64,000 nt of DNA from a virus. Shown here piece after piece: positions 1 to 64,000 of the stretch. Position 1 is the stretch's first letter; each line of letters starts with the position of its first letter. The translations under genes and the position numbers were made by a program. The stretch covers positions 1 through 64,000 of IMG/VR virus record IMGVR_UViG_3300005563_000031. One strand, written 5' to 3'. The notes below the pieces were generated by a model, which did no database searches, was not told the origin of the DNA, and saw nothing but the letters and a program-made list of their open reading frames with translations.

Positions 1-481
1 GAACATTACTGGGGCGTTATTTCGCCGGATGAGGCGATACCAGGAAGTTAGTCGGGAGGTGTGCCGATACTCCGACGTCACAACATTACTTGCTCGAGGA
101 CTGTTTACAGCGTCGATCTCCTCGCACGGAAAAATGCTATAAGTAGTCCGCGAAACACACGGCAACCCTCGCGTATCCCTAGGATCTCAAAATGGATACC
201 ACTAGCGGGACGGCTACCGCAAAACAGTAGCCGTCCCGCGCCTTTCGTCGAAATAAGGTGTGTTTGCTAAGGGTTTACAGGTTGTAATACAGAGCCTGTA
301 TCTTGACAGTTGGTCGGAGTCCTTCCTGCTATCCGAGGCCGCCGAGCGCGCCAACTCGCAGTACTTTTTGTTAAGTGGACCGTTAGGTAGGTATAGCTCC
401 GGGTGCAATCCCTGGCACACGCTTGTTCACTGTCTTACTTAAGCGTAGCGCTGAAACATACCCACGCGACCGAACATATTC
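1..481. other. Leader region without a convincing gene
   Basis: No open frame here has a ribosome binding site or a protein-like composition. The stretch contains one strong hairpin (205-239, listed separately). At about 401-417 there is also a T-arm-like segment (stem CCGGG/CCTGG around TGCAATC) whose loop resembles the unusual T-loops of the tRNA cluster, but I could not complete a cloverleaf around it. It may be the end of an upstream transcript plus untranslated leader. Confidence 0.4.
205..239 (+). terminator. Strong GC hairpin, terminator-like
   Basis: A perfect 13-bp stem (GCGGGACGGCTAC with GTAGCCGTCCCGC) closes a 9-nt loop and is followed by a short T run (CCTTT). The weak U tract makes termination likely but not certain. 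It would insulate the downstream replication block from whatever lies to the left. Confidence 0.5.
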
Positions 482-688
482 ATGCGCAAATTTTGCAATG
501 TTGCAAGTCCTTTACACTTCACCCATGTCGTAAAGCTCGTGTTTCAAACACTGAAAACAGCCATAATTACCGTGTTTTTTGCAACAGTAACAATTTTTGC
601 TATTTGTTTGTCGTTGTTACTTACGGCGTACTGGTACGCACGCGATCCGCGCTGGCCGAAGGCTTTACTACGCAAAATCGTCGGATAG
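482..688 (+). CDS. Small membrane protein, 68 aa
   Basis: The protein has a basic N-terminus, then one long hydrophobic helix at about residues 27-50, and a basic C-terminal tail. It is probably a single-pass inner-membrane protein. There is no clear Shine-Dalgarno before the ATG. The stop codon lies inside the promoter-like element at 685-698, so the gene and the next promoter abut. I recognise no family. The regular membrane profile is the main reason to accept it. Confidence 0.4.
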   Translation: MRKFCNVASPLHFTHVVKLVFQTLKTAIITVFFATVTIFAICLSLLLTAYWYARDPRWPKALLRKIVG

Positions 689-698
689 TCTATATAAT
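685..698 (+). promoter_or_regulatory. Phage promoter/operator copy 1
   Basis: ATAGTCTATATAAT contains a perfect -10 (TATAAT, 693-698). The -35 region is weak. The expected start of transcription is almost at the ATG of the next gene (706), so that message could be nearly leaderless. It shares its core with copies at 2382, 31206, 34081, 34506, 35946 and 52929. Confidence 0.6.
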
Positions 699-705
699 CG
701 GTAGC

Positions 706-978
706 ATGAATACCAATACCGAGCGCGTTGGCGCTGAATCTGTTGCGAAGTTTTTAGGCGTTACAAAAACGACCGTATATTCCCTTGCTAAAGGGGTGCG
801 CGGTTGGAAGCGCATAGAACCACTACCATACCACGTGCGTGCTAGTAATCCTGTGCGTGACCGACTGGAGTTTGATCTGAATGAAATCTCAGCGTGGCAA
901 GCACGTGTCGGGTTCCGTGTCAGCGAGCACCGGAACAGACACACTCCTCGCGTCCAACTCCAAGAAGCTACCGCCTAA
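706..978 (+). CDS. Excisionase/MerR-like helix-turn-helix protein
   Basis: A 90-aa protein. Residues about 8-35 (VGAESVAKFLGVTKTTVYSL) fit the helix-turn-helix of excisionase/HTH_17-type DNA-binding proteins. The middle part is basic and the tail is variable. The frame is open far upstream, but I chose the ATG at 706 because it starts the HTH and sits directly after the TATAAT box. As first gene behind a promoter it could be an early regulator. It overlaps the next reading frame by 98 bases. Confidence 0.6.
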   Translation: MNTNTERVGAESVAKFLGVTKTTVYSLAKGVRGWKRIEPLPYHVRASNPVRDRLEFDLNEISAWQARVGFRVSEHRNRHTPRVQLQEATA

Positions 979-1615
979 GTTAAAGGCACTGCTGCCGCAA
1001 CTGGCCGCTTTATCCCCCGCCGAGCGCGCACTAGGCATTAGCGTACTACGCAGCCTCGGCGCCGTTCACCCCCTGCACCAACTATTGTCTGACTCCGTAC
1101 GGGCGGTTGTGGGCAACGGGGTGTTCTGTACACCCGGCAGCAGTTACGAGAAGCAAGTGGAAGTGGTGCTCGAAAAGGCCCGCGACATTGGCATAGGTGA
1201 CGGCGACCACACACGCGACGCGGCGCTAATGAACGTGATGGTGCGCGCGGCCCGAGCGCGACTGGAGCGCGATCGCATTAGTGTGTGCGCAACCTACATT
1301 GTGGAAACACTATTTGAGGACAGTTGGAAGGAGTTGGCCGACATGTTGTACCCCGGCTATGGCTTCCAGCTTATCGGGGACGTGCTATGCAAGCGAGTTT
1401 TGACTGGGAAAGAATCCTCCGAGAACTCAACATCGAGTACGTCACGCGTGGGAAGAACGTCGGCAAGGGCGAAATCAACATCAAGTGCCCCTGGTGCGGC
1501 CCAAACGACCCCTCCCACCACCTTGGAATCAACTCCGAAAAGGGCGCCTGGCGCTGCTGGCGAAACAAAACCCACCACAGTGGGTACAGTACGTCGTATC
1601 TCCTTACGAAGTTAG
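881..1615 (+). CDS. Unknown protein overlapping the primase gene, 244 aa
   Basis: The central part (residues about 28-165) has helical, protein-like composition. The last ~76 residues are Ser/Thr/Ala/Pro-rich low complexity and are encoded in another frame on top of the primase zinc domain. The overlap with primase is 229 bases, unusually long. The start is also uncertain: the ATG at 881 overlaps the HTH gene, and a GTG slightly downstream could serve. No family recognised. Position suggests a replication-associated factor. Confidence 0.5.
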   Translation: MKSQRGKHVSGSVSASTGTDTLLASNSKKLPPKLKALLPQLAALSPAERALGISVLRSLGAVHPLHQLLSDSVRAVVGNGVFCTPGSSYEKQVEVVLEKARDIGIGDGDHTRDAALMNVMVRAARARLERDRISVCATYIVETLFEDSWKELADMLYPGYGFQLIGDVLCKRVLTGKESSENSTSSTSRVGRTSARAKSTSSAPGAAQTTPPTTLESTPKRAPGAAGETKPTTVGTVRRISLRS

Positions 1616-2379
1616 TTGGAAGGCAGAAGGCACTTGGAATACTCCGCAAATACGGTCTCGCAAATGTCCGAGGAACTCAGCGTGCTAATCCGCCAAGCGA
1701 TCGAGGCGGCGCTGAACGACCCACAGACTTTCGCTTCCCGCCCGGTGTATTCCCGTATGACCCCGGCTTTGACCGAGCGACTGCGAGTTACCTCGTGTCT
1801 CGTGGATTCCGCAATGACGATGTCACGGCCGTTTGCAGCACTTTCCAACTCCACGTCGGACGGTACGGCGACTATGCGTCTCGTCTTATCATTCCATATA
1901 TCGTCGGTGGTGTCGTTGCGCACTTCACCGCCCGAGCCATCGCCCCAAGCCGCCTGCGATTCAAAGCAAGCCCCTCAGACCTAGCTACTTATGATCCCAC
2001 GCAACTGGTATTCAACAGCGATGCGCTGTCGAATCCGGCTGGCGTTATACTGGTGGAAGGTCCGCTGGATGCTATCAAAGCAACTGTCTACGGTCCTTTA
2101 CCGGCTGTCGCTTTATCTACTAACACGGCCAGCCCTGCGCAAATCCTACTCCTTAAACGAGCGCGCCGCGTTATTATCCTTACCGACAACGACAATGTTA
2201 AGACACATTCTGTCGGGGACATTTCCGCACAAGCGCTGACCTTGTTCGCGCAGCTAATGCGGGCCGGCGTGCCCGTCATGTTGCAACCGATGATGCGTGG
2301 ATACAAGGACTTAGCTGAGATTCCGTGGAATTTGTACCCGGATTTGGTGAATTTAGATACATTGCTTGCACAACGGTGA
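1387..2379 (+). CDS. DNA primase, zinc-ribbon plus TOPRIM type
   Basis: Synthesises RNA primers for replication (330 aa). Near the N-terminus lies a zinc-binding motif (CPWCG, then Cys and His residues at about 30-60) like the CHC2 domain of DnaG. The C-terminal half has TOPRIM features: VEGPLDA (conserved Glu) and an ILTDND motif with the metal-binding acids. The protein is short and lacks a visible helicase-binding domain. The ORF is open upstream of the ATG at 1387, but the zinc domain begins right after it. The separate helicase is encoded at 24057. Confidence 0.8.
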   Translation: MQASFDWERILRELNIEYVTRGKNVGKGEINIKCPWCGPNDPSHHLGINSEKGAWRCWRNKTHHSGYSTSYLLTKLVGRQKALGILRKYGLANVRGTQRANPPSDRGGAERPTDFRFPPGVFPYDPGFDRATASYLVSRGFRNDDVTAVCSTFQLHVGRYGDYASRLIIPYIVGGVVAHFTARAIAPSRLRFKASPSDLATYDPTQLVFNSDALSNPAGVILVEGPLDAIKATVYGPLPAVALSTNTASPAQILLLKRARRVIILTDNDNVKTHSVGDISAQALTLFAQLMRAGVPVMLQPMMRGYKDLAEIPWNLYPDLVNLDTLLAQR

Positions 2380-2381
2380 AA

Positions 2382-2395
2382 ATAGTCTATATAAT
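2382..2395 (+). promoter_or_regulatory. Phage promoter/operator copy 2
   Basis: ATAGTCTATATAAT with -10 TATAAT at 2390-2395 and TTGCAC at 2366-2371 as -35, giving an 18-bp spacer. It lies between the primase stop and the gene at 2441, which has the recurrent leader CCGGAGTTCC. Confidence 0.65.
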
Positions 2396-2440
2396 CGCCG
2401 CCCGTTTAACGTAAGCTAATTTCTAACCGGAGTTCCTCAA

Positions 2441-2635
2441 ATGGGCAAATGGTGTGCCGGCATACTCGTTCTAGTCGCTGCGCTGTGTGCAGAGATGTGG
2501 TGGGAGAGGCGTAAACACAAGCTGCACACCGAAGTGCACTGGCGGCCGTTCGATCCGGGGTTCTACACCTATATTGGCGGCAACAGCAAGCGCCGCTACT
2601 TCCGGTTTCTGTGGTGGGAGGTGATCCTGCCATGA
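2441..2635 (+). CDS. Small membrane protein, 64 aa
   Basis: Starts after a good leader (CCGGAGTTCCTCAA). Residues 4-20 are hydrophobic and followed by a basic, aromatic-rich stretch, consistent with an N-terminal anchor and cytoplasmic tail. First gene behind promoter copy 2; its TGA overlaps the ATG of the next gene, so the two are translationally coupled. No family recognised. Confidence 0.6.
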   Translation: MGKWCAGILVLVAALCAEMWWERRKHKLHTEVHWRPFDPGFYTYIGGNSKRRYFRFLWWEVILP

Positions 2636-2847
2636 ACGACTTTGAAAAGAACCGGCCGCAGCCGGGCGAGCATGTTACCTACGAAACCGCACGCATTGCG
2701 CTAACCGACCGAGGGCACGTGGTGCGTACGGAGGGTGATATTTGCTATTGCCGCCTTCCACAAAGCACCAACGAAACGTCCTTTATTTGGAGACATCCGG
2801 ACGGGTTGAACACACTACACGATTGGCCATCTAAACACATTGCTTAA
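2632..2847 (+). CDS. Hypothetical protein, 71 aa
   Basis: ATG at 2632 is preceded by GGGAGGTGATCC. The ORF extends upstream but the ATGA overlap with the previous stop sets the start. Small soluble protein with two Cys (CYC near residue 37) and a Trp-rich end. Function unknown; it sits between a membrane peptide and a large accessory protein in a coupled operon. Confidence 0.6.
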   Translation: MNDFEKNRPQPGEHVTYETARIALTDRGHVVRTEGDICYCRLPQSTNETSFIWRHPDGLNTLHDWPSKHIA

Positions 2848-2869
2848 CACTCCGGGGGGAGTATCGCCT

Positions 2870-4381
2870 ATGCAAGTCGCAATGGACGTGTTGCAGGGTT
2901 ATTTGACGCGACTTTACCAAAAGGACGCGTGGCGCATGCGCTCGTGGACGAGCGAAGACTACGTGCAGGAGGGCTTACTGCAGTACCTCATCATCGAGAA
3001 ACACTACCGCGACAAAGCGGTGAAACCGACCGAATCCAAAGCCGAGGCCGCGCGCCGAGCGATCGGGGAATTGCTTGCGACCGGACACCACTACACGCTC
3101 GAGGAACTGATCACCGCCAGTGGTGCTACGTCCGTGTCGACACGTACCGCACTGTCAGACCTCAAAAATTCGAAGTACTGCGCGCCCTACCACAAGCCGC
3201 TGCCTATCGTCAAAAACAACGACGGCACGTACTGTTTCTCGACGAAACGCGAGCCACAATTGATTACCGAAGCGAAGCACTTGATGGCGTTGTTTCAAAC
3301 ACATTGGTATCGCTACGTGCACGACAAAGCTGCCCGAGAATTACCTAATAATACGCTTTCCATCGAAAGCCAACACGGGGACGGCGAGCAGTATTCGCCT
3401 ACAATCGAGGCATTAGAAGCTGCCGCTACGATGGCCGACATCGAAACGACCTCCCTCCTCGACGGGTTGAATGAGGATGCGCAGGCACTCGTGGCGCTGT
3501 TTATGAGCCCTAACGAGATGCTCTCGGATATAATGAAAGGTATATCTTTTACGATTAAGCAAGCCGCTGCCATTGCGCAGGAATTGCAGAAAACGTATCC
3601 GCGCATAACAACGGAACGGGTTTTGATGGCAGCCCGTGTTTTAGCTGCCCGATTAAAGCCCGCCGTGTTTAAGCGCGGAGACACAGTAGACACTACAAAG
3701 GAACACATTATGACCACACCGATCCAGAAGCTGGCGACAGCGACGGGTCTCATTCACCAATCCAATGAACCGCGTGAGGCGTACCTCATTCGCCTCATGG
3801 AAGGCGTCAGCGCGTTGTCGGAAGCCGCCTGGGAGGGGTTGGCGGAGGACGCGAAGAAGGCATACAACGACATGGCACAAGCACACAATGACAAAAAACC
3901 ACTGGTTGGCTCCGCAGACGGCAGCGAGGAAACGCCGGCAGCGGTTGCAAGTGCTCGCACAATGCCTCGAAAGACTGCAGCGCGCACTAACGTTGACAAA
4001 GCAGCGAAGCGACAAAGCCCCACGAGTCGGGCGCGGGAAATCATCGTCCTCAACACAAACTTGACGGCGGCGCAGGTATTCGAGCAGCTGAAGTCCGAAG
4101 GCTTCGATGGTGCCTCTGTAGCTACGCTGCAGTCGATGCGCTCGGAAGCGAAAGCGATGATTGCGATTCTCACAGCACACGGCTTGTACGCGGCCAAAGA
4201 GACTGCAGCATCCCCGGCCGTTGCGGACACACCGGTGGCAGACGATGCCGGCGGCACGACGGTAGCTTCGCCTACTCCACCAGCCCCGGCGGCGCCTGCG
4301 ACGAAGCGCACGGCCGCGAAGAAAAAGGCGGCGCCGGTCGCTACGCCTGCCGTGAAGGAAGAGACCGAAACCGCAGCCTGA
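2870..4381 (+). CDS. Large accessory protein with sigma-like N-terminus and Ala/Pro/Lys tail, 503 aa
   Basis: ATG at 2870 follows GGGGGGAGTATC. The N-terminal segment contains SEDYVQEGLLQYL, which resembles sigma-70 region 2 (EDLVQEG), followed by a winged-helix-like stretch at about 65-105. This is similarity by eye only. The last ~60 residues are Ala/Pro/Lys-rich and histone-like. An in-frame ATG at 3710 with AAAGGAACACATT before it could give a separate ~223-aa product. Lies directly upstream of queC. A transcription or DNA-binding role is inference. Confidence 0.65.
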   Translation: MQVAMDVLQGYLTRLYQKDAWRMRSWTSEDYVQEGLLQYLIIEKHYRDKAVKPTESKAEAARRAIGELLATGHHYTLEELITASGATSVSTRTALSDLKNSKYCAPYHKPLPIVKNNDGTYCFSTKREPQLITEAKHLMALFQTHWYRYVHDKAARELPNNTLSIESQHGDGEQYSPTIEALEAAATMADIETTSLLDGLNEDAQALVALFMSPNEMLSDIMKGISFTIKQAAAIAQELQKTYPRITTERVLMAARVLAARLKPAVFKRGDTVDTTKEHIMTTPIQKLATATGLIHQSNEPREAYLIRLMEGVSALSEAAWEGLAEDAKKAYNDMAQAHNDKKPLVGSADGSEETPAAVASARTMPRKTAARTNVDKAAKRQSPTSRAREIIVLNTNLTAAQVFEQLKSEGFDGASVATLQSMRSEAKAMIAILTAHGLYAAKETAASPAVADTPVADDAGGTTVASPTPPAPAAPATKRTAAKKKAAPVATPAVKEETETAA

Positions 4382-4389
4382 GGAAGTAC

Positions 4390-5271
4390 ATGTCATCTAC
4401 TGAGACTGCTGTCGAGGATAAAGCGGATGCCTCGACAGCACTGAAGACAGCGACGCAAGTCGCTGGGATTCCGCGACCGGTGGTAGTGGTGTTTTCGGGT
4501 GGACAAGATTCCACGACGTGTTTGTTTCACACAATCAACGCCACAGATCCCGAAACTGAAATCTACTGCATCACGATTGACTATGGGCAGACGCATTTCC
4601 GCGAGCTGAACGCGGCGGCACAAGTCGTCGACCAAGCGCGCAAGTTCTACCCAAACCGCGTAATACAACACGAGGTTGTCGCGCTGAAACACGTACTGCG
4701 CGGTACGAGCCCCCTGGTACAGGGCGGCGACAAGTTGGAGCAGTACGAGAATTGGCAGTCGCTGCCTGGCGGTATCGAGAAGACGTTTGTGCCGCTGCGC
4801 AACCAGCTCTTCCTCACTATTGCGGCAAATCGAGCAGTGTTGCTGAAATCACAACTTATCGTCACCGGTGTCTCGCAGGAAGACTACGGCGGCTATCCGG
4901 ATTGTCGCGAAAAGTTTCTCGAAGCACTGGAAGTAGCCATCAACGAATCGTTGGCCGGAATGCACGAGATCGTTATCTCAGCACCGCTCATGCACCGCTC
5001 GAAAGCGGATACCGTACGGCTGGCACAACAGCTGCACGGGTGTATGGAGGCGTTATCGTACTCGCACACAGCATACGACGGCGTATACCCGCCGATTGGT
5101 AAAGACCACGCGACATTGTTGCGGGCAAAGGGCTTTGCGGAAGCGGGGGTAGCGGATCCACTCGTCGTACGCGCGTGGCGCAACGGGCACATGCCGTTGC
5201 CTGATACCGCCAACTATGACAGTTTGCGGCCTGTAGTGGATAAGGGCATAGTGGGCAACGAAGCAACCTAA
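4390..5271 (+). CDS. queC: QueC, 7-cyano-7-deazaguanine (preQ0) synthase
   Basis: Converts 7-carboxy-7-deazaguanine to preQ0 using ATP and ammonia. The PP-loop ATPase motif SGGQDS is at residues 36-41, followed by the conserved DYGQ..RE region. At 293 aa it is longer than typical QueC because of an N-terminal extension. The C-terminal zinc site of classical QueC (CGxCxxC plus an earlier Cys) is replaced here: the aligned segment (about 222-255) reads SYSHTAYDG...PPIGKDHATLLR, with none of the four Cys. Starts after TGAGGAAG, nine bases past the previous stop. Confidence 0.85.
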   Translation: MSSTETAVEDKADASTALKTATQVAGIPRPVVVVFSGGQDSTTCLFHTINATDPETEIYCITIDYGQTHFRELNAAAQVVDQARKFYPNRVIQHEVVALKHVLRGTSPLVQGGDKLEQYENWQSLPGGIEKTFVPLRNQLFLTIAANRAVLLKSQLIVTGVSQEDYGGYPDCREKFLEALEVAINESLAGMHEIVISAPLMHRSKADTVRLAQQLHGCMEALSYSHTAYDGVYPPIGKDHATLLRAKGFAEAGVADPLVVRAWRNGHMPLPDTANYDSLRPVVDKGIVGNEAT

Positions 5272-5296
5272 CAATACGGTCGTACGCGATGTTTAA

Positions 5297-5321
5297 GGGC
5301 TGTAGACACTCCCTACAGCCC
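5297..5321 (+). terminator. Hairpin after queC, probable terminator
   Basis: Nine-bp stem GGGCTGTAG/CTACAGCCC with a 7-nt loop, followed by CACTTTTCT. It lies in the short gap between queC and the RNA ligase start at 5331. It may terminate part of the queC transcript or limit ligase translation, since no Shine-Dalgarno is visible before that ATG. Confidence 0.55.
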
Positions 5322-5330
5322 CACTTTTCT

Positions 5331-5864
5331 ATGAGACCGATTCCCACCATTTTCCTTCGTCAGTTTGAAGACGGCATCGTGCTGAATATCTGGCGCGAGT
5401 CGTGTCGATGGGTGCGGGAGGGGGAGGGGATTGCGGTTCGCAAGTGGGACGGGGAATGCTGTTTGGTACAAGACGGGCATTACTACAAACGACACGTGGT
5501 ACACCTCAATGAACAGGCGCCGCCTGAATTCGTGGCTGTTGACACTACCTACCTACAAGATACCGTTGGATGGCTTCCAGTTACAGCTTCACCAAACGAC
5601 AAGTGGTACTGTGAAGCTATCCGAAACGGGCTACCCGAGAACGGCACATACGAGCTTGTGGGTCCATGTATTAACGGCAACAAAGACGGATTTGACAAAC
5701 ACCAACTAATTCGTCATACCGGCGGCACGGACTTGGAAGCGCCCCGCACCTTCGACGGGTTGCTCACGTTCTTTTCCTACGTGCATATCGAGGGTATAGT
5801 CTGGCATCGGGGAAACGGCGACATGGCGAAAATAAAGCGCGCTGATTTCGGTTTTCCGTGGTAA
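5331..5864 (+). CDS. RNA ligase, DUF5565-like nucleotidyltransferase
   Basis: A compact 177-aa covalent nucleotidyltransferase that would seal RNA ends through a lysyl-AMP intermediate. Motif I is KWDG (Lys38), motif III-like GTYELVGP follows, motif IV is HIEGIVWH, and motif V has AKIKRADFG at the end. The ATG at 5331 begins the conserved domain; an ATG at 5289 would add 14 residues across a hairpin. No Shine-Dalgarno is obvious. With ~40 phage tRNAs in the genome, tRNA repair or processing is a plausible job, but that link is inference. Confidence 0.75.
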   Translation: MRPIPTIFLRQFEDGIVLNIWRESCRWVREGEGIAVRKWDGECCLVQDGHYYKRHVVHLNEQAPPEFVAVDTTYLQDTVGWLPVTASPNDKWYCEAIRNGLPENGTYELVGPCINGNKDGFDKHQLIRHTGGTDLEAPRTFDGLLTFFSYVHIEGIVWHRGNGDMAKIKRADFGFPW

Positions 5865-5883
5865 ATACCAACAAGGACTGCTT

Positions 5884-6153
5884 GTGAACAAATCTGAATT
5901 GTTGAATGACCCCAATTCCTGCCTTAGCAAGGCACGCCCGCTTGAGCCTGTGTTTCTTTTGCGCGCCAATGACCCAATGGCCGCGCAAACGATTCGCTTG
6001 TGGGCGGCACAGAATGAGGGTAAGCAGCCGCCGGACAAGATCGCGGAGGCGTTGGATATCGCGGAAGCTTTTGACCTCTATCATACCAACAACGTGCCCA
6101 AGTGCACCGACAACGCCCCGCACGGTGCAAAGCCACTGCGGCCAATTCGCTAA
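5884..6153 (+). CDS. Conserved phage hypothetical protein, 89 aa
   Basis: GTG start with AAGGA upstream. The segment LNDPNSCLSKARPLEPVFLL followed by RANDPMAAQTIRLWA looks like a small family seen in many phages next to nucleotide-metabolism genes, as far as I recall. Soluble, mixed alpha/beta. Lies just upstream of folE with a 6-base gap. Biochemical role unknown. Confidence 0.65.
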   Translation: MNKSELLNDPNSCLSKARPLEPVFLLRANDPMAAQTIRLWAAQNEGKQPPDKIAEALDIAEAFDLYHTNNVPKCTDNAPHGAKPLRPIR

Positions 6154-6159
6154 CCCGTC

Positions 6160-6726
6160 GTGTTAACCGTGGAGCAAATAATCCTCGAGCTGCTGCACAT
6201 GCTCGGGGAAAACCCCCGTCGCGATGGTCTGCAAGACACGCCCGCTCGCGTGGCGAAAGCATGGCGCGAGTGGACAGCGGGATACGTGGAATCGCCCGCG
6301 CAGATCCTCAAATCGTTCGAGGAACCCGATGCCAACGAGATGGTCGTGGTGCGGGATATTCCATTCTACTCGATTTGCGAACACCATTTAGCGCCGTTCT
6401 TTGGTGTCGCGCATATCGGTTACATTCCAAAAGGGCGGGTGGTGGGATTATCCAAACTCCCGCGTCTCGTACGCTGTTTCGCACGACGATTAACCATACA
6501 AGAGCGCATCGCGACGCAAACCGCCGATGCGCTCGCTAAACACCTCGATGCCAAAGGCGTCGGAGTAGTCCTCGAAGCACGCCACTTGTGCATGGAGTCG
6601 CGCGGCATTGCGACGCCCGGCGCCATTACTACGACGAGCGCGTTGCGCGGCTGCATTTCAACCGAAGCTGACGCGCGTGCCGAATTCCTCTCGCTAACAC
6701 GGAGCCGCCCCAATGTCGCAGTCTAA
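6160..6726 (+). CDS. folE: FolE, GTP cyclohydrolase I
   Basis: First step of the deazaguanine pathway: GTP to 7,8-dihydroneopterin triphosphate. At 188 aa it matches the catalytic core length. Zinc ligands are in SICEHHLAPF (Cys73, His76) and RHLCMESRG (Cys near 144). The KLPRLVRCFARRLTIQERI helix is typical. GTG start; no strong Shine-Dalgarno, so coupling to the upstream gene is likely. Its end overlaps queF by 14 bases. Confidence 0.93.
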   Translation: MLTVEQIILELLHMLGENPRRDGLQDTPARVAKAWREWTAGYVESPAQILKSFEEPDANEMVVVRDIPFYSICEHHLAPFFGVAHIGYIPKGRVVGLSKLPRLVRCFARRLTIQERIATQTADALAKHLDAKGVGVVLEARHLCMESRGIATPGAITTTSALRGCISTEADARAEFLSLTRSRPNVAV

Positions 6727-7147
6727 GGACTTATCAGCGGGCCTGCATGCACTTGGCAGTACGGTAGCTACTACGTTCGATCGTCCCGTAGCGGCGGTGC
6801 TGGAGCGGTTTGAAAGCCCGCTCACACAAAGTCAAAACTTTGCCGGCATGATTCGCATTACATGCCCGGAGTTTACCTCGTTGTGCCCGAAGACCGGACA
6901 GCCGGATTTCGCCACGATCCGCATTAAATACCAACCCAACAAGTGGTGCGTGGAGTCGAAGTCCCTCAAGTTGTATTTGATGGGCTACCGCAATTACGGC
7001 AGTTTCCACGAGCAGTGTGTGCAGCAGATCGCAGACGACCTTGCACAGCTAATAAAGCCGCACTGGCTGCGGGTGCGTGGGGAATTTACTCCGCGTGGCG
7101 GCATTCCGTTTTGGCCTGAGGTACAGTATTTCGGAAACGGGCGGTAA
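6713..7147 (+). CDS. queF: QueF, preQ0 reductase (preQ1 forming)
   Basis: NADPH-dependent reduction of the preQ0 nitrile to preQ1. The 144-aa length matches the short unimodular QueF form. The signature SLCPKTGQPDFATI holds the nucleophile Cys58 and Asp65 with the family spacing, and VESKSLKLYLMGYRN is the conserved substrate-binding segment. ATG at 6713 with CGGAG upstream, overlapping folE. In a phage with DpdA it predicts a preQ1-type base, not only preQ0, in DNA. Confidence 0.92.
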   Translation: MSQSKDLSAGLHALGSTVATTFDRPVAAVLERFESPLTQSQNFAGMIRITCPEFTSLCPKTGQPDFATIRIKYQPNKWCVESKSLKLYLMGYRNYGSFHEQCVQQIADDLAQLIKPHWLRVRGEFTPRGGIPFWPEVQYFGNGR

Positions 7148-7156
7148 GGATAAAAC

Positions 7157-7399
7157 ATGATCAGTCAATGGCAAGCCAAACACAACGCCCTCATGCGCGC
7201 TCGATGCGTACCGTGTCGCGGCACGGGCGCACTCGATAATGCGCAGTTGCACGGACAGTTCTTTGTGGAGTGGCCGTGTTCTACTTGTAACGGCAGCGGA
7301 TTCGCACCGCAACCAATTGAACACCAACCACCCTCCGGTGTCGTACAAGCGGCGATCAACAAGTCTCTGGACGACGACATGTCGGATTTCCATACCTAA
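7157..7399 (+). CDS. DnaJ-like zinc-finger peptide between queF and dpdA
   Basis: Eighty residues with two CxxCxGxG repeats (CVPCRGTG and CSTCNGSG), the pattern of the DnaJ cysteine-rich zinc domain, so it likely binds one zinc. RBS AAGGAT. Its stop overlaps the dpdA start (TAATG), so it is co-translated with the transglycosylase. It could be a DNA- or protein-binding partner of DpdA, but nothing in the sequence proves it. Confidence 0.7.
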   Translation: MISQWQAKHNALMRARCVPCRGTGALDNAQLHGQFFVEWPCSTCNGSGFAPQPIEHQPPSGVVQAAINKSLDDDMSDFHT

Positions 7400-8496
7400 T
7401 GAAGCAATTAGAGTGGCTGAAAAAGCCCATTGTTGAAACAAACGAGCATCCCTACATACTGCTCGATAGTGGCGCGTACTCGGTCTGGCGTTCCGGAGCT
7501 AAAGTCGATCCTACAAAGTTCGTTGAGTACTGCCGCACGGTGAAGGACTGGACGCTTGCGTGTGTGAATCTCGATACGATTCCCGGCGCCTGGGGTGCGC
7601 GGGCGTCGCCACAACAGGTCGAGGACGCGTGCCAGGAATCATTCAACATGTGGGAACGGCTGCGCGATACCGGCGCACACATGATGCCCGTTTACCACCA
7701 AACGGATCATATCTCGTGGCTACACAAGTACATCGATGCGGGTGCGAAATATATCGGGATCTCACCAACCGATTCGTTTGCACCACCGATCCGCCACCAG
7801 TGGCTGATCGACATCCACCAGTATATGCGGGATGCTGGTATACGCCTCAACAAGGATGTTTTTACTCACGGATTGGGCGTTTTCTCACCACGGGCAGTGA
7901 TGCCGGACGAAGTTGGTTCGAACATTGGTTTTTGGTCTGCCGACGCCTCTACTTTGATTCGCTACATCGCAATCAAACGCATCCTCATCCCGAAAACGGA
8001 CCCCGCATGGGACCTTAAAGGCCGGGTAACAGGTTGGATCCCGATTTACACAGGCGGGCGCGGTAACAACCACGTCACTGTTACCAACATTAACTGGAAG
8101 TTCATCCGCGAGTACGTCGAGCTGCACGAGGCGCGACTGAAGGCGGAGGGTAAGAACCCGGAATGGGTGTATTCCTTTGGCCCCGGCGGACGATTGCTAA
8201 TCGATGACTACGCGACGTTGATGTCAATCAACTTGGTGTTGGTCCGACAAGCGATGCAACAAAGCGGCGTACGGTGTTTTGTCGCCGGCCAACTGCCGCT
8301 TGCTATCTGGCAGGTCGCTGTTAAGGAACGTTATCCCTATATTTTACGCAGCTACGCAGTCATTAAAGAAACACATGGCAACACGATCAAACGCATCTAC
8401 GACCGCACCTGGGAAAGACCAGCCCGTCGCCCCGAACGGGACAAAGTGGTCACTACTCGCGGCCTGTTCCCACAGTTCGGCCATAGCGGTTGGTAA
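7399..8496 (+). CDS. dpdA: DpdA, DNA guanine transglycosylase
   Basis: Exchanges guanine in DNA for a 7-deazaguanine base. The 365-aa protein has a TGT-like (beta/alpha)8 pattern: LLDSGAYS carries the expected active-site Asp (Asp23), followed by the YIGISP, HGLGVFSP and GFWSADAST segments typical of phage DpdA. The classical Cys4 zinc site of tRNA-TGT is not evident. The gene sits in the folE-queF operon, which supports a DNA-modification role. Its end overlaps the sliding clamp gene by 122 bases. Confidence 0.85.
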   Translation: MKQLEWLKKPIVETNEHPYILLDSGAYSVWRSGAKVDPTKFVEYCRTVKDWTLACVNLDTIPGAWGARASPQQVEDACQESFNMWERLRDTGAHMMPVYHQTDHISWLHKYIDAGAKYIGISPTDSFAPPIRHQWLIDIHQYMRDAGIRLNKDVFTHGLGVFSPRAVMPDEVGSNIGFWSADASTLIRYIAIKRILIPKTDPAWDLKGRVTGWIPIYTGGRGNNHVTVTNINWKFIREYVELHEARLKAEGKNPEWVYSFGPGGRLLIDDYATLMSINLVLVRQAMQQSGVRCFVAGQLPLAIWQVAVKERYPYILRSYAVIKETHGNTIKRIYDRTWERPARRPERDKVVTTRGLFPQFGHSGW

Positions 8497-9445
8497 CCGG
8501 TGCCGACTCGCTTTCCACAAAGATGGCCTGCAAGCGTACGGTGGCTATATTGAGGGCTTTCTGCCAGCCTCCTTCGCAGTCGAGGCCATTGCAGCGGACG
8601 ACAAAATCCTTGCCTTCCTTTCTCTGTCCGACGAATCCACGACGCTGAAAGCCGTTAAAGACGGCACGTTTGAATTGCAGCGGGGACCAGCGAAGGTAAA
8701 GTTTACCGCCGGCAGCGAGACCGTCATGCCCAACATTCCGGCACCGCCGGAGGATGCGTTGGTGCTTGACTTACCGGGCACTGCGTTACTCGATGCGCTG
8801 ATGGACTGCGTGCCCAAAACCGGCTGGGGTGCGATGAACAACGAGATGTTAGGTGCGGTCGTAGACCCCACCGCCATTCTCGCCACGGACAACACGTCTT
8901 TGGCCTTTGCGGAGATCGACCCACAGGAGGGCCGGGCGAAGCGTGTTATCCTGCCGCGCCCCTTCTGCATGGCACTGACGCAGTGGGTGAAAGCACTCGG
9001 TGATCGGTTCGAGTTGTCCTACACCCCCGCTGCGGTGTACGCAATGTGGGAGAGCGGCGAGGTGTTGTTTGGGCAGCTGCCCGTTATTCCAGAGGATGAT
9101 GCCGGTATGCAGTTTGACGGCATACTGGAAGAGGCCTACACGGCTAAATTCACGCCTCTCCCGCAGGACTTTGCAGCGTTGTTGGCCGAGGCGGCTATCT
9201 TCAGCGACGACATTATCTTCGAGTCAAAGAACAAGCAAATCGAGTTATCTACACCCGGTCCCATTTCCTGGCATCGCACGGTAACGTGGACGGGAAACAA
9301 CACCGGTAAAGCACACGTGTTGCCTTTAAAACGGCTCGCCACGGCGCTTGAATACTGCCAATCACTTTCTATCGGTGCAAACGACCGTATGGTGTACTTG
9401 CGTAACGACGACACAGGACTGTACGTCATCATCGCCACTAAGTAA
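8375..9445 (+). CDS. DNA polymerase sliding clamp (beta-like)
   Basis: A 356-aa ring-forming processivity factor. It has the repeated domain pattern of phage DnaN-like clamps, with segments such as SLLAACSHSSAIA near the start and VLPLKRLATALEYC near the end. I chose the ATG at 8375 because earlier in-frame starts lie deep in dpdA. It directly precedes the polymerase gene and pairs with the clamp loader at 12026. Confidence 0.72.
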   Translation: MATRSNASTTAPGKDQPVAPNGTKWSLLAACSHSSAIAVGNRCRLAFHKDGLQAYGGYIEGFLPASFAVEAIAADDKILAFLSLSDESTTLKAVKDGTFELQRGPAKVKFTAGSETVMPNIPAPPEDALVLDLPGTALLDALMDCVPKTGWGAMNNEMLGAVVDPTAILATDNTSLAFAEIDPQEGRAKRVILPRPFCMALTQWVKALGDRFELSYTPAAVYAMWESGEVLFGQLPVIPEDDAGMQFDGILEEAYTAKFTPLPQDFAALLAEAAIFSDDIIFESKNKQIELSTPGPISWHRTVTWTGNNTGKAHVLPLKRLATALEYCQSLSIGANDRMVYLRNDDTGLYVIIATK

Positions 9446-9465
9446 GTGGCTTAAGGACAAATGGG

Positions 9466-12150
9466 ATGTCGCTATTTAACGCACCCAAAACCAAGGTGCG
9501 GGCCGCCGCTACGCGCGTGGGGTGCGCAGCCTGCACGCTAACGGAACAGTGGCCCAGCTTGCGCGGCGCGCGCCAGCCGCAGGAACTATTTGGCCGCAAG
9601 CAAGTCGATGTATATTTTATTGGCGAATCCCCGAGCGAGGCCGACGATGCGCGTGGAGTGCCATTTAGCGGAGATAGCGGGAACCTTATACGCCGTGAAC
9701 TTCGTGATTGGCACATCTCGTACGGTTTCTCAAACGTCGTTCGTTGCCATACTCCCTCCGGCCGCTCCGCACTCGGAGGGGAGGTGTCGGCTTGTTGGTC
9801 CGGTTTTGGCTTACCTGATTTACTCGAAGCCCGCCCCAAAGTCATAGTGCCCCTCGGCAACGCGGCGCTCAACCGGTTCTTTGACGGTTCGGTGTTTGAT
9901 TGGAATGCGGTCGCGGTCCCGCACAAACTAACACCCGATTACAACGCGTGGATTTTCCCGCTGCACCACCCGTCCTACTTGCAGCAGATCGAGCAGAAGG
10001 ACAATCGAGGTGAATCCGACCTAACTAAGTTATGGCGGAAAGCACTGGTAAAAATTCACGAGGATATTGCGCAGCGACAAGTACCCATAATTCCCACGGA
10101 CGAGGAGATACGAGCGGGGATACAGCTTGTACTCCCTAACAATCTCGCACATGCGCGCCGCTTGCTCCTCGAGCGTGCGCCGGGTGTGGTAAGCATCGAC
10201 CTCGAAACGACATGCCTCATGCCATGGGAAAACGGTGCGAAGATCCTCAGCGCGTCCATTACCACTGCTGAATACACAGTCTGTTGGTTGGTTGATCATC
10301 CGGAAAACCCCCATCCTAAAGCAGCCCGGCAGTTGCTTATAGACGTATGCAACGCAGCCGACGGGTTAATTGCACACAACGCGATATTTGAGCAGCGTTG
10401 GATGGGGTGGCTCGCCGGCCTGCAAGCATTCGGGTGGCGTTGGCACGACACAATGGCCCGGCCGTTTGCAGAACTCGGCATCATAAAAGGAAACCGGCAA
10501 CAAGAGGAAGGCATTCCGGGGCGACTCGCATCCCTTGGAAAACAAACGCGACTGCATTTTGGTTTCGATGTCAAACAAATCACTCACGTTGATCCCCTAC
10601 AGTGGCGCACGACACCGGTTGAAAAATTCCTGCTCTACAATGCGCTGGACAGCAAGTGGTGTCGAGCCGTTTGGTTCCAACCCCTCGACCCGGTACCTGC
10701 GATCGAGGTTGCACGACAGGGTGATGCGACTCGTGCAATGGCTGCCATCAGCTGGCGCGGGATGCTCGTTGATCCGCAAGAACTCGCGACACAGGGAGCG
10801 AAGTTAGAAACTAACATCAAAAACCTAACACAGGTCATCTCGCGCGACAAGGACGTGGTGCGCTGGGAGTCGAAGAACCGCACGATATTCAACCCCTCCT
10901 CACCCGACATGGTGGCGAAGTTTTTTGGGTTAGAAGGCGCGGATGAGGAAGCGCTGCGCGTAGTCGACACCGGACTGTCCAAACAAATCCTCGCACTGCG
11001 CAAGCAAGAGAAACTGTTCTCGACCTACATACAAGGCATCAAAACGCTGACCTACCCGGACGGGCTGTTACATCCGGAATTTGGTACAATGTTGGTGGGC
11101 ACCGGGCGCACTAACAGCCGCAACCCAAACGCGCAAAACATGCCCAAGCGCGAGAACAAAGAGCTACGGCGTGTGGTGGTTCCACCCAAAGGATTTGCCC
11201 TCGTTTCCATCGACTACGCGCAACTCGAAGCTCGTGGTATCGCTATCGCGACACGCGACCCGACCATGTTGACGTACGTATGGAACGATGAGGATATCCA
11301 CCGCGAATGGGCTGAGGCCCTTTTTCGCGCGTTTCCGGCTATCGCGGATCGACTCTGCCCAAATGCGACCGAGGAGAAAAAAATCATTGCGCGCGTGCGC
11401 GGTGAGATCAAAAATGGGTTCGTGTTTCCAAGCTTTTACGGCGCGGGTGTTCCGAAGTGCGCCGGTGAACTGCAAGTGCCGCAGGACACGCTCCGTCCTA
11501 TCCTGGACCAATTCTGGCGGAAGTATGCAGCGGCTCGTAAGTGGCAGGACGAGGTGCACGGGTTCTATGCGGAACATCTCTATGTCGAAACAATGACGCG
11601 TCGACGGCGCTACGGGCCATTGTCCTGGACCGAGCAACTCAACTCGCCCATCCAGGGTACAGGTAGCGATATTGTGGTCGATGCGAGTATTCAGCTGCTC
11701 GACCTTGCATGCGAAACAAATGATGTTTGTTTCGTCCCGATGGTTAACATCCACGACGATTTATCCTTTTACTTGCCGTTGACTGAACTCGATAGGTATA
11801 TAGAAGCAATCGCGCGTGTAATGGTGACGCCGAGGTACACCTGGTGTACCGTCCCTTTAAAAGTTGAAGTTAGTGTTGGTGAACACAATTGGAGCGATCA
11901 ACGTGAGCTTAGGTCTTACCAAACCGGCGACTTCCACCCCCTCCCCAAGACGGACCTTAATCAACAAATCGCCGCCCTCAGAGCCGTTGCCGAGCGCGCA
12001 GCCTCCCGCAACACCCACCCCGGCAATGGACGCGGCAGCGGCGAACAACGCACGGCGCCGCCGGTCGACATCAACGCCGCCCGCCGAGCCCGAATCCTCG
12101 CCGCCGCCAAAGCCGCCAACGACAAGCGTCGCACCCGTCCGCGCCCCTGA
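9466..12150 (+). CDS. DNA polymerase I with N-terminal UDG-like domain
   Basis: Replicative family A polymerase, 894 aa. Residues 1-200 resemble a family 4/5 uracil-DNA glycosylase: an early CAAC pair, FIGESPSEADD, and HPSYL late in the domain. A 3'-5' exonuclease follows (SIDLETT, HNAIFEQRW, YNALDS). The polymerase core has motif A (SIDYAQLEAR), motif B (KNGFVFPSFYG) and motif C (VNIHDD, Asp for the usual Glu). The tail is Ala/Arg-rich and overlaps the next gene. Expected to act with the clamp and SSB encoded nearby. Confidence 0.9.
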   Translation: MSLFNAPKTKVRAAATRVGCAACTLTEQWPSLRGARQPQELFGRKQVDVYFIGESPSEADDARGVPFSGDSGNLIRRELRDWHISYGFSNVVRCHTPSGRSALGGEVSACWSGFGLPDLLEARPKVIVPLGNAALNRFFDGSVFDWNAVAVPHKLTPDYNAWIFPLHHPSYLQQIEQKDNRGESDLTKLWRKALVKIHEDIAQRQVPIIPTDEEIRAGIQLVLPNNLAHARRLLLERAPGVVSIDLETTCLMPWENGAKILSASITTAEYTVCWLVDHPENPHPKAARQLLIDVCNAADGLIAHNAIFEQRWMGWLAGLQAFGWRWHDTMARPFAELGIIKGNRQQEEGIPGRLASLGKQTRLHFGFDVKQITHVDPLQWRTTPVEKFLLYNALDSKWCRAVWFQPLDPVPAIEVARQGDATRAMAAISWRGMLVDPQELATQGAKLETNIKNLTQVISRDKDVVRWESKNRTIFNPSSPDMVAKFFGLEGADEEALRVVDTGLSKQILALRKQEKLFSTYIQGIKTLTYPDGLLHPEFGTMLVGTGRTNSRNPNAQNMPKRENKELRRVVVPPKGFALVSIDYAQLEARGIAIATRDPTMLTYVWNDEDIHREWAEALFRAFPAIADRLCPNATEEKKIIARVRGEIKNGFVFPSFYGAGVPKCAGELQVPQDTLRPILDQFWRKYAAARKWQDEVHGFYAEHLYVETMTRRRRYGPLSWTEQLNSPIQGTGSDIVVDASIQLLDLACETNDVCFVPMVNIHDDLSFYLPLTELDRYIEAIARVMVTPRYTWCTVPLKVEVSVGEHNWSDQRELRSYQTGDFHPLPKTDLNQQIAALRAVAERAASRNTHPGNGRGSGEQRTAPPVDINAARRARILAAAKAANDKRRTRPRP

Positions 12151-13111
12151 CCCTCCGCTCGAAGTGCGACTGGGGAAGGATGCGCCGCTGCATTTGCGGT
12201 TGCGCCCCGGTACTTTCTCAGAAGTGCTTGGGCAAGACACACAAGTTGAGATGTTGCGGCGGCAAATGGAGCGCGCGGACCGCTCGCACCTGTACCTCTT
12301 CTCAGGCCCCGCCGGCACCGGCAAAACGACGATGGCGCGCATTATGGCGCGTGCACTCGGGTGTTTGACTCCGATGGAGATCGATGGCCCAAGCTACTCC
12401 GGTGTCGACGACATGCGTGAGCTGCGCGACTACGTACAATACCAGGGGCTCGACGGGCGCCCTAAAGTTGTCATTATCGACGAGTGCCACACGCTGTCGG
12501 ATAAGGCGTGGCAGGCGGGGCTGAAAGTAATGGAAGAGCCCCCCGCACACGTGTACTTCATGTTGGCTACGACGGAATACAAGAAAGTGCCCGTGGCCAT
12601 TCGTACGCGTGCTTTCGATGTAACACTCAACCACATTCCGATGGAAACACTGCTGTCCTACGGTGAGACTGTTATCGCCAAGGAAAGGCTCGAAATACCC
12701 GACGGGGGTATACGTTACATTGCAGCACAGGCGGATGGCAGTTTGCGCCAGCTGCTCGTAGACCTCAATCGCGTAAACGGAGCCACGTCGCTGAAGGAAG
12801 TTCAGCAAATCATGCAATCGCCGATTGAGGGCGATGATACGAATCCGTTCATACAGATTGCGCGCGGCATTGCTTCCGGGCGCATGGGATTCGAACAAGC
12901 GCGCAAGCTGCTCGCGAAGGCCCGCGAGAACATGCAAGCGGAAGCGGGACGTATTGCAATTGTGGAGTATTTCACGGCCGTGGTGTTGAATTCAGAGGAA
13001 CCGCCGCGCGAGTCACTGTACGCGTGGCTCAACGCGTTTGCATTACCGGTGCCTGATCGCGGCGGGTGGGCGGTGTTGTTGTGTACGCTGAAAGAGGGGT
13101 TAGGTAAATAA
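12026..13111 (+). CDS. Clamp loader ATPase, DnaX/RFC-like
   Basis: AAA+ ATPase (361 aa) that opens the sliding clamp. Walker A is GPAGTGKTT, Walker B is IIDECHT, sensor 1 is LATTE and there is an IRTRAF arginine segment, as in DnaX. The N-terminal ~50 residues are Pro/Ser-rich and encoded over the polymerase tail. An ATG at 12026 is the most reasonable start although no strong Shine-Dalgarno precedes it. No second loader subunit is visible nearby. Confidence 0.85.
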   Translation: MDAAAANNARRRRSTSTPPAEPESSPPPKPPTTSVAPVRAPDPPLEVRLGKDAPLHLRLRPGTFSEVLGQDTQVEMLRRQMERADRSHLYLFSGPAGTGKTTMARIMARALGCLTPMEIDGPSYSGVDDMRELRDYVQYQGLDGRPKVVIIDECHTLSDKAWQAGLKVMEEPPAHVYFMLATTEYKKVPVAIRTRAFDVTLNHIPMETLLSYGETVIAKERLEIPDGGIRYIAAQADGSLRQLLVDLNRVNGATSLKEVQQIMQSPIEGDDTNPFIQIARGIASGRMGFEQARKLLAKARENMQAEAGRIAIVEYFTAVVLNSEEPPRESLYAWLNAFALPVPDRGGWAVLLCTLKEGLGK

Positions 13112-13112
13112 C

Positions 13113-13436
13113 ATGGAACTGAAAGGCAACGTGAAGTGGTCCGCTGCCATAATGGACGTGTTGTCGGAGCGCACACGACAACAAGCGCAAGAGGGCGAGA
13201 ACTTTAGTGCCACACGCGACGATACGTATGTGGGCGGCGAGTTGGCATTAGCCGCTGCGTCCTACGCCATGTTTGCGCATTTTGGTGAAATAACAGCATT
13301 AGCGCTATGGCCGGAAAATTGGGACCGTAGTTGGTTAAAACACACCACCGAGCGGCGTGATCTGGTAAAGGCTGCGGCGCTCATCATTGCCGACATCGAA
13401 CGCCTTGACCGGGCAGCGGAAAGGAACAAAACATGA
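13113..13436 (+). CDS. Conserved phage protein, 107 aa
   Basis: Resembles a family common in proteobacterial phages and prophages with the pattern DVLSERTRQQ...EG...DD...GELALAAASYA...WP...RRDLVKAAALIIADIERLDR. Helical and soluble; function unproven. The ATG lies two bases after the clamp loader stop, and its end overlaps the next gene by four bases, so it belongs to the replication operon. Confidence 0.75.
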   Translation: MELKGNVKWSAAIMDVLSERTRQQAQEGENFSATRDDTYVGGELALAAASYAMFAHFGEITALALWPENWDRSWLKHTTERRDLVKAAALIIADIERLDRAAERNKT

Positions 13437-13915
13437 CATTCGATGAACTTGAAAAAGCGATCACGCTCACCGGAAACCTCGAGCGCGATATTGAGTCGCA
13501 AAGCAGTTTCGTATTTCAGGCGGGCATGGGCGCCGTACGCGCAGCCTCCACCGTTGACGATCTCGAGTATGAGTTGTCCTGCGTTGAAGCCCGGTTGCAA
13601 GAAACCATTCGTGCTGCGGCAACCGCAGCGGGTGAGAAGGTCACGGAGAAGTTGATTGACGCGCGTATACTCTCCCATGTAGATTATCGCAAGCTGCATA
13701 GCGAGTACCGTGCTGCTGTTGTTAAATCGAGCGAATGGAAAGCGCTCGTGAAAGCGTTCGATGCGCGCAGCCACTCGCTATATAACCTGACTGAGCTATC
13801 TAAGCGCGGTGCCGGTGATCCCTCAACAGGTATAACCGATTACAAACAAGCACGCGAAGCCGCCGCCCGCTCGCGCGCCAATAACGGTACTCGGACGCGG
13901 ATAGCACCACGGTAA
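13433..13915 (+). CDS. Helical protein upstream of SSB and recombinase
   Basis: 160 aa, predicted mostly alpha-helical with a coiled-coil stretch at about 35-110 (heptad-like Leu/Ala/Glu). Similar small helical proteins often lie beside phage recombinase and SSB genes and have been proposed to act as recombination mediators like UvsY. That comparison is from gene context and shape, not a clear motif. RBS AAAGGAAC. Confidence 0.65.
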   Translation: MTFDELEKAITLTGNLERDIESQSSFVFQAGMGAVRAASTVDDLEYELSCVEARLQETIRAAATAAGEKVTEKLIDARILSHVDYRKLHSEYRAAVVKSSEWKALVKAFDARSHSLYNLTELSKRGAGDPSTGITDYKQAREAAARSRANNGTRTRIAPR

Positions 13916-13917
13916 CT

Positions 13918-14121
13918 ATGACACCCGGCGAATGGATTGGAGCAGCGTTAGGGCTCCTGTTTTTTATCTACATCGCGGCCCGCCTAGCAGGCAAAGCCTG
14001 GTATAGATCGCGTAGACAACATTTGTCGGAAATGGCCAAGTTATTCGGTAACGCGCCCCCGCCAAGTAAAACGCACATTCCTCGTATCAAACTTAAACCT
14101 GGAGACAACAATGGCCATTAG
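13918..14121 (+). CDS. Single-pass membrane protein, 67 aa
   Basis: Residues 5-25 form one hydrophobic helix, followed by a basic, Pro-rich cytoplasmic tail. No signal peptidase site seen. It overlaps the SSB gene by 11 bases. Why a membrane peptide sits in the replication operon is unclear; anchoring replication proteins is a guess. Confidence 0.55.
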   Translation: MTPGEWIGAALGLLFFIYIAARLAGKAWYRSRRQHLSEMAKLFGNAPPPSKTHIPRIKLKPGDNNGH

Positions 14122-15307
14122 CCGAACACCCGCACGCGGGGGCAACCGCTTCGTGTACAAGCCGCGCAGCGCGGAGACTGTGCACAACCGCATGCAACAG
14201 TATCAAAACGGCAACCGCGACAACTACATTGAAGGCAATGTGGAGGGGTTTACACCGGCGGAAGGCGATAACTGGGTGCGGTTGCTACCGCCCACGTGGA
14301 ACGACCCGCAGCACTGGGCGTTTGATATGTACATACACTACGATGTGGGTCCGGACAAAGCGTCCTACCTGTGTATCGAGAAAATGTATGACGCGATGGC
14401 CGCCGCCGGTTTCCCGATTCCCGACGAGCTGTTGACTGACGGGATACCTTTGTGCGCCATGTGCGAGGAGCTGCGTCGCGCACAGCGAGCCGGAGAGAAG
14501 GAGTACGGACGCGCGCTCGAATCCAACTTGCGGCTGGCTGCGTGGATTATCAACCGCAAAGAGGAAGCGCAAGGCCCGAAGCTGTGGCAGTATCCGATCA
14601 CAAACGATCGCGAATTTATTGCACAGGCAACGGACCGGCGCACCGGGGAGGTCGCGAACATCGATGATCCCGAGAACGGCTACGACATCGACTTCCATCG
14701 CAAGGGTAAGGCGATGCAAACGAAGTACAGCGGGTTCAAGCTCGCCCGCCAGCCGTCGCCCGTCGACCAGAAATTTGTTGACTTCGTAGTTGAGAACCCG
14801 ATTCCAAAGCTGCTGAAGTTCTATCCCTACGACCACATTATGGGCATCTTCGCCGGTCCCTCCGCCGCTGATCGAGCAGCGGAAGCTGCGCAAGCTGCGG
14901 GCGCCGCTCGTACCGCTGCGGCAGGACACGATGCTTCGCCGCCGGATGAGGACGACAAGATTCCGCATGAAGCGCCCCCGCAGAAGCCCGCTACGTCCAC
15001 GCGCCGCAGCCCCCTTGTTACCCCTAAGGAGGATCCGAAACCGGCAGAGACGCCTGCACCGGCTGCCGCAAATAACAATGCGCGGCGCCGTCAGGCTGTA
15101 ACTGCAAAATCGAAGGCCCCGGCGGCGCCAGACTTTGCAGCGTGGGATATTAACGGGCAGTTAGATTGGGCGAGCGCGTTTGGTATCGTGGTGCCCGACG
15201 ATGTGACGGATGCACAAATTCCGGAGTTCCTCACCGAACAGTTTGCGCAGCTGACTGCAGATCAACAAGCCGAGGCGAGCAAGTGGCAGCCAGCCGCCGA
15301 AGGATAA
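14111..15307 (+). CDS. Single-stranded DNA-binding protein, gp32-like
   Basis: 398 aa. The core (about 50-225) resembles T4 gp32-type SSB: WVRLLPP near the start of the fold, a CAMCEEL segment that may bind zinc with Cys around residue 93, and a DFHRKGKAMQTKYSG region. The C-terminal part is a long Ala/Pro linker ending in an acidic segment, as SSBs use for protein contacts. RBS CTGGAGACAACA. It precedes the recombinase, fitting a T4-like recombination-replication unit. Confidence 0.75.
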   Translation: MAISRTPARGGNRFVYKPRSAETVHNRMQQYQNGNRDNYIEGNVEGFTPAEGDNWVRLLPPTWNDPQHWAFDMYIHYDVGPDKASYLCIEKMYDAMAAAGFPIPDELLTDGIPLCAMCEELRRAQRAGEKEYGRALESNLRLAAWIINRKEEAQGPKLWQYPITNDREFIAQATDRRTGEVANIDDPENGYDIDFHRKGKAMQTKYSGFKLARQPSPVDQKFVDFVVENPIPKLLKFYPYDHIMGIFAGPSAADRAAEAAQAAGAARTAAAGHDASPPDEDDKIPHEAPPQKPATSTRRSPLVTPKEDPKPAETPAPAAANNNARRRQAVTAKSKAPAAPDFAAWDINGQLDWASAFGIVVPDDVTDAQIPEFLTEQFAQLTADQQAEASKWQPAAEG

Positions 15308-16293
15308 GCATCGTCGCACCGGCCGCACCCGCTAAGTTCTTCTCTAGCGGGTGCGGGTTATTGGATTGTGTGCTTGGCGGCGGGTGGGCGTTGAGGAGAA
15401 TGATAAATGTCGTCGGCGACAAGTCCACAGGCAAAACTCTCCTCGCGATTGAGGCGTGTGCTAATTTCACGCGCACGTTCCCTAAGGGGCGAGTTATATA
15501 CGATGAAGTCGAGTCGGCATTTGACGTTGACTATGCGCAAACCCTCGGATTTCCCGTCAGCAATTTGGACCTTGTTGATGATCTCCGGACAGTGGAAGCG
15601 TTCTGGCTGCAAACCGACGAAACCATCAAGGAGCAGATGGATCTCGACGAGGAAGAACGGCGCGAACGACCGGTGCTGACTGTTATAGATAGTATGGACG
15701 CATTTTCCGATGCGGCGGAAATGGAGCGCGATGTAGGCGACAAGTCCTTTGGCATGGCGAAACAGAAAATTATGTCAGAGGGCTTTCGTAAGAAAGTCGG
15801 CGAGATGGCCGCCGCTAACATAACACTGTTCATCATCTCCCAAGTGCGTGATAATATCGGTGCGCAAGCGTTCAGCAAACAAGTGCGCCGGGCGGGCGGC
15901 AAGTGGCTCGACTTCTACGCCTCACAGTGTTTGTGGTTATACGAGCAGGAGAAAATAGAAAAGACCGTCAGCAACATCAAGCGCAAGATCGGCATGCGCA
16001 TTAAGTGTCGGCTCGAGAAGTCGAAAGTAGGATGGCCGTGGCGCGAGTGCGTAGTACCTGTGATTTACGGGTACGGCATGGATGATAAACGCGCAGCCCT
16101 CGACTGGTACAACACAGCGAGTCCCAAATCCATTAGCGGCATTTTTGCGGCAGCCGGAATGGGGGATGTGGACGAGAAAAACTTTGTCCGTTACATGGAC
16201 AAGCTACCGCGCGACGTGCTGGCACGAGCGTTGGTTGCGGACTGGGAGCGTATAGATCAACAATTCCGCCCCGAGGGACCCAAGTACGAGTAG
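15283..16293 (+). CDS. RecA/UvsX-like recombinase
   Basis: Strand-exchange ATPase, 336 aa. Walker A is GDKSTGKT, preceded by SSGCGLLDCVLGGGW typical of phage RecA-like proteins; Walker B is LTVIDSMDAF; an LFIISQVRDNIG segment corresponds to the loop regions. I chose GTG at 15283 (GCGAG upstream), since the upstream extension is non-conserved and no ATG precedes the core. A 10-bp hairpin (15325-15354) lies within the first codons. Confidence 0.85.
   Translation: MAASRRRISIVAPAAPAKFFSSGCGLLDCVLGGGWALRRMINVVGDKSTGKTLLAIEACANFTRTFPKGRVIYDEVESAFDVDYAQTLGFPVSNLDLVDDLRTVEAFWLQTDETIKEQMDLDEEERRERPVLTVIDSMDAFSDAAEMERDVGDKSFGMAKQKIMSEGFRKKVGEMAAANITLFIISQVRDNIGAQAFSKQVRRAGGKWLDFYASQCLWLYEQEKIEKTVSNIKRKIGMRIKCRLEKSKVGWPWRECVVPVIYGYGMDDKRAALDWYNTASPKSISGIFAAAGMGDVDEKNFVRYMDKLPRDVLARALVADWERIDQQFRPEGPKYE
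15325..15354 (+). promoter_or_regulatory. Perfect hairpin in the start of the recombinase gene
   Basis: GCACCCGCTA and TAGCGGGTGC form a perfect 10-bp stem with a 10-nt loop. It lies 18 bases after the SSB stop and inside the recombinase reading frame. No U tract follows, so translational control or an mRNA processing site is more likely than termination. Confidence 0.5.
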
Positions 16294-16297
16294 GAAT

Positions 16298-16411
16298 ATG
16301 AGCACGGACAACGACGGGAATCATTGGGGGTGTGCAGTGGTGGTACTCGGTTTCTTTGCACTGTGCGCGTGGTGTGTGTGGTTGTTGTTTAGGAGTTTCC
16401 ATGGCTCGTGA
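16298..16411 (+). CDS. Membrane peptide, 37 aa
   Basis: Short polar start, then a hydrophobic helix (residues 11-32) rich in Cys, Val, Leu and Trp. RBS-like TAGGAAT upstream. Its last codons contain the Shine-Dalgarno and ATG of the next gene, so it may also act as a coupling cistron. Confidence 0.5.
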   Translation: MSTDNDGNHWGCAVVVLGFFALCAWCVWLLFRSFHGS

Positions 16412-16715
16412 AGAATTCTCAAACGAAGCGGAATATCTCGCCCTTAATCACCAACGCACCGAGGTGTTTGGTTACGGGTTGGAAGTGGGCATGCGCACGT
16501 GCTGCCCGTTTTGTTGTCACCCCGGTGTATGCGAGTGGCGCATTATGACAATGGAAGCGGACATGAAAAAGGGCTTTTCGTGTCCGTGCTGCAAGCGCTC
16601 TTTGTCAATTCTCGTTACGACGACCGAACACGGTAAGACGCTCGAATTCGTACAGACCGGCGGCCCGGATGTTGATCCCACGACACCATGGATTCCTGCG
16701 ATGCGCCGAGCATGA
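16401..16715 (+). CDS. Zinc-finger protein, 104 aa
   Basis: ATG at 16401 after AGGAGTTTCC. Contains CCPFCC and CPCC pairs about 30 residues apart, fitting a treble-clef or zinc-ribbon fold. No enzyme motif. Ends in an ATGA overlap with the DUF1643 gene. Confidence 0.65.
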   Translation: MAREEFSNEAEYLALNHQRTEVFGYGLEVGMRTCCPFCCHPGVCEWRIMTMEADMKKGFSCPCCKRSLSILVTTTEHGKTLEFVQTGGPDVDPTTPWIPAMRRA

Positions 16716-17206
16716 ATTTCTCGCACAAAAGTGCTTATGTAAGTAGTGATCAGCAGTACCGATATTGGTTACGACGTGGCTGGAACCAGTGTAGAGAAAC
16801 AGCACCGTATGTGCTGTGGGTGTTGCTGAATCCCTCCACTGCTGATGCCGTGATCGATGACAACACGGTGCGCAAAGCCGCCGGCTTTTCCGACCGGTGG
16901 GGCTATAAGGCGATGATGTTTGTTAACCTCTACGCCTACCGCGCCACGAATCCGCGCGAATTAAAGCGTACGAGCGACCCGGTTGGCCCGGAGAACGATC
17001 GCCACATCACCCAGTGGCTACAAAATGCCAACATGATCGTCGCAGCCTGGGGCCAGGATCCGGTGCCCGCACTCGATCGACCGAAAACAGTATTGGCACT
17101 GCTGCGCCGGCATGGCCCGGTAATGTGCCTAGGCACCAATATTAATGGACATCCGTGCCATCCTTTGATGTTGCCGTACACTACCGAGCGAGAACAGCTT
17201 ACCTAA
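16712..17206 (+). CDS. DUF1643 family protein
   Basis: 164 aa. Matches the DUF1643 pattern: YRYWLRRGW, LWVLLNPSTAD, a DNTVRKAAGFS segment, FVNLYAYRATNP and the late WG and HPL motifs. The family is frequent in phages and mobile elements; the biochemical role is not established. The start at 16712 is set by overlap with the previous stop. Confidence 0.8.
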   Translation: MNFSHKSAYVSSDQQYRYWLRRGWNQCRETAPYVLWVLLNPSTADAVIDDNTVRKAAGFSDRWGYKAMMFVNLYAYRATNPRELKRTSDPVGPENDRHITQWLQNANMIVAAWGQDPVPALDRPKTVLALLRRHGPVMCLGTNINGHPCHPLMLPYTTEREQLT

Positions 17207-17216
17207 GGATACGTGT

Positions 17217-17735
17217 ATGCGAGCGGGTGGTGGACATGCAAAGGGTGCGGAATTCGAACGTAAATTCGCCAAAGAACTATCGCGCTGGGCCTCGCACGGG
17301 GACCGGGACGACGTGTTCTGGCGCACTCCGGGTAGCGGCAGCCGGGCAACGCGAGTGCCCGCTGTAGCCCACGGCGGGGACATTTGCGCCACGCATGAAA
17401 TCGGCCGCGCTTTCTGTGAGCACGTGCTCGTCGAGTGCAAGTGCTACAAAAAGATTGATTGGCGGTTGCTGCTGATGGATCGTAAGGGCGAGTTTTACGC
17501 CTTTTGGACCAAACTCGTAAAGGAAGCCCACGACCAACACAAAATCCCCTTAATCGTGCTGAAAGAGAACGGTCGACCGGTCGTACTCGGCACCGTGTGC
17601 GGCGAATTCAACCCCATTTTAGGTACGCGCGCCCCTTTGGTGAACTCGTGCATAGGTATGTCCGTTTACAAGCAAGAAGCACTGCTTGAACAAGCGTATG
17701 AACTGGTTTGCACACGTTTAAGGAGTTCCGCATGA
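17217..17735 (+). CDS. PD-(D/E)XK nuclease-like protein, possible resolvase
   Basis: 172 aa. The segment GAEFERKFAKELSRW, then FWRTPGSGSRAT, GDI and HVLVECKCYKK is consistent with a PD-(D/E)XK active site (Asp in GDI, E-x-K in VECK), as in Holliday-junction resolvases and some restriction-like nucleases. RBS AAGGAT. Its place after the recombinase and before SbcD-like genes supports a recombination role. Confidence 0.6.
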   Translation: MRAGGGHAKGAEFERKFAKELSRWASHGDRDDVFWRTPGSGSRATRVPAVAHGGDICATHEIGRAFCEHVLVECKCYKKIDWRLLLMDRKGEFYAFWTKLVKEAHDQHKIPLIVLKENGRPVVLGTVCGEFNPILGTRAPLVNSCIGMSVYKQEALLEQAYELVCTRLRSSA

Positions 17736-18232
17736 GAGCGATACACGTCACCCATTACGTCCCCACACCCATCATTTGCACTCCGATCGCGATCTATCGG
17801 CAGCGCTTGCTGAACGTCACGCGCGCTATCGCTGAATTCGATCATTCGCACGACAAATGGCGTGTTGGAAGGGTGTTTATGGGCGCGTACATGAAACCTT
17901 GCGGTTCCCCCGCTTGTGCATTGGGACACTACGCGCTGCGCACGGACTTGCAGGATTATTTGGTCGCAGTGCGTGGACCCCTCGGGGGCGCCATTAAGTA
18001 CAAGTACAACGGGGGTGTGGTGGGTTACGAGGGATACGAAAGCCCTCGATTGCAGGCCCATTTCAACATTACCTACGACGAGGCTAATGAGTTGTTTGCT
18101 CCGAACGGCTGCGGGGTTCCATTACCAAAATGGGCCGCAGACCACCATCCCGGCTTTTTGCCTGCGCGCGTCATTGCCTACATTCGCGCTTTCGTCGCGC
18201 GCAAGTACCCGCAGTGGGAGCGGCGCACGTGA
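17732..18232 (+). CDS. Hypothetical protein, 166 aa
   Basis: ATG at 17732 with AAGGAGTTCCGC before it. A CGSPACALGHYA segment near residue 58 gives two Cys and a His; no complete motif recognised. It overlaps neighbours by four bases at each end, within the nuclease/SbcD operon. Confidence 0.65.
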   Translation: MRAIHVTHYVPTPIICTPIAIYRQRLLNVTRAIAEFDHSHDKWRVGRVFMGAYMKPCGSPACALGHYALRTDLQDYLVAVRGPLGGAIKYKYNGGVVGYEGYESPRLQAHFNITYDEANELFAPNGCGVPLPKWAADHHPGFLPARVIAYIRAFVARKYPQWERRT

Positions 18233-19260
18233 GCTGGCTCATCGCAAGCGACTTGCACTTGACCGTAAAGCCCGAACACGAGTATCGCTGGCAGTTTATG
18301 GAATGGCTGGCAGAGCAAGCCAACCGCGACGACGTAACCGCCGTGCTGCTGCTCGGGGATATCAGCGATGCAAAGGATAACCACAGCGCTTTGATGGTAA
18401 ATCGCACGGTAACGGCAATCTCGGAGCTAACCGTGTTTCGCCGCAAACCCGTACACATCCTCTTTGGCAACCACGATGGGCCGTCACAGGACCGGCCGTT
18501 TTGGCAGTTTTTGGAGCAGATACAGGACGTGCACTACCACACCAAACTCGGCATTGCACACCTCCCCGCGAAGGGGCGAGCAGTGCCGTGTTTAATGGCG
18601 CCGTGGGGTACAGAGGAAGCTGCGATTACCGAATTACGAGACCCGGAGGCGCTGGCTGTGGTGTTTGCATTCATGCATGCAAGCGTTGACGGGGTGACTG
18701 TGGAAAATGGAATGGTGTTGCCCGGACACGTACCCAACAAGTTTCTTCCTCGGGGAAAAAAGATTAAAGTGTGGAGCGGCGATATCCACCTCGCACAAAA
18801 ACTGGGTGATGTTGAGTACGTGGGCGCGCCCTATCACTGTCGATTCGGGGACAATTTCAAAGGGCGCGTGATTAAGCAAGATCCCAACAAGCCCTTCGAA
18901 TACGAGGAACTGCACTTTGGCGGCAGCCCCTCGCTGCACACGCTGAAAATCGCCGCCACTAATGCGAGTCTCCCGGAGTACCTTAAGCCAGGCGATCGCA
19001 TCAAGTTAACCGTGCAGTCCGATCGACCCTTTCTCCCAGGCGAATGGCGCGAGCATGTTAAAGCGGTCCGCGCGCAGTGTGAAAAGCGCGGCGTAGAGCT
19101 AGTGGCTGCCGCACTCGAACGCCCGACCACAAGCACTGACGCATACCAAGCACCCTCCGGCCGACGCAGCGATGAGGCTATTGTGCGCACGTATGCGCAG
19201 CAACAGAACTACGACCCAGCCACAACCGAAATTGGCGTGGGGTTGTTGAAGCCAACATGA
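18229..19260 (+). CDS. SbcD/Mre11-like exonuclease subunit
   Basis: Calcineurin-like phosphoesterase (343 aa). Metal motifs in order: SDLHL, LLGDISD, FGNHDG, a FAFMHASVDG His motif and SGDIH. These match the SbcD/gp47 catalytic domain, which pairs with the ATPase at 21465. GTG start with GGGAG upstream, overlapping the previous TGA. The C-terminal part is a likely capping domain. Confidence 0.85.
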   Translation: MSWLIASDLHLTVKPEHEYRWQFMEWLAEQANRDDVTAVLLLGDISDAKDNHSALMVNRTVTAISELTVFRRKPVHILFGNHDGPSQDRPFWQFLEQIQDVHYHTKLGIAHLPAKGRAVPCLMAPWGTEEAAITELRDPEALAVVFAFMHASVDGVTVENGMVLPGHVPNKFLPRGKKIKVWSGDIHLAQKLGDVEYVGAPYHCRFGDNFKGRVIKQDPNKPFEYEELHFGGSPSLHTLKIAATNASLPEYLKPGDRIKLTVQSDRPFLPGEWREHVKAVRAQCEKRGVELVAAALERPTTSTDAYQAPSGRRSDEAIVRTYAQQQNYDPATTEIGVGLLKPT

Positions 19261-19305
19261 ACACACTCACCCCATAGCCTAGGCACAACTACCGGAGCCG
19301 CCACA

Positions 19306-19374
19306 ATGGCCGAGGTCAACACTGCAGACGAGGGATGGTTGAAGGTGCCATTTGTCATTCGGAGAATTGCATGA
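19306..19374 (+). CDS. 22-codon leader cistron
   Basis: A tiny frame with the strong recurrent leader CCGGAGCCGCCACA. Its TGA overlaps the ATG of the next gene. It may be a coupling leader that brings ribosomes to the following start, rather than a functional peptide. Confidence 0.4.
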   Translation: MAEVNTADEGWLKVPFVIRRIA

Positions 19375-19880
19375 ACGAGTCAGAGCTTAAAACCTCAAAT
19401 GTACAAGTCTTGCAGCAACTCGAAGCATGGATAGAGCGCGCAAAGGGACGCCATCTGACATGCCCGCAAATCCACAACTATCCTCACTTCGGTTATGTCT
19501 GTGACTACGATGAGCGGTGCGAAGGTTGCATGATTGTTGCCGCCGTTCTCGAACTGAAGAGACCTGCTCCCGAGACGGGAGAATGTTCTGCTTGCCGTGT
19601 GCTTGATGATCTGATCGTCGAGCTTTGTGATCTGATCGGTGCGGAGCACATACCAGACCGGATCTACAAACGAGTTGAATCACGCCACAGACTACAACAG
19701 GAAACACGAGTGTGTGATTGCCCGGAAGGCGACGACGGTGATCCCAGCAAGCACGAGGGTTACTGCGATACGCAGAAAGCCGGAACGTCTCAAGCATATT
19801 GCGAGCACGGCTATCGGCCAACCTTCTGCCCAAAGTGCCCGCAGAACGATACCAACGCTATGAATGAGATAAATACATGA
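19371..19880 (+). CDS. Cys-rich hypothetical protein, 169 aa
   Basis: About 14 Cys in several pairs (CEGC, CSAC, CDC, a C..H..Y..C stretch and FCPKCP at the end), so it probably binds zinc. N-terminal part helical. No known family. Coupled to the leader at 19306 and to the gene at 19877. Confidence 0.6.
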   Translation: MNESELKTSNVQVLQQLEAWIERAKGRHLTCPQIHNYPHFGYVCDYDERCEGCMIVAAVLELKRPAPETGECSACRVLDDLIVELCDLIGAEHIPDRIYKRVESRHRLQQETRVCDCPEGDDGDPSKHEGYCDTQKAGTSQAYCEHGYRPTFCPKCPQNDTNAMNEINT

Positions 19881-20710
19881 CCCCAAATGAACAGTTCATC
19901 GAGAGCCTGCGCCGTGGGATCAAACAGCGAGATGCGAAGATCGAGGAACAACGCCAGTTGATCCGGCGAATGAACGAACAGGCTGCAGCGCGCGATAACG
20001 GGACGAAACCAACTCGTGACTTTGCCGAGTTGAATCGGCTGATTCACGAGGGCTGGGATAAAGCTCAGCGCCTCATCGATCCCGATCAATGGTCATATAC
20101 GCAATTCACGGCGATACGTGATGAGTGGTTACTGCTGAATTCGGGGGCTAGAGATAGTAAAGAAACAAACCCGCGCATCACTCTAATGGACGACGGGCGC
20201 GCGATGGGTGGCTCGGATGTCTGTCATACCTGCGAGGCTCACTGCACAGTCATCGAGGATTTGCAGGCTGCGCTGAAATTCGTTTTGCGCGAGAGGATCA
20301 CGCTGCACGAGGGTGCATTCTTCCAGCGCGCTGAGTCGAACGCGCCAGACCCGAGGAGCGGATGGTATTCGTTCCCCTCGATGCCCGATGTAGTGAGCGC
20401 AACACTCCATCAAACACGCGATCTACTACAAGCGAAAACTACCGCGCCACAAACAATCCTTGATCGTAAAGTAATCGTCTGTGCTGCATGTCTCTGTGCG
20501 TGCTGTTGGCAGTGTGAATTCGTATGCGCGAAACGCAATACCATATCTGTCGAGAAGACGATCCGCGAGTTATACGAGCTTTCGCGCAAGGGTGTCCGCG
20601 AGGATTCGGGCTTCTGGTTCAAGGATGCCAATACCGGCAAAGTCGATTACGACGCCAAGTCGGCGGCGCTCCGCGCATGGCACGCTTCGAACGAGGGAAG
20701 TGACGCATGA
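19877..20710 (+). CDS. Hypothetical protein with coiled coil and Cys cluster, 277 aa
   Basis: N-terminal 40 residues form a polar coiled coil. A CHTCEAHC segment lies near residue 116, and a dense Cys cluster (CAACLCACCWQCEFVC) near 202-217 could bind metal. Ends with a helical domain. Function unknown. ATGA overlaps on both sides place it in one operon with its neighbours. Confidence 0.6.
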   Translation: MTPNEQFIESLRRGIKQRDAKIEEQRQLIRRMNEQAAARDNGTKPTRDFAELNRLIHEGWDKAQRLIDPDQWSYTQFTAIRDEWLLLNSGARDSKETNPRITLMDDGRAMGGSDVCHTCEAHCTVIEDLQAALKFVLRERITLHEGAFFQRAESNAPDPRSGWYSFPSMPDVVSATLHQTRDLLQAKTTAPQTILDRKVIVCAACLCACCWQCEFVCAKRNTISVEKTIRELYELSRKGVREDSGFWFKDANTGKVDYDAKSAALRAWHASNEGSDA

Positions 20711-20805
20711 GTCGGGACAAAACACTGGCCGTGCTATGCCTCGTACTCGTGTTGTTGCTCGTGGGTGCGACATTGTACGACGCCATACAGGACGCGCTGC
20801 AATGA
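20707..20805 (+). CDS. Membrane peptide, 32 aa
   Basis: MSRDKT start followed by a Leu/Val-rich helix at residues 7-22. Overlaps both neighbours by four bases (ATGA at each end), which supports translation even though it is short. Confidence 0.55.
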   Translation: MSRDKTLAVLCLVLVLLLVGATLYDAIQDALQ

Positions 20806-21008
20806 TACGTTTGGCTGTTGCGATACAACGCATTTGGTGGAAACGACAACGGCAAATTGATATTGATATCCTGTGGCCTGCCTGTAAGCGCTGTGCGCCC
20901 ACGCTCGAGGACGCGCATAAGATCTTTATGGTACATGCGGTTACGCAGCCGTGTTGGATGCGCGAGTACGGAGACAAATTGTGGCACGTAATACAAAGTC
21001 TCGCTTGA
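20802..21008 (+). CDS. Conserved small phage protein, 68 aa
   Basis: Basic N-terminus, then a DILWPACKRCAPTLEDAHKIF...HAV pattern that recalls small proteins in other proteobacterial phages. Function unknown. Start fixed by the ATGA overlap. Confidence 0.65.
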   Translation: MIRLAVAIQRIWWKRQRQIDIDILWPACKRCAPTLEDAHKIFMVHAVTQPCWMREYGDKLWHVIQSLA

Positions 21009-21220
21009 TGTTCCCGATTCCTATCGACGCGGCTAAACGCGTCGCTGAGGACTACGGTTACGATCAAGTTATCATCATTGCTCGCCGGGTAGGAGAAGCG
21101 GATGAACCGCATGGCGAGCACTGCACGACGTACGGTGTTGACCGGACCAACTGCGATGCCGCCGCCCGTATTGGTGACTTTCTCAAGTTCCGAGTAATGG
21201 GCTGGATAAAAGAAAACTGA
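20981..21220 (+). CDS. Conserved small phage protein, 79 aa
   Basis: GTG at 20981 has GGAG at a good distance; the ATG at 21008 is an alternative that removes nine residues. The pattern FPIPIDAAKRVAEDYGYDQVIIIAR...GEH..TYGV...AARIGDFLKF..MGW recalls a small conserved phage family. Role unknown. Confidence 0.7.
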   Translation: MARNTKSRLMFPIPIDAAKRVAEDYGYDQVIIIARRVGEADEPHGEHCTTYGVDRTNCDAAARIGDFLKFRVMGWIKEN

Positions 21221-21230
21221 GGTAACGCAA

Positions 21231-21464
21231 ATGGGCTGGTGTGGTGCGACTGAAATCTTTGATCCAATGGTACGGTTGATCATCGATCTTGATGTGCCGG
21301 AGGAGAAACAAGTTGAACTGGTCGCAAAGCTCATCGAGGTGCTGCGCGACGGGGATTGGGATTGCGAAAGCGACAGCGATTACTACAAAGAAAATGCAGT
21401 CGTTCGCAAAGCGTTTCTATCGCTCGACGAGCACGAGTATGACTGGGAAGATGAGGAAGACTGA
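21231..21464 (+). CDS. Acidic hypothetical protein, 77 aa
   Basis: Begins MGWCGATEIFDPM, a pattern shared with small phage proteins, and ends in a run of Asp/Glu. RBS TGAGGTAACGCAA. The next gene starts immediately after its stop. Confidence 0.65.
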   Translation: MGWCGATEIFDPMVRLIIDLDVPEEKQVELVAKLIEVLRDGDWDCESDSDYYKENAVVRKAFLSLDEHEYDWEDEED

Positions 21465-23327
21465 GTGCGCCTCAAAACAATAGAAATACATAACTTCCGA
21501 GTCTTCGACCACTTCACATTCGAGTTTCCACAAGCCCCCGGACTGTACCTGCTCGCCGGCCGCAATGAGGACGCGCCGCAGCTAGGCGGCAACGGTGTTG
21601 GTAAAAGCTCGCTATTTGATGCTATAACATTTGCGTTATTCGGACAATCAGCTCGCGGTTTGTCCGGTGGTGACCTTGTGCGCGATGGCATGGGGCATAC
21701 CGATGTATTGATTACAACCGATAGTGACACGTATCGTCGTGTTTGGTCCAAAAGCAGCAAAACCGTTTTGCAGATGAACGGTACGAATGTTGGTAGCGCT
21801 GAGGTACTGGCGCGCATCGGGTTAACACACGAAATGTTTGTTACCTCGACAATCATCCCGCAAAAAGTACCCATGTTTGCCGAGCAAAAGCCGGTAACAC
21901 AGGTAGCATTATTGCAAGATTTGCTGGCGCTGGAGCGGTGGGTTGAATTTGCAACGCGGGCCGCCGCTAAATCCACCGACCTTACAAAGTCTGTAGCCGC
22001 CAAGTCCTCCATGGTCGCCTCGCTAAAGTCGCGCATTGAGGCAATCGACATCGCCGCGATTGAGCGGCGTAGCGACCTATGGAAGGAACAACAGATACAG
22101 CGTATCGAGGCCGCTGTGCGGCGGGTGCGAGAGCTGGAGCTGTCGCGCGAGCCGGCAGAGGGCGTGCAGGATATGCACACTGCACTGGCAGAAGCGCGTA
22201 GCAAGTTCGCACGGGCGAGCAACAACCAACGCGTGCTGAATAAGCAGATAGACGCGCTGCGTAATGAGAAGCACACGCTGAGCGATCAGACTACGGCGGT
22301 CAGTATTGAAATGCGCGTGCTCGAGAACAGCATGCGCACACTGAAAGAGGACAACAAGCTCCTTGAAAGCGGCGCTGGCACGTGTCCCGCCTGCCACCAA
22401 GCCATTACACCCAAACACCGCACGGCGTGCCTCAAAACGGCGGCCACGAAGCTCGCCGGCAAACAGGATGTGTGGGATGCGCGCTCGCTAACCTACAACC
22501 GTATGTTAGGTGAAATAGCTGAATTGGATAAAGGCATCACAGCCAAGCAAACACAGTTGCGCGATGCCGAGCGGTCCGCCACGGTTAACCAGGCGATCAT
22601 TTCTCAGTACGACAAACGCCTCGCTGTGGAAACAGAACGGGTGCGGATGCTCGATACCAAAATACAAGAAGCCTGCGCGTACGAGGACGACTTGCGCGAC
22701 GAAGTCAACCCGCATGCCGAAGCGTGGGAAACAGCGCAAGCAGCGCTCGTTAAGGCACAGGCCGACCTCATTGAAGCTGAAAAGGCGCTCACAGTGGTAC
22801 AAGATGAGGCGGCCCGCTTTGCGCTGTGGAGCAAGTCCTTCAAGTCCATCCGCAGCCAACTCGTGTCCGATGCACTGCACCAGTTCGCAACTGAAATCGC
22901 GATTGCGCTCGAGGACATGGGGCTGCTCGGGTGGGAATGCATGCCCATGTTTGATGCTTCGGTGTTTGAATCCGCGCGCAACGCCACCGGCTTTCGTTTC
23001 GTCGTGGAGACTGATAAGGGGATCGAACGCCCGCTAGATGCGTTTAGTGGGGGTGAGTTGGTCCGGGTGCAGTTATCGATTCAGAGCGCGTTAGGTGCTT
23101 TGATAGCCGACACACACGGCGCCCCGATGGATTTCGAGTTTTGGGACGAGCCGAGCACCTACTTGTCGAAGGAGGGAGTGGAGGGCTTGTTCGTATCGTT
23201 GCGCAATCGCGCGCAGCGGCTCGCACGACCGATTTTCATCGTCGACCACCACTACGCCCACAGCAGTGAACTCGACGGCGTATATCGCCTCGTAAAGCGT
23301 GACGGGGCAACGACACTGGAGGCTTGA
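21465..23327 (+). CDS. SbcC/Rad50-like ATPase subunit
   Basis: 620 aa, partner of the SbcD-like nuclease. Walker A is GGNGVGKSSLFDAI; two long coiled coils flank a zinc hook CPACH at about 307-311; the ABC signature FSGGELVRVQLS is followed by Walker B FEFWDEPS and a VDHHYAH switch. GTG start right after the preceding stop, with GAGGAAG upstream. Processes ends during replication and recombination. Confidence 0.9.
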   Translation: MRLKTIEIHNFRVFDHFTFEFPQAPGLYLLAGRNEDAPQLGGNGVGKSSLFDAITFALFGQSARGLSGGDLVRDGMGHTDVLITTDSDTYRRVWSKSSKTVLQMNGTNVGSAEVLARIGLTHEMFVTSTIIPQKVPMFAEQKPVTQVALLQDLLALERWVEFATRAAAKSTDLTKSVAAKSSMVASLKSRIEAIDIAAIERRSDLWKEQQIQRIEAAVRRVRELELSREPAEGVQDMHTALAEARSKFARASNNQRVLNKQIDALRNEKHTLSDQTTAVSIEMRVLENSMRTLKEDNKLLESGAGTCPACHQAITPKHRTACLKTAATKLAGKQDVWDARSLTYNRMLGEIAELDKGITAKQTQLRDAERSATVNQAIISQYDKRLAVETERVRMLDTKIQEACAYEDDLRDEVNPHAEAWETAQAALVKAQADLIEAEKALTVVQDEAARFALWSKSFKSIRSQLVSDALHQFATEIAIALEDMGLLGWECMPMFDASVFESARNATGFRFVVETDKGIERPLDAFSGGELVRVQLSIQSALGALIADTHGAPMDFEFWDEPSTYLSKEGVEGLFVSLRNRAQRLARPIFIVDHHYAHSSELDGVYRLVKRDGATTLEA

Positions 23328-23590
23328 TGTTGAACGACGTGACGCACAAACGATTCGAGCGGCTGTCAGGCACGCAGTTTACGGAAGTTGAATTCGAAGA
23401 ACTCGCTTTAGGCGACGTATTTCGTGTGGTAGGTGAGGAAAAGTTCTACACTGCGATGAGCCGCCCGCATCCGGTGATCGGAACACCCGGTAAGTGGACG
23501 GTATATGCAGAACAAACCGATCCACCGGCGGGGATGCCACCACATGCAACAAGTACCTCGAGTGACTTGCACTCGCGAGCACACCATTAG
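23327..23590 (+). CDS. Hypothetical protein, 87 aa
   Basis: Starts four bases inside the sbcC-like stop region. A beta-rich small domain (FEELALGDVFRV...KFYTAMSRPHPV) and a His/Ser-rich tail that overlaps queD by 47 bases. The tail may be non-functional. No family assigned. Confidence 0.55.
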   Translation: MLNDVTHKRFERLSGTQFTEVEFEELALGDVFRVVGEEKFYTAMSRPHPVIGTPGKWTVYAEQTDPPAGMPPHATSTSSDLHSRAHH

Positions 23591-24047
23591 CTGCGGACAT
23601 CGAGTCCACAATCACGAAAGCCGCTGCGCTAATTTACACGGCCACAATTACACCATACAGATAACCTGCCAGTCCTATTTGCTTGACCAACTCGATAGTG
23701 TTGGACGAGTAGTGGACTTTTCTGTTATCAAATCTATTTGTTGCGAATGGCTCGAAAACGAATGGGACCACAAGTTCCTCATGTGGGAGGAAGACCCGTG
23801 GTATGACTTCCTCAAAGTTAACAAACTCGCGACTGCGACAGGACTCGTACCTATTCCAGGACTCATCGTCGTTCCGTTCAACCCTACTGCTGAGAATATG
23901 GCTTGTTTCCTTGTCGACAAATTCAATCAGCGGTTTGTCGACGTAAACGTACCAGTGGAATGCACCCACATCCGGGTAATTGAGACACCGAAATGCTGGG
24001 CTGATTACCACGCTGTGCCCCGCTACACCGGCATACTCCGCAAATAG
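23544..24047 (+). CDS. queD: QueD, 6-carboxytetrahydropterin synthase
   Basis: Second pathway step, dihydroneopterin triphosphate to CPH4. Zinc ligands His19, His32 and His34 (LHGHNY), catalytic Cys28, WDHKFL with the catalytic His, and a late VIETPKCWADY Glu. 167 aa counting from the ATG at 23544, which has GCGGGGATG before it; an upstream ATG would add 13 residues. It is separated from the other que genes by the recombination block. Confidence 0.88.
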   Translation: MQQVPRVTCTREHTISCGHRVHNHESRCANLHGHNYTIQITCQSYLLDQLDSVGRVVDFSVIKSICCEWLENEWDHKFLMWEEDPWYDFLKVNKLATATGLVPIPGLIVVPFNPTAENMACFLVDKFNQRFVDVNVPVECTHIRVIETPKCWADYHAVPRYTGILRK

Positions 24048-24056
24048 GCCGCGCTC

Positions 24057-25427
24057 GTGGCCAACGAGTTTACGTACCATGATGAGGTACTGGCTAGCCT
24101 TTTGACGGACGACGAGACCGCCCGCCGGCTCGTATTGTTGGTAAAAGATTACGCTTTTCCGAACGACCAGCAAGCAGCTGTGGCGGATGCGTTGCTGAAG
24201 TTCGCTGAACAGTGGAATGTCGCAGCGAAGGAACACGCCTACCAGCTCGTCGACGAGGAACACCGGCCGTATGTCCGCAAGCTGCAGGAGCTATCTAAGG
24301 GCGTGCATCGCGACTACGTGATGAGCCGCTTGGAGCAGTTCTTGCGCGAGGGCGCGATACGCAAGAACGTGTGGGCGACGCTGGACGCTGTGAACATGGG
24401 CGATTACGACGCAGCTGAAGCCAACATCACAGGCTACGTGCGCCAACAATCGATCCTCTTTAACGCCGGCACGCTGCTTAAGGGCGATGCGTTGCGCTCG
24501 ACGATGGAAGACGATGCAAACGAGGAGGTGTTTAGGACCGGTGTCGCGGCTCTCGATCGCGCGCACGTGGGGCCAGCTCCCAAAACCATGTTGGTGTTTG
24601 TGGCGCCGGCTAAGCGCGGCAAGAGCTGGGCGATGTCGCACATGGCGAAGACAAACCTAGCGGACCGCAAAACAGTGTTGCATGTGACACTCGAGATGAG
24701 TGAGCGCAAAGTCGCGCGCCGGTACGTGCAATCGGTGTTGTCACTTACGAAGCGGGAGGTGGAGGATGGAATTCCAATCAGCACACTCGAAGTCGACAAT
24801 CTCGGTCGGTTTCACGGAATTGGCGCTGATCGAGTGCGGCGGCCGAAGTTATCTGTGGATCTGTACGAACGTGCCAATCGAATATTCTCCCGTTACCGTC
24901 TTTGGATTAAGGAATTTCCGACCGGCTCGCTGACTGTTGCGGACCTGAAAGCGTTCCTCGACACGATGGAGAAAACACAACACGTGGTGCCCGACGTGTT
25001 GATTGTGGATTACGCTGACATTATGAAGCTGTCGGCGGATAACCTGCGGCTCGAAACGAGCATGTTGTACCGGGACCTTCGAGGCGTCGCGTCCGAGCGC
25101 GGCATTGCGCTGATTACCGCGAGCCAGTCGTCTCGCAAGTCGGCGGATGCGCGGTGGGTGCGCGACACAGACATCAACGAGGACTACAGCAAGATCCATA
25201 CAGCAGATGCGGTGTTGACGTACTCGCAGACGCCTGAGGAACGTCGATTGGGGTTGGCGCGGCTGTTTGTTTCTAACGCACGCGACGAGGGCGATAAGTG
25301 GGGCTGCCTCATGTCGCAGTCGTACGCGATGGGGCAGTTTTGCCTCGACTCGCTGCGGCTCGACAACGACGACAGCTATTGGCGCATCGTGGACGGACAA
25401 CCACAGCCGGAGGGCGATGCGCAGTAG
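24057..25427 (+). CDS. Replicative DNA helicase, DnaB-like
   Basis: 456 aa. The N-terminal ~130 residues are helical, then a RecA-type motor: Walker A APAKRGKS, LHVTLEMSERKVARR, Walker B VLIVDYADIM and an ITASQSSR motif as in DnaB/gp41 helicases. GTG start with poor Shine-Dalgarno, close behind queD. Expected to work with the separate primase at 1387. Confidence 0.85.
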   Translation: MANEFTYHDEVLASLLTDDETARRLVLLVKDYAFPNDQQAAVADALLKFAEQWNVAAKEHAYQLVDEEHRPYVRKLQELSKGVHRDYVMSRLEQFLREGAIRKNVWATLDAVNMGDYDAAEANITGYVRQQSILFNAGTLLKGDALRSTMEDDANEEVFRTGVAALDRAHVGPAPKTMLVFVAPAKRGKSWAMSHMAKTNLADRKTVLHVTLEMSERKVARRYVQSVLSLTKREVEDGIPISTLEVDNLGRFHGIGADRVRRPKLSVDLYERANRIFSRYRLWIKEFPTGSLTVADLKAFLDTMEKTQHVVPDVLIVDYADIMKLSADNLRLETSMLYRDLRGVASERGIALITASQSSRKSADARWVRDTDINEDYSKIHTADAVLTYSQTPEERRLGLARLFVSNARDEGDKWGCLMSQSYAMGQFCLDSLRLDNDDSYWRIVDGQPQPEGDAQ

Positions 25428-25442
25428 TTGGTATATGTTGGC

Positions 25443-26147
25443 ATGACAATGCAAAGAAAATCTGTACCGGTACCAAATACTTGGTACTGGCAAGTCGTTG
25501 TAGAGCAATTAACAGGACACAAATACAGAGATGGAACTGGTCGGTGCGTATACTGTGACGTGAGTACACCTCTAACAGAAGAGGACCACTTTCCTATCCC
25601 CGCTATTTTTGGAGGAACAGAAACTGTTCCTGCCTGCGTATTCTGTCACCGATTAAAAGATCGTGTATCTCTTAGCGCGCTCCGTGACTACTATTTTTGT
25701 CATGGAGGCACTGATTCTGAGGGCACGTACATTTCTCATGGCGTGCGTTTATTTTTAGATGGTGTATTTTTTCCTTTTGGGTATTCAGAGGGTGATGGCT
25801 ACTGCTCTGTCTTAGGCGACTTATACGGATTGATACAACCTGACCATTTTAAAACGTTTAAACCCGCTACACGATTGTGGATAGCTTGTCGCATTAGGGA
25901 ACAGTTAGAAAGCATGGCACGCTACCCTGTTTATACAGCCAAACAAATTTTACCTCGTTCGACTACTAACAATAATTGGTACATAAAACACCACGATAAC
26001 GGAGATACGACATGCGAGATCACCGATGTAGGTAAGGAAGTAATGCGCGAATTTTTGCTTAGAAAGGTGGAAGAAACAAAAGATACGGAAAAGTACAATG
26101 TTGGTGATCTTGAAACCTATTTCAATAATAGATTTCGTGAATATTAA
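25443..26147 (+). CDS. Free-standing HNH homing-type endonuclease
   Basis: 234 aa. RCVYCD, then EEDHFPIP, then ACVFCHRLKDR fit a zinc-containing HNH fold (Cys pairs plus DH). Codon use is clearly more A/T-rich than the flanking helicase genes, and Asn, Tyr and Lys are more common, signs of recent insertion. It lies exactly between two helicase genes and overlaps the next start by one base. Start could be ATG 25443 or 25449. Confidence 0.75.
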   Translation: MTMQRKSVPVPNTWYWQVVVEQLTGHKYRDGTGRCVYCDVSTPLTEEDHFPIPAIFGGTETVPACVFCHRLKDRVSLSALRDYYFCHGGTDSEGTYISHGVRLFLDGVFFPFGYSEGDGYCSVLGDLYGLIQPDHFKTFKPATRLWIACRIREQLESMARYPVYTAKQILPRSTTNNNWYIKHHDNGDTTCEITDVGKEVMREFLLRKVEETKDTEKYNVGDLETYFNNRFREY

Positions 26148-27712
26148 TGCAACCCAAACGCCTCATCGAGTACCCGCCCCTCAACACACTGTTTGATGCC
26201 CACGATGTCAAAAAGTTTTCAGGGCGGCGGGCCGCCTACCAAGTTGATCCGAGTTGGCGGCCCTCTGTCGTTGGAACTGTATTTGCACATCAATATTGGA
26301 ACGCGGCGTGTTTCCTACAACACGACCAGTTCATCTTTTCATCCGATACGGGGTTAGGTAAGACAAAGACCGGCTTAGACGCTATCGAGTATTGCTTTCG
26401 GGCGCGTGGTGCCAAACACGCGCTAATCCTCACCGGCCGCCCAATCTCAACGAGCGAGTGGTACGACCAGGGTAAGCGCTTTATCAACATCCCCATCCAG
26501 GATGTGCGCGGCTCGAAGTACGAGCGTGGCGAGCAGCTGCTGCGGTTTCCAATAGCCCCCATAATGGTAAGCGACTATTCCACGCTGTCACACTGTTTCA
26601 GCACTCGTGTCGCGGTCCGGGGCAAAACTGCCAGCGGTAAGCAAAAAACTCGGCTCGCGCCTGACTTAACACTCTGCTCGCAGTTCGGACGGCAGTTCGA
26701 TGTAGTCGTGTTGGACGAGCTGCACAACCTTAAGAATGTAGATACGATCCGTTTCGAGATCGTGAACGCCCTTATTCCCGAAATTCCCATTCGCTACGGC
26801 CTCACCGGTACGCTGTTTGATCGACACCCGGAGGACGCGTGGGCGCAGTTCTACTTGATTGACGGGGGCGTGTGCTTCGGGAGCCGGCACGATTTTCTAC
26901 AATACTTTTTCGATGAGAAACCCTCGCACTGGAGTAAGTGGGCGGTAGACTACCGAATAAAGTCCGAGCGCAAAGACGAGTTCAAGCGCCGCGTCCGTTC
27001 GCGTGCACTGCGCGTGTCGCTGTCGGAATGCAAAGACATCCCTCCCATGTCACTATACCCAATCAACCTCCCCGCCTCCAAAGACCAACGCGACCGGATC
27101 GTTAAGGTACAACACGACATGAAAATGGCGCGCACGAAACAGGAGCCCGTCGACAGTAAGTTCGCGTACCTACGACAGTTGGTTTCCGGTTTACTGCGCA
27201 TAAAGGAAGGTATTATCGACGAAACAGTGCGCCTGCCTGAGAACCCGAAGTTAGAATGGACGTTACATTTGATCGAGGACCTCGATGCTAAAGAACAGGT
27301 GGTGATCTTTTACGAGTTCCGGGCCTCGGGCGAGTGGTTAAATGAAGCGCTCGAATCCGCCAAGCACAAGGTAAGTTGGTTGTACGGCGGCATGACGAAA
27401 AACGAGAACGACGTACTCGAAGCGTGGAAGAGTAAAAAAACGCGTATCTTATTGACACAAACGCAGAAGGCGGCTGAATCGCTTAACTTGCAACAAGCTG
27501 CGTATCTTGTGCAATATGAATCACCGATGACGTATAGGCTCGAGAAGCAGTCACTTGCACGGGTGGGTGGCCGCATCGGGGGACGCCCCGCGATTGCGTA
27601 TAAGCTGGCCATTCGCGGGTGCGTTGAGCAACGCATTATGGCGCTGATTCGAGAGGGGCGCGAGCTGTCGTACGACTTGCTTGAAACCCTCGAAGAGGAG
27701 CAACTGTTTTGA
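26147..27712 (+). CDS. SNF2/DEAD-box-like helicase
   Basis: 521 aa superfamily 2 ATPase. Motif I DTGLGKTKT, motif II VLDELHNL, motif III LTGTLFD, and motif VI QSLARVGGRIG. The HQ near residue 47 (FAHQYWN) is a Q-like motif. Likely remodels or unwinds replication or recombination intermediates, like T4 UvsW. ATG overlaps the HNH stop. Confidence 0.85.
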   Translation: MQPKRLIEYPPLNTLFDAHDVKKFSGRRAAYQVDPSWRPSVVGTVFAHQYWNAACFLQHDQFIFSSDTGLGKTKTGLDAIEYCFRARGAKHALILTGRPISTSEWYDQGKRFINIPIQDVRGSKYERGEQLLRFPIAPIMVSDYSTLSHCFSTRVAVRGKTASGKQKTRLAPDLTLCSQFGRQFDVVVLDELHNLKNVDTIRFEIVNALIPEIPIRYGLTGTLFDRHPEDAWAQFYLIDGGVCFGSRHDFLQYFFDEKPSHWSKWAVDYRIKSERKDEFKRRVRSRALRVSLSECKDIPPMSLYPINLPASKDQRDRIVKVQHDMKMARTKQEPVDSKFAYLRQLVSGLLRIKEGIIDETVRLPENPKLEWTLHLIEDLDAKEQVVIFYEFRASGEWLNEALESAKHKVSWLYGGMTKNENDVLEAWKSKKTRILLTQTQKAAESLNLQQAAYLVQYESPMTYRLEKQSLARVGGRIGGRPAIAYKLAIRGCVEQRIMALIREGRELSYDLLETLEEEQLF

Positions 27713-27714
27713 AT

Positions 27715-27987
27715 ATGGCCATTGCGATGGCGGACGAGTGCGCAGACAAGCTGATCAACGGAACGATTAACAACGCTGCTGAATCGTTACCGCCGGGATC
27801 TATCTTTGTTTACCTAGGTGTACAGTGTGTCGCCCTTAGGTACATTCGTTGTGACAATGCGCACTTCCACCCCGGACTCTACTACGAGTACGTAAACCGA
27901 CACGGCAAGATTGTTGAGGGTCGGTGTCGGTGGGAGGAGCTGCACGCATTCCTACAGGCGATTGTAATTCGGAGAGTCGGACAATGA
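27715..27987 (+). CDS. Hypothetical protein, 90 aa
   Basis: ATG at 27715, two codons beyond a TTG that overlaps the helicase end. Beta-rich core (GSIFVYLGVQCVALRYIRC...GLYYEYVNRHGKIVEGRC). Unknown function; ATGA overlap to the next gene. Confidence 0.55.
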   Translation: MAIAMADECADKLINGTINNAAESLPPGSIFVYLGVQCVALRYIRCDNAHFHPGLYYEYVNRHGKIVEGRCRWEELHAFLQAIVIRRVGQ

Positions 27988-28526
27988 ATGTATTACCTGG
28001 TGTCACACAACCCAACCCACTCCACCCCGCCTCTAAAGTCGGAGTCGTGCGCGAGCGCGTCCGTAACATCTTTGAACAAGCGCGCGATCGGACCGGCGCC
28101 CGCCAAGCCCTCGAAGTGCGCGAGGTCCGCAGCCGCTACCACCAGCTGTACGGCCAGCCCTGTCGGCGCATCGGTGCGCACATCGATGCGATTTTCAGTG
28201 ACGGCAACATCGCCCGGCCGAACAAGGGCGTTTACATCTGGGTCGACGGGGTGCCGCAGCCGAAGAAGGTCAACCGGCTGATCGACACGGAGAACTTGCC
28301 CAAGCGCCGCAAGCCCGTCCCGAATGAGGCACACACAATGACGAGCGTGCAGGTGCGCGGTGCGCTCGCTATCCGCTACGACATCGACTTGTCGGTGAAG
28401 CTCATTGGCATGTTGGCGAAGGAGGGTGTTATACCGCACTCGCAGCCCACCGGCCCGCGTGGTGATTACCGCTATCCGCCGCGCGTCGTTCCGCTCCTCA
28501 ACAAGATTTGGTACACAGGTAAATGA
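27984..28526 (+). CDS. Hypothetical basic protein, 180 aa
   Basis: Basic and helical, with a middle part (RARDRT...VREVRSRYHQLYG...IGAHIDAIFSDGNI) and a C-terminal segment (SVQVRGALAIRYDIDLSVKLIGMLAKEGVI) that could be a winged helix. Probably nucleic-acid binding; unproven. Coupled to queE by an ATGA overlap. Confidence 0.6.
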   Translation: MNVLPGVTQPNPLHPASKVGVVRERVRNIFEQARDRTGARQALEVREVRSRYHQLYGQPCRRIGAHIDAIFSDGNIARPNKGVYIWVDGVPQPKKVNRLIDTENLPKRRKPVPNEAHTMTSVQVRGALAIRYDIDLSVKLIGMLAKEGVIPHSQPTGPRGDYRYPPRVVPLLNKIWYTGK

Positions 28527-29317
28527 ACCGCTACGGCTTCTATGAGGGGCGGCCGAATACAGATGAGAAACTGTACATCTCATCTATCTTCGAGACCATC
28601 GACGGCGAAACCAACTTGTTTCATGCCGGCACATGGTCTACGTTTATTCGCCTACAAGGTTGCCGTGTCGGCTGCCGTTGGTGTGATACGAAGTATAGCT
28701 GGGCGATCCATCGCGGCGGGGAACTGCTGACCCCGGATGAGATTATGGAGCGCGTTAAAAAGCGCGGCGCGCGCAAAGTGACGATCACAGGCGGCGAGCC
28801 CATGGAGCAGTGGGGGCCGGCACTAAATCGGCTAATAGGCGCGCTGCGGTGGCACGGCTACAACATCTCGATGGAGACCGCCGGCACCGAGTCGCTGCGC
28901 GAGATGCTGTTGGTGCATCACTACGTCAACATGATCGTAGACTTTAAGATGCAATCCGCGTGCGCGGCGAAGGGCAACTGGCAGCAAAACTGGCCACTCC
29001 TTGCAACAACCGACGTCGTGAAGTTTGTCGTAAAATTAGATGACATGCAAAAGCTTCCTGATATCGTGCGCAACATGCGGCAAGCGTGGGAATGCAAAGC
29101 GCGCATGGTATTTTCCCCTGTATGGGAGCAACAGTCGCAACTGGAGCAGTTCATGCAGCGAGCACACGTGCACAATTTTGTCGACCATAACATTGGTATA
29201 AACCTGCAGATGCACAAGTTCATCTGGCCCAATAACGTTCGGGATGAGGAAGGAGAGCAGCATGTTTCAGTGGATTCGCCGGTGGCGGGAACGCCGGGCA
29301 GCAGCAAAGCTCCCTAA
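28523..29317 (+). CDS. queE: QueE, 7-carboxy-7-deazaguanine synthase
   Basis: Radical-SAM enzyme, CPH4 to CDG. Cluster motif CxxxCxxC at Cys47-Cys51-Cys54 (GCRVGCRWCDT), preceded by TFIRLQG; TGGEPMEQW is the SAM-binding GGE motif. 264 aa, within the family range. The last ~18 codons overlap the next gene and look unconserved. Completes the FolE-QueD-QueE-QueC-QueF chain. Confidence 0.9.
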   Translation: MNRYGFYEGRPNTDEKLYISSIFETIDGETNLFHAGTWSTFIRLQGCRVGCRWCDTKYSWAIHRGGELLTPDEIMERVKKRGARKVTITGGEPMEQWGPALNRLIGALRWHGYNISMETAGTESLREMLLVHHYVNMIVDFKMQSACAAKGNWQQNWPLLATTDVVKFVVKLDDMQKLPDIVRNMRQAWECKARMVFSPVWEQQSQLEQFMQRAHVHNFVDHNIGINLQMHKFIWPNNVRDEEGEQHVSVDSPVAGTPGSSKAP

Positions 29318-29855
29318 GCACGATTTTACCGGTGCGCGTACCGGGCGTATTTCAAGCCAAGACGGCTGGGTGCCCCCGCCGCACAACATTTCGCCACCAC
29401 TGTCGCCTGAGGAACGTGAGCATATGCGCGTGATTCGCAGCGCGCTGATTAGTGTTGGTCCGTCATACATTAAACCAACCCCTACATTTAACCGGCGTAT
29501 CTATCCGCGCAGCGTTGGCCCCTACGTACCAACACGGCCTCAAATTCCGTTGAGCAACAGCGCTCGTATAACACCCCCGAGCGATGCGCGGCGCGACTCG
29601 CTTATGGATCCAACTGACCCGCTGTCGCCTTTGAATCCGTTGAACCCGTTTAATGCGCTGAATCCGCTCTCGCCGCTGCACCAGTCAACGTTGTCGAGCG
29701 ATCCCGCACCCTCGCACTGCGAACCCACACACCACCGCAGCGACTCCTCGTCCTCTTCGTGGTCTGACAGCAGCAGTTCGTCCTCGTGGTCTGATTCCAG
29801 TTCCAGCAGCTGCGACAGCAGTAGCTCCAGTTCCTCAGACTCCTCATCCTGGTAA
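29262..29855 (+). CDS. Ser-rich repeat protein, 197 aa
   Basis: ATG at 29262 with GGAAGGAGAGC before it. Basic N-terminus, Pro-rich middle, then short NPL repeats (about 115-138) and a C-terminal tail of four Ser-rich units ending in Trp or Cys (SDSSSSSWSDSSSSSSW and variants). Low complexity suggests a disordered linker or display segment. No enzyme domain. Confidence 0.6.
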   Translation: MFQWIRRWRERRAAAKLPKHDFTGARTGRISSQDGWVPPPHNISPPLSPEEREHMRVIRSALISVGPSYIKPTPTFNRRIYPRSVGPYVPTRPQIPLSNSARITPPSDARRDSLMDPTDPLSPLNPLNPFNALNPLSPLHQSTLSSDPAPSHCEPTHHRSDSSSSSWSDSSSSSSWSDSSSSSCDSSSSSSSDSSSW

Positions 29856-29864
29856 CACAACAAC

Positions 29865-30902
29865 ATGAAAGCAAAAACAATCAAAGCCATCCTGCGCAAA
29901 AGGATTGACGCCTGGCTCAATACGATCGAGGACGAGGCGGTGCGCAAGCTCGTAAAGAACCGCACCATCGTAACCGGCGGTTGCATCGCCAGCATGTTGT
30001 TGCGCGAGCCGGTGAATGATTTTGATGTGTACTTCACCGACTACGAAACAACACTGGCGGTGGCGAAGTATTACGTCGACCGCTTCAAAGCCGCGCCTAA
30101 CAAAGGCATTCCGGTGTCGATGTTTGTATGCGACGGCAGCCCCGAGGATAAGTATGCGTGGGGTGATTACCCGCAAGAGATCCTCGACACCCGTGGCCGC
30201 CCGGATACGGAACCGGAAGGACACGTGCGCCGCGTACGCATCGTGGCAAAGTCAGCGGGTGTGGCGGGCGAGCTGAAAGAGGGCGAGAAGGCGAAGGATT
30301 ATCAATACTTCGAAGCGCGGCCCGACAACGAGGCGGCTGACTACGTACGCGGTGTCGTACAAGACCCCGCCGATGTGGAGGACTTGGTTGAGGACATCGA
30401 GGCGAAGCTGCCTACGGATGAGGACGACACCAAGCCTAAGTACCGGCCAGTGTTTCTTTCCACGAATGCCATCACGCTGTCGCACAAGATACAAATCGTG
30501 CTGCGGTTTTACGGTGATGCGGATGAGATCCACAAGAATTTTGACTTCGCGCACTGCACCTCGTACTGGACCTCGAAGGACGACAATTTGGTCCTGCGTC
30601 CGCACGCGATGGAAGCGCTGTTGACCAAGGAGCTGCGCTACATCGGCAGCAAGTACCCGGTGTGCTCGCTGATTCGGGTGCGCAAGTTCCTACAGCGCGG
30701 CTGGACAGTGAATGCCGGGCAGATCGTGAAGATGGCCATGCAGGTGTCGGAGTTGGATTTGACCGACGTGAAAGTCCTACAGGACCAACTCACCGGTGTG
30801 GATGTTGCCTACTTCTGCCAACTCGTGGAGCGCGTAAAAGAGAGCGATCCTGAGAAAGTTAACTCGGCCTATATAATAGAAATTATCGACCGGATGTTCT
30901 AA
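29865..30902 (+). CDS. Nucleotidyltransferase-like protein, 345 aa
   Basis: Residues about 35-60 read IVTGGCIASMLLREPVNDFDVYFTD, the GG...DxD pattern of polymerase-beta-type nucleotidyltransferases such as CCA-adding enzymes. The rest is alpha/beta with a helical C-terminal half. Several phage tRNAs here lack an encoded CCA, so end maturation is a possible job; equally it could be an unrelated NTase. Weak Shine-Dalgarno. Confidence 0.6.
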   Translation: MKAKTIKAILRKRIDAWLNTIEDEAVRKLVKNRTIVTGGCIASMLLREPVNDFDVYFTDYETTLAVAKYYVDRFKAAPNKGIPVSMFVCDGSPEDKYAWGDYPQEILDTRGRPDTEPEGHVRRVRIVAKSAGVAGELKEGEKAKDYQYFEARPDNEAADYVRGVVQDPADVEDLVEDIEAKLPTDEDDTKPKYRPVFLSTNAITLSHKIQIVLRFYGDADEIHKNFDFAHCTSYWTSKDDNLVLRPHAMEALLTKELRYIGSKYPVCSLIRVRKFLQRGWTVNAGQIVKMAMQVSELDLTDVKVLQDQLTGVDVAYFCQLVERVKESDPEKVNSAYIIEIIDRMF

Positions 30903-30903
30903 C

Positions 30904-31164
30904 ATGGTAGCTGCCGAGCGTGCTGAATTATACACGGGGTGGATGGTACTGGCGGTGCTCGCCGCGAGTGCGGTCGTAGTCGTTTACGACCGCGCGCACC
31001 CACACGCGCCCGTCGCTACCGAGCTGCAAGCAAACTGCCCGGCTTATAAAGCACGCATCCGGCAGTTGAACCAGCGCGAGGGGCTCGTTGACCTTACCAT
31101 ATCCGAGGACCGAGAGCGTGCCGCTGACTCTCAATACGTGCGCCGATGGTGCATAAGTCCTTGA
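30904..31164 (+). CDS. Small membrane protein, 86 aa
   Basis: One hydrophobic helix at residues 13-27, then a soluble tail with two Cys. No clear Shine-Dalgarno; the ATG is two bases past the previous stop, so coupled translation is likely. Confidence 0.5.
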   Translation: MVAAERAELYTGWMVLAVLAASAVVVVYDRAHPHAPVATELQANCPAYKARIRQLNQREGLVDLTISEDRERAADSQYVRRWCISP

Positions 31165-31205
31165 TTTAAAATCCCTTTATACGCATGCGTAATTTGGTAT
31201 TGCAT

Positions 31206-31220
31206 TAGTATATAGACTAT
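31206..31220 (+). promoter_or_regulatory. Phage promoter/operator copy 3, inverted core
   Basis: TAGTATATAGACTAT is the reverse complement of the common core. It lies in the 17-bp spacer of a normal-looking promoter reading rightward: TTGCAT at 31200-31205 and TACTAT at 31223-31228. So here the repeat acts more like an operator than a -10 box. Confidence 0.6.
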
Positions 31221-31268
31221 TTTACTATGCTCTCCACGCAACGCAGATTCACCCGGAGTTCCGCACAC

Positions 31269-31541
31269 ATGCCTACTGTCGCTCAACGCATCGTCGAGGA
31301 ATTGCAGCAACAGCGCGAGCTACTGTTGTCGTTCCGCACCGGTCCCGGCAACTACGACATCACCGGGCTGTTCAACGAGCTGACCCGGCGCAACGGACGC
31401 CCGCTCGACGCAACGGCGCTGCAGTACTGGGGCCAGCAAATTGTTGCCGTGCTGCGCGAAGTGGAAGACGCGGCGGGCCTCGCTAAAAACCAAGCCGCTT
31501 TCAAAAAGCTGTACGCAGCCGTAAAGGCAGCACAGCGATGA
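31269..31541 (+). CDS. Hypothetical helical protein, 90 aa
   Basis: ATG at 31269 with the full leader CCGGAGTTCCGCACAC, first gene after promoter copy 3. Mostly helical; charged. Ends in an overlap with the next membrane peptide. No family assigned. Confidence 0.65.
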   Translation: MPTVAQRIVEELQQQRELLLSFRTGPGNYDITGLFNELTRRNGRPLDATALQYWGQQIVAVLREVEDAAGLAKNQAAFKKLYAAVKAAQR

Positions 31542-31630
31542 TATTCAAAATCGCACAGTACCTCATGTACCTCGCTATTGCGGGCGCGTTCATCTGTATG
31601 TTTGTTGTCGCTGCCTGCTTCCCGCACTAA
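31538..31630 (+). CDS. Membrane peptide, 30 aa
   Basis: Nearly the whole peptide is one hydrophobic helix (residues 9-28). The ATGA overlap with the previous gene supports expression. Similar tiny membrane peptides recur at 16298 and 20707. Confidence 0.5.
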   Translation: MIFKIAQYLMYLAIAGAFICMFVVAACFPH

Positions 31631-31656
31631 ACCAACAGTCTACCGGAGTTCCTAAC

Positions 31657-32427
31657 ATGACCAACGACAAAGTTCTCAGCAAAATCCGCAAGATGCTAGA
31701 GCTTGCTGGCAATGCGGGCGCGACCGAGGGCGAACGCGCAAACGCGCTCTCACAAGCCCACAAGTGGATCGCGAAATACAACATCGACATGGCGACTGCC
31801 ATGCAAGGTGTCGGGGAAGCGAGGAACGCAGCGGCGGACGAAAAGCGCACGCAAACCTGCGAGAAATACTTTGGCGAGGTGTGGGCGCGGCAGGTCTCGC
31901 ACGCTATCGGGGGTCTCTTTTTCTGCAAATACTTCTTCGCGAGCCTTGGCGCCAACACCTCGAACGTGCTTCACACCTTCGTCGGACGCGAGTCCAACAC
32001 CGTCACGGCGATGGAAGTCGCGCGCTACGTCGTGAATTCGATCTACAAAGAGGCGATGACCTACAAGCGCGATCACGGCCTCCATTACAGCGACTATCGC
32101 GCGTTTGCGAACGGCGCAATGAAAAAGGTAGTCGCGCGGTGCTTTCAACTAAAGGACAAACCGGAAGTGGAGGAGGAACAAAAGCAGCTTACGAACGGAG
32201 CAGGCACCGCGCTCGTACTCGCCAACTTCTACAAAACGGAAGAGGAAGCCAACGCCGAATACGTCAAGCGGCTGTTGGGCGAACTGCGCAAGTCAAAGGG
32301 GCACACGAAAGCACTTAGGAATCGTGACGCCATTAACGCAGGTTACGCGTATGGCGATAAGGTGTCGCTGAATCCACAGCTTGGCGGTGCTAAACCGGCC
32401 GCCGAATCTCAGCGCCTCACCAAATAA
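31657..32427 (+). CDS. DUF2786 domain protein, 256 aa
   Basis: The N-terminus (SKIRKMLELAGN...ATEGERANALSQAHKWIAKYNID) is the DUF2786 signature found in phage and bacterial proteins; the rest contains an FVGRESNTVTAMEVARYVV segment typical of the associated C-terminal domain. Function unknown. Leader CCGGAGTTCCTAAC. Confidence 0.8.
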   Translation: MTNDKVLSKIRKMLELAGNAGATEGERANALSQAHKWIAKYNIDMATAMQGVGEARNAAADEKRTQTCEKYFGEVWARQVSHAIGGLFFCKYFFASLGANTSNVLHTFVGRESNTVTAMEVARYVVNSIYKEAMTYKRDHGLHYSDYRAFANGAMKKVVARCFQLKDKPEVEEEQKQLTNGAGTALVLANFYKTEEEANAEYVKRLLGELRKSKGHTKALRNRDAINAGYAYGDKVSLNPQLGGAKPAAESQRLTK

Positions 32428-32441
32428 GGTATAACATCGCC

Positions 32442-32747
32442 ATGCCTGCCCAAACACAATCCGACATCATCTTCACCCTCCTCGGTAAGTTCATTGCCGA
32501 GGAGGTGTCGAGCAAAAGCGTAGCTCTCGCCGCCGGCAGTCCGATGGCGCAGGAGTGGCGAGACCTACGCATAGCATGTGGGGTATTCGGATACCCCACA
32601 GCCAAAGAAGTGGAGGTAAAACTACGCGAAATTCTATACGCTGGACACGAAAACAAACATGCCAAAGCACTCGTGCGCGTCGCCACGCTGATATCGTCGG
32701 GCAACGCAGCCGAGGCACTTGCTATTACACAAGAGGCCCTTAAATGA
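32442..32747 (+). CDS. Hypothetical protein, 101 aa
   Basis: Helical, soluble. Within its coding sequence a perfect 10-bp hairpin with a 4-nt loop (TGTGGGGTAT/ATACCCCACA, 32577-32600) could affect translation or be a remnant of a regulatory element. ATGA overlap to the next gene. Confidence 0.6.
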   Translation: MPAQTQSDIIFTLLGKFIAEEVSSKSVALAAGSPMAQEWRDLRIACGVFGYPTAKEVEVKLREILYAGHENKHAKALVRVATLISSGNAAEALAITQEALK

Positions 32748-33808
32748 GTACCAAGCACGTTACTCCTCGGGACGTCACAAAGGAACTACGACCCCTCATG
32801 CGCCTATCCCTAGATCAGGGTTGGCGACACGAACGCACATCCAACAACCACATAAAGTGGATTTCACCCACAGGAGGACTCGTACACAGCGGACAAATAC
32901 GCGGCTCGGGCGACTTTCGCGCGCTGCGCAATCTCAAGTCAGATCTCGTCAAAAACGGACTACGAGTAGAGGAGGAAGGAAGAACCGTGTCCGCCGGTTG
33001 TTGCCCGCACGGTATTAGTTACCGCGAGCTGGCGAAAGGTATAAGAATCTGCGAAGCATGCGTCGACGCGTCCAAAACACCGCTCGGCCAGACTGTGCAA
33101 GCGCTCGCTGAGGCTGGGATCGCGGGCGAGGCGGTAGCAACCGCCGGCCCCACACCCACGACGCTCGGGGAGGCGATCCGGGCCGCAATGCATCCGGAGC
33201 AAACCGTGGTCGTCGTAACGGACACAGATGCCACCGTTCTCGAACGCAACGCCACCGAAAACACGCGCACGATTGAAGTGCGTGCGGTCGTGCAGGCGGT
33301 ACTCGCAGCGCTACCCACTCGACAGTTTCGTACCGAGCAAATTATCACGCAGGCACGAGGACGGCTCGGGAACGTCGCCTCGCGCGAAGTTAGTTACGCG
33401 TTGCGTGTGCTGAAAGCGAAAGGCGTAGTTGTAAACCGCCGGCACGGCGTGTGGCAGTGGGCATGTGTGACGGAGTTCGACCTTGCCTCCATTAATGTGC
33501 CTGCCACGCCTCCCGCACTTGCTACACCCCCTCCGGTACAAACAACACTTATTGAGGAATCCACTATGGCCGCCACCGTGACACCGATAACCACAACCCA
33601 ACAACCCGTAGCCCCTGCGCCAAAAACCGCTGTAACACCCGCTGTGTCTAGCACAGACGACGATCTACGAGTCATTGACGATGCGCTCGAAGCGTTGTCG
33701 AAAGTCGAGCAGGTGTTCCGACGCTACAAGAAGCGCATCGAAAAGGGCCGGGCGATGCAAGCGGCGCTCGATGCATTTAAGGCGGCTGTCACTGAGGACG
33801 AGGAATAA
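32744..33808 (+). CDS. HicA-like domain fused to winged helix, 354 aa
   Basis: Residues about 10-72 (LDQGWRHERTSNNHIKWISP...DFRALRNLKSDLVKNGL) resemble the small dsRBD-like HicA fold, including the conserved His. Residues about 185-232 (FRTEQIITQARGRL...VSYALRVLKAKGVVV...GVWQW) look like a winged helix. The C-terminus is Pro/Thr-rich then helical. Could bind RNA and DNA; a regulatory role is inference. No hicB-like partner seen. Confidence 0.65.
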   Translation: MSTKHVTPRDVTKELRPLMRLSLDQGWRHERTSNNHIKWISPTGGLVHSGQIRGSGDFRALRNLKSDLVKNGLRVEEEGRTVSAGCCPHGISYRELAKGIRICEACVDASKTPLGQTVQALAEAGIAGEAVATAGPTPTTLGEAIRAAMHPEQTVVVVTDTDATVLERNATENTRTIEVRAVVQAVLAALPTRQFRTEQIITQARGRLGNVASREVSYALRVLKAKGVVVNRRHGVWQWACVTEFDLASINVPATPPALATPPPVQTTLIEESTMAATVTPITTTQQPVAPAPKTAVTPAVSSTDDDLRVIDDALEALSKVEQVFRRYKKRIEKGRAMQAALDAFKAAVTEDEE

Positions 33809-33813
33809 GGTCG

Positions 33814-34056
33814 ATGCCTATGGCTCCCCACGGTGCGGGCCCTTGCTACGTGTGCGGACGTACGCACCCTGGGGAGCTTTGTGACGGAACAAAGATAAAG
33901 GTTTGCAATACCCGGCACTGTACGGTAACGGATGCAATCTTTACCTGCCAGGGCTGCGCCGCGAAGTGCTGCTGCCACACGTGCGCGGTGTCGCTTGCAG
34001 ACGGGTTATTCTGCTACGACTGCCGCCCGGCGGTAGACGACCGAATACTAGGCTAG
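33814..34056 (+). CDS. Cys-rich zinc-ribbon protein, 80 aa
   Basis: Twelve Cys and several His in about 60 residues (CYVCGRTH, CNTRHC, CQGC, CCCHTC, CYDC). Probably binds two or more zinc ions. RBS AGGAATAAG. Downstream of the HicA-like gene and just before promoter copy 4. Confidence 0.65.
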   Translation: MPMAPHGAGPCYVCGRTHPGELCDGTKIKVCNTRHCTVTDAIFTCQGCAAKCCCHTCAVSLADGLFCYDCRPAVDDRILG

Positions 34057-34080
34057 ATTCTACGCTTGCATCCTAGATAG

Positions 34081-34096
34081 ATAGTCTATATACTAT
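34081..34096 (+). promoter_or_regulatory. Phage promoter/operator copy 4
   Basis: ATAGTCTATATACTAT with -10 TATACT (34089-34094) and -35 TTGCAT (34066-34071), spacer exactly 17 bp. Drives the small basic peptide gene at 34122. Confidence 0.75.
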
Positions 34097-34121
34097 TCCC
34101 ACAGTAACCGGAGTCCACGCC

Positions 34122-34241
34122 ATGTTTAACGTCACCCTTCGTAGCTTGCCCATGTCCGCTTTCTCAGGTCCGCGCAAGCGTTGTGCAAAAGCAACCAAAA
34201 CCGTTGCTAAGCGCGAGAAGAAGGCAAAGGTGCGCAAATGA
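34122..34241 (+). CDS. Basic peptide, 39 aa
   Basis: Thirteen Lys/Arg concentrated in the C-terminal half, so likely binds nucleic acid. Leader CCGGAGTCCACGCC and promoter copy 4 directly upstream. ATGA overlap to the next gene. Confidence 0.6.
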   Translation: MFNVTLRSLPMSAFSGPRKRCAKATKTVAKREKKAKVRK

Positions 34242-34501
34242 GCACCACCCATACATTTTACGCCAGCACGTGTCCTTCATGCACTCGCATGCCGAATAGC
34301 CCCGGTCTGCAAGCTCGTAACGAGCGGGGCCGGCTAGTGCAGGGCTGCGTGGATGAATTCCATACAGGACACGTTATGGGTGAAGCTGCTATTTGGCATA
34401 ATCGTCCCGAAGCTAAAAAACTGCGCGCTGCCCTCAAATTGGGGCGGCGAGGCGGCGTCACGCTTTTTGCACCGGCTGCTAGAATCTCGCTTGCACCTTA
34501 G
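34238..34501 (+). CDS. Hypothetical protein with CxxC, 87 aa
   Basis: CPSC near residue 12 and a Cys/His pair further on suggest a small metal site. Followed within 10 bases by the next promoter copy (the -35 TTGCAC overlaps its end). Unknown role. Confidence 0.55.
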   Translation: MSTTHTFYASTCPSCTRMPNSPGLQARNERGRLVQGCVDEFHTGHVMGEAAIWHNRPEAKKLRAALKLGRRGGVTLFAPAARISLAP

Positions 34502-34505
34502 GTAA

Positions 34506-34521
34506 TTAGTCTATATACTAT
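34506..34521 (+). promoter_or_regulatory. Phage promoter/operator copy 5
   Basis: TTAGTCTATATACTAT, -10 TATACT at 34514-34519, -35 TTGCAC at 34491-34496, spacer 17 bp. Leader CCCGGAGTTACC follows before the gene at 34559. Confidence 0.75.
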
Positions 34522-34558
34522 CCCTACGTTATCAAAACAGCCCGGAGTTACCGCCCCC

Positions 34559-34714
34559 ATGTCCGCTAAGCACCTGCCCATCGAAAAGAACGGCAAAACC
34601 GTCCCGGCTTGCGATACGCAGAAAAAGAATACCGCACACCTGCGATTTTCTACGGACGGTCAAACTTCTTGCCGACGCTGCATGCGCGTCGCCGGCTACA
34701 ACTACAACCCTTAA
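34559..34714 (+). CDS. Small CxxC protein, 51 aa
   Basis: A Cys at residue 18 and CRRC at 38-41 near the end suggest a small zinc or redox site. Too short for confident family assignment. The promoter and leader upstream argue that it is expressed. Confidence 0.6.
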   Translation: MSAKHLPIEKNGKTVPACDTQKKNTAHLRFSTDGQTSCRRCMRVAGYNYNP

Positions 34715-34745
34715 CGCTATTTCCACAGTAACCGGAGCCCGTATC

Positions 34746-34904
34746 ATGTCCGTATTTGAACTAGGGTATACGCTCGACGAATTCACCGCCGAGGTGAATC
34801 GCGAGTCTCGGATCCAGTACACCACCGAGCAGACGGCACCGTTTTGGAATCGGGGCCAATCCCCCGCCCATGCACGTGCCGTGCTGTCGCGTAGGGGAGT
34901 GTAA
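34746..34904 (+). CDS. Hypothetical protein, 52 aa
   Basis: ATG at 34746 after AACCGGAGCCCGTATC. Acidic first half and basic second half. No family recognised. Its 3' end contains the Shine-Dalgarno (GGGGAG) of the next gene. Confidence 0.55.
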   Translation: MSVFELGYTLDEFTAEVNRESRIQYTTEQTAPFWNRGQSPAHARAVLSRRGV

Positions 34905-34908
34905 GACC

Positions 34909-35121
34909 ATGTCCAACGTACGGCGGCCTAAACACACGGTGCAAGAATATCTTGCACTGCAAAAAGACCCGGCAGCTATGCAAGCTGCTGCAGAAACGAC
35001 GCGCCGGCTGTTTAGCGCGGTACAGCACCACGATCTCGAGTGTCCTTGCGAGCACTGCGTGGAGTACAGCGAAGCCGCTAATATCCTGTATGCGGACGTT
35101 ACAGAGGAGTTAAACGGATGA
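34909..35121 (+). CDS. Hypothetical protein with CPCEHC, 70 aa
   Basis: Helical, with a CPCEHC motif at residues about 45-50 that may bind metal. Good Shine-Dalgarno. Overlaps the next gene by four bases. Confidence 0.6.
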   Translation: MSNVRRPKHTVQEYLALQKDPAAMQAAAETTRRLFSAVQHHDLECPCEHCVEYSEAANILYADVTEELNG

Positions 35122-35420
35122 CCGCCCCTACCTACGCCTCGGTTCTCTTTAACTGCGACAACGAGCACAAAACGATCGTCAGCGAGCTAAGTACGCTTAC
35201 GCACGGCGGTACGATTGAGCATCTTGCCGGTGCGCTCGACAACGGCTGTGACGGATTCGCTATCCGCAGCGACCAGGGCAAGCTCGCTGTATTCCAAATA
35301 CAGCGCACGCATCGCGACGCGGACAATGACGTTACGCACTGGACCTTTGAACCCACGAATGCCACGCTACGCGCTTCTCCGCGTCTTACAGGCTATATCG
35401 TAACGGTGCTCAATGACTAA
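35118..35420 (+). CDS. Hypothetical protein, 100 aa
   Basis: Mixed alpha/beta, soluble, no motif recognised. Overlaps both neighbours, consistent with one transcript from promoter copy 5. Confidence 0.55.
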   Translation: MTAPTYASVLFNCDNEHKTIVSELSTLTHGGTIEHLAGALDNGCDGFAIRSDQGKLAVFQIQRTHRDADNDVTHWTFEPTNATLRASPRLTGYIVTVLND

Positions 35421-35853
35421 CTTCGACGCTGCGCCCCCGTGCGCAATTTGTAGTAATCACCGCGATGCGAATGTGCATTTAGCGCAGTACCGTTACAGCG
35501 GTTATCACGAGTACAGCGCGCAGCTACCTATTATCGACGCACCTGCGATTGCGCAAGAGCAATTTCCACCACCGAAGGAGTTCCCATCCATGTCCACCCC
35601 TGAAACAGTCGATTTGAGCGACGAACCGACGCGCGCTAGCAGCCCGAAACCGAGCGAATGCAAATACCCTGAAGTCGTCGTGGCGCTAGTCGGCGGCGAC
35701 GGCAACGCGTGCGCTGTGCTCGGCGCAGTGCAAAAGGCGCTGCGCCGAGCGGGCGTAGCGAGAGAGGAGATTTCGCAGTACATCGCAGAGGCGACAAATG
35801 GCGACTACGACCACCTACTTGCTACGACGATGCGATGGGTAACAGCCAAATAG
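35413..35853 (+). CDS. Hypothetical protein with possible internal start, 146 aa
   Basis: CAIC near the N-terminus, then a Pro-rich linker and a helical domain (VVVALVGGDGNACAVLGAV...EISQYIAEATNGDYDHLL). An in-frame ATG at 35590 has AAGGAGTTCCCATCC, the same leader as independent genes, so an 87-aa C-terminal product is likely made too. A terminator follows. Confidence 0.6.
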   Translation: MTNFDAAPPCAICSNHRDANVHLAQYRYSGYHEYSAQLPIIDAPAIAQEQFPPPKEFPSMSTPETVDLSDEPTRASSPKPSECKYPEVVVALVGGDGNACAVLGAVQKALRRAGVAREEISQYIAEATNGDYDHLLATTMRWVTAK

Positions 35854-35878
35854 GAGGTCGATTGGTCTGCACGGGTAG

Positions 35879-35901
35879 ACGCCGCCGCCGGGCGGCGTTT
35901 T
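35879..35901 (+). terminator. Rho-independent terminator
   Basis: ACGCCGCC/GGCGGCGT, 8-bp GC stem with a 4-nt loop, ends in TTTT. Closes the small-gene operon and precedes promoter copy 6. Confidence 0.8.
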
Positions 35902-35945
35902 ACTGAATCTCGACTTTTTTAAAATCTCCACTTGCAATTAGGAAA

Positions 35946-35961
35946 ATAGTCTATATACTAA
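35946..35961 (+). promoter_or_regulatory. Phage promoter/operator copy 6
   Basis: ATAGTCTATATACTAA, -10 TATACT at 35954-35959 and -35 TTGCAA at 35932-35937, spacer 16 bp. It follows a terminator and leads into the gene at 36003 with leader CCGGAGTTCCGTACC. Confidence 0.75.
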
Positions 35962-36002
35962 TCCTCAGTCGATAACGTTTACCTAGTCCGGAGTTCCGTA
36001 CC

Positions 36003-36440
36003 ATGTCTTATCCGAACGTCCCCAAAGGTCTCCAAAACAAAGCCACCGGCGAACTGCGACAGATCCTTGTCAACGCGCTGCGTAAGTACAACCTTCCCGC
36101 TTCCTGGGGCAGCATCAACGGCAAAGACATCAAAAACGTCCGCAACCCAATCACACTCCTCGAGCGCATCGACGAGCTATGCAACGAGTTCGCCCTGAAT
36201 GTTAGCGATAGCGGCGAGCTGTTTCAGCCCCTCATCGATGCCAAGCGCGCGGAATGCCCTACCTACCGTATCGAAATTAGCGAGCAGCAACGCACGTTGT
36301 TGGAGCGAGCCGCGAAGGCGCTCATCAACAACGGTGTGCTCACGATACCACAACGCAATGAACTGGAAGCGTTACGCGACATGCTCGCGGCACTACCCGG
36401 CACCGGCAAACCCGGCGATCTACACGGTTTTACGCTCTAA
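36003..36440 (+). CDS. Hypothetical protein, 145 aa
   Basis: Helical, with a basic N-terminal third. No known domain recognised. First gene of the transcript that also carries the DUF932 gene. Confidence 0.6.
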   Translation: MSYPNVPKGLQNKATGELRQILVNALRKYNLPASWGSINGKDIKNVRNPITLLERIDELCNEFALNVSDSGELFQPLIDAKRAECPTYRIEISEQQRTLLERAAKALINNGVLTIPQRNELEALRDMLAALPGTGKPGDLHGFTL

Positions 36441-36471
36441 CACACAACGACGACACCTCAGGAGACACAAC

Positions 36472-37587
36472 ATGAAAGTCGGTTCCACACTCGAGAAGAT
36501 TGAGGCGGAAATTCACCGCCGCGTCGACGCCAAGCGCGATCTCATCGTGCCGGTAACGAAGATGCACTTTGATTTCGCAACCGTCGAGGTGCCGAATTCC
36601 GAACCCGCACACAGAATCTACATGGCGGTGGGTAACGAGCAGTTTGCCATCCAGCAGCACGCGCACCAGCAGCTGATCGAGTTCACGAAGATCCCCGGCG
36701 ACTACTACAAGAAGTTGATGGCCGAGGATCCAGAGCTGCTCGTGACCAATCTCAACCGTCGCGTACCGCGCGTGCCGGAAAAGCGCCGCATGGTACGCCT
36801 ACTCGACAACAAAGTGCGCGCGGTGCTGTCGGACGGCTACCGCCGCTTTGATAACGAGGATTTTGCGGCCGCCATCGTGCCGTTGCTGAAGACAATGGAC
36901 TTGCAGGTCCTCTCGGCCGAGCTGACCGACTCGCGACTGTACTTCAAAGCTGTCGACCAGGCTATTGCGGTCGACGTACCGACCGGTGTCGCGATGGGCG
37001 ACGGGGGCCACACGATTTTTGACACGATCTGCCCGGCGCTGTCGATTGCTAACAGCGAAATCGGAATGGGCGCAGTCGTTGTTGAAACCGGCACTTACAC
37101 GAAAGCATGCACGAACCTCGCGTTGTTTGGACCCACGAACGGCGGTATCCGCCGCAATCATGCCGGCGCGCGAGCGGAATTGTCCGACGACGTGTACGCA
37201 CTGCTCACGGACGAAACGAAGCAACTTACGGACGCAGCGGTGTGGGCACAGATCCGCGATGTTATCAAGGGCGCGTGGAGCGAGGAACGTATCCGGGCGC
37301 GGGCCGCGAAGCTCGGGGAGACAACGAAGGACAAGATCGAGGACGTGGAGGAGGCGGTGGTAACACTCGCGAAGACCTACACGCTGTCACAGGACGAGCG
37401 CAAGGGCATCATGCACCAACTCATTCGCGGCGGCGATCTCACCCGCTACGGCATGCACTCGGCCGTAACGCGCTTCTCGCAGGACGTTGAGAACTACGAC
37501 CGCGCAACGTTCCTCGAACAACTCGGCGGCAAGATTATCGACCTGCCGAAGAAGGACTGGAGTGCCATTAACAGAAAGGCGGCTTAA
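36472..37587 (+). CDS. DUF932 family protein, 371 aa
   Basis: The segments KIPGDYYKKLMAEDPELLVTNLNRR, RAVLSDGYRRFDNEDFAAAI, GGHTIFDTICPALSIANSEIG and IRRNHAG are typical of DUF932 phage/plasmid proteins, whose role is not settled. RBS AGGAGACACAAC. The ORF is open upstream of 36472, but that part shadows the previous gene. Confidence 0.8.
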   Translation: MKVGSTLEKIEAEIHRRVDAKRDLIVPVTKMHFDFATVEVPNSEPAHRIYMAVGNEQFAIQQHAHQQLIEFTKIPGDYYKKLMAEDPELLVTNLNRRVPRVPEKRRMVRLLDNKVRAVLSDGYRRFDNEDFAAAIVPLLKTMDLQVLSAELTDSRLYFKAVDQAIAVDVPTGVAMGDGGHTIFDTICPALSIANSEIGMGAVVVETGTYTKACTNLALFGPTNGGIRRNHAGARAELSDDVYALLTDETKQLTDAAVWAQIRDVIKGAWSEERIRARAAKLGETTKDKIEDVEEAVVTLAKTYTLSQDERKGIMHQLIRGGDLTRYGMHSAVTRFSQDVENYDRATFLEQLGGKIIDLPKKDWSAINRKAA

Positions 37588-37600
37588 CTGCAAGGCCAAT

Positions 37601-37634
37601 ACAGTGCGGAAACGGGAAATCGTTTCCGCACTGT
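37601..37634 (+). promoter_or_regulatory. Strong hairpin before the gene at 37648
   Basis: A perfect 14-bp stem (ACAGTGCGGAAACG/CGTTTCCGCACTGT) with a 6-nt loop, ending directly against the AAGGAG of the next gene. No U tract. It may protect the DUF932 mRNA end or expose the downstream Shine-Dalgarno. Confidence 0.55.
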
Positions 37635-37647
37635 AAGGAGTACACAC

Positions 37648-37824
37648 GTGGAACTCAACACACTCGGATACGCGTGGTATGCATGGCATTTGCAGTACTT
37701 CGTGAAACCGGGTTTTTGTTATAGTTTTGATATTCGTCGCAGCCCTCACCGCCACATGCACGCCCTCGGCTGCGGGTATCGCACAGCAATGGCTGTCGCA
37801 ACCTTCCGCAAGCGCCAGGTATAG
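37648..37824 (+). CDS. Small protein, 58 aa
   Basis: GTG start with a perfect AAGGAG eight bases upstream. Rich in Tyr, Trp, His and Arg; no membrane helix. No family recognised. Expression seems likely from the ribosome site alone. Confidence 0.5.
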   Translation: MELNTLGYAWYAWHLQYFVKPGFCYSFDIRRSPHRHMHALGCGYRTAMAVATFRKRQV

Positions 37825-37893
37825 TCTCAATAGCACGGGGCACACAGTGTCCGTTGTCCTGAGAATATTTCCCCCCGTATCCTTAGTAACCGT

Positions 37894-37911
37894 CCGGGCG
37901 ATAACGCCCGG
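37894..37911 (+). terminator. Short GC hairpin
   Basis: CCGGGCG/CGCCCGG with an ATAA tetraloop, followed by CGTGCTCTTA. Terminator-like but with a weak T tract. Lies in the gap before the gene at 37937. Confidence 0.4.
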
Positions 37912-37936
37912 CGTGCTCTTACACTAAGGAGACCGC

Positions 37937-38254
37937 ATGTCCAAGTGCACCTGCTTTAATGATAATGGTATGCCGCACGGGGATGGTGGATGCCTCGAAC
38001 ATCCGCGCTACATCCGTATTGCACTACTGCGTGCGAACCACCCCGACGAGCACAACCAGGTGTTTGCTTCCGAAGCACTCGTACATATGCACGACGGCAA
38101 ACGCCTTTTCTACGACGTTACAGCGCGTGTACTGTGGTGGTTTGGACCCCTTCACGAATGCATGCACCCGGTACAGCCACGTGCGCACATAACCGTCCCC
38201 ACAGCCGTGCACGTACACCTCACCCGTCACCACAAACACCCGCATGGACAGTGA
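37937..38254 (+). CDS. His/Cys-rich protein, 105 aa
   Basis: CTCFNDNGMPHGDGGC at the start and a His-rich end. RBS TAAGGAGACCGC. Likely metal-binding; no known family. Overlaps the following gene by 11 bases. Confidence 0.6.
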   Translation: MSKCTCFNDNGMPHGDGGCLEHPRYIRIALLRANHPDEHNQVFASEALVHMHDGKRLFYDVTARVLWWFGPLHECMHPVQPRAHITVPTAVHVHLTRHHKHPHGQ

Positions 38255-38681
38255 AACGTTTGACTATCGCTGGGGTCGTAAGCTCACCGCGTTAAAAGGT
38301 TGGGCGGAATATGTTGACCTCAATTGGTCTCCCGACCGCGCCTACGGTTACGACGCACCCAAATGCAGTTGCGTGGTAGAAAATGGCGTTGTAATGCGCC
38401 AATGTTGGAAGCATTTCAACGAAACCTATTATGGATCTAGTAGTGCATCCGGTATAGGTAAATCAACAACAACGCACACCGGAGTTCACGACGATGCCGA
38501 AGTTACACGAAATCCTCGCGGCCGAAAAAATTCCAACCGCCGCGTGGAAGACGATGGTGCAAGAAACACTCAAAAAGTTCAAAGCACCGGACAGCTTTTT
38601 CCACGGGCACAGCAAAAGCCTGACGATGCTCGATCAGGAGGACCCGAAGTCGAAGGTAATCGAAGCGCAGAACCGTTCTGA
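38244..38681 (+). CDS. Hypothetical protein, 145 aa, long overlap
   Basis: The first ~80 residues (Trp/Tyr-rich with CSC and another Cys) look real. The last ~60 are charged low complexity encoded over the next gene (188-base overlap), so the functional stop or a frameshift may differ. ATG overlaps the preceding gene. Confidence 0.5.
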   Translation: MDSETFDYRWGRKLTALKGWAEYVDLNWSPDRAYGYDAPKCSCVVENGVVMRQCWKHFNETYYGSSSASGIGKSTTTHTGVHDDAEVTRNPRGRKNSNRRVEDDGARNTQKVQSTGQLFPRAQQKPDDARSGGPEVEGNRSAEPF

Positions 38682-39276
38682 GAAGCCGGTCACGACGACA
38701 GTCGCAGAGACGTTGGAATATGCCTTCGACCTGTTCGCGCGCAACGAGGACACGCAGTTACTGAAGAACCTCGGCAACGCCGAAGCACGCGGCACCATCT
38801 ATTTGCACGGTGCGGTGCTCGCTGCCGATGTGCCAGTTGATTCGTTGCTCGGTATCGAGAGCCGGCTGCAGGAAGTGAAGCAGCTGTTGCTCGCCATGCC
38901 TACACTCGATGCGACCAAGCACTGGGACCGCGCCGACCACATCGGCGAGTATGTGTGGGAGATAAAGTACCCGGAGGAATCGGCAAAAACAGCGAAGACC
39001 GCCAAGGCGGTCACACTGTCGCCGGCCACGAAGGAACACCCGGCGAACGTACAGTTGGTGCACGAGGATGTGCCGGTGGGCAAGTTCACGACCATCGCGC
39101 GCTCGGGCGAGTGCACGGCGGCGGAGAAAGCGGAAGCGATCAAGAACATCGACCTGATCATCACTGAGGTGAAGCGGGCACGGGTGCGCACCAACGAGAT
39201 CGAGGTGAAGGTGGCGACCATCGGCGATAAGCTGGTAAAAGCCATTCTCGAGCCGTTGCGGCGCGTGAATTTGTAA
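38494..39276 (+). CDS. Conserved phage protein, 260 aa
   Basis: Leader CCGGAGTTCACGACG. Helical protein with a LQEVKQLLLAMPTLDATKHW segment and a KFTTIARSGECTAAEKAEAIKNIDLIITEVKRARVR region, features I recall from uncharacterised phage and bacterial proteins. Function unknown. Last gene of the long rightward block before the permuted tRNA-like element. Confidence 0.7.
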   Translation: MPKLHEILAAEKIPTAAWKTMVQETLKKFKAPDSFFHGHSKSLTMLDQEDPKSKVIEAQNRSEKPVTTTVAETLEYAFDLFARNEDTQLLKNLGNAEARGTIYLHGAVLAADVPVDSLLGIESRLQEVKQLLLAMPTLDATKHWDRADHIGEYVWEIKYPEESAKTAKTAKAVTLSPATKEHPANVQLVHEDVPVGKFTTIARSGECTAAEKAEAIKNIDLIITEVKRARVRTNEIEVKVATIGDKLVKAILEPLRRVNL

Positions 39277-39397
39277 CGAGTTGGTAGCGATAGCGTTTGT
39301 GATTGTGAACCTGAGTCGCGGTTGAAGAAACCGTAATTTGAGATTTACCAACACTGCGTTAGCGCGAGGCGCGAAATAGCCCTAAAAACATACTATC

Positions 39398-39480
39398 TCG
39401 GTAGACGCGGGTTCGAATCCCGTCCCCCGCCCCATATCACTATGCGGGGGTGGTGCAGCGGTTTAGCACAACTGGGTTAA
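39398..39480 (+). tRNA. Permuted tRNA-like element (3' half before 5' half)
   Basis: Read rightward: a possible anticodon 3' strand (TCGGT, 39398-39402), a perfect T-arm (GCGGG TTCGAAT CCCGT, 39407-39423), acceptor CCCCCGC and CCCA (39424-39434). After a 9-base spacer comes acceptor GCGGGGG (39444-39450), TG, a D-arm (GTGC AGCGGTTTA GCAC), A, and ACTGG. The acceptor halves pair 7 of 7, and ACTGG pairs with TCGGT allowing two G-U. So a whole tRNA is present in circularly permuted order. A functional product would need end joining at the anticodon loop. Alternatives are two eroded tRNAs or an attachment-site remnant. Confidence 0.45.
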
Positions 39481-39520
39481 CTGTGATTGCGACAAACAAG
39501 GTAATTTCGCGGGTGCCCCC

Positions 39521-39565
39521 AGGGGCGGGTTCGTAACTACGGTAAATGATACGGATTCCGCCCCT
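39521..39565 (+). other. Hairpin after the permuted tRNA-like element
   Basis: AGGGGCGG pairs with CCGCCCCT (8 bp) around a 29-nt loop. No T tract. It may end or protect the preceding RNA. The rest of 39277-39397 shows nothing else I can assign. Confidence 0.35.
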
Positions 39566-39591
39566 CTATTAAGATAAGAGAGATACCAATA

Positions 39592-39927
39592 ATGACAGTT
39601 AAAATTCTACCTCCTCTGAAACTGTGCACCCCACAGCAGCGCAAGTTTCTTACACAACGCCTCCACCAATCGCGTACGCCGTCGCACTACATCAGCTGGC
39701 GTGACAACGACCGTGACGCCGAAATGCCAAAGGACGTGCGCGCGGCGAAACGACTTCTGTTGCAGTGGCAAAAGCAGCGGCAGCGGATGGCCGACGCATC
39801 GAAAACTATCTTTAATCGCGCACACGAGGAGGCTAAAACAGCCATCCTGTTTAAAGGACCAGACGAGGCCCTACACGCAGTCGAGCGATACGAGCGGATG
39901 TGCCTCGAGGCGCGCGAGAAGGACTAG
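39592..39927 (+). CDS. Hypothetical basic protein, 111 aa
   Basis: Strongly basic and helical (CTPQQRKFLTQRLHQSR...RLLLQWQKQRQRM), so nucleic-acid binding is possible. The Shine-Dalgarno is weak (AAGAGAGATACC). It converges tail to tail with the spanin genes. Confidence 0.55.
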   Translation: MTVKILPPLKLCTPQQRKFLTQRLHQSRTPSHYISWRDNDRDAEMPKDVRAAKRLLLQWQKQRQRMADASKTIFNRAHEEAKTAILFKGPDEALHAVERYERMCLEAREKD

Positions 39928-40415
39928 CGCTGCGGCTCTACTTCGGCTTGCAAAGCGCTGCACTGTCGATAGTGCTCCCAGTACTCGGCGGCAACGCGCA
40001 CAAGTAGGCCGTTAATTCGTCTATCGCTGCCGTCGACAACGGTCGCATCAGTGGCTGGTCCACGACCGGTTTCGGGCAAGGCAATACTTGGGGGGCTGAT
40101 ATGCGTGGTGCGGTGGAGCAACCGATTAACGAGTTCGCCAGTAGCACCGAGGTTAGCCACATCCGCTGCGTGTTTCTTTGAAAGATCATCAATGACCTGC
40201 CTGTTATTCGCAAGCGTTGTATCTCGATCTGAGATCTGCCGAGCTAACGTCAGTGTAGCAAGTTTCTGGTCGGCGAGCTGTTGTGCGAGGTGCTGATTTT
40301 CGAGCGCCGTGTATTTGTTATGCCACCCATTCCCCCATACGTACAACGCCGTGAATGAGCCTATGAGCGTTGTAAGTGCGATCGCAGCCGCGATAAGCCG
40401 CGCTTGTGTGAACAT
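39924..40415 (-). CDS. Rz-like inner-membrane spanin
   Basis: 163 aa with an N-terminal membrane helix (about 6-27), then a coiled-coil periplasmic domain (about 35-95). This is the i-spanin layout; with its partner it fuses inner and outer membranes at lysis. Its coding sequence contains the o-spanin in another frame, the classic nested arrangement. Confidence 0.75.
   Translation of the reverse strand: MFTQARLIAAAIALTTLIGSFTALYVWGNGWHNKYTALENQHLAQQLADQKLATLTLARQISDRDTTLANNRQVIDDLSKKHAADVANLGATGELVNRLLHRTTHISPPSIALPETGRGPATDATVVDGSDRRINGLLVRVAAEYWEHYRQCSALQAEVEPQR
39938..40162 (-). CDS. Rz1-like outer-membrane lipoprotein spanin
   Basis: Embedded in the Rz-like gene in a different frame. 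The start at 40162 gives a short signal peptide with lipobox SLIGC, followed by a Pro-rich stretch, both typical of Rz1. Starts further upstream are possible (40189 or 40213). Implies a Gram-negative host. Confidence 0.7.
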   Translation of the reverse strand: MWLTSVLLANSLIGCSTAPRISAPQVLPCPKPVVDQPLMRPLSTAAIDELTAYLCALPPSTGSTIDSAALCKPK

Positions 40416-40424
40416 ACTTACAAC

Positions 40425-40766
40425 CTATGTTTGTGATACAGGCACTGTGGTCCCCGGCGGTCCTGATACGGAAGTGGCTGTGGTTGTAGTGGACGCCACA
40501 GTAGTCACCCCGTTCCAGTCGCGCCCGCCGCGAGTGTAGGTATCAAATACGAATTTTAAAAAGCTGTTGATTGCCACAAAAGCAATGGAAGCAAAGCCCG
40601 ACGCTTCGAGTTGGTGCATGGCGGTCGGGGAGTTAATATACCACATAACGAGTATGTAATCCATCCACACCGTCCAAACAAAACACGCGCTAAGAAACAA
40701 GCGCGGGAATATCCGTAGCGAGTCAATTGTTTCCGCAATATCAAGCCAGTGATGCTTAGCTTTCAT
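40425..40766 (-). CDS. Holin candidate, 113 aa
   Basis: Two hydrophobic helices (about 18-42 and 55-75) joined by a short loop and followed by a Thr/Ser-rich tail. Size, topology and place next to spanins fit a phage holin. No family motif is decisive. Confidence 0.65.
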   Translation of the reverse strand: MKAKHHWLDIAETIDSLRIFPRLFLSACFVWTVWMDYILVMWYINSPTAMHQLEASGFASIAFVAINSFLKFVFDTYTRGGRDWNGVTTVASTTTTATSVSGPPGTTVPVSQT

Positions 40767-41278
40767 CGCGTGTCCTTATATGCCCGCTCAATTCTATCAG
40801 CGAGCACAGCGACTTTCGTCGTCAGCAACCCAACCACATCGCGCATCGCATGTCGTTCGGTGCGCTCAACGGCGGCGTTATCCTGGAACTGCCGCATTGC
40901 TTCACCAAACACGCGCTTGTTGTCTTCGTGCATTTCGCGCCGTTCTATGGCCATCTTTTCGAGCTTTTTATCCAACTCCTCGCGCGTCACCATATTGCCC
41001 ATGGCGTTTTCCACGCTGTCGATTTTCTCGGAGAGTTTGTCCACACGTCCTGCATGGCGCAACACGATTAATTGAAGGCAGGTGATGAGCAGCGCCCACA
41101 AGCCGAGCGCTATGAGACTCCAACTTGGTCCGGCATCGCCCGGATTAACTGGTGTCACGTTGTGTACCGTCCTTGGTCGTCGTAGATAAAATACAGCCAC
41201 TTCGGGGTCTGTGTCGTCGCTAGGCGATGCCAGCGGCGGCCACTGATTGCTGTTGACCGATCCTTGGTCGGAATCCAC
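40763..41278 (-). CDS. Membrane-anchored coiled-coil protein
   Basis: One transmembrane helix (about 52-70 counting from 41278) followed by a long coiled coil (75-165), like XhlA-type or DUF2746-type lysis accessory proteins. The first 40 residues look less protein-like. A GTG at 41158 with AAGGACGG upstream is a plausible later start. Overlaps the holin candidate by four bases. Confidence 0.6.
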   Translation of the reverse strand: MDSDQGSVNSNQWPPLASPSDDTDPEVAVFYLRRPRTVHNVTPVNPGDAGPSWSLIALGLWALLITCLQLIVLRHAGRVDKLSEKIDSVENAMGNMVTREELDKKLEKMAIERREMHEDNKRVFGEAMRQFQDNAAVERTERHAMRDVVGLLTTKVAVLADRIERAYKDTR

Positions 41279-41374
41279 CCCACTATTTCCTCATGCCAAA
41301 GGACTCTTAGGTCCTCGCCATGCTGCCTATAGTATAATTCCACATCGAATATAACACTGGACTTTCTGCAAATC

Positions 41375-42052
41375 ATGGAACGCGAGCCCGTTGATTTTAC
41401 AAAAGGTGCTGAGGAAGTGATCCGCGTGTTGGCAGACGGGAGCAGTTCCGCACGCAAGATACTTAAGGCGCTGCTGAAGACGCAGGACCCGATGAACTCC
41501 TTCATCGACCTTGCCGACATGGAAATGCGCGGCAACCAAATTGCCGTTGCCTTCTTGTACCACGGCGGCGACATACAGCGTTTCACACAGGCGCTGCTGG
41601 ACCGCGATCCGGAAATGGTCAAGTACGTCAACGCAACCGTAACCGGCGTGCCGCCGTGTCGGCGCGGCCCGGATCAAAAGCGCATCTCGCCTGCTGACTT
41701 CGCTGTTCAGAGCGCACTGCAAGCGCAAAAGATGGACAAGGTCACCGAGCGCATGGATGAGGGCGCCGAGCACGTACACAATTTCTTCCTCGGCCTGTTG
41801 AAACAAATGCAGGCGAGCCGCAAATTCACCACCAATATGCGGGTGAACTTAGGCCTCGAGGGCGGGTACATGGGCGTGTTTGTTATCCGCCTCGCGGAGT
41901 TGGTAGATGCAGAAGGCAAGCCGTACGGGCAGCAGCCGCAGGATGAGGCGAAAGCGGTGCAAGAGACTTACGAGCAGATTGCGAAAGAACGCGGCGATGT
42001 CGCGCCGTTGCCCGAAGATGTACAAAAAGCCATAAACGAGGGTCGTTGGTAA
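41375..42052 (+). CDS. Hypothetical protein, 225 aa
   Basis: Soluble and largely helical, with a conserved-looking DLADMEMRGNQIAVAF and a late GYMGVFVIRLAELVDAEGKP region. A TATAGTATAAT stretch at 41327-41337 may be its promoter. Begins a rightward operon running to the Lar-like gene. No family recognised. Confidence 0.6.
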   Translation: MEREPVDFTKGAEEVIRVLADGSSSARKILKALLKTQDPMNSFIDLADMEMRGNQIAVAFLYHGGDIQRFTQALLDRDPEMVKYVNATVTGVPPCRRGPDQKRISPADFAVQSALQAQKMDKVTERMDEGAEHVHNFFLGLLKQMQASRKFTTNMRVNLGLEGGYMGVFVIRLAELVDAEGKPYGQQPQDEAKAVQETYEQIAKERGDVAPLPEDVQKAINEGRW

Positions 42053-42351
42053 TGCTGTCAATCACTGAAATCATGTCCGCCAAAGCCTACCACGAGCGCG
42101 GATTGCCGCCGGGGGCGATGCGTCGGTGGGCCTTTCTCGTAACGCCCGAGGAGTTGGCAAGCCTCGTCGACGAGTGTGGGAAGCGACCGGAATTGGGGCT
42201 AACACTCGAACCGCAGCAAGCGGCTGATATTAAGGCCGGACGCGCAGCGCTGCATGTTAACGGGCTGATGATCATCCCGGAGTTGATGTCGCCGGAGGAC
42301 TCCAGCGCGCAGTTTGTCAGCATGATGGATCTTCCGCCGGGCAGTGCATGA
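42052..42351 (+). CDS. Hypothetical protein, 99 aa
   Basis: ATG at 42052 overlaps the preceding stop. Mixed alpha/beta fold expected; no motif. Coupled by ATGA to the next, membrane-anchored protein. Confidence 0.6.
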   Translation: MLSITEIMSAKAYHERGLPPGAMRRWAFLVTPEELASLVDECGKRPELGLTLEPQQAADIKAGRAALHVNGLMIIPELMSPEDSSAQFVSMMDLPPGSA

Positions 42352-42665
42352 ACACGTGGGTAGTATCGATTGGTATGCTTGTGTGCTGGGCGATTATTTG
42401 GTTCGTACTGCGCCCCTTTGTACAACAGGAGTTAGCGCGGCGAGCCTCGCGCCACCATCGCCCGCAGCCGCAGGAGCTGTGGTTGCAAGACCACGACATG
42501 CTGCTGTACATCACAAACGTAGGTCCGAACGGTGTGTCTATCGCCTACTACAACGGGCGAACGATTGAACAGTGGACGGATAGCTGGGGGGACTGGGAGC
42601 GGCGCTTACACGCGCGCACAGTCATTTTTACGGGCAAGAAAAGTTTGCTCGCTCCCGGCGCTTAA
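42348..42665 (+). CDS. Membrane-anchored protein, 105 aa
   Basis: N-terminal helix (residues 4-22), then a basic hinge and a small soluble beta-rich domain. Likely inner-membrane with cytoplasmic domain. Function unknown. Confidence 0.55.
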   Translation: MNTWVVSIGMLVCWAIIWFVLRPFVQQELARRASRHHRPQPQELWLQDHDMLLYITNVGPNGVSIAYYNGRTIEQWTDSWGDWERRLHARTVIFTGKKSLLAPGA

Positions 42666-42691
42666 GGTATAGCTCAGGAAGGTAAAAGAAA

Positions 42692-43927
42692 ATGGAAAAA
42701 TGGGAACGGGAGGCTAAAACCTTCGCAAAATGGTGGCACACGGGACAGTACCGTAAGTATACCAACGACACCGTGCCGTACTACCTGCACTGCGGTGCGG
42801 TTGCGCGGTTGCTGAAAACACACGTACCTAGCGCGACGCGCGAAATGATTATCGCAGCGTGGTTACACGACACGCTCGAGGACACGGATGTTACGGCGCT
42901 TGAAATCTACAATACCTTTGGCTCCGTGGTGCTACAGCACGTCGAGGATCTTACCGAGCGTAAGTACCCCGGCTGCGGTCGACGCGAACGCAAAGAGCGG
43001 GAACTCGCACGACTTTCGCAAGTCTCGATTGGATCTAAAACTATTAAGTTAGCTGATCTACTCGACAATGCGAAGGATATACTCGAGAAGGACAAGGATT
43101 TTGCGGTGGTGTACTTGCGCGAGAAACGCGACTTACTTACCTACGCGCTAAAGGACGGCGATCCGGTGCTGTGGGCGTTGTGCGATCGCGTGGTGGAAGA
43201 CGGTTTAAAACTGTTGTCAGAATTTAAGGGGATTTCCAGCATGAAAACGGGCTTAACAGATATCACGTTAATTGTCGATAGATCCGGATCGATGAATAAG
43301 ATTTACAATGACACCATTGGCGGTCTCAATTCCTTTTTGCAATCGCAGCGCGCCGTGGAAGGCGAGGCAGTGTTTTCTGCCGTACAGTTTGATGATAAGT
43401 ACGAACAGGTCGTGACAGGCATCGACATACAACGCGTAACGAATTTCACGCCTGGGTATGACTTTATGCCACGCGGTTCCACAGCACTGTACGATGCGCT
43501 GGGACGCACTATTACGGCTATTGGCGCGCGGTTGAAGGCGTTGTCTGAAGAGGCGCGGCCTGAACGCGTAATGGTCGTGATCGTTACCGACGGCAAAGAG
43601 AACGCGAGCGAGGAATTTACCAAGAAGCAGGTGTTTGATATGATTAAACACCAAACCGACGTGTACAAGTGGGACTTTACCTACATCGGCGCAAACCAGG
43701 ATTCCATGCAGTCTGGAGCTGCTATCGGCATCGCTGCGAGCAAAACGATGGATTACTCGCATACAGGTGTAGGCGCACGGGGTGCCTTCGCTGCTGCATC
43801 TAACTACACGCACAGTTTCCGGGCCGCCCCAACCCGCGAGGCTGCGAGTGCGAGTGCATTCACGGCCGAGGATCGCAAAGCGGCGGCGGGCGATAGTGCG
43901 GGACTTAAGCCGGACAGTACCGTTTAA
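42692..43927 (+). CDS. HD hydrolase (MESH1/SpoT-like) fused to VWA domain
   Basis: 411 aa. Residues 1-170 have the order of small alarmone hydrolases: YYLHCGAVARLLK, AAWLHDTLEDT (HDxxED) and KLADLLDNAKDI. Residues about 184-380 form a von Willebrand A domain with MIDAS DRSGSM, a later RGSTALYDAL and IVTDGKEN. An in-frame ATG at 43241 with AAGGGGATTTCCAGC could also start the VWA part alone. It would hydrolyse (p)ppGpp or a related nucleotide and bind a partner protein; the target is unknown. Confidence 0.72.
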   Translation: MEKWEREAKTFAKWWHTGQYRKYTNDTVPYYLHCGAVARLLKTHVPSATREMIIAAWLHDTLEDTDVTALEIYNTFGSVVLQHVEDLTERKYPGCGRRERKERELARLSQVSIGSKTIKLADLLDNAKDILEKDKDFAVVYLREKRDLLTYALKDGDPVLWALCDRVVEDGLKLLSEFKGISSMKTGLTDITLIVDRSGSMNKIYNDTIGGLNSFLQSQRAVEGEAVFSAVQFDDKYEQVVTGIDIQRVTNFTPGYDFMPRGSTALYDALGRTITAIGARLKALSEEARPERVMVVIVTDGKENASEEFTKKQVFDMIKHQTDVYKWDFTYIGANQDSMQSGAAIGIAASKTMDYSHTGVGARGAFAAASNYTHSFRAAPTREAASASAFTAEDRKAAAGDSAGLKPDSTV

Positions 43928-43969
43928 TAACACCCGCACTCCTCCTCTCTTATCATAGAAGGGTAACGT

Positions 43970-45475
43970 ATGGTCACTGCAGTAAAGGTACAAGGTAATG
44001 CGCTCGTAGACGGCGACGGTACGCCGCTACAGCTGCGCGGTGTAAACTGTTCGGCGCTCGAATTCGTGGCGATCCAATACGCCTCCGCATCCCCCAAAAC
44101 CAACTTCGATAACTGGGGCGGCCAAAAGCCGAATCTCAGCGCTGTCAAGTCCTGGGGCGCCAACAGCATCCGTGTGCCTCTCAACGAGCAAAGTTACCTT
44201 GGACTCGTATGCACTGACCAAACCGGTGCGCAACTTTTGGCAGATCCGGGCGGTAACTACCGCAGTGCTGTGAAAGCGATCGTGGACAGTGCGACCGCAT
44301 TGGGGTTGGCGGTGATTTTGGACTTGCACAAGAACACCGCCAACTTCACACCGGCCGGCGCCAGTACGGCAGTGCCTGGCTTGTCCAACACGAGCGGACA
44401 GTCGGAGATGGCGGATGCCGACCACAGCTACGACTTCTGGTCGGCGGTTGCGAACGATTACAAAACCTACCCCAACGTGCTGTTTGACCTCTTTAACGAG
44501 CCGCATATTGACAATTTCCAAAATCCCAGCACTTTCTCACCAAACCCCGGCACTAGCTTGCCGGCAGGACTGAACACCGAAGCGGCATGGGCGTGGGCTG
44601 TGTGGCGCGACGGGGGCACCGGTAAGCTGATCTACGCCAACAACCAGACCTACTCGCAGAACTATGCCTCTGCCGGCATGCAGGCCATGTTGGATGCCGT
44701 GCGCGCGACCGGCGCCACGAACATATGCATGGCGGGCGGGGTATCGTGGGCGCAAGACCTTGCGTTGTGGACGCAGTTTTGTCCCATCGATCCGATCAAA
44801 CAACTGGCGTGCTCGTGGCATGCGTACCCGAGCCAACAGAACCCCGCCTACCCGAGCTATCCGCCGGGCACGTGGTGGGGGCAGCCGAAGGGCTCGTTTG
44901 ATTACGCAGCCGACATTCTCGCCGCCGGCTACCCGATCATTATCGGCGAAACAGGAGACGATCCCAACAACCAACTCATGCCTGTACTGTTGCCGTGGGC
45001 GGATGCGCACAAAGTATCTGTTACCGCGTGGACATGGGATGTGGGGTGGGGGAATGATTCACTCATTGCGGATGCGAGTGGCACACCTGTAAACACCGGC
45101 ATCGCGTACAAACAATGGCTTCAAACGCACACCTCCGGAGGTACTCCTGTGTCCACTACCCAAAATGCAGCCCTGTCGATCGCCTACAACAGCGTGGCCG
45201 GTTTCCCGGCGGGCAGCGTCGTTGACCACATCAACGTTGCACTTACGGCGAAAAACAACACCGCCAACACCCCGCCTGCCAAAAACGTCGCGCCCGGCAC
45301 TGCCAATGTGACCTTCACAGGACTCGCACCGGACACGTACCAAATTGCCGTGCAAGCAATGCCAGCGACGGGCAGCGGGTTTGGCACGCCGGCAAGCGGC
45401 TCGATTACCATTACGCAAGTCAACACCACTATCTCGTTGTCGCTGCCAAGCACTGTCACTGCTACACAGCCGTAA
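43970..45475 (+). CDS. Glycoside hydrolase family 5 enzyme with C-terminal Ig-like domain
   Basis: 501 aa. The TIM-barrel region has the GH5 marks: DLFNEPH with acid/base Glu177 and IIGETGD with nucleophile Glu327, plus WGANSIRVPL and a HAYPSQ strand. The last ~100 residues look like an Ig/FN3 fold. No signal peptide, so it may ride on the virion or be released at lysis to cut host or plant polysaccharide. RBS weak (AGGGTAACGT). Confidence 0.82.
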   Translation: MVTAVKVQGNALVDGDGTPLQLRGVNCSALEFVAIQYASASPKTNFDNWGGQKPNLSAVKSWGANSIRVPLNEQSYLGLVCTDQTGAQLLADPGGNYRSAVKAIVDSATALGLAVILDLHKNTANFTPAGASTAVPGLSNTSGQSEMADADHSYDFWSAVANDYKTYPNVLFDLFNEPHIDNFQNPSTFSPNPGTSLPAGLNTEAAWAWAVWRDGGTGKLIYANNQTYSQNYASAGMQAMLDAVRATGATNICMAGGVSWAQDLALWTQFCPIDPIKQLACSWHAYPSQQNPAYPSYPPGTWWGQPKGSFDYAADILAAGYPIIIGETGDDPNNQLMPVLLPWADAHKVSVTAWTWDVGWGNDSLIADASGTPVNTGIAYKQWLQTHTSGGTPVSTTQNAALSIAYNSVAGFPAGSVVDHINVALTAKNNTANTPPAKNVAPGTANVTFTGLAPDTYQIAVQAMPATGSGFGTPASGSITITQVNTTISLSLPSTVTATQP

Positions 45476-45738
45476 TGGGTCTTCGAACGACCGTTGCAGG
45501 ATTGGAACAGTGGGCAATCTTGCGCGACGTGTCACTGGATTTGCCCAAGCCGGGTGTGCTCAAAGCATGTCCGTTTTGCGGGCATCCGGCCGCATTTGCT
45601 GACAATAGCAAGCGCTACCAAGGACACGACAAGTACGTTATTGCCGTGTCCTGTTCCAACACGAGCTGCGGTGTGGTGACGCCGGGTCACTACACCACAC
45701 GAGAGACTGCGGCCGAGGCGTGGAACCGGCGCGTGTAA
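45475..45738 (+). CDS. Lar-like zinc-ribbon protein, 87 aa
   Basis: LKACPFCGHPA, then VSCSNTSCG and a terminal TAAEAWNRRV match the Lar/restriction-alleviation zinc-ribbon pattern. In Rac prophage Lar modulates type I restriction; many phage homologues are of unknown role. Overlaps the GH5 stop by one base. Confidence 0.7.
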   Translation: MGLRTTVAGLEQWAILRDVSLDLPKPGVLKACPFCGHPAAFADNSKRYQGHDKYVIAVSCSNTSCGVVTPGHYTTRETAAEAWNRRV

Positions 45739-45759
45739 CAATTCGGTGACATTTGGTGT

Positions 45760-45835
45760 TGGATCACCCGGATGGAATCGAACCATCATGTACGATGTTC
45801 AAAGCATCGTTGGGATACCAGTAACCCACAGGTGA
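45760..45835 (-). tRNA. tRNA-Gln(TTG)
   Basis: Acceptor TCACCTG/CGGGTGA, anticodon arm ACGATG CTTTGAA CATCGT, T-loop TTCGATT, D-loop with GG, encoded CCA. Canonical throughout. Confidence 0.88.
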
Positions 45836-45838
45836 AAA

Positions 45839-45973
45839 ATGAGTCGATTTGAACGTGTGGTGATCCAACTGCTGATCATTATCGCTAATAGGGTAGCGCG
45901 CAGTGCATCACCTGCAGACAGAATAAACATCGATCACGACGGGTGGCCGATGTACGGCGACAAACCCTTTTAA
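45839..45973 (+). CDS. Small protein between two tRNA genes, 44 aa
   Basis: Open on the plus strand opposite to the tRNAs, with AGGTGAAAA before the ATG. Hydrophobic first half (residues 7-16), charged second half. Short, but the spacing between two tRNA-Gln genes matches its length. Confidence 0.4.
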   Translation: MSRFERVVIQLLIIIANRVARSASPADRINIDHDGWPMYGDKPF

Positions 45974-45974
45974 A

Positions 45975-46050
45975 TGGATCAGGCGGTTGGAATCGAACCA
46001 ACGTGAACTGCGTTCAGAGCGCAGTGGGGATGCCAGCAACCCACACCTGA
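45975..46050 (-). tRNA. tRNA-Gln(CTG)
   Basis: Acceptor TCAGGTG/CGCCTGA, anticodon arm ACTGCG CTCTGAA CGCAGT, T-loop TTCGATT, encoded CCA. Close relative of the neighbouring Gln gene, so probably a duplication. Confidence 0.88.
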
Positions 46051-46058
46051 GAATTTCT

Positions 46059-46241
46059 ATGACAACAGAGAAAACTGCTATTTGCGGAGCGATCCGGCCT
46101 CAAGAAAAGCCTACGTGCCGACGTTCGCAAAAGATTGGCGGGCCGCGCTATGTTTGTGGACGCGAACCGAAGCACGAGGGGCCGTGCGGCTGCTGGCGGT
46201 TTTTGTCGCAGGTCGCTGCTGCGAAATTGGCGGGAAGGTAA
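46059..46241 (+). CDS. Cys-rich small protein, 60 aa
   Basis: Five Cys in CG, CRR, VCG and CGCW contexts; likely zinc-binding. Starts in a short gap after tRNA-Gln(CTG). Its end overlaps the Trp-like tRNA on the other strand. No family. Confidence 0.5.
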   Translation: MTTEKTAICGAIRPQEKPTCRRSQKIGGPRYVCGREPKHEGPCGCWRFLSQVAAAKLAGR

Positions 46242-46299
46242 GGAGTTGCACCCTACTTTTGGGGTTTGGAGTCCCATAGCTCGCTCCGAGCACCGACCC
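46228..46299 (-). tRNA. tRNA-Trp(CCA)-like
   Basis: Loop CTCCAAA and discriminator G73 with encoded CCA fit Trp. Acceptor pairs 5 of 7 (GGGTCGG with CCTTCCC). D-arm is tiny (CTCG GAG CGAG). T-loop is TGCAACT instead of TTC. Functional status uncertain, but it is the only Trp candidate in the cluster. Confidence 0.5.
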
Positions 46300-46307
46300 G
46301 TGAAACT

Positions 46308-46670
46308 ATGCCTATCTACGGTAGTCTAACACTACGCGCACGAATACTGGCAAACGATGAGCCGGCGTGGTTGAAAAAGCACGCACGCCGCGATTACATC
46401 GTGCAAGTACATCTTGCCACACCACGCTGGTACTCGCGTAAAGAAGTCGTACGGCTTAAGCAGAAGGCGCACGAGCTGTCGAAAGCGAAACGACGCAAGT
46501 ACGTACTGGACCACATCATCCCCCTCACACACAAGCGCGTATGCGGTTTAAACGTACACCACAATATGCAAATCATCGATGCCGGCACGAATGCGCGCAA
46601 ATCCAATCACTGGTGCGAGTGGCACGGGGAGTTATTCGCGGAACCTGAGCAGTTTCCACTGTTTCGATAG
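46308..46670 (+). CDS. HNH endonuclease-like protein, 120 aa
   Basis: Basic N-terminal half, then LDHIIPLTHKRVCGLNVHHNMQ and ARKSNHWCEW, the HNH pattern found in small phage nucleases (VDHIVPL...VCGLH...NL). Possibly a homing or DNA-packaging nuclease. ATG at 46308 follows the Trp-like tRNA. Confidence 0.65.
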   Translation: MPIYGSLTLRARILANDEPAWLKKHARRDYIVQVHLATPRWYSRKEVVRLKQKAHELSKAKRRKYVLDHIIPLTHKRVCGLNVHHNMQIIDAGTNARKSNHWCEWHGELFAEPEQFPLFR

Positions 46671-46676
46671 CGTGCC

Positions 46677-46750
46677 GGGCGCCGCGTGCCCATCGGTGCT
46701 AGGAAGTTTTGTGGCCCGCAAGCGGGGAAGATTCCTACGACGGGACGCCC
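46677..46750 (-). ncRNA. Structured 74-nt element
   Basis: Ends pair GGGCG/CGCCC, with inner stems TAGGAA/TTCCTA and CCCGC/GCGGG. Length is tRNA-like but no anticodon arm or T-arm is recognisable. Strand is assumed from neighbouring tRNAs. Confidence 0.3.
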
Positions 46751-46758
46751 ATGCACTC

Positions 46759-46847
46759 TGGCGGAAGGCAGTGAACTCGAATCACAAACGCTTATCGCGT
46801 TCCATCCGCTTTCCAAGCGGCTCGAGGCCCTGCCTCGTTTACCTTCC
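46759..46847 (-). tRNA. tRNA-Ser(GGA)
   Basis: Acceptor GGAAGGT/GCCTTCC, loop TTGGAAA, long variable arm (ACGC/GCGT stem), T-loop TTCGAGT, G73 and CCA. First of four serine isoacceptors. Confidence 0.85.
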
Positions 46848-46852
46848 AATGT

Positions 46853-46941
46853 TGGCGGATACCGTAGGAGTCGAACCTACACGGCCCGTTAAGACCCTAA
46901 CACCGCTTTCAAGGCGGGCGAGCGCGCCAGTGCGGGTATCC
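46853..46941 (-). tRNA. tRNA-Ser(TGA)
   Basis: Acceptor GGATACC/GGTATCC perfect, stem CCGC around loop CTTGAAA, long variable arm, T-loop TTCGACT, encoded CCA. Confidence 0.85.
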
Positions 46942-46956
46942 GAAAAGTAGGTGAGG

Positions 46957-47000
46957 CCCGGTGCAGCGGATAGCACTTGGACAGGTGCGTCCACACCGGG
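46957..47000 (+). ncRNA. Mini tRNA-like structure
   Basis: CCCGGTG pairs with CACCGGG; inside are GTGC AGCGGATA GCAC (the same D-arm-like motif as at 39453) and TGGAC/GTCCA. No T-arm. It may be a tRNA remnant or a small structured RNA. The bases 47001-47172 otherwise hold the hairpins listed next and no gene. Confidence 0.3.
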
Positions 47001-47039
47001 GGTCACCGAGCAGCTGAACCGGAACTGCGCTTGTTCCTT

Positions 47040-47059
47040 ACTGGCCTTTCGGCCGGTTC
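47040..47059 (-). repeat. Repeated hairpin ACTGGCCTTTCGGCCGGTTC, copy 1
   Basis: Identical 20-base unit recurs at 47905-47924. Forms a 7-bp stem ACTGGCC/GGCCGGT with a TTTC loop. Possibly an RNA processing or stability element between tRNA genes. Confidence 0.5.
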
Positions 47060-47090
47060 GTTTGCGAGTATAAGGGCACTTGCGCGCGGG

Positions 47091-47111
47091 TGCAGTCGCT
47101 TACTGCACCTT
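47091..47111. other. Hairpin GGTGCAGT/ACTGCACC
   Basis: A perfect 8-bp stem with a 5-nt loop in the tRNA-free stretch before tRNA-Ser(CGA). No U tract; orientation unknown. Confidence 0.3.
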
Positions 47112-47172
47112 GCGTCACGACCAACGCGCAGCAGGAGCGACACTGCCGCCATGGCGTCTAGCAAGTGTTTTC

Positions 47173-47260
47173 TGGCGGATGGCAATGGAGTCGAACCACA
47201 AGCGCTTGCGCACTCCATCTGTTTTCGAGGCAGTGCTGACACCGTGTCAGTTTACCATCC
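47173..47260 (-). tRNA. tRNA-Ser(CGA)
   Basis: Acceptor GGATGGT/GCCATCC, loop CTCGAAA with a weak 3-bp anticodon stem plus a mismatch, variable arm AGTGC/GCGCTT, T-loop TTCGACT, CCA encoded. Confidence 0.8.
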
Positions 47261-47286
47261 GTAAAATCTAAGGCGGTTAGGTTTAA

Positions 47287-47343
47287 GTAGGGGGCAAACC
47301 CTTACCCGGCGCCGGGCCCAGCATCACCGCAAGCCCCTACCAG
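47287..47343 (+). ncRNA. Short tRNA-like structure, uncertain
   Basis: GTAGGGG (47288) pairs with CCCCTAC (47334); an inner CCCGG/CCGGG hairpin and a final ACCA on the plus strand recall a degenerate tRNA. No anticodon can be placed. Confidence 0.25.
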
Positions 47344-47373
47344 TCTTGACCAGCAAGTACCGGTAGGAATGTT

Positions 47374-47462
47374 TGGCGGAAAGCAGTGTACTCGAAACAC
47401 ACACCCGTTAGGATGCCCTCTGTTTAGCAAACAGGTACGAGCGCCTGCCCGTTTTACTTTCC
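47374..47462 (-). tRNA. tRNA-Ser(GCT)
   Basis: Acceptor GGAAAGT/GCTTTCC, anticodon loop TTGCTAA, long variable arm, T-loop TTCGAGT, CCA encoded. Completes serine coverage for AGY codons. Confidence 0.85.
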
Positions 47463-47468
47463 GTAAAT

Positions 47469-47547
47469 TGGTCCCCGCAGCAGCTTGGGGAGCTGCGACC
47501 GTCCGGTTAAAAGCCGGATGCTCTTCACCCGTGTGAGCTATACGAGG
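47469..47547 (-). tRNA. tRNA-Lys(TTT), unusual T-loop
   Basis: Acceptor CCTCGTA/TGCGGGG, D-stem GCTC/GAGC with an 11-nt loop, anticodon arm TCCGG CTTTTAA CCGGA, CCA encoded. The T-stem GCAGC/GCTGC is perfect but its loop is TCCCCAA, lacking TTC. Confidence 0.75.
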
Positions 47548-47553
47548 AATGTT

Positions 47554-47629
47554 TGGTGCTCAGTGATGGAGTTGAACCATCTATCTCCGCGTTACGAATG
47601 CGGCGCATCGCCGGCAATGCTTACCGAGC
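47554..47629 (-). tRNA. tRNA-Thr(CGT)
   Basis: Acceptor GCTCGGT/ACTGAGC, D-arm GCAT TGCCGGCG ATGC, loop TTCGTAA, T-loop TTCAACT, CCA encoded. One mismatch closes the anticodon loop. Confidence 0.85.
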
Positions 47630-47743
47630 TTATCGGAATAAGAAGACTGTACCAAACATGCTCGCACCATCGGCAGCAAAACACCGCGCGCCATCCTCGT
47701 AGTCGTTTGCCGCACTGTCTGCAGTTCATGTTGGAATTATACA

Positions 47744-47818
47744 TGGAGCCCCACGTTGGACTTGCGCCAACCCTCGCTACTTACAAGGCAGCTACACCGC
47801 TATCTGTGTTTGTAGGGC
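47744..47818 (-). tRNA. tRNA-Thr(TGT), altered elbow
   Basis: Acceptor GCCCTAC/GTGGGGC, anticodon arm GCTGC CTTGTAA GTAGC, CCA encoded. T-loop is CGCAAGT and the D-loop AGATAGCG has no GG; D-loop GCG is complementary to T-loop CGC. Position 8 is A, not T. Confidence 0.75.
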
Positions 47819-47826
47819 GAAAAGTA

Positions 47827-47871
47827 CCGCCGAGCCCCTGTGCACACGCAGGTATTGGAAAGGCCCGGCGG
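47827..47871 (-). ncRNA. 45-nt hairpin element
   Basis: CCGCCGAGCC pairs 9 of 10 with GGCCCGGCGG; a smaller CCTG/CAGG stem sits inside. Lies between two tRNA-Thr genes. Could be a terminator or processing hairpin; strand uncertain. Confidence 0.35.
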
Positions 47872-47904
47872 ATTTTGCAATTAGAACCAGACGCTGGCGC
47901 CTTT

Positions 47905-47924
47905 ACTGGCCTTTCGGCCGGTTC
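47905..47924 (-). repeat. Repeated hairpin ACTGGCCTTTCGGCCGGTTC, copy 2
   Basis: Exact second copy of the 20-base hairpin at 47040-47059, also in an intergenic spacer of the tRNA cluster. Confidence 0.5.
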
Positions 47925-47943
47925 AATATGCATACTAACATGT

Positions 47944-48019
47944 TGGTGCCTCACCGACGAATTGCACGTCGCGCCTCATCTTTACCAAAGATGCGTTCCG
48001 CTCGCAGAACTTGAGAGGC
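47944..48019 (-). tRNA. tRNA-Thr(GGT), altered elbow
   Basis: Acceptor GCCTCTC/GTGAGGC (one mismatch), D-arm GTTC TGCGAGCG GAAC, anticodon arm CATCT TTGGTAA AGATG, T-arm CGACG TGCAATT CGTCG, CCA encoded. T-loop TGC, and the D-loop lacks GG. Confidence 0.75.
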
Positions 48020-48026
48020 AGTAAAT

Positions 48027-48100
48027 TGGCCTCCACGGTTGGACTCGAACCAACAACAGCAAGCCTTCGGAGGGCTCGCGCCGTATCCGACGGCGTGGAG
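48027..48100 (-). tRNA. tRNA-Arg(CCG), short D-arm
   Basis: Acceptor CTCCACG/CGTGGAG perfect, loop CTCCGAA, T-loop TTCGAGT, G73 and CCA. The D-arm is reduced to about 15 nt (GCCGT CGGAT ACGGC or similar). Confidence 0.8.
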
Positions 48101-48107
48101 TTTAAAG

Positions 48108-48181
48108 TGGCACCCCCGGTTGGACTCGAACCAACATATCTGCCGTTCGTAGCGGCGGATCCTTGTTCCGAAGGCAGGGGC
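48108..48181 (-). tRNA. tRNA-Arg(ACG), short D-arm
   Basis: Acceptor GCCCCTG/CGGGGGT, loop CTACGAA, T-arm GTTGG TTCGAGT CCAAC, CCA encoded. D-arm CCTT CGGAAC AAGG follows the acceptor with almost no linker. A34 would need editing to inosine to read all CGN. Confidence 0.78.
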
Positions 48182-48252
48182 GTAGAAAACTGTCCGGCGG
48201 CAGTAGGCGCGAGTACGGCTTGCGCTTTCGCCGCGCACTTACCTTAAAGGCC

Positions 48253-48353
48253 TGCCGGTATGGCCGTTACACCGGTTTGTAAAGGGCTTGGTAGTAAAAT
48301 AAATGGTTTAGCGTGTCTGAACACAGGCGCTCGCACACTGCCACACCACCGGC
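48253..48353 (-). tRNA. Degenerate tRNA-Leu(CAG)-like sequence
   Basis: Acceptor GCCGGTG/TACCGGC pairs fully and a TTCAGA loop lies between GTGT-type stems, but the T-arm forms only 3 bp, no CCA is encoded and the variable region is long. Probably a decayed gene; a better Leu(CAG) lies at 51117. Confidence 0.3.
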
Positions 48354-48440
48354 CAATAACCACCCTTTGTTTAGGTAGTCAGTGACTTCGTTATTAAAGT
48401 ACTGCAAGTTTGTGTTACTTACTACGATGTATTTCAATGT

Positions 48441-48536
48441 TGGTACTCGATGTAGGATTTGAACCTAACCCGTTGCAGCCAGTCCGACCGCTCTCGCACG
48501 CTTATAAGGCGCACCCGCACACCAGTGCTATCGAGT
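48441..48536 (-). tRNA. Class II tRNA with UAU anticodon (Ile-like)
   Basis: Acceptor ACTCGAT/ATCGAGT perfect, anticodon arm TGCGC CTTATAA GCGTG, T-loop TTCAAAT, CCA encoded. Between anticodon arm and T-arm is a ~28-nt variable arm with a 6-bp stem (GCGGTC/GGCTGC), normal for Ser, Leu or Tyr but not Ile. Identity therefore uncertain. Confidence 0.7.
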
Positions 48537-48548
48537 ATTGCTCCTTTC

Positions 48549-48624
48549 CGAGGGGCGGCGGGCAGTGTAGTTAGCGACGCTACACTGAGTTGGGAGCTAC
48601 CCAACCAACCCCGCAGGCCCCTCG
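48549..48624 (-). ncRNA. Structured RNA candidate A, 76 nt
   Basis: Ends CGAGGGGC/GCCCCTCG (8 bp) continue as GCGGG/CCCGC; inside are two perfect hairpins, CAGTGTAG/CTACACTG and GTTGGG/CCCAAC. A three-way junction of tRNA length without anticodon or T-loop. Lies between two tRNA genes; strand assumed. Confidence 0.5.
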
Positions 48625-48634
48625 TACTTCTTTG

Positions 48635-48711
48635 TTGCGGTAGCTGGACTTGCACCAGCCTTAAATCGGCTTATGAAACCGTGGCGAAACTACCTTCGAC
48701 CATATACCGCA
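48635..48711 (-). tRNA. tRNA-Met(CAT), no encoded CCA
   Basis: Acceptor TGCGGTA/TACCGCA perfect, loop TTCATAA, T-arm GCTGG TGCAAGT CCAGC. The D-arm is long (TGG-CGAA/TTCG-CCA with one bulge). A73 is followed by CAA, so the CCA end must be added. With CAT it could be elongator Met, or Ile if modified. Confidence 0.7.
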
Positions 48712-48883
48712 AAATTGTGCCCGCTTCGCTTTTCATTTCGTGGCAACGGACTAACACGCGGTGGCACCTATCAGCTCCCTACATGCATGCAACGCATTTG
48801 GGCGGGGATGGAGGCAGGGGTTAGGGAATGCGCATGTCTAGAATACGCCAATACACCTAAAGCCGTACCAACACCCCCATACC
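48712..48883. other. Spacer with no assigned feature
   Basis: I found no convincing gene, tRNA or strong hairpin on either strand between tRNA-Met and tRNA-fMet. Confidence 0.4.
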
Positions 48884-48958
48884 TGGTAGCGGGAGAGGGA
48901 TTCGAACCCCCGACCTTCTGGTTATGAGCCAGACGAGCTACCTCTGCTCTATCCCGCA
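48884..48958 (-). tRNA. Initiator tRNA-fMet(CAT)
   Basis: T1-T72 mismatch at the acceptor end followed by six pairs (GCGGGA/TCCCGC), D-arm GAGC AGAGGTA GCTC, loop CTCATAA, T-loop TTCGAAT, CCA encoded. The unpaired first position is the initiator hallmark. Confidence 0.88.
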
Positions 48959-49023
48959 TCAAACAATGCCGCGTTCCTCTTATATACCGGATACGCGGCC
49001 AACCCGGTATTGCAATTCGAGGA

Positions 49024-49098
49024 GGTGCTGTTGGGACTATCCTACAGGAGAACAAAGGACAGACCGGACTTATGGACGCTACGTGTCCCAACAGCACC
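49024..49098 (-). ncRNA. Structured RNA candidate B, 75 nt
   Basis: Perfect 14-bp terminal helix GGTGCTGTTGGGAC/GTCCCAACAGCACC closing a 47-nt interior. Size equals a tRNA but no cloverleaf fits. Lies between fMet and Phe genes; strand assumed. Confidence 0.5.
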
Positions 49099-49128
49099 GA
49101 CAACCGAACTATACAGCGAACTTTGAAT

Positions 49129-49203
49129 TGGTGCCTCGAGAAGTGCTCGCACCTTCGTATCTGGGTTTTCAGGCCAGCGCTACTCTGTCTCAGCTATCGA
49201 GGC
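49129..49203 (-). tRNA. tRNA-Phe(GAA), altered elbow
   Basis: Acceptor GCCTCGA/TCGAGGC perfect, loop CTGAAAA with one mismatch in the stem, A73, CCA. T-loop is TGCGAGC and D-loop GAGACAGAGT has no GG. Confidence 0.75.
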
Positions 49204-49209
49204 AAATAC

Positions 49210-49295
49210 TGGTCCTCACGGCTGGACTTGCACCAGCACGCCGGTTAAGGCACAGCGTTCTCAACACTGCGTGTCTGCTGTTTCACCACGCGAGG
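49210..49295 (-). tRNA. tRNA-Leu(GAG), altered elbow
   Basis: Acceptor CCTCGCG/CGTGAGG, anticodon arm CAGTG TTGAGAA CGCTG, variable arm TGCC/GGCG, T-arm GCTGG TGCAAGT CCAGC, CCA. D-loop AAACAGCAGA contains GCA, complementary to T-loop TGC, and no GG. Confidence 0.78.
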
Positions 49296-49302
49296 AATAG
49301 TT

Positions 49303-49551
49303 TCAACGGATCGTTTCAATAGTCTTACCATCCTCGTTCATAATGTAGGCGACGTTGTAGGAACAGGACTGGTCCATTCCCACTGTTACCTCTGTAGTTT
49401 CACCCGGTGCGTCGCCGCACTGTATAACCGCGCACAAGTTTTCCTTGTACGTTACGTGGACGGCTTTCGCCTCACGCACTGATATCGCTTCTGTGTATGA
49501 GGGCTTAGCGGGCGCTTCTGGCCCGTACTTATAGAATTTTACTGTCAACAT
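49303..49551 (-). CDS. Hypothetical protein inside the tRNA cluster, 82 aa
   Basis: Same strand as the tRNAs, with TAGGACGAGTAGACT before the ATG. Beta-rich small protein with Cys at about 40 and 45. Likely co-transcribed with the tRNAs; function unknown. Confidence 0.65.
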   Translation of the reverse strand: MLTVKFYKYGPEAPAKPSYTEAISVREAKAVHVTYKENLCAVIQCGDAPGETTEVTVGMDQSCSYNVAYIMNEDGKTIETIR

Positions 49552-49581
49552 AGTCTACTCGTCCTACTACTGCTAAGAAAC

Positions 49582-49665
49582 TGGTACCTCTGGTGAGAGT
49601 TGCACTCACACACCTTGCGGCGCCGGAATTTGAAGCCGGTGCGTCTGCTGTTCCGCCACAGAGGC
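49582..49665 (-). tRNA. tRNA-Leu(CAA), altered elbow
   Basis: Acceptor GCCTCTG/CAGAGGT, anticodon loop TTCAAAT, T-arm GTGAG TGCAACT CTCAC, CCA encoded. D-loop GAACAGCAGA (GCA, no GG). Confidence 0.76.
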
Positions 49666-49671
49666 AAAAGT

Positions 49672-64000: not shown

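Follow-up and report, generated by a model that had tools for sequence, protein, structure and literature searches.

A probable permuted tRNA-like RNA encoded beside a DUF7873 gene in a phage genome, and its apparent relatives in phages and bacteria

The locus in the phage genome

The window analysed here covers 64,000 nucleotides, positions 1 to 64,000 of the phage record IMGVR_UViG_3300005563_000031. In it, two genes of the same strand flank a gap of 315 nt that holds a circularly permuted tRNA-like element at 39397-39476 (+), where the 3' half of a tRNA ending in C-CCA is followed, after 9 nt, by a matching 5' half (Table 1). This arrangement had been claimed in an earlier note made from the letters alone, and reading of the sequence confirmed it, together with the seven of seven pairs proposed for the acceptor strands. 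The D-stem pairs at 4/4 positions and the T-stem at 5/5, one G-U included, while the variable loop sits between the 3' strand of the anticodon-type stem and the T-arm. The five pairs that the note had counted in the anticodon-type stem are found as well, and indeed in each of two registers.

Table 1. Features of the DUF7873 locus, in coordinates of the window
Feature	Position	Strand	Basis
Gene of the DUF7873 protein (260 aa), the presumed partner of the RNA	38494..39276	+	Pfam PF25283; 147/177 and 74/84 homologous loci have a permuted element downstream
Probable noncoding RNA, entire gap between the two genes	39277..39591	+	Fold beats all 100 shuffles, z=-3.29; limits inferred
Predicted closing helix, 5' strand UUGGUA	39281..39286	+	Minimum free energy fold
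Period-6 repeat tract GTAGCG ATAGCG TTTGTG ATTGTG AACCTG AGTCGC	39284..39319	+	Sequence; period 6 is a family property
Candidate tail helix, 5' strand CGCGAAAT	39370..39377	+	Pairs with 39504-39511 in one fold, not so paired in whole-gap fold
Anticodon-type stem, 3' strand CTCGG (39397-39401) or TCGGT (39398-39402)	39397..39402	+	5/5 pairing with 39471-39476
T-arm GCGGG-TTCGAAT-CCCGT	39407..39423	+	Sequence; Rfam YrlA and tmRNA models match the T-arm
Acceptor stem, 3' strand CCCCCGC	39424..39430	+	7/7 with 39444-39450; covariation across family
Discriminator C (39431) and encoded CCA (39432-39434)	39431..39434	+	Sequence; CCA here in 107/181 phage elements
Linker joining the halves, TATCACTAT, 9 nt	39435..39443	+	Sequence; family linkers 6-118 nt
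Acceptor stem, 5' strand GCGGGGG	39444..39450	+	Sequence; pairs with 39424-39430
U8-G9, then D-arm GTGC-AGCGGTTTA-GCAC (D-arm 39453-39469)	39451..39469	+	Sequence; U8, A14 invariant in 240 elements
Anticodon-type stem, 5' strand ACTGG (39471-39475) or CTGGG (39472-39476)	39471..39476	+	Pairs with 39397-39402
3'-tail hexamer-like repeat CTGTGATTGCGA	39481..39492	+	Sequence; same-sense hexamers common to both tails are a family property
Candidate tail helix, 3' strand ATTTCGCG	39504..39511	+	Partner of 39370-39377 in one fold
Predicted closing helix, 3' strand UACCAA	39584..39589	+	Minimum free energy fold

A structural finder run on both strands of the window returned this element as its single hit above threshold (score 24.5, the next best being 22.0), and 40 dinucleotide shuffles of the window never reached a score of 23, peaking at 21.5. 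ARAGORN, run on the same window, makes no call at the element, and tRNA annotation is therefore likely to overlook elements of this kind. The best Rfam match is YrlA at 21.2 bits, under the cut-off of 69 bits. No direct DNA homology to phages was found, and the exact pattern of the 5' half had no match among the viral contigs searched.

The product of the upstream gene scores 195 bits against the Pfam family PF25283 (DUF7873; cut-off 27), a family named in none of the papers covered by a search restricted to open-licence literature. The modelled structure (pLDDT 90.8) is predicted to be alpha-helical with one long beta hairpin, and no relative with E below 0.001 emerged for this fold in the PDB or BFVD. 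Weak fold matches to TolC and TraT (Z up to 7.8, rmsd 12.5) and matches to Cas7-type proteins (TM-scores near 0.1) were discounted, and the sole PADLOC match, DpdC at E=0.027, was treated as chance. As neither a solved structure nor a predicted viral one matched convincingly, the biochemical role of DUF7873 was not deduced from its fold.

A family linked to DUF7873 and its conservation

Homologues of DUF7873 are spread over phages of Klebsiella, Rhizobium, Vibrio, Gordonia, Rhodococcus, Arthrobacter and the cyanobacteria Pseudanabaena and Microcoleus, many further IMG/VR contigs, and bacterial genomes, the latter mainly of Streptomyces, Nonomuraea, Nocardia and Actinomadura. A permuted element lies on the strand of the gene in 147 of 177 non-redundant IMG/VR loci, usually 0-500 nt downstream of it, and on the opposite strand in 2. 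In a second set of loci, drawn from named phages and from bacterial genomes, 74 of 84 have an element on the gene's strand and none has one on the other. For a hit, the family finder needs pairing of the T-arm, the acceptor, the D-arm and the anticodon stem, arranged in permuted order; since it thereby imposes the pairing itself, these raw counts lean on the strand and shuffle controls. In actinobacteria and the phages that infect them, elements often stand in tandem pairs with a spacing of about 150 nt. In the bacterial loci that were checked, the genes flanking the module are not related between loci, so that the unit seems to consist of the protein and the RNA. A DUF7873 gene with a permuted element was also seen on a contig binned as Lokiarchaeota (L232, 3001-4170), which may be a phage or bacterial contaminant. 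The same order in related phages, a check proposed in the earlier note, is thus conserved; two intact tandem tRNAs, which the note had named as the finding that would speak against permutation, were seen at no homologous locus examined. Altogether, the phage element appears to be one member of a seemingly undescribed RNA family that lies beside the uncharacterised DUF7873 in hundreds of phages and bacteria.

Covariation was assessed on loci picked by T-arm and D-arm alone, that is, with no selection for acceptor pairing. The set comprised 118 different acceptor 5' strands, and the acceptor was fully complementary (7/7) in 117 of 135 distinct pairs, against 1.2% expected after swapping strands between loci. 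Over 240 elements U8, A14 and R57 are invariant and C74 is 93% conserved; the score of the finder weakly favoured U8, and did not favour A14 or R57. CCA is encoded at the tRNA-like position in about half of these elements, and its presence tracks CCA encoding by ordinary tRNAs of the same locus (29/33 vs. 28/49). Judging from these patterns of variation, the tRNA-like structure is under selection.

The anticodon loop behaves differently. A canonical loop, with U33 and a purine at 37, could be assembled in 40% of the 104 elements with a well-defined anticodon stem, to which this comparison was limited, against 37% for randomly swapped halves, while in ordinary tRNAs of these loci U33 is present in 404/420 and R37 in 408/420 cases (about 96-97%). 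One of the two stem registers of the window element could give U33 and A37, although its closest relatives are without purine 37, and the average match in a search for anticodon sequence shared between the two halves was near background. With U8, A14 and R57 invariant and the loop not conserved across the family, the element is most likely a non-decoding tRNA mimic carried on a tail arm with period-six repeats. Of the permuted tRNA-like gene proposed in the earlier note, the order of the parts has therefore proved genuine and conserved, while the implied tRNA joined at the anticodon found no support.

The tails and the predicted fold of the whole RNA

The 315-nt gap is predicted to fold as a unit, in which the two ends pair and the acceptor, T and D stems are retained, with none of 100 shuffles reaching the same stability; the segment 39363-39520 folded alone is not unusually stable. 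Across the family, the tails pair better with their own partner than with those of other elements (-27.3 vs. -19.3 kcal/mol, a difference of 25 standard deviations of the shuffled means). The 5' and the 3' tails both show six-base periodicity, the two tails of one element have hexamers in common in the same sense, and the family consensus of the hexamer is ARRYUN. Tail sequences vary between phage groups: in actinobacteria and their phages AUCGA stands opposite UUAAAYG in an internal loop between two tail helices, a loop absent from the window. A collection pattern made from a short consensus of the 5' tail found no exact match.

Relation to known permuted RNAs

The closest parallel is offered by the bacterial Y RNA YrlA, which consists of a stem formed by its paired ends and a tRNA-like domain that DusA and TruB modify; Rsr binds the stem, and PNPase is found on the tRNA-like domain (PMC8394870). 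As in YrlA (Rfam RF02553), T-arm, acceptor and D-arm follow one another in permuted order, an anticodon is absent, the tails pair into an arm that closes the tRNA-like domain, and the RNA gene adjoins the gene of a protein partner, here a presumed one. The adjoining gene, however, encodes DUF7873 and not a TROVE protein, and the tails of the DUF7873-linked RNAs have period-six repeats, unlike those of YrlA. Another difference concerns GGUUAY, a motif derived in this analysis from few genomes, which precedes the element in the Ro60-linked RNAs of four bacterial genomes and was found in the tail of just 3 of 239 DUF7873 elements. The DUF7873-linked RNAs also usually encode CCA in the linker, while the linkers of three Ro60-linked bacterial RNAs that were read do not, a distinction that separates the classes incompletely. 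Arrays of permuted tRNA-like RNAs, some with CCA, were observed beside TROVE in Calothrix (L315, 1340-1730) and in the Rhizobium phage RHph_TM21B (L312, 1340-2120); these tandem arrays are apparently separate from the DUF7873 module.

The element could accordingly be read as a member of the YrlA family itself, whose tail arm binds Ro60/Rsr of the phage or the host, with DUF7873 as an accessory. The common order of parts speaks for it, as do the 25-38 bits that many elements score against YrlA; the TROVE-linked RNAs of the genomes searched likewise stay under the Rfam cut-off (at most 51.8 bits). The YrlA score was nonetheless rejected as a detector, because tandem tRNAs score as well. TROVE is present in 12 of 24 genomes with DUF7873. 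A class sample of 98 genomes, of which 13 had TROVE, included 6 with DUF7873; TROVE accompanies it in 5, one of these being the chosen centre of the sample. This co-occurrence in the sampled actinobacteria makes a functional link between the two proteins possible, though it may also reflect common ancestry and genome size. On the other side, TROVE is missing from half of those bacterial genomes, was not detected in the 105,784-base phage record, which is possibly incomplete, and is absent from 4 of the 5 other phages with DUF7873 that were tested. Moreover, in genomes with both DUF7873 and TROVE each protein has its own RNA alongside, which shows the two modules to be separate, and with the near absence of GGUUAY from the DUF7873 elements we regard membership in the Ro60-bound family as unlikely.

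Permuted tmRNA (Rfam RF04321) shares with the element an acceptor 3' strand with CCA placed before the 5' strand and a tRNA-like domain without anticodon. A two-piece RNA of this kind, with the linker excised and the CCA charged with an amino acid to act on ribosomes, would suit the CCA ahead of the linker, the conserved C74 and the weak matches to tmRNA models. The score of the element against the Rfam tmRNA_permuted model is far under the cut-off, however (11.4 vs. 47 bits), its pair 3-70 is G-C instead of the G-U of tmRNA, and an unsystematic look identified no reading frame for a tag, so that a tmRNA-like function seems very unlikely. Models of group I introns and self-cleaving ribozymes, considered as sources of a permuted RNA, gave no Rfam match even at lax thresholds, the models being in unrearranged order.

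Circularly permuted tRNA genes occur in red and green algae and in archaea, and these too have the 3' half first, a short intervening sequence and a matching acceptor (PMC3978253). The DUF7873-linked RNAs differ from them in having no conserved anticodon loop, in their long paired tails, and in their occurrence in phages and bacteria tied to one protein family. A true permuted tRNA gene, with a transcript circularised at the anticodon and trimmed to a decoding tRNA, would be in keeping with the full set of stems, the CCA, and the U33 and A37 obtainable in one register. It is nevertheless highly improbable in view of a loop that real halves assemble hardly more often than swapped ones, of the nearest relatives without purine 37, and of the lack of anticodon sequence common to both halves.

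An origin as the remains of two tandem tRNAs, or as an attachment site derived from a tRNA, with complementarity arising by chance, might be suggested by the tRNA cluster 6-13 kb away in the phage and by the weak YrlA matches of tandem tRNA pairs (13 of 14 control genomes, E<=1). It can be dismissed as exceedingly improbable, since hundreds of unrelated genomes show this order next to the same gene, no intact pair was seen at the homologous places, and the compensatory changes of the acceptor strands refute it at the family level.

A model of the proposed DUF7873-RNA module

We therefore consider it probable, if well short of certain, that the RNA is a Y-RNA-like tRNA mimic which forms, with DUF7873, a two-component module of phages and bacteria. 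To the features read directly from the sequences, namely the permuted tRNA-like fold and its covariation, the linkage to DUF7873, the pairing of the tails with their period-six repeats and the loss of the anticodon loop, the following model may be added. The RNA, encoded directly downstream of DUF7873, would be made together with the protein, and its middle part would fold into a tRNA-like domain of permuted strand order, composed of the acceptor stem with CCA, the T-arm, the D-arm and the anticodon-type stem, with the short linker bridging the acceptor ends. Both tails would leave at the anticodon end and pair into an extended arm bearing the repeats, whose regularity suggests binding by DUF7873 subunits. 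By analogy with YrlA and Ro60/Rsr, the domain might mimic a tRNA and draw tRNA-handling enzymes to the complex, and RNase P and 3'-end enzymes may cut the linker and expose the CCA end, as in the two-piece permuted tmRNA.

A bolder version, which we put forward tentatively and hold to be rather doubtful as a whole, sees in DUF7873 and its RNA a ribonucleoprotein of a new class that parallels Ro60-Y RNA, in which each six-nucleotide repeat of the tails would hold one DUF7873 subunit. The assembly would display a single tRNA-like domain or two of them, with CCA exposed through trimming by host tRNA enzymes, and would thereby recruit or decoy the tRNA-handling machinery in phages and bacteria. 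With the module proposed here, a protein family of unknown function gains a specific candidate RNA partner, and tRNA mimicry by permuted RNAs would reach beyond the Y RNAs bound by Ro60. As the same module is found in phages and in host bacteria, its role may lie in the quality control of tRNA or RNA, or in a conflict between phage and host over tRNAs.

Other genes in the window

ARAGORN found a cluster of about 25 tRNAs at 45760-52683 (-), to which Rfam adds tRNAs that ARAGORN missed, e.g., at 49132-49203 and 47472-47547; the tRNA at 50044-50116 (-) has an odd anticodon. Genes of the 7-deazaguanine pathway lie on the plus strand at 4390-5271, 6160-6726, 6713-7147, 23505-24047 and 28523-29317, the set comprising QueC, GTP cyclohydrolase I, a QueF-like protein, a PTPS/QueD-like protein and a radical SAM protein, and the phage may modify its own DNA with a preQ0-type base. 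Three further plus-strand genes encode a family A DNA polymerase with a fused N-terminal uracil-DNA-glycosylase-like domain (9466-12150), an HD phosphohydrolase domain fused to a von Willebrand factor A domain (42692-43927) and a cellulase-type protein of glycosyl hydrolase family 5 (43970-45475).
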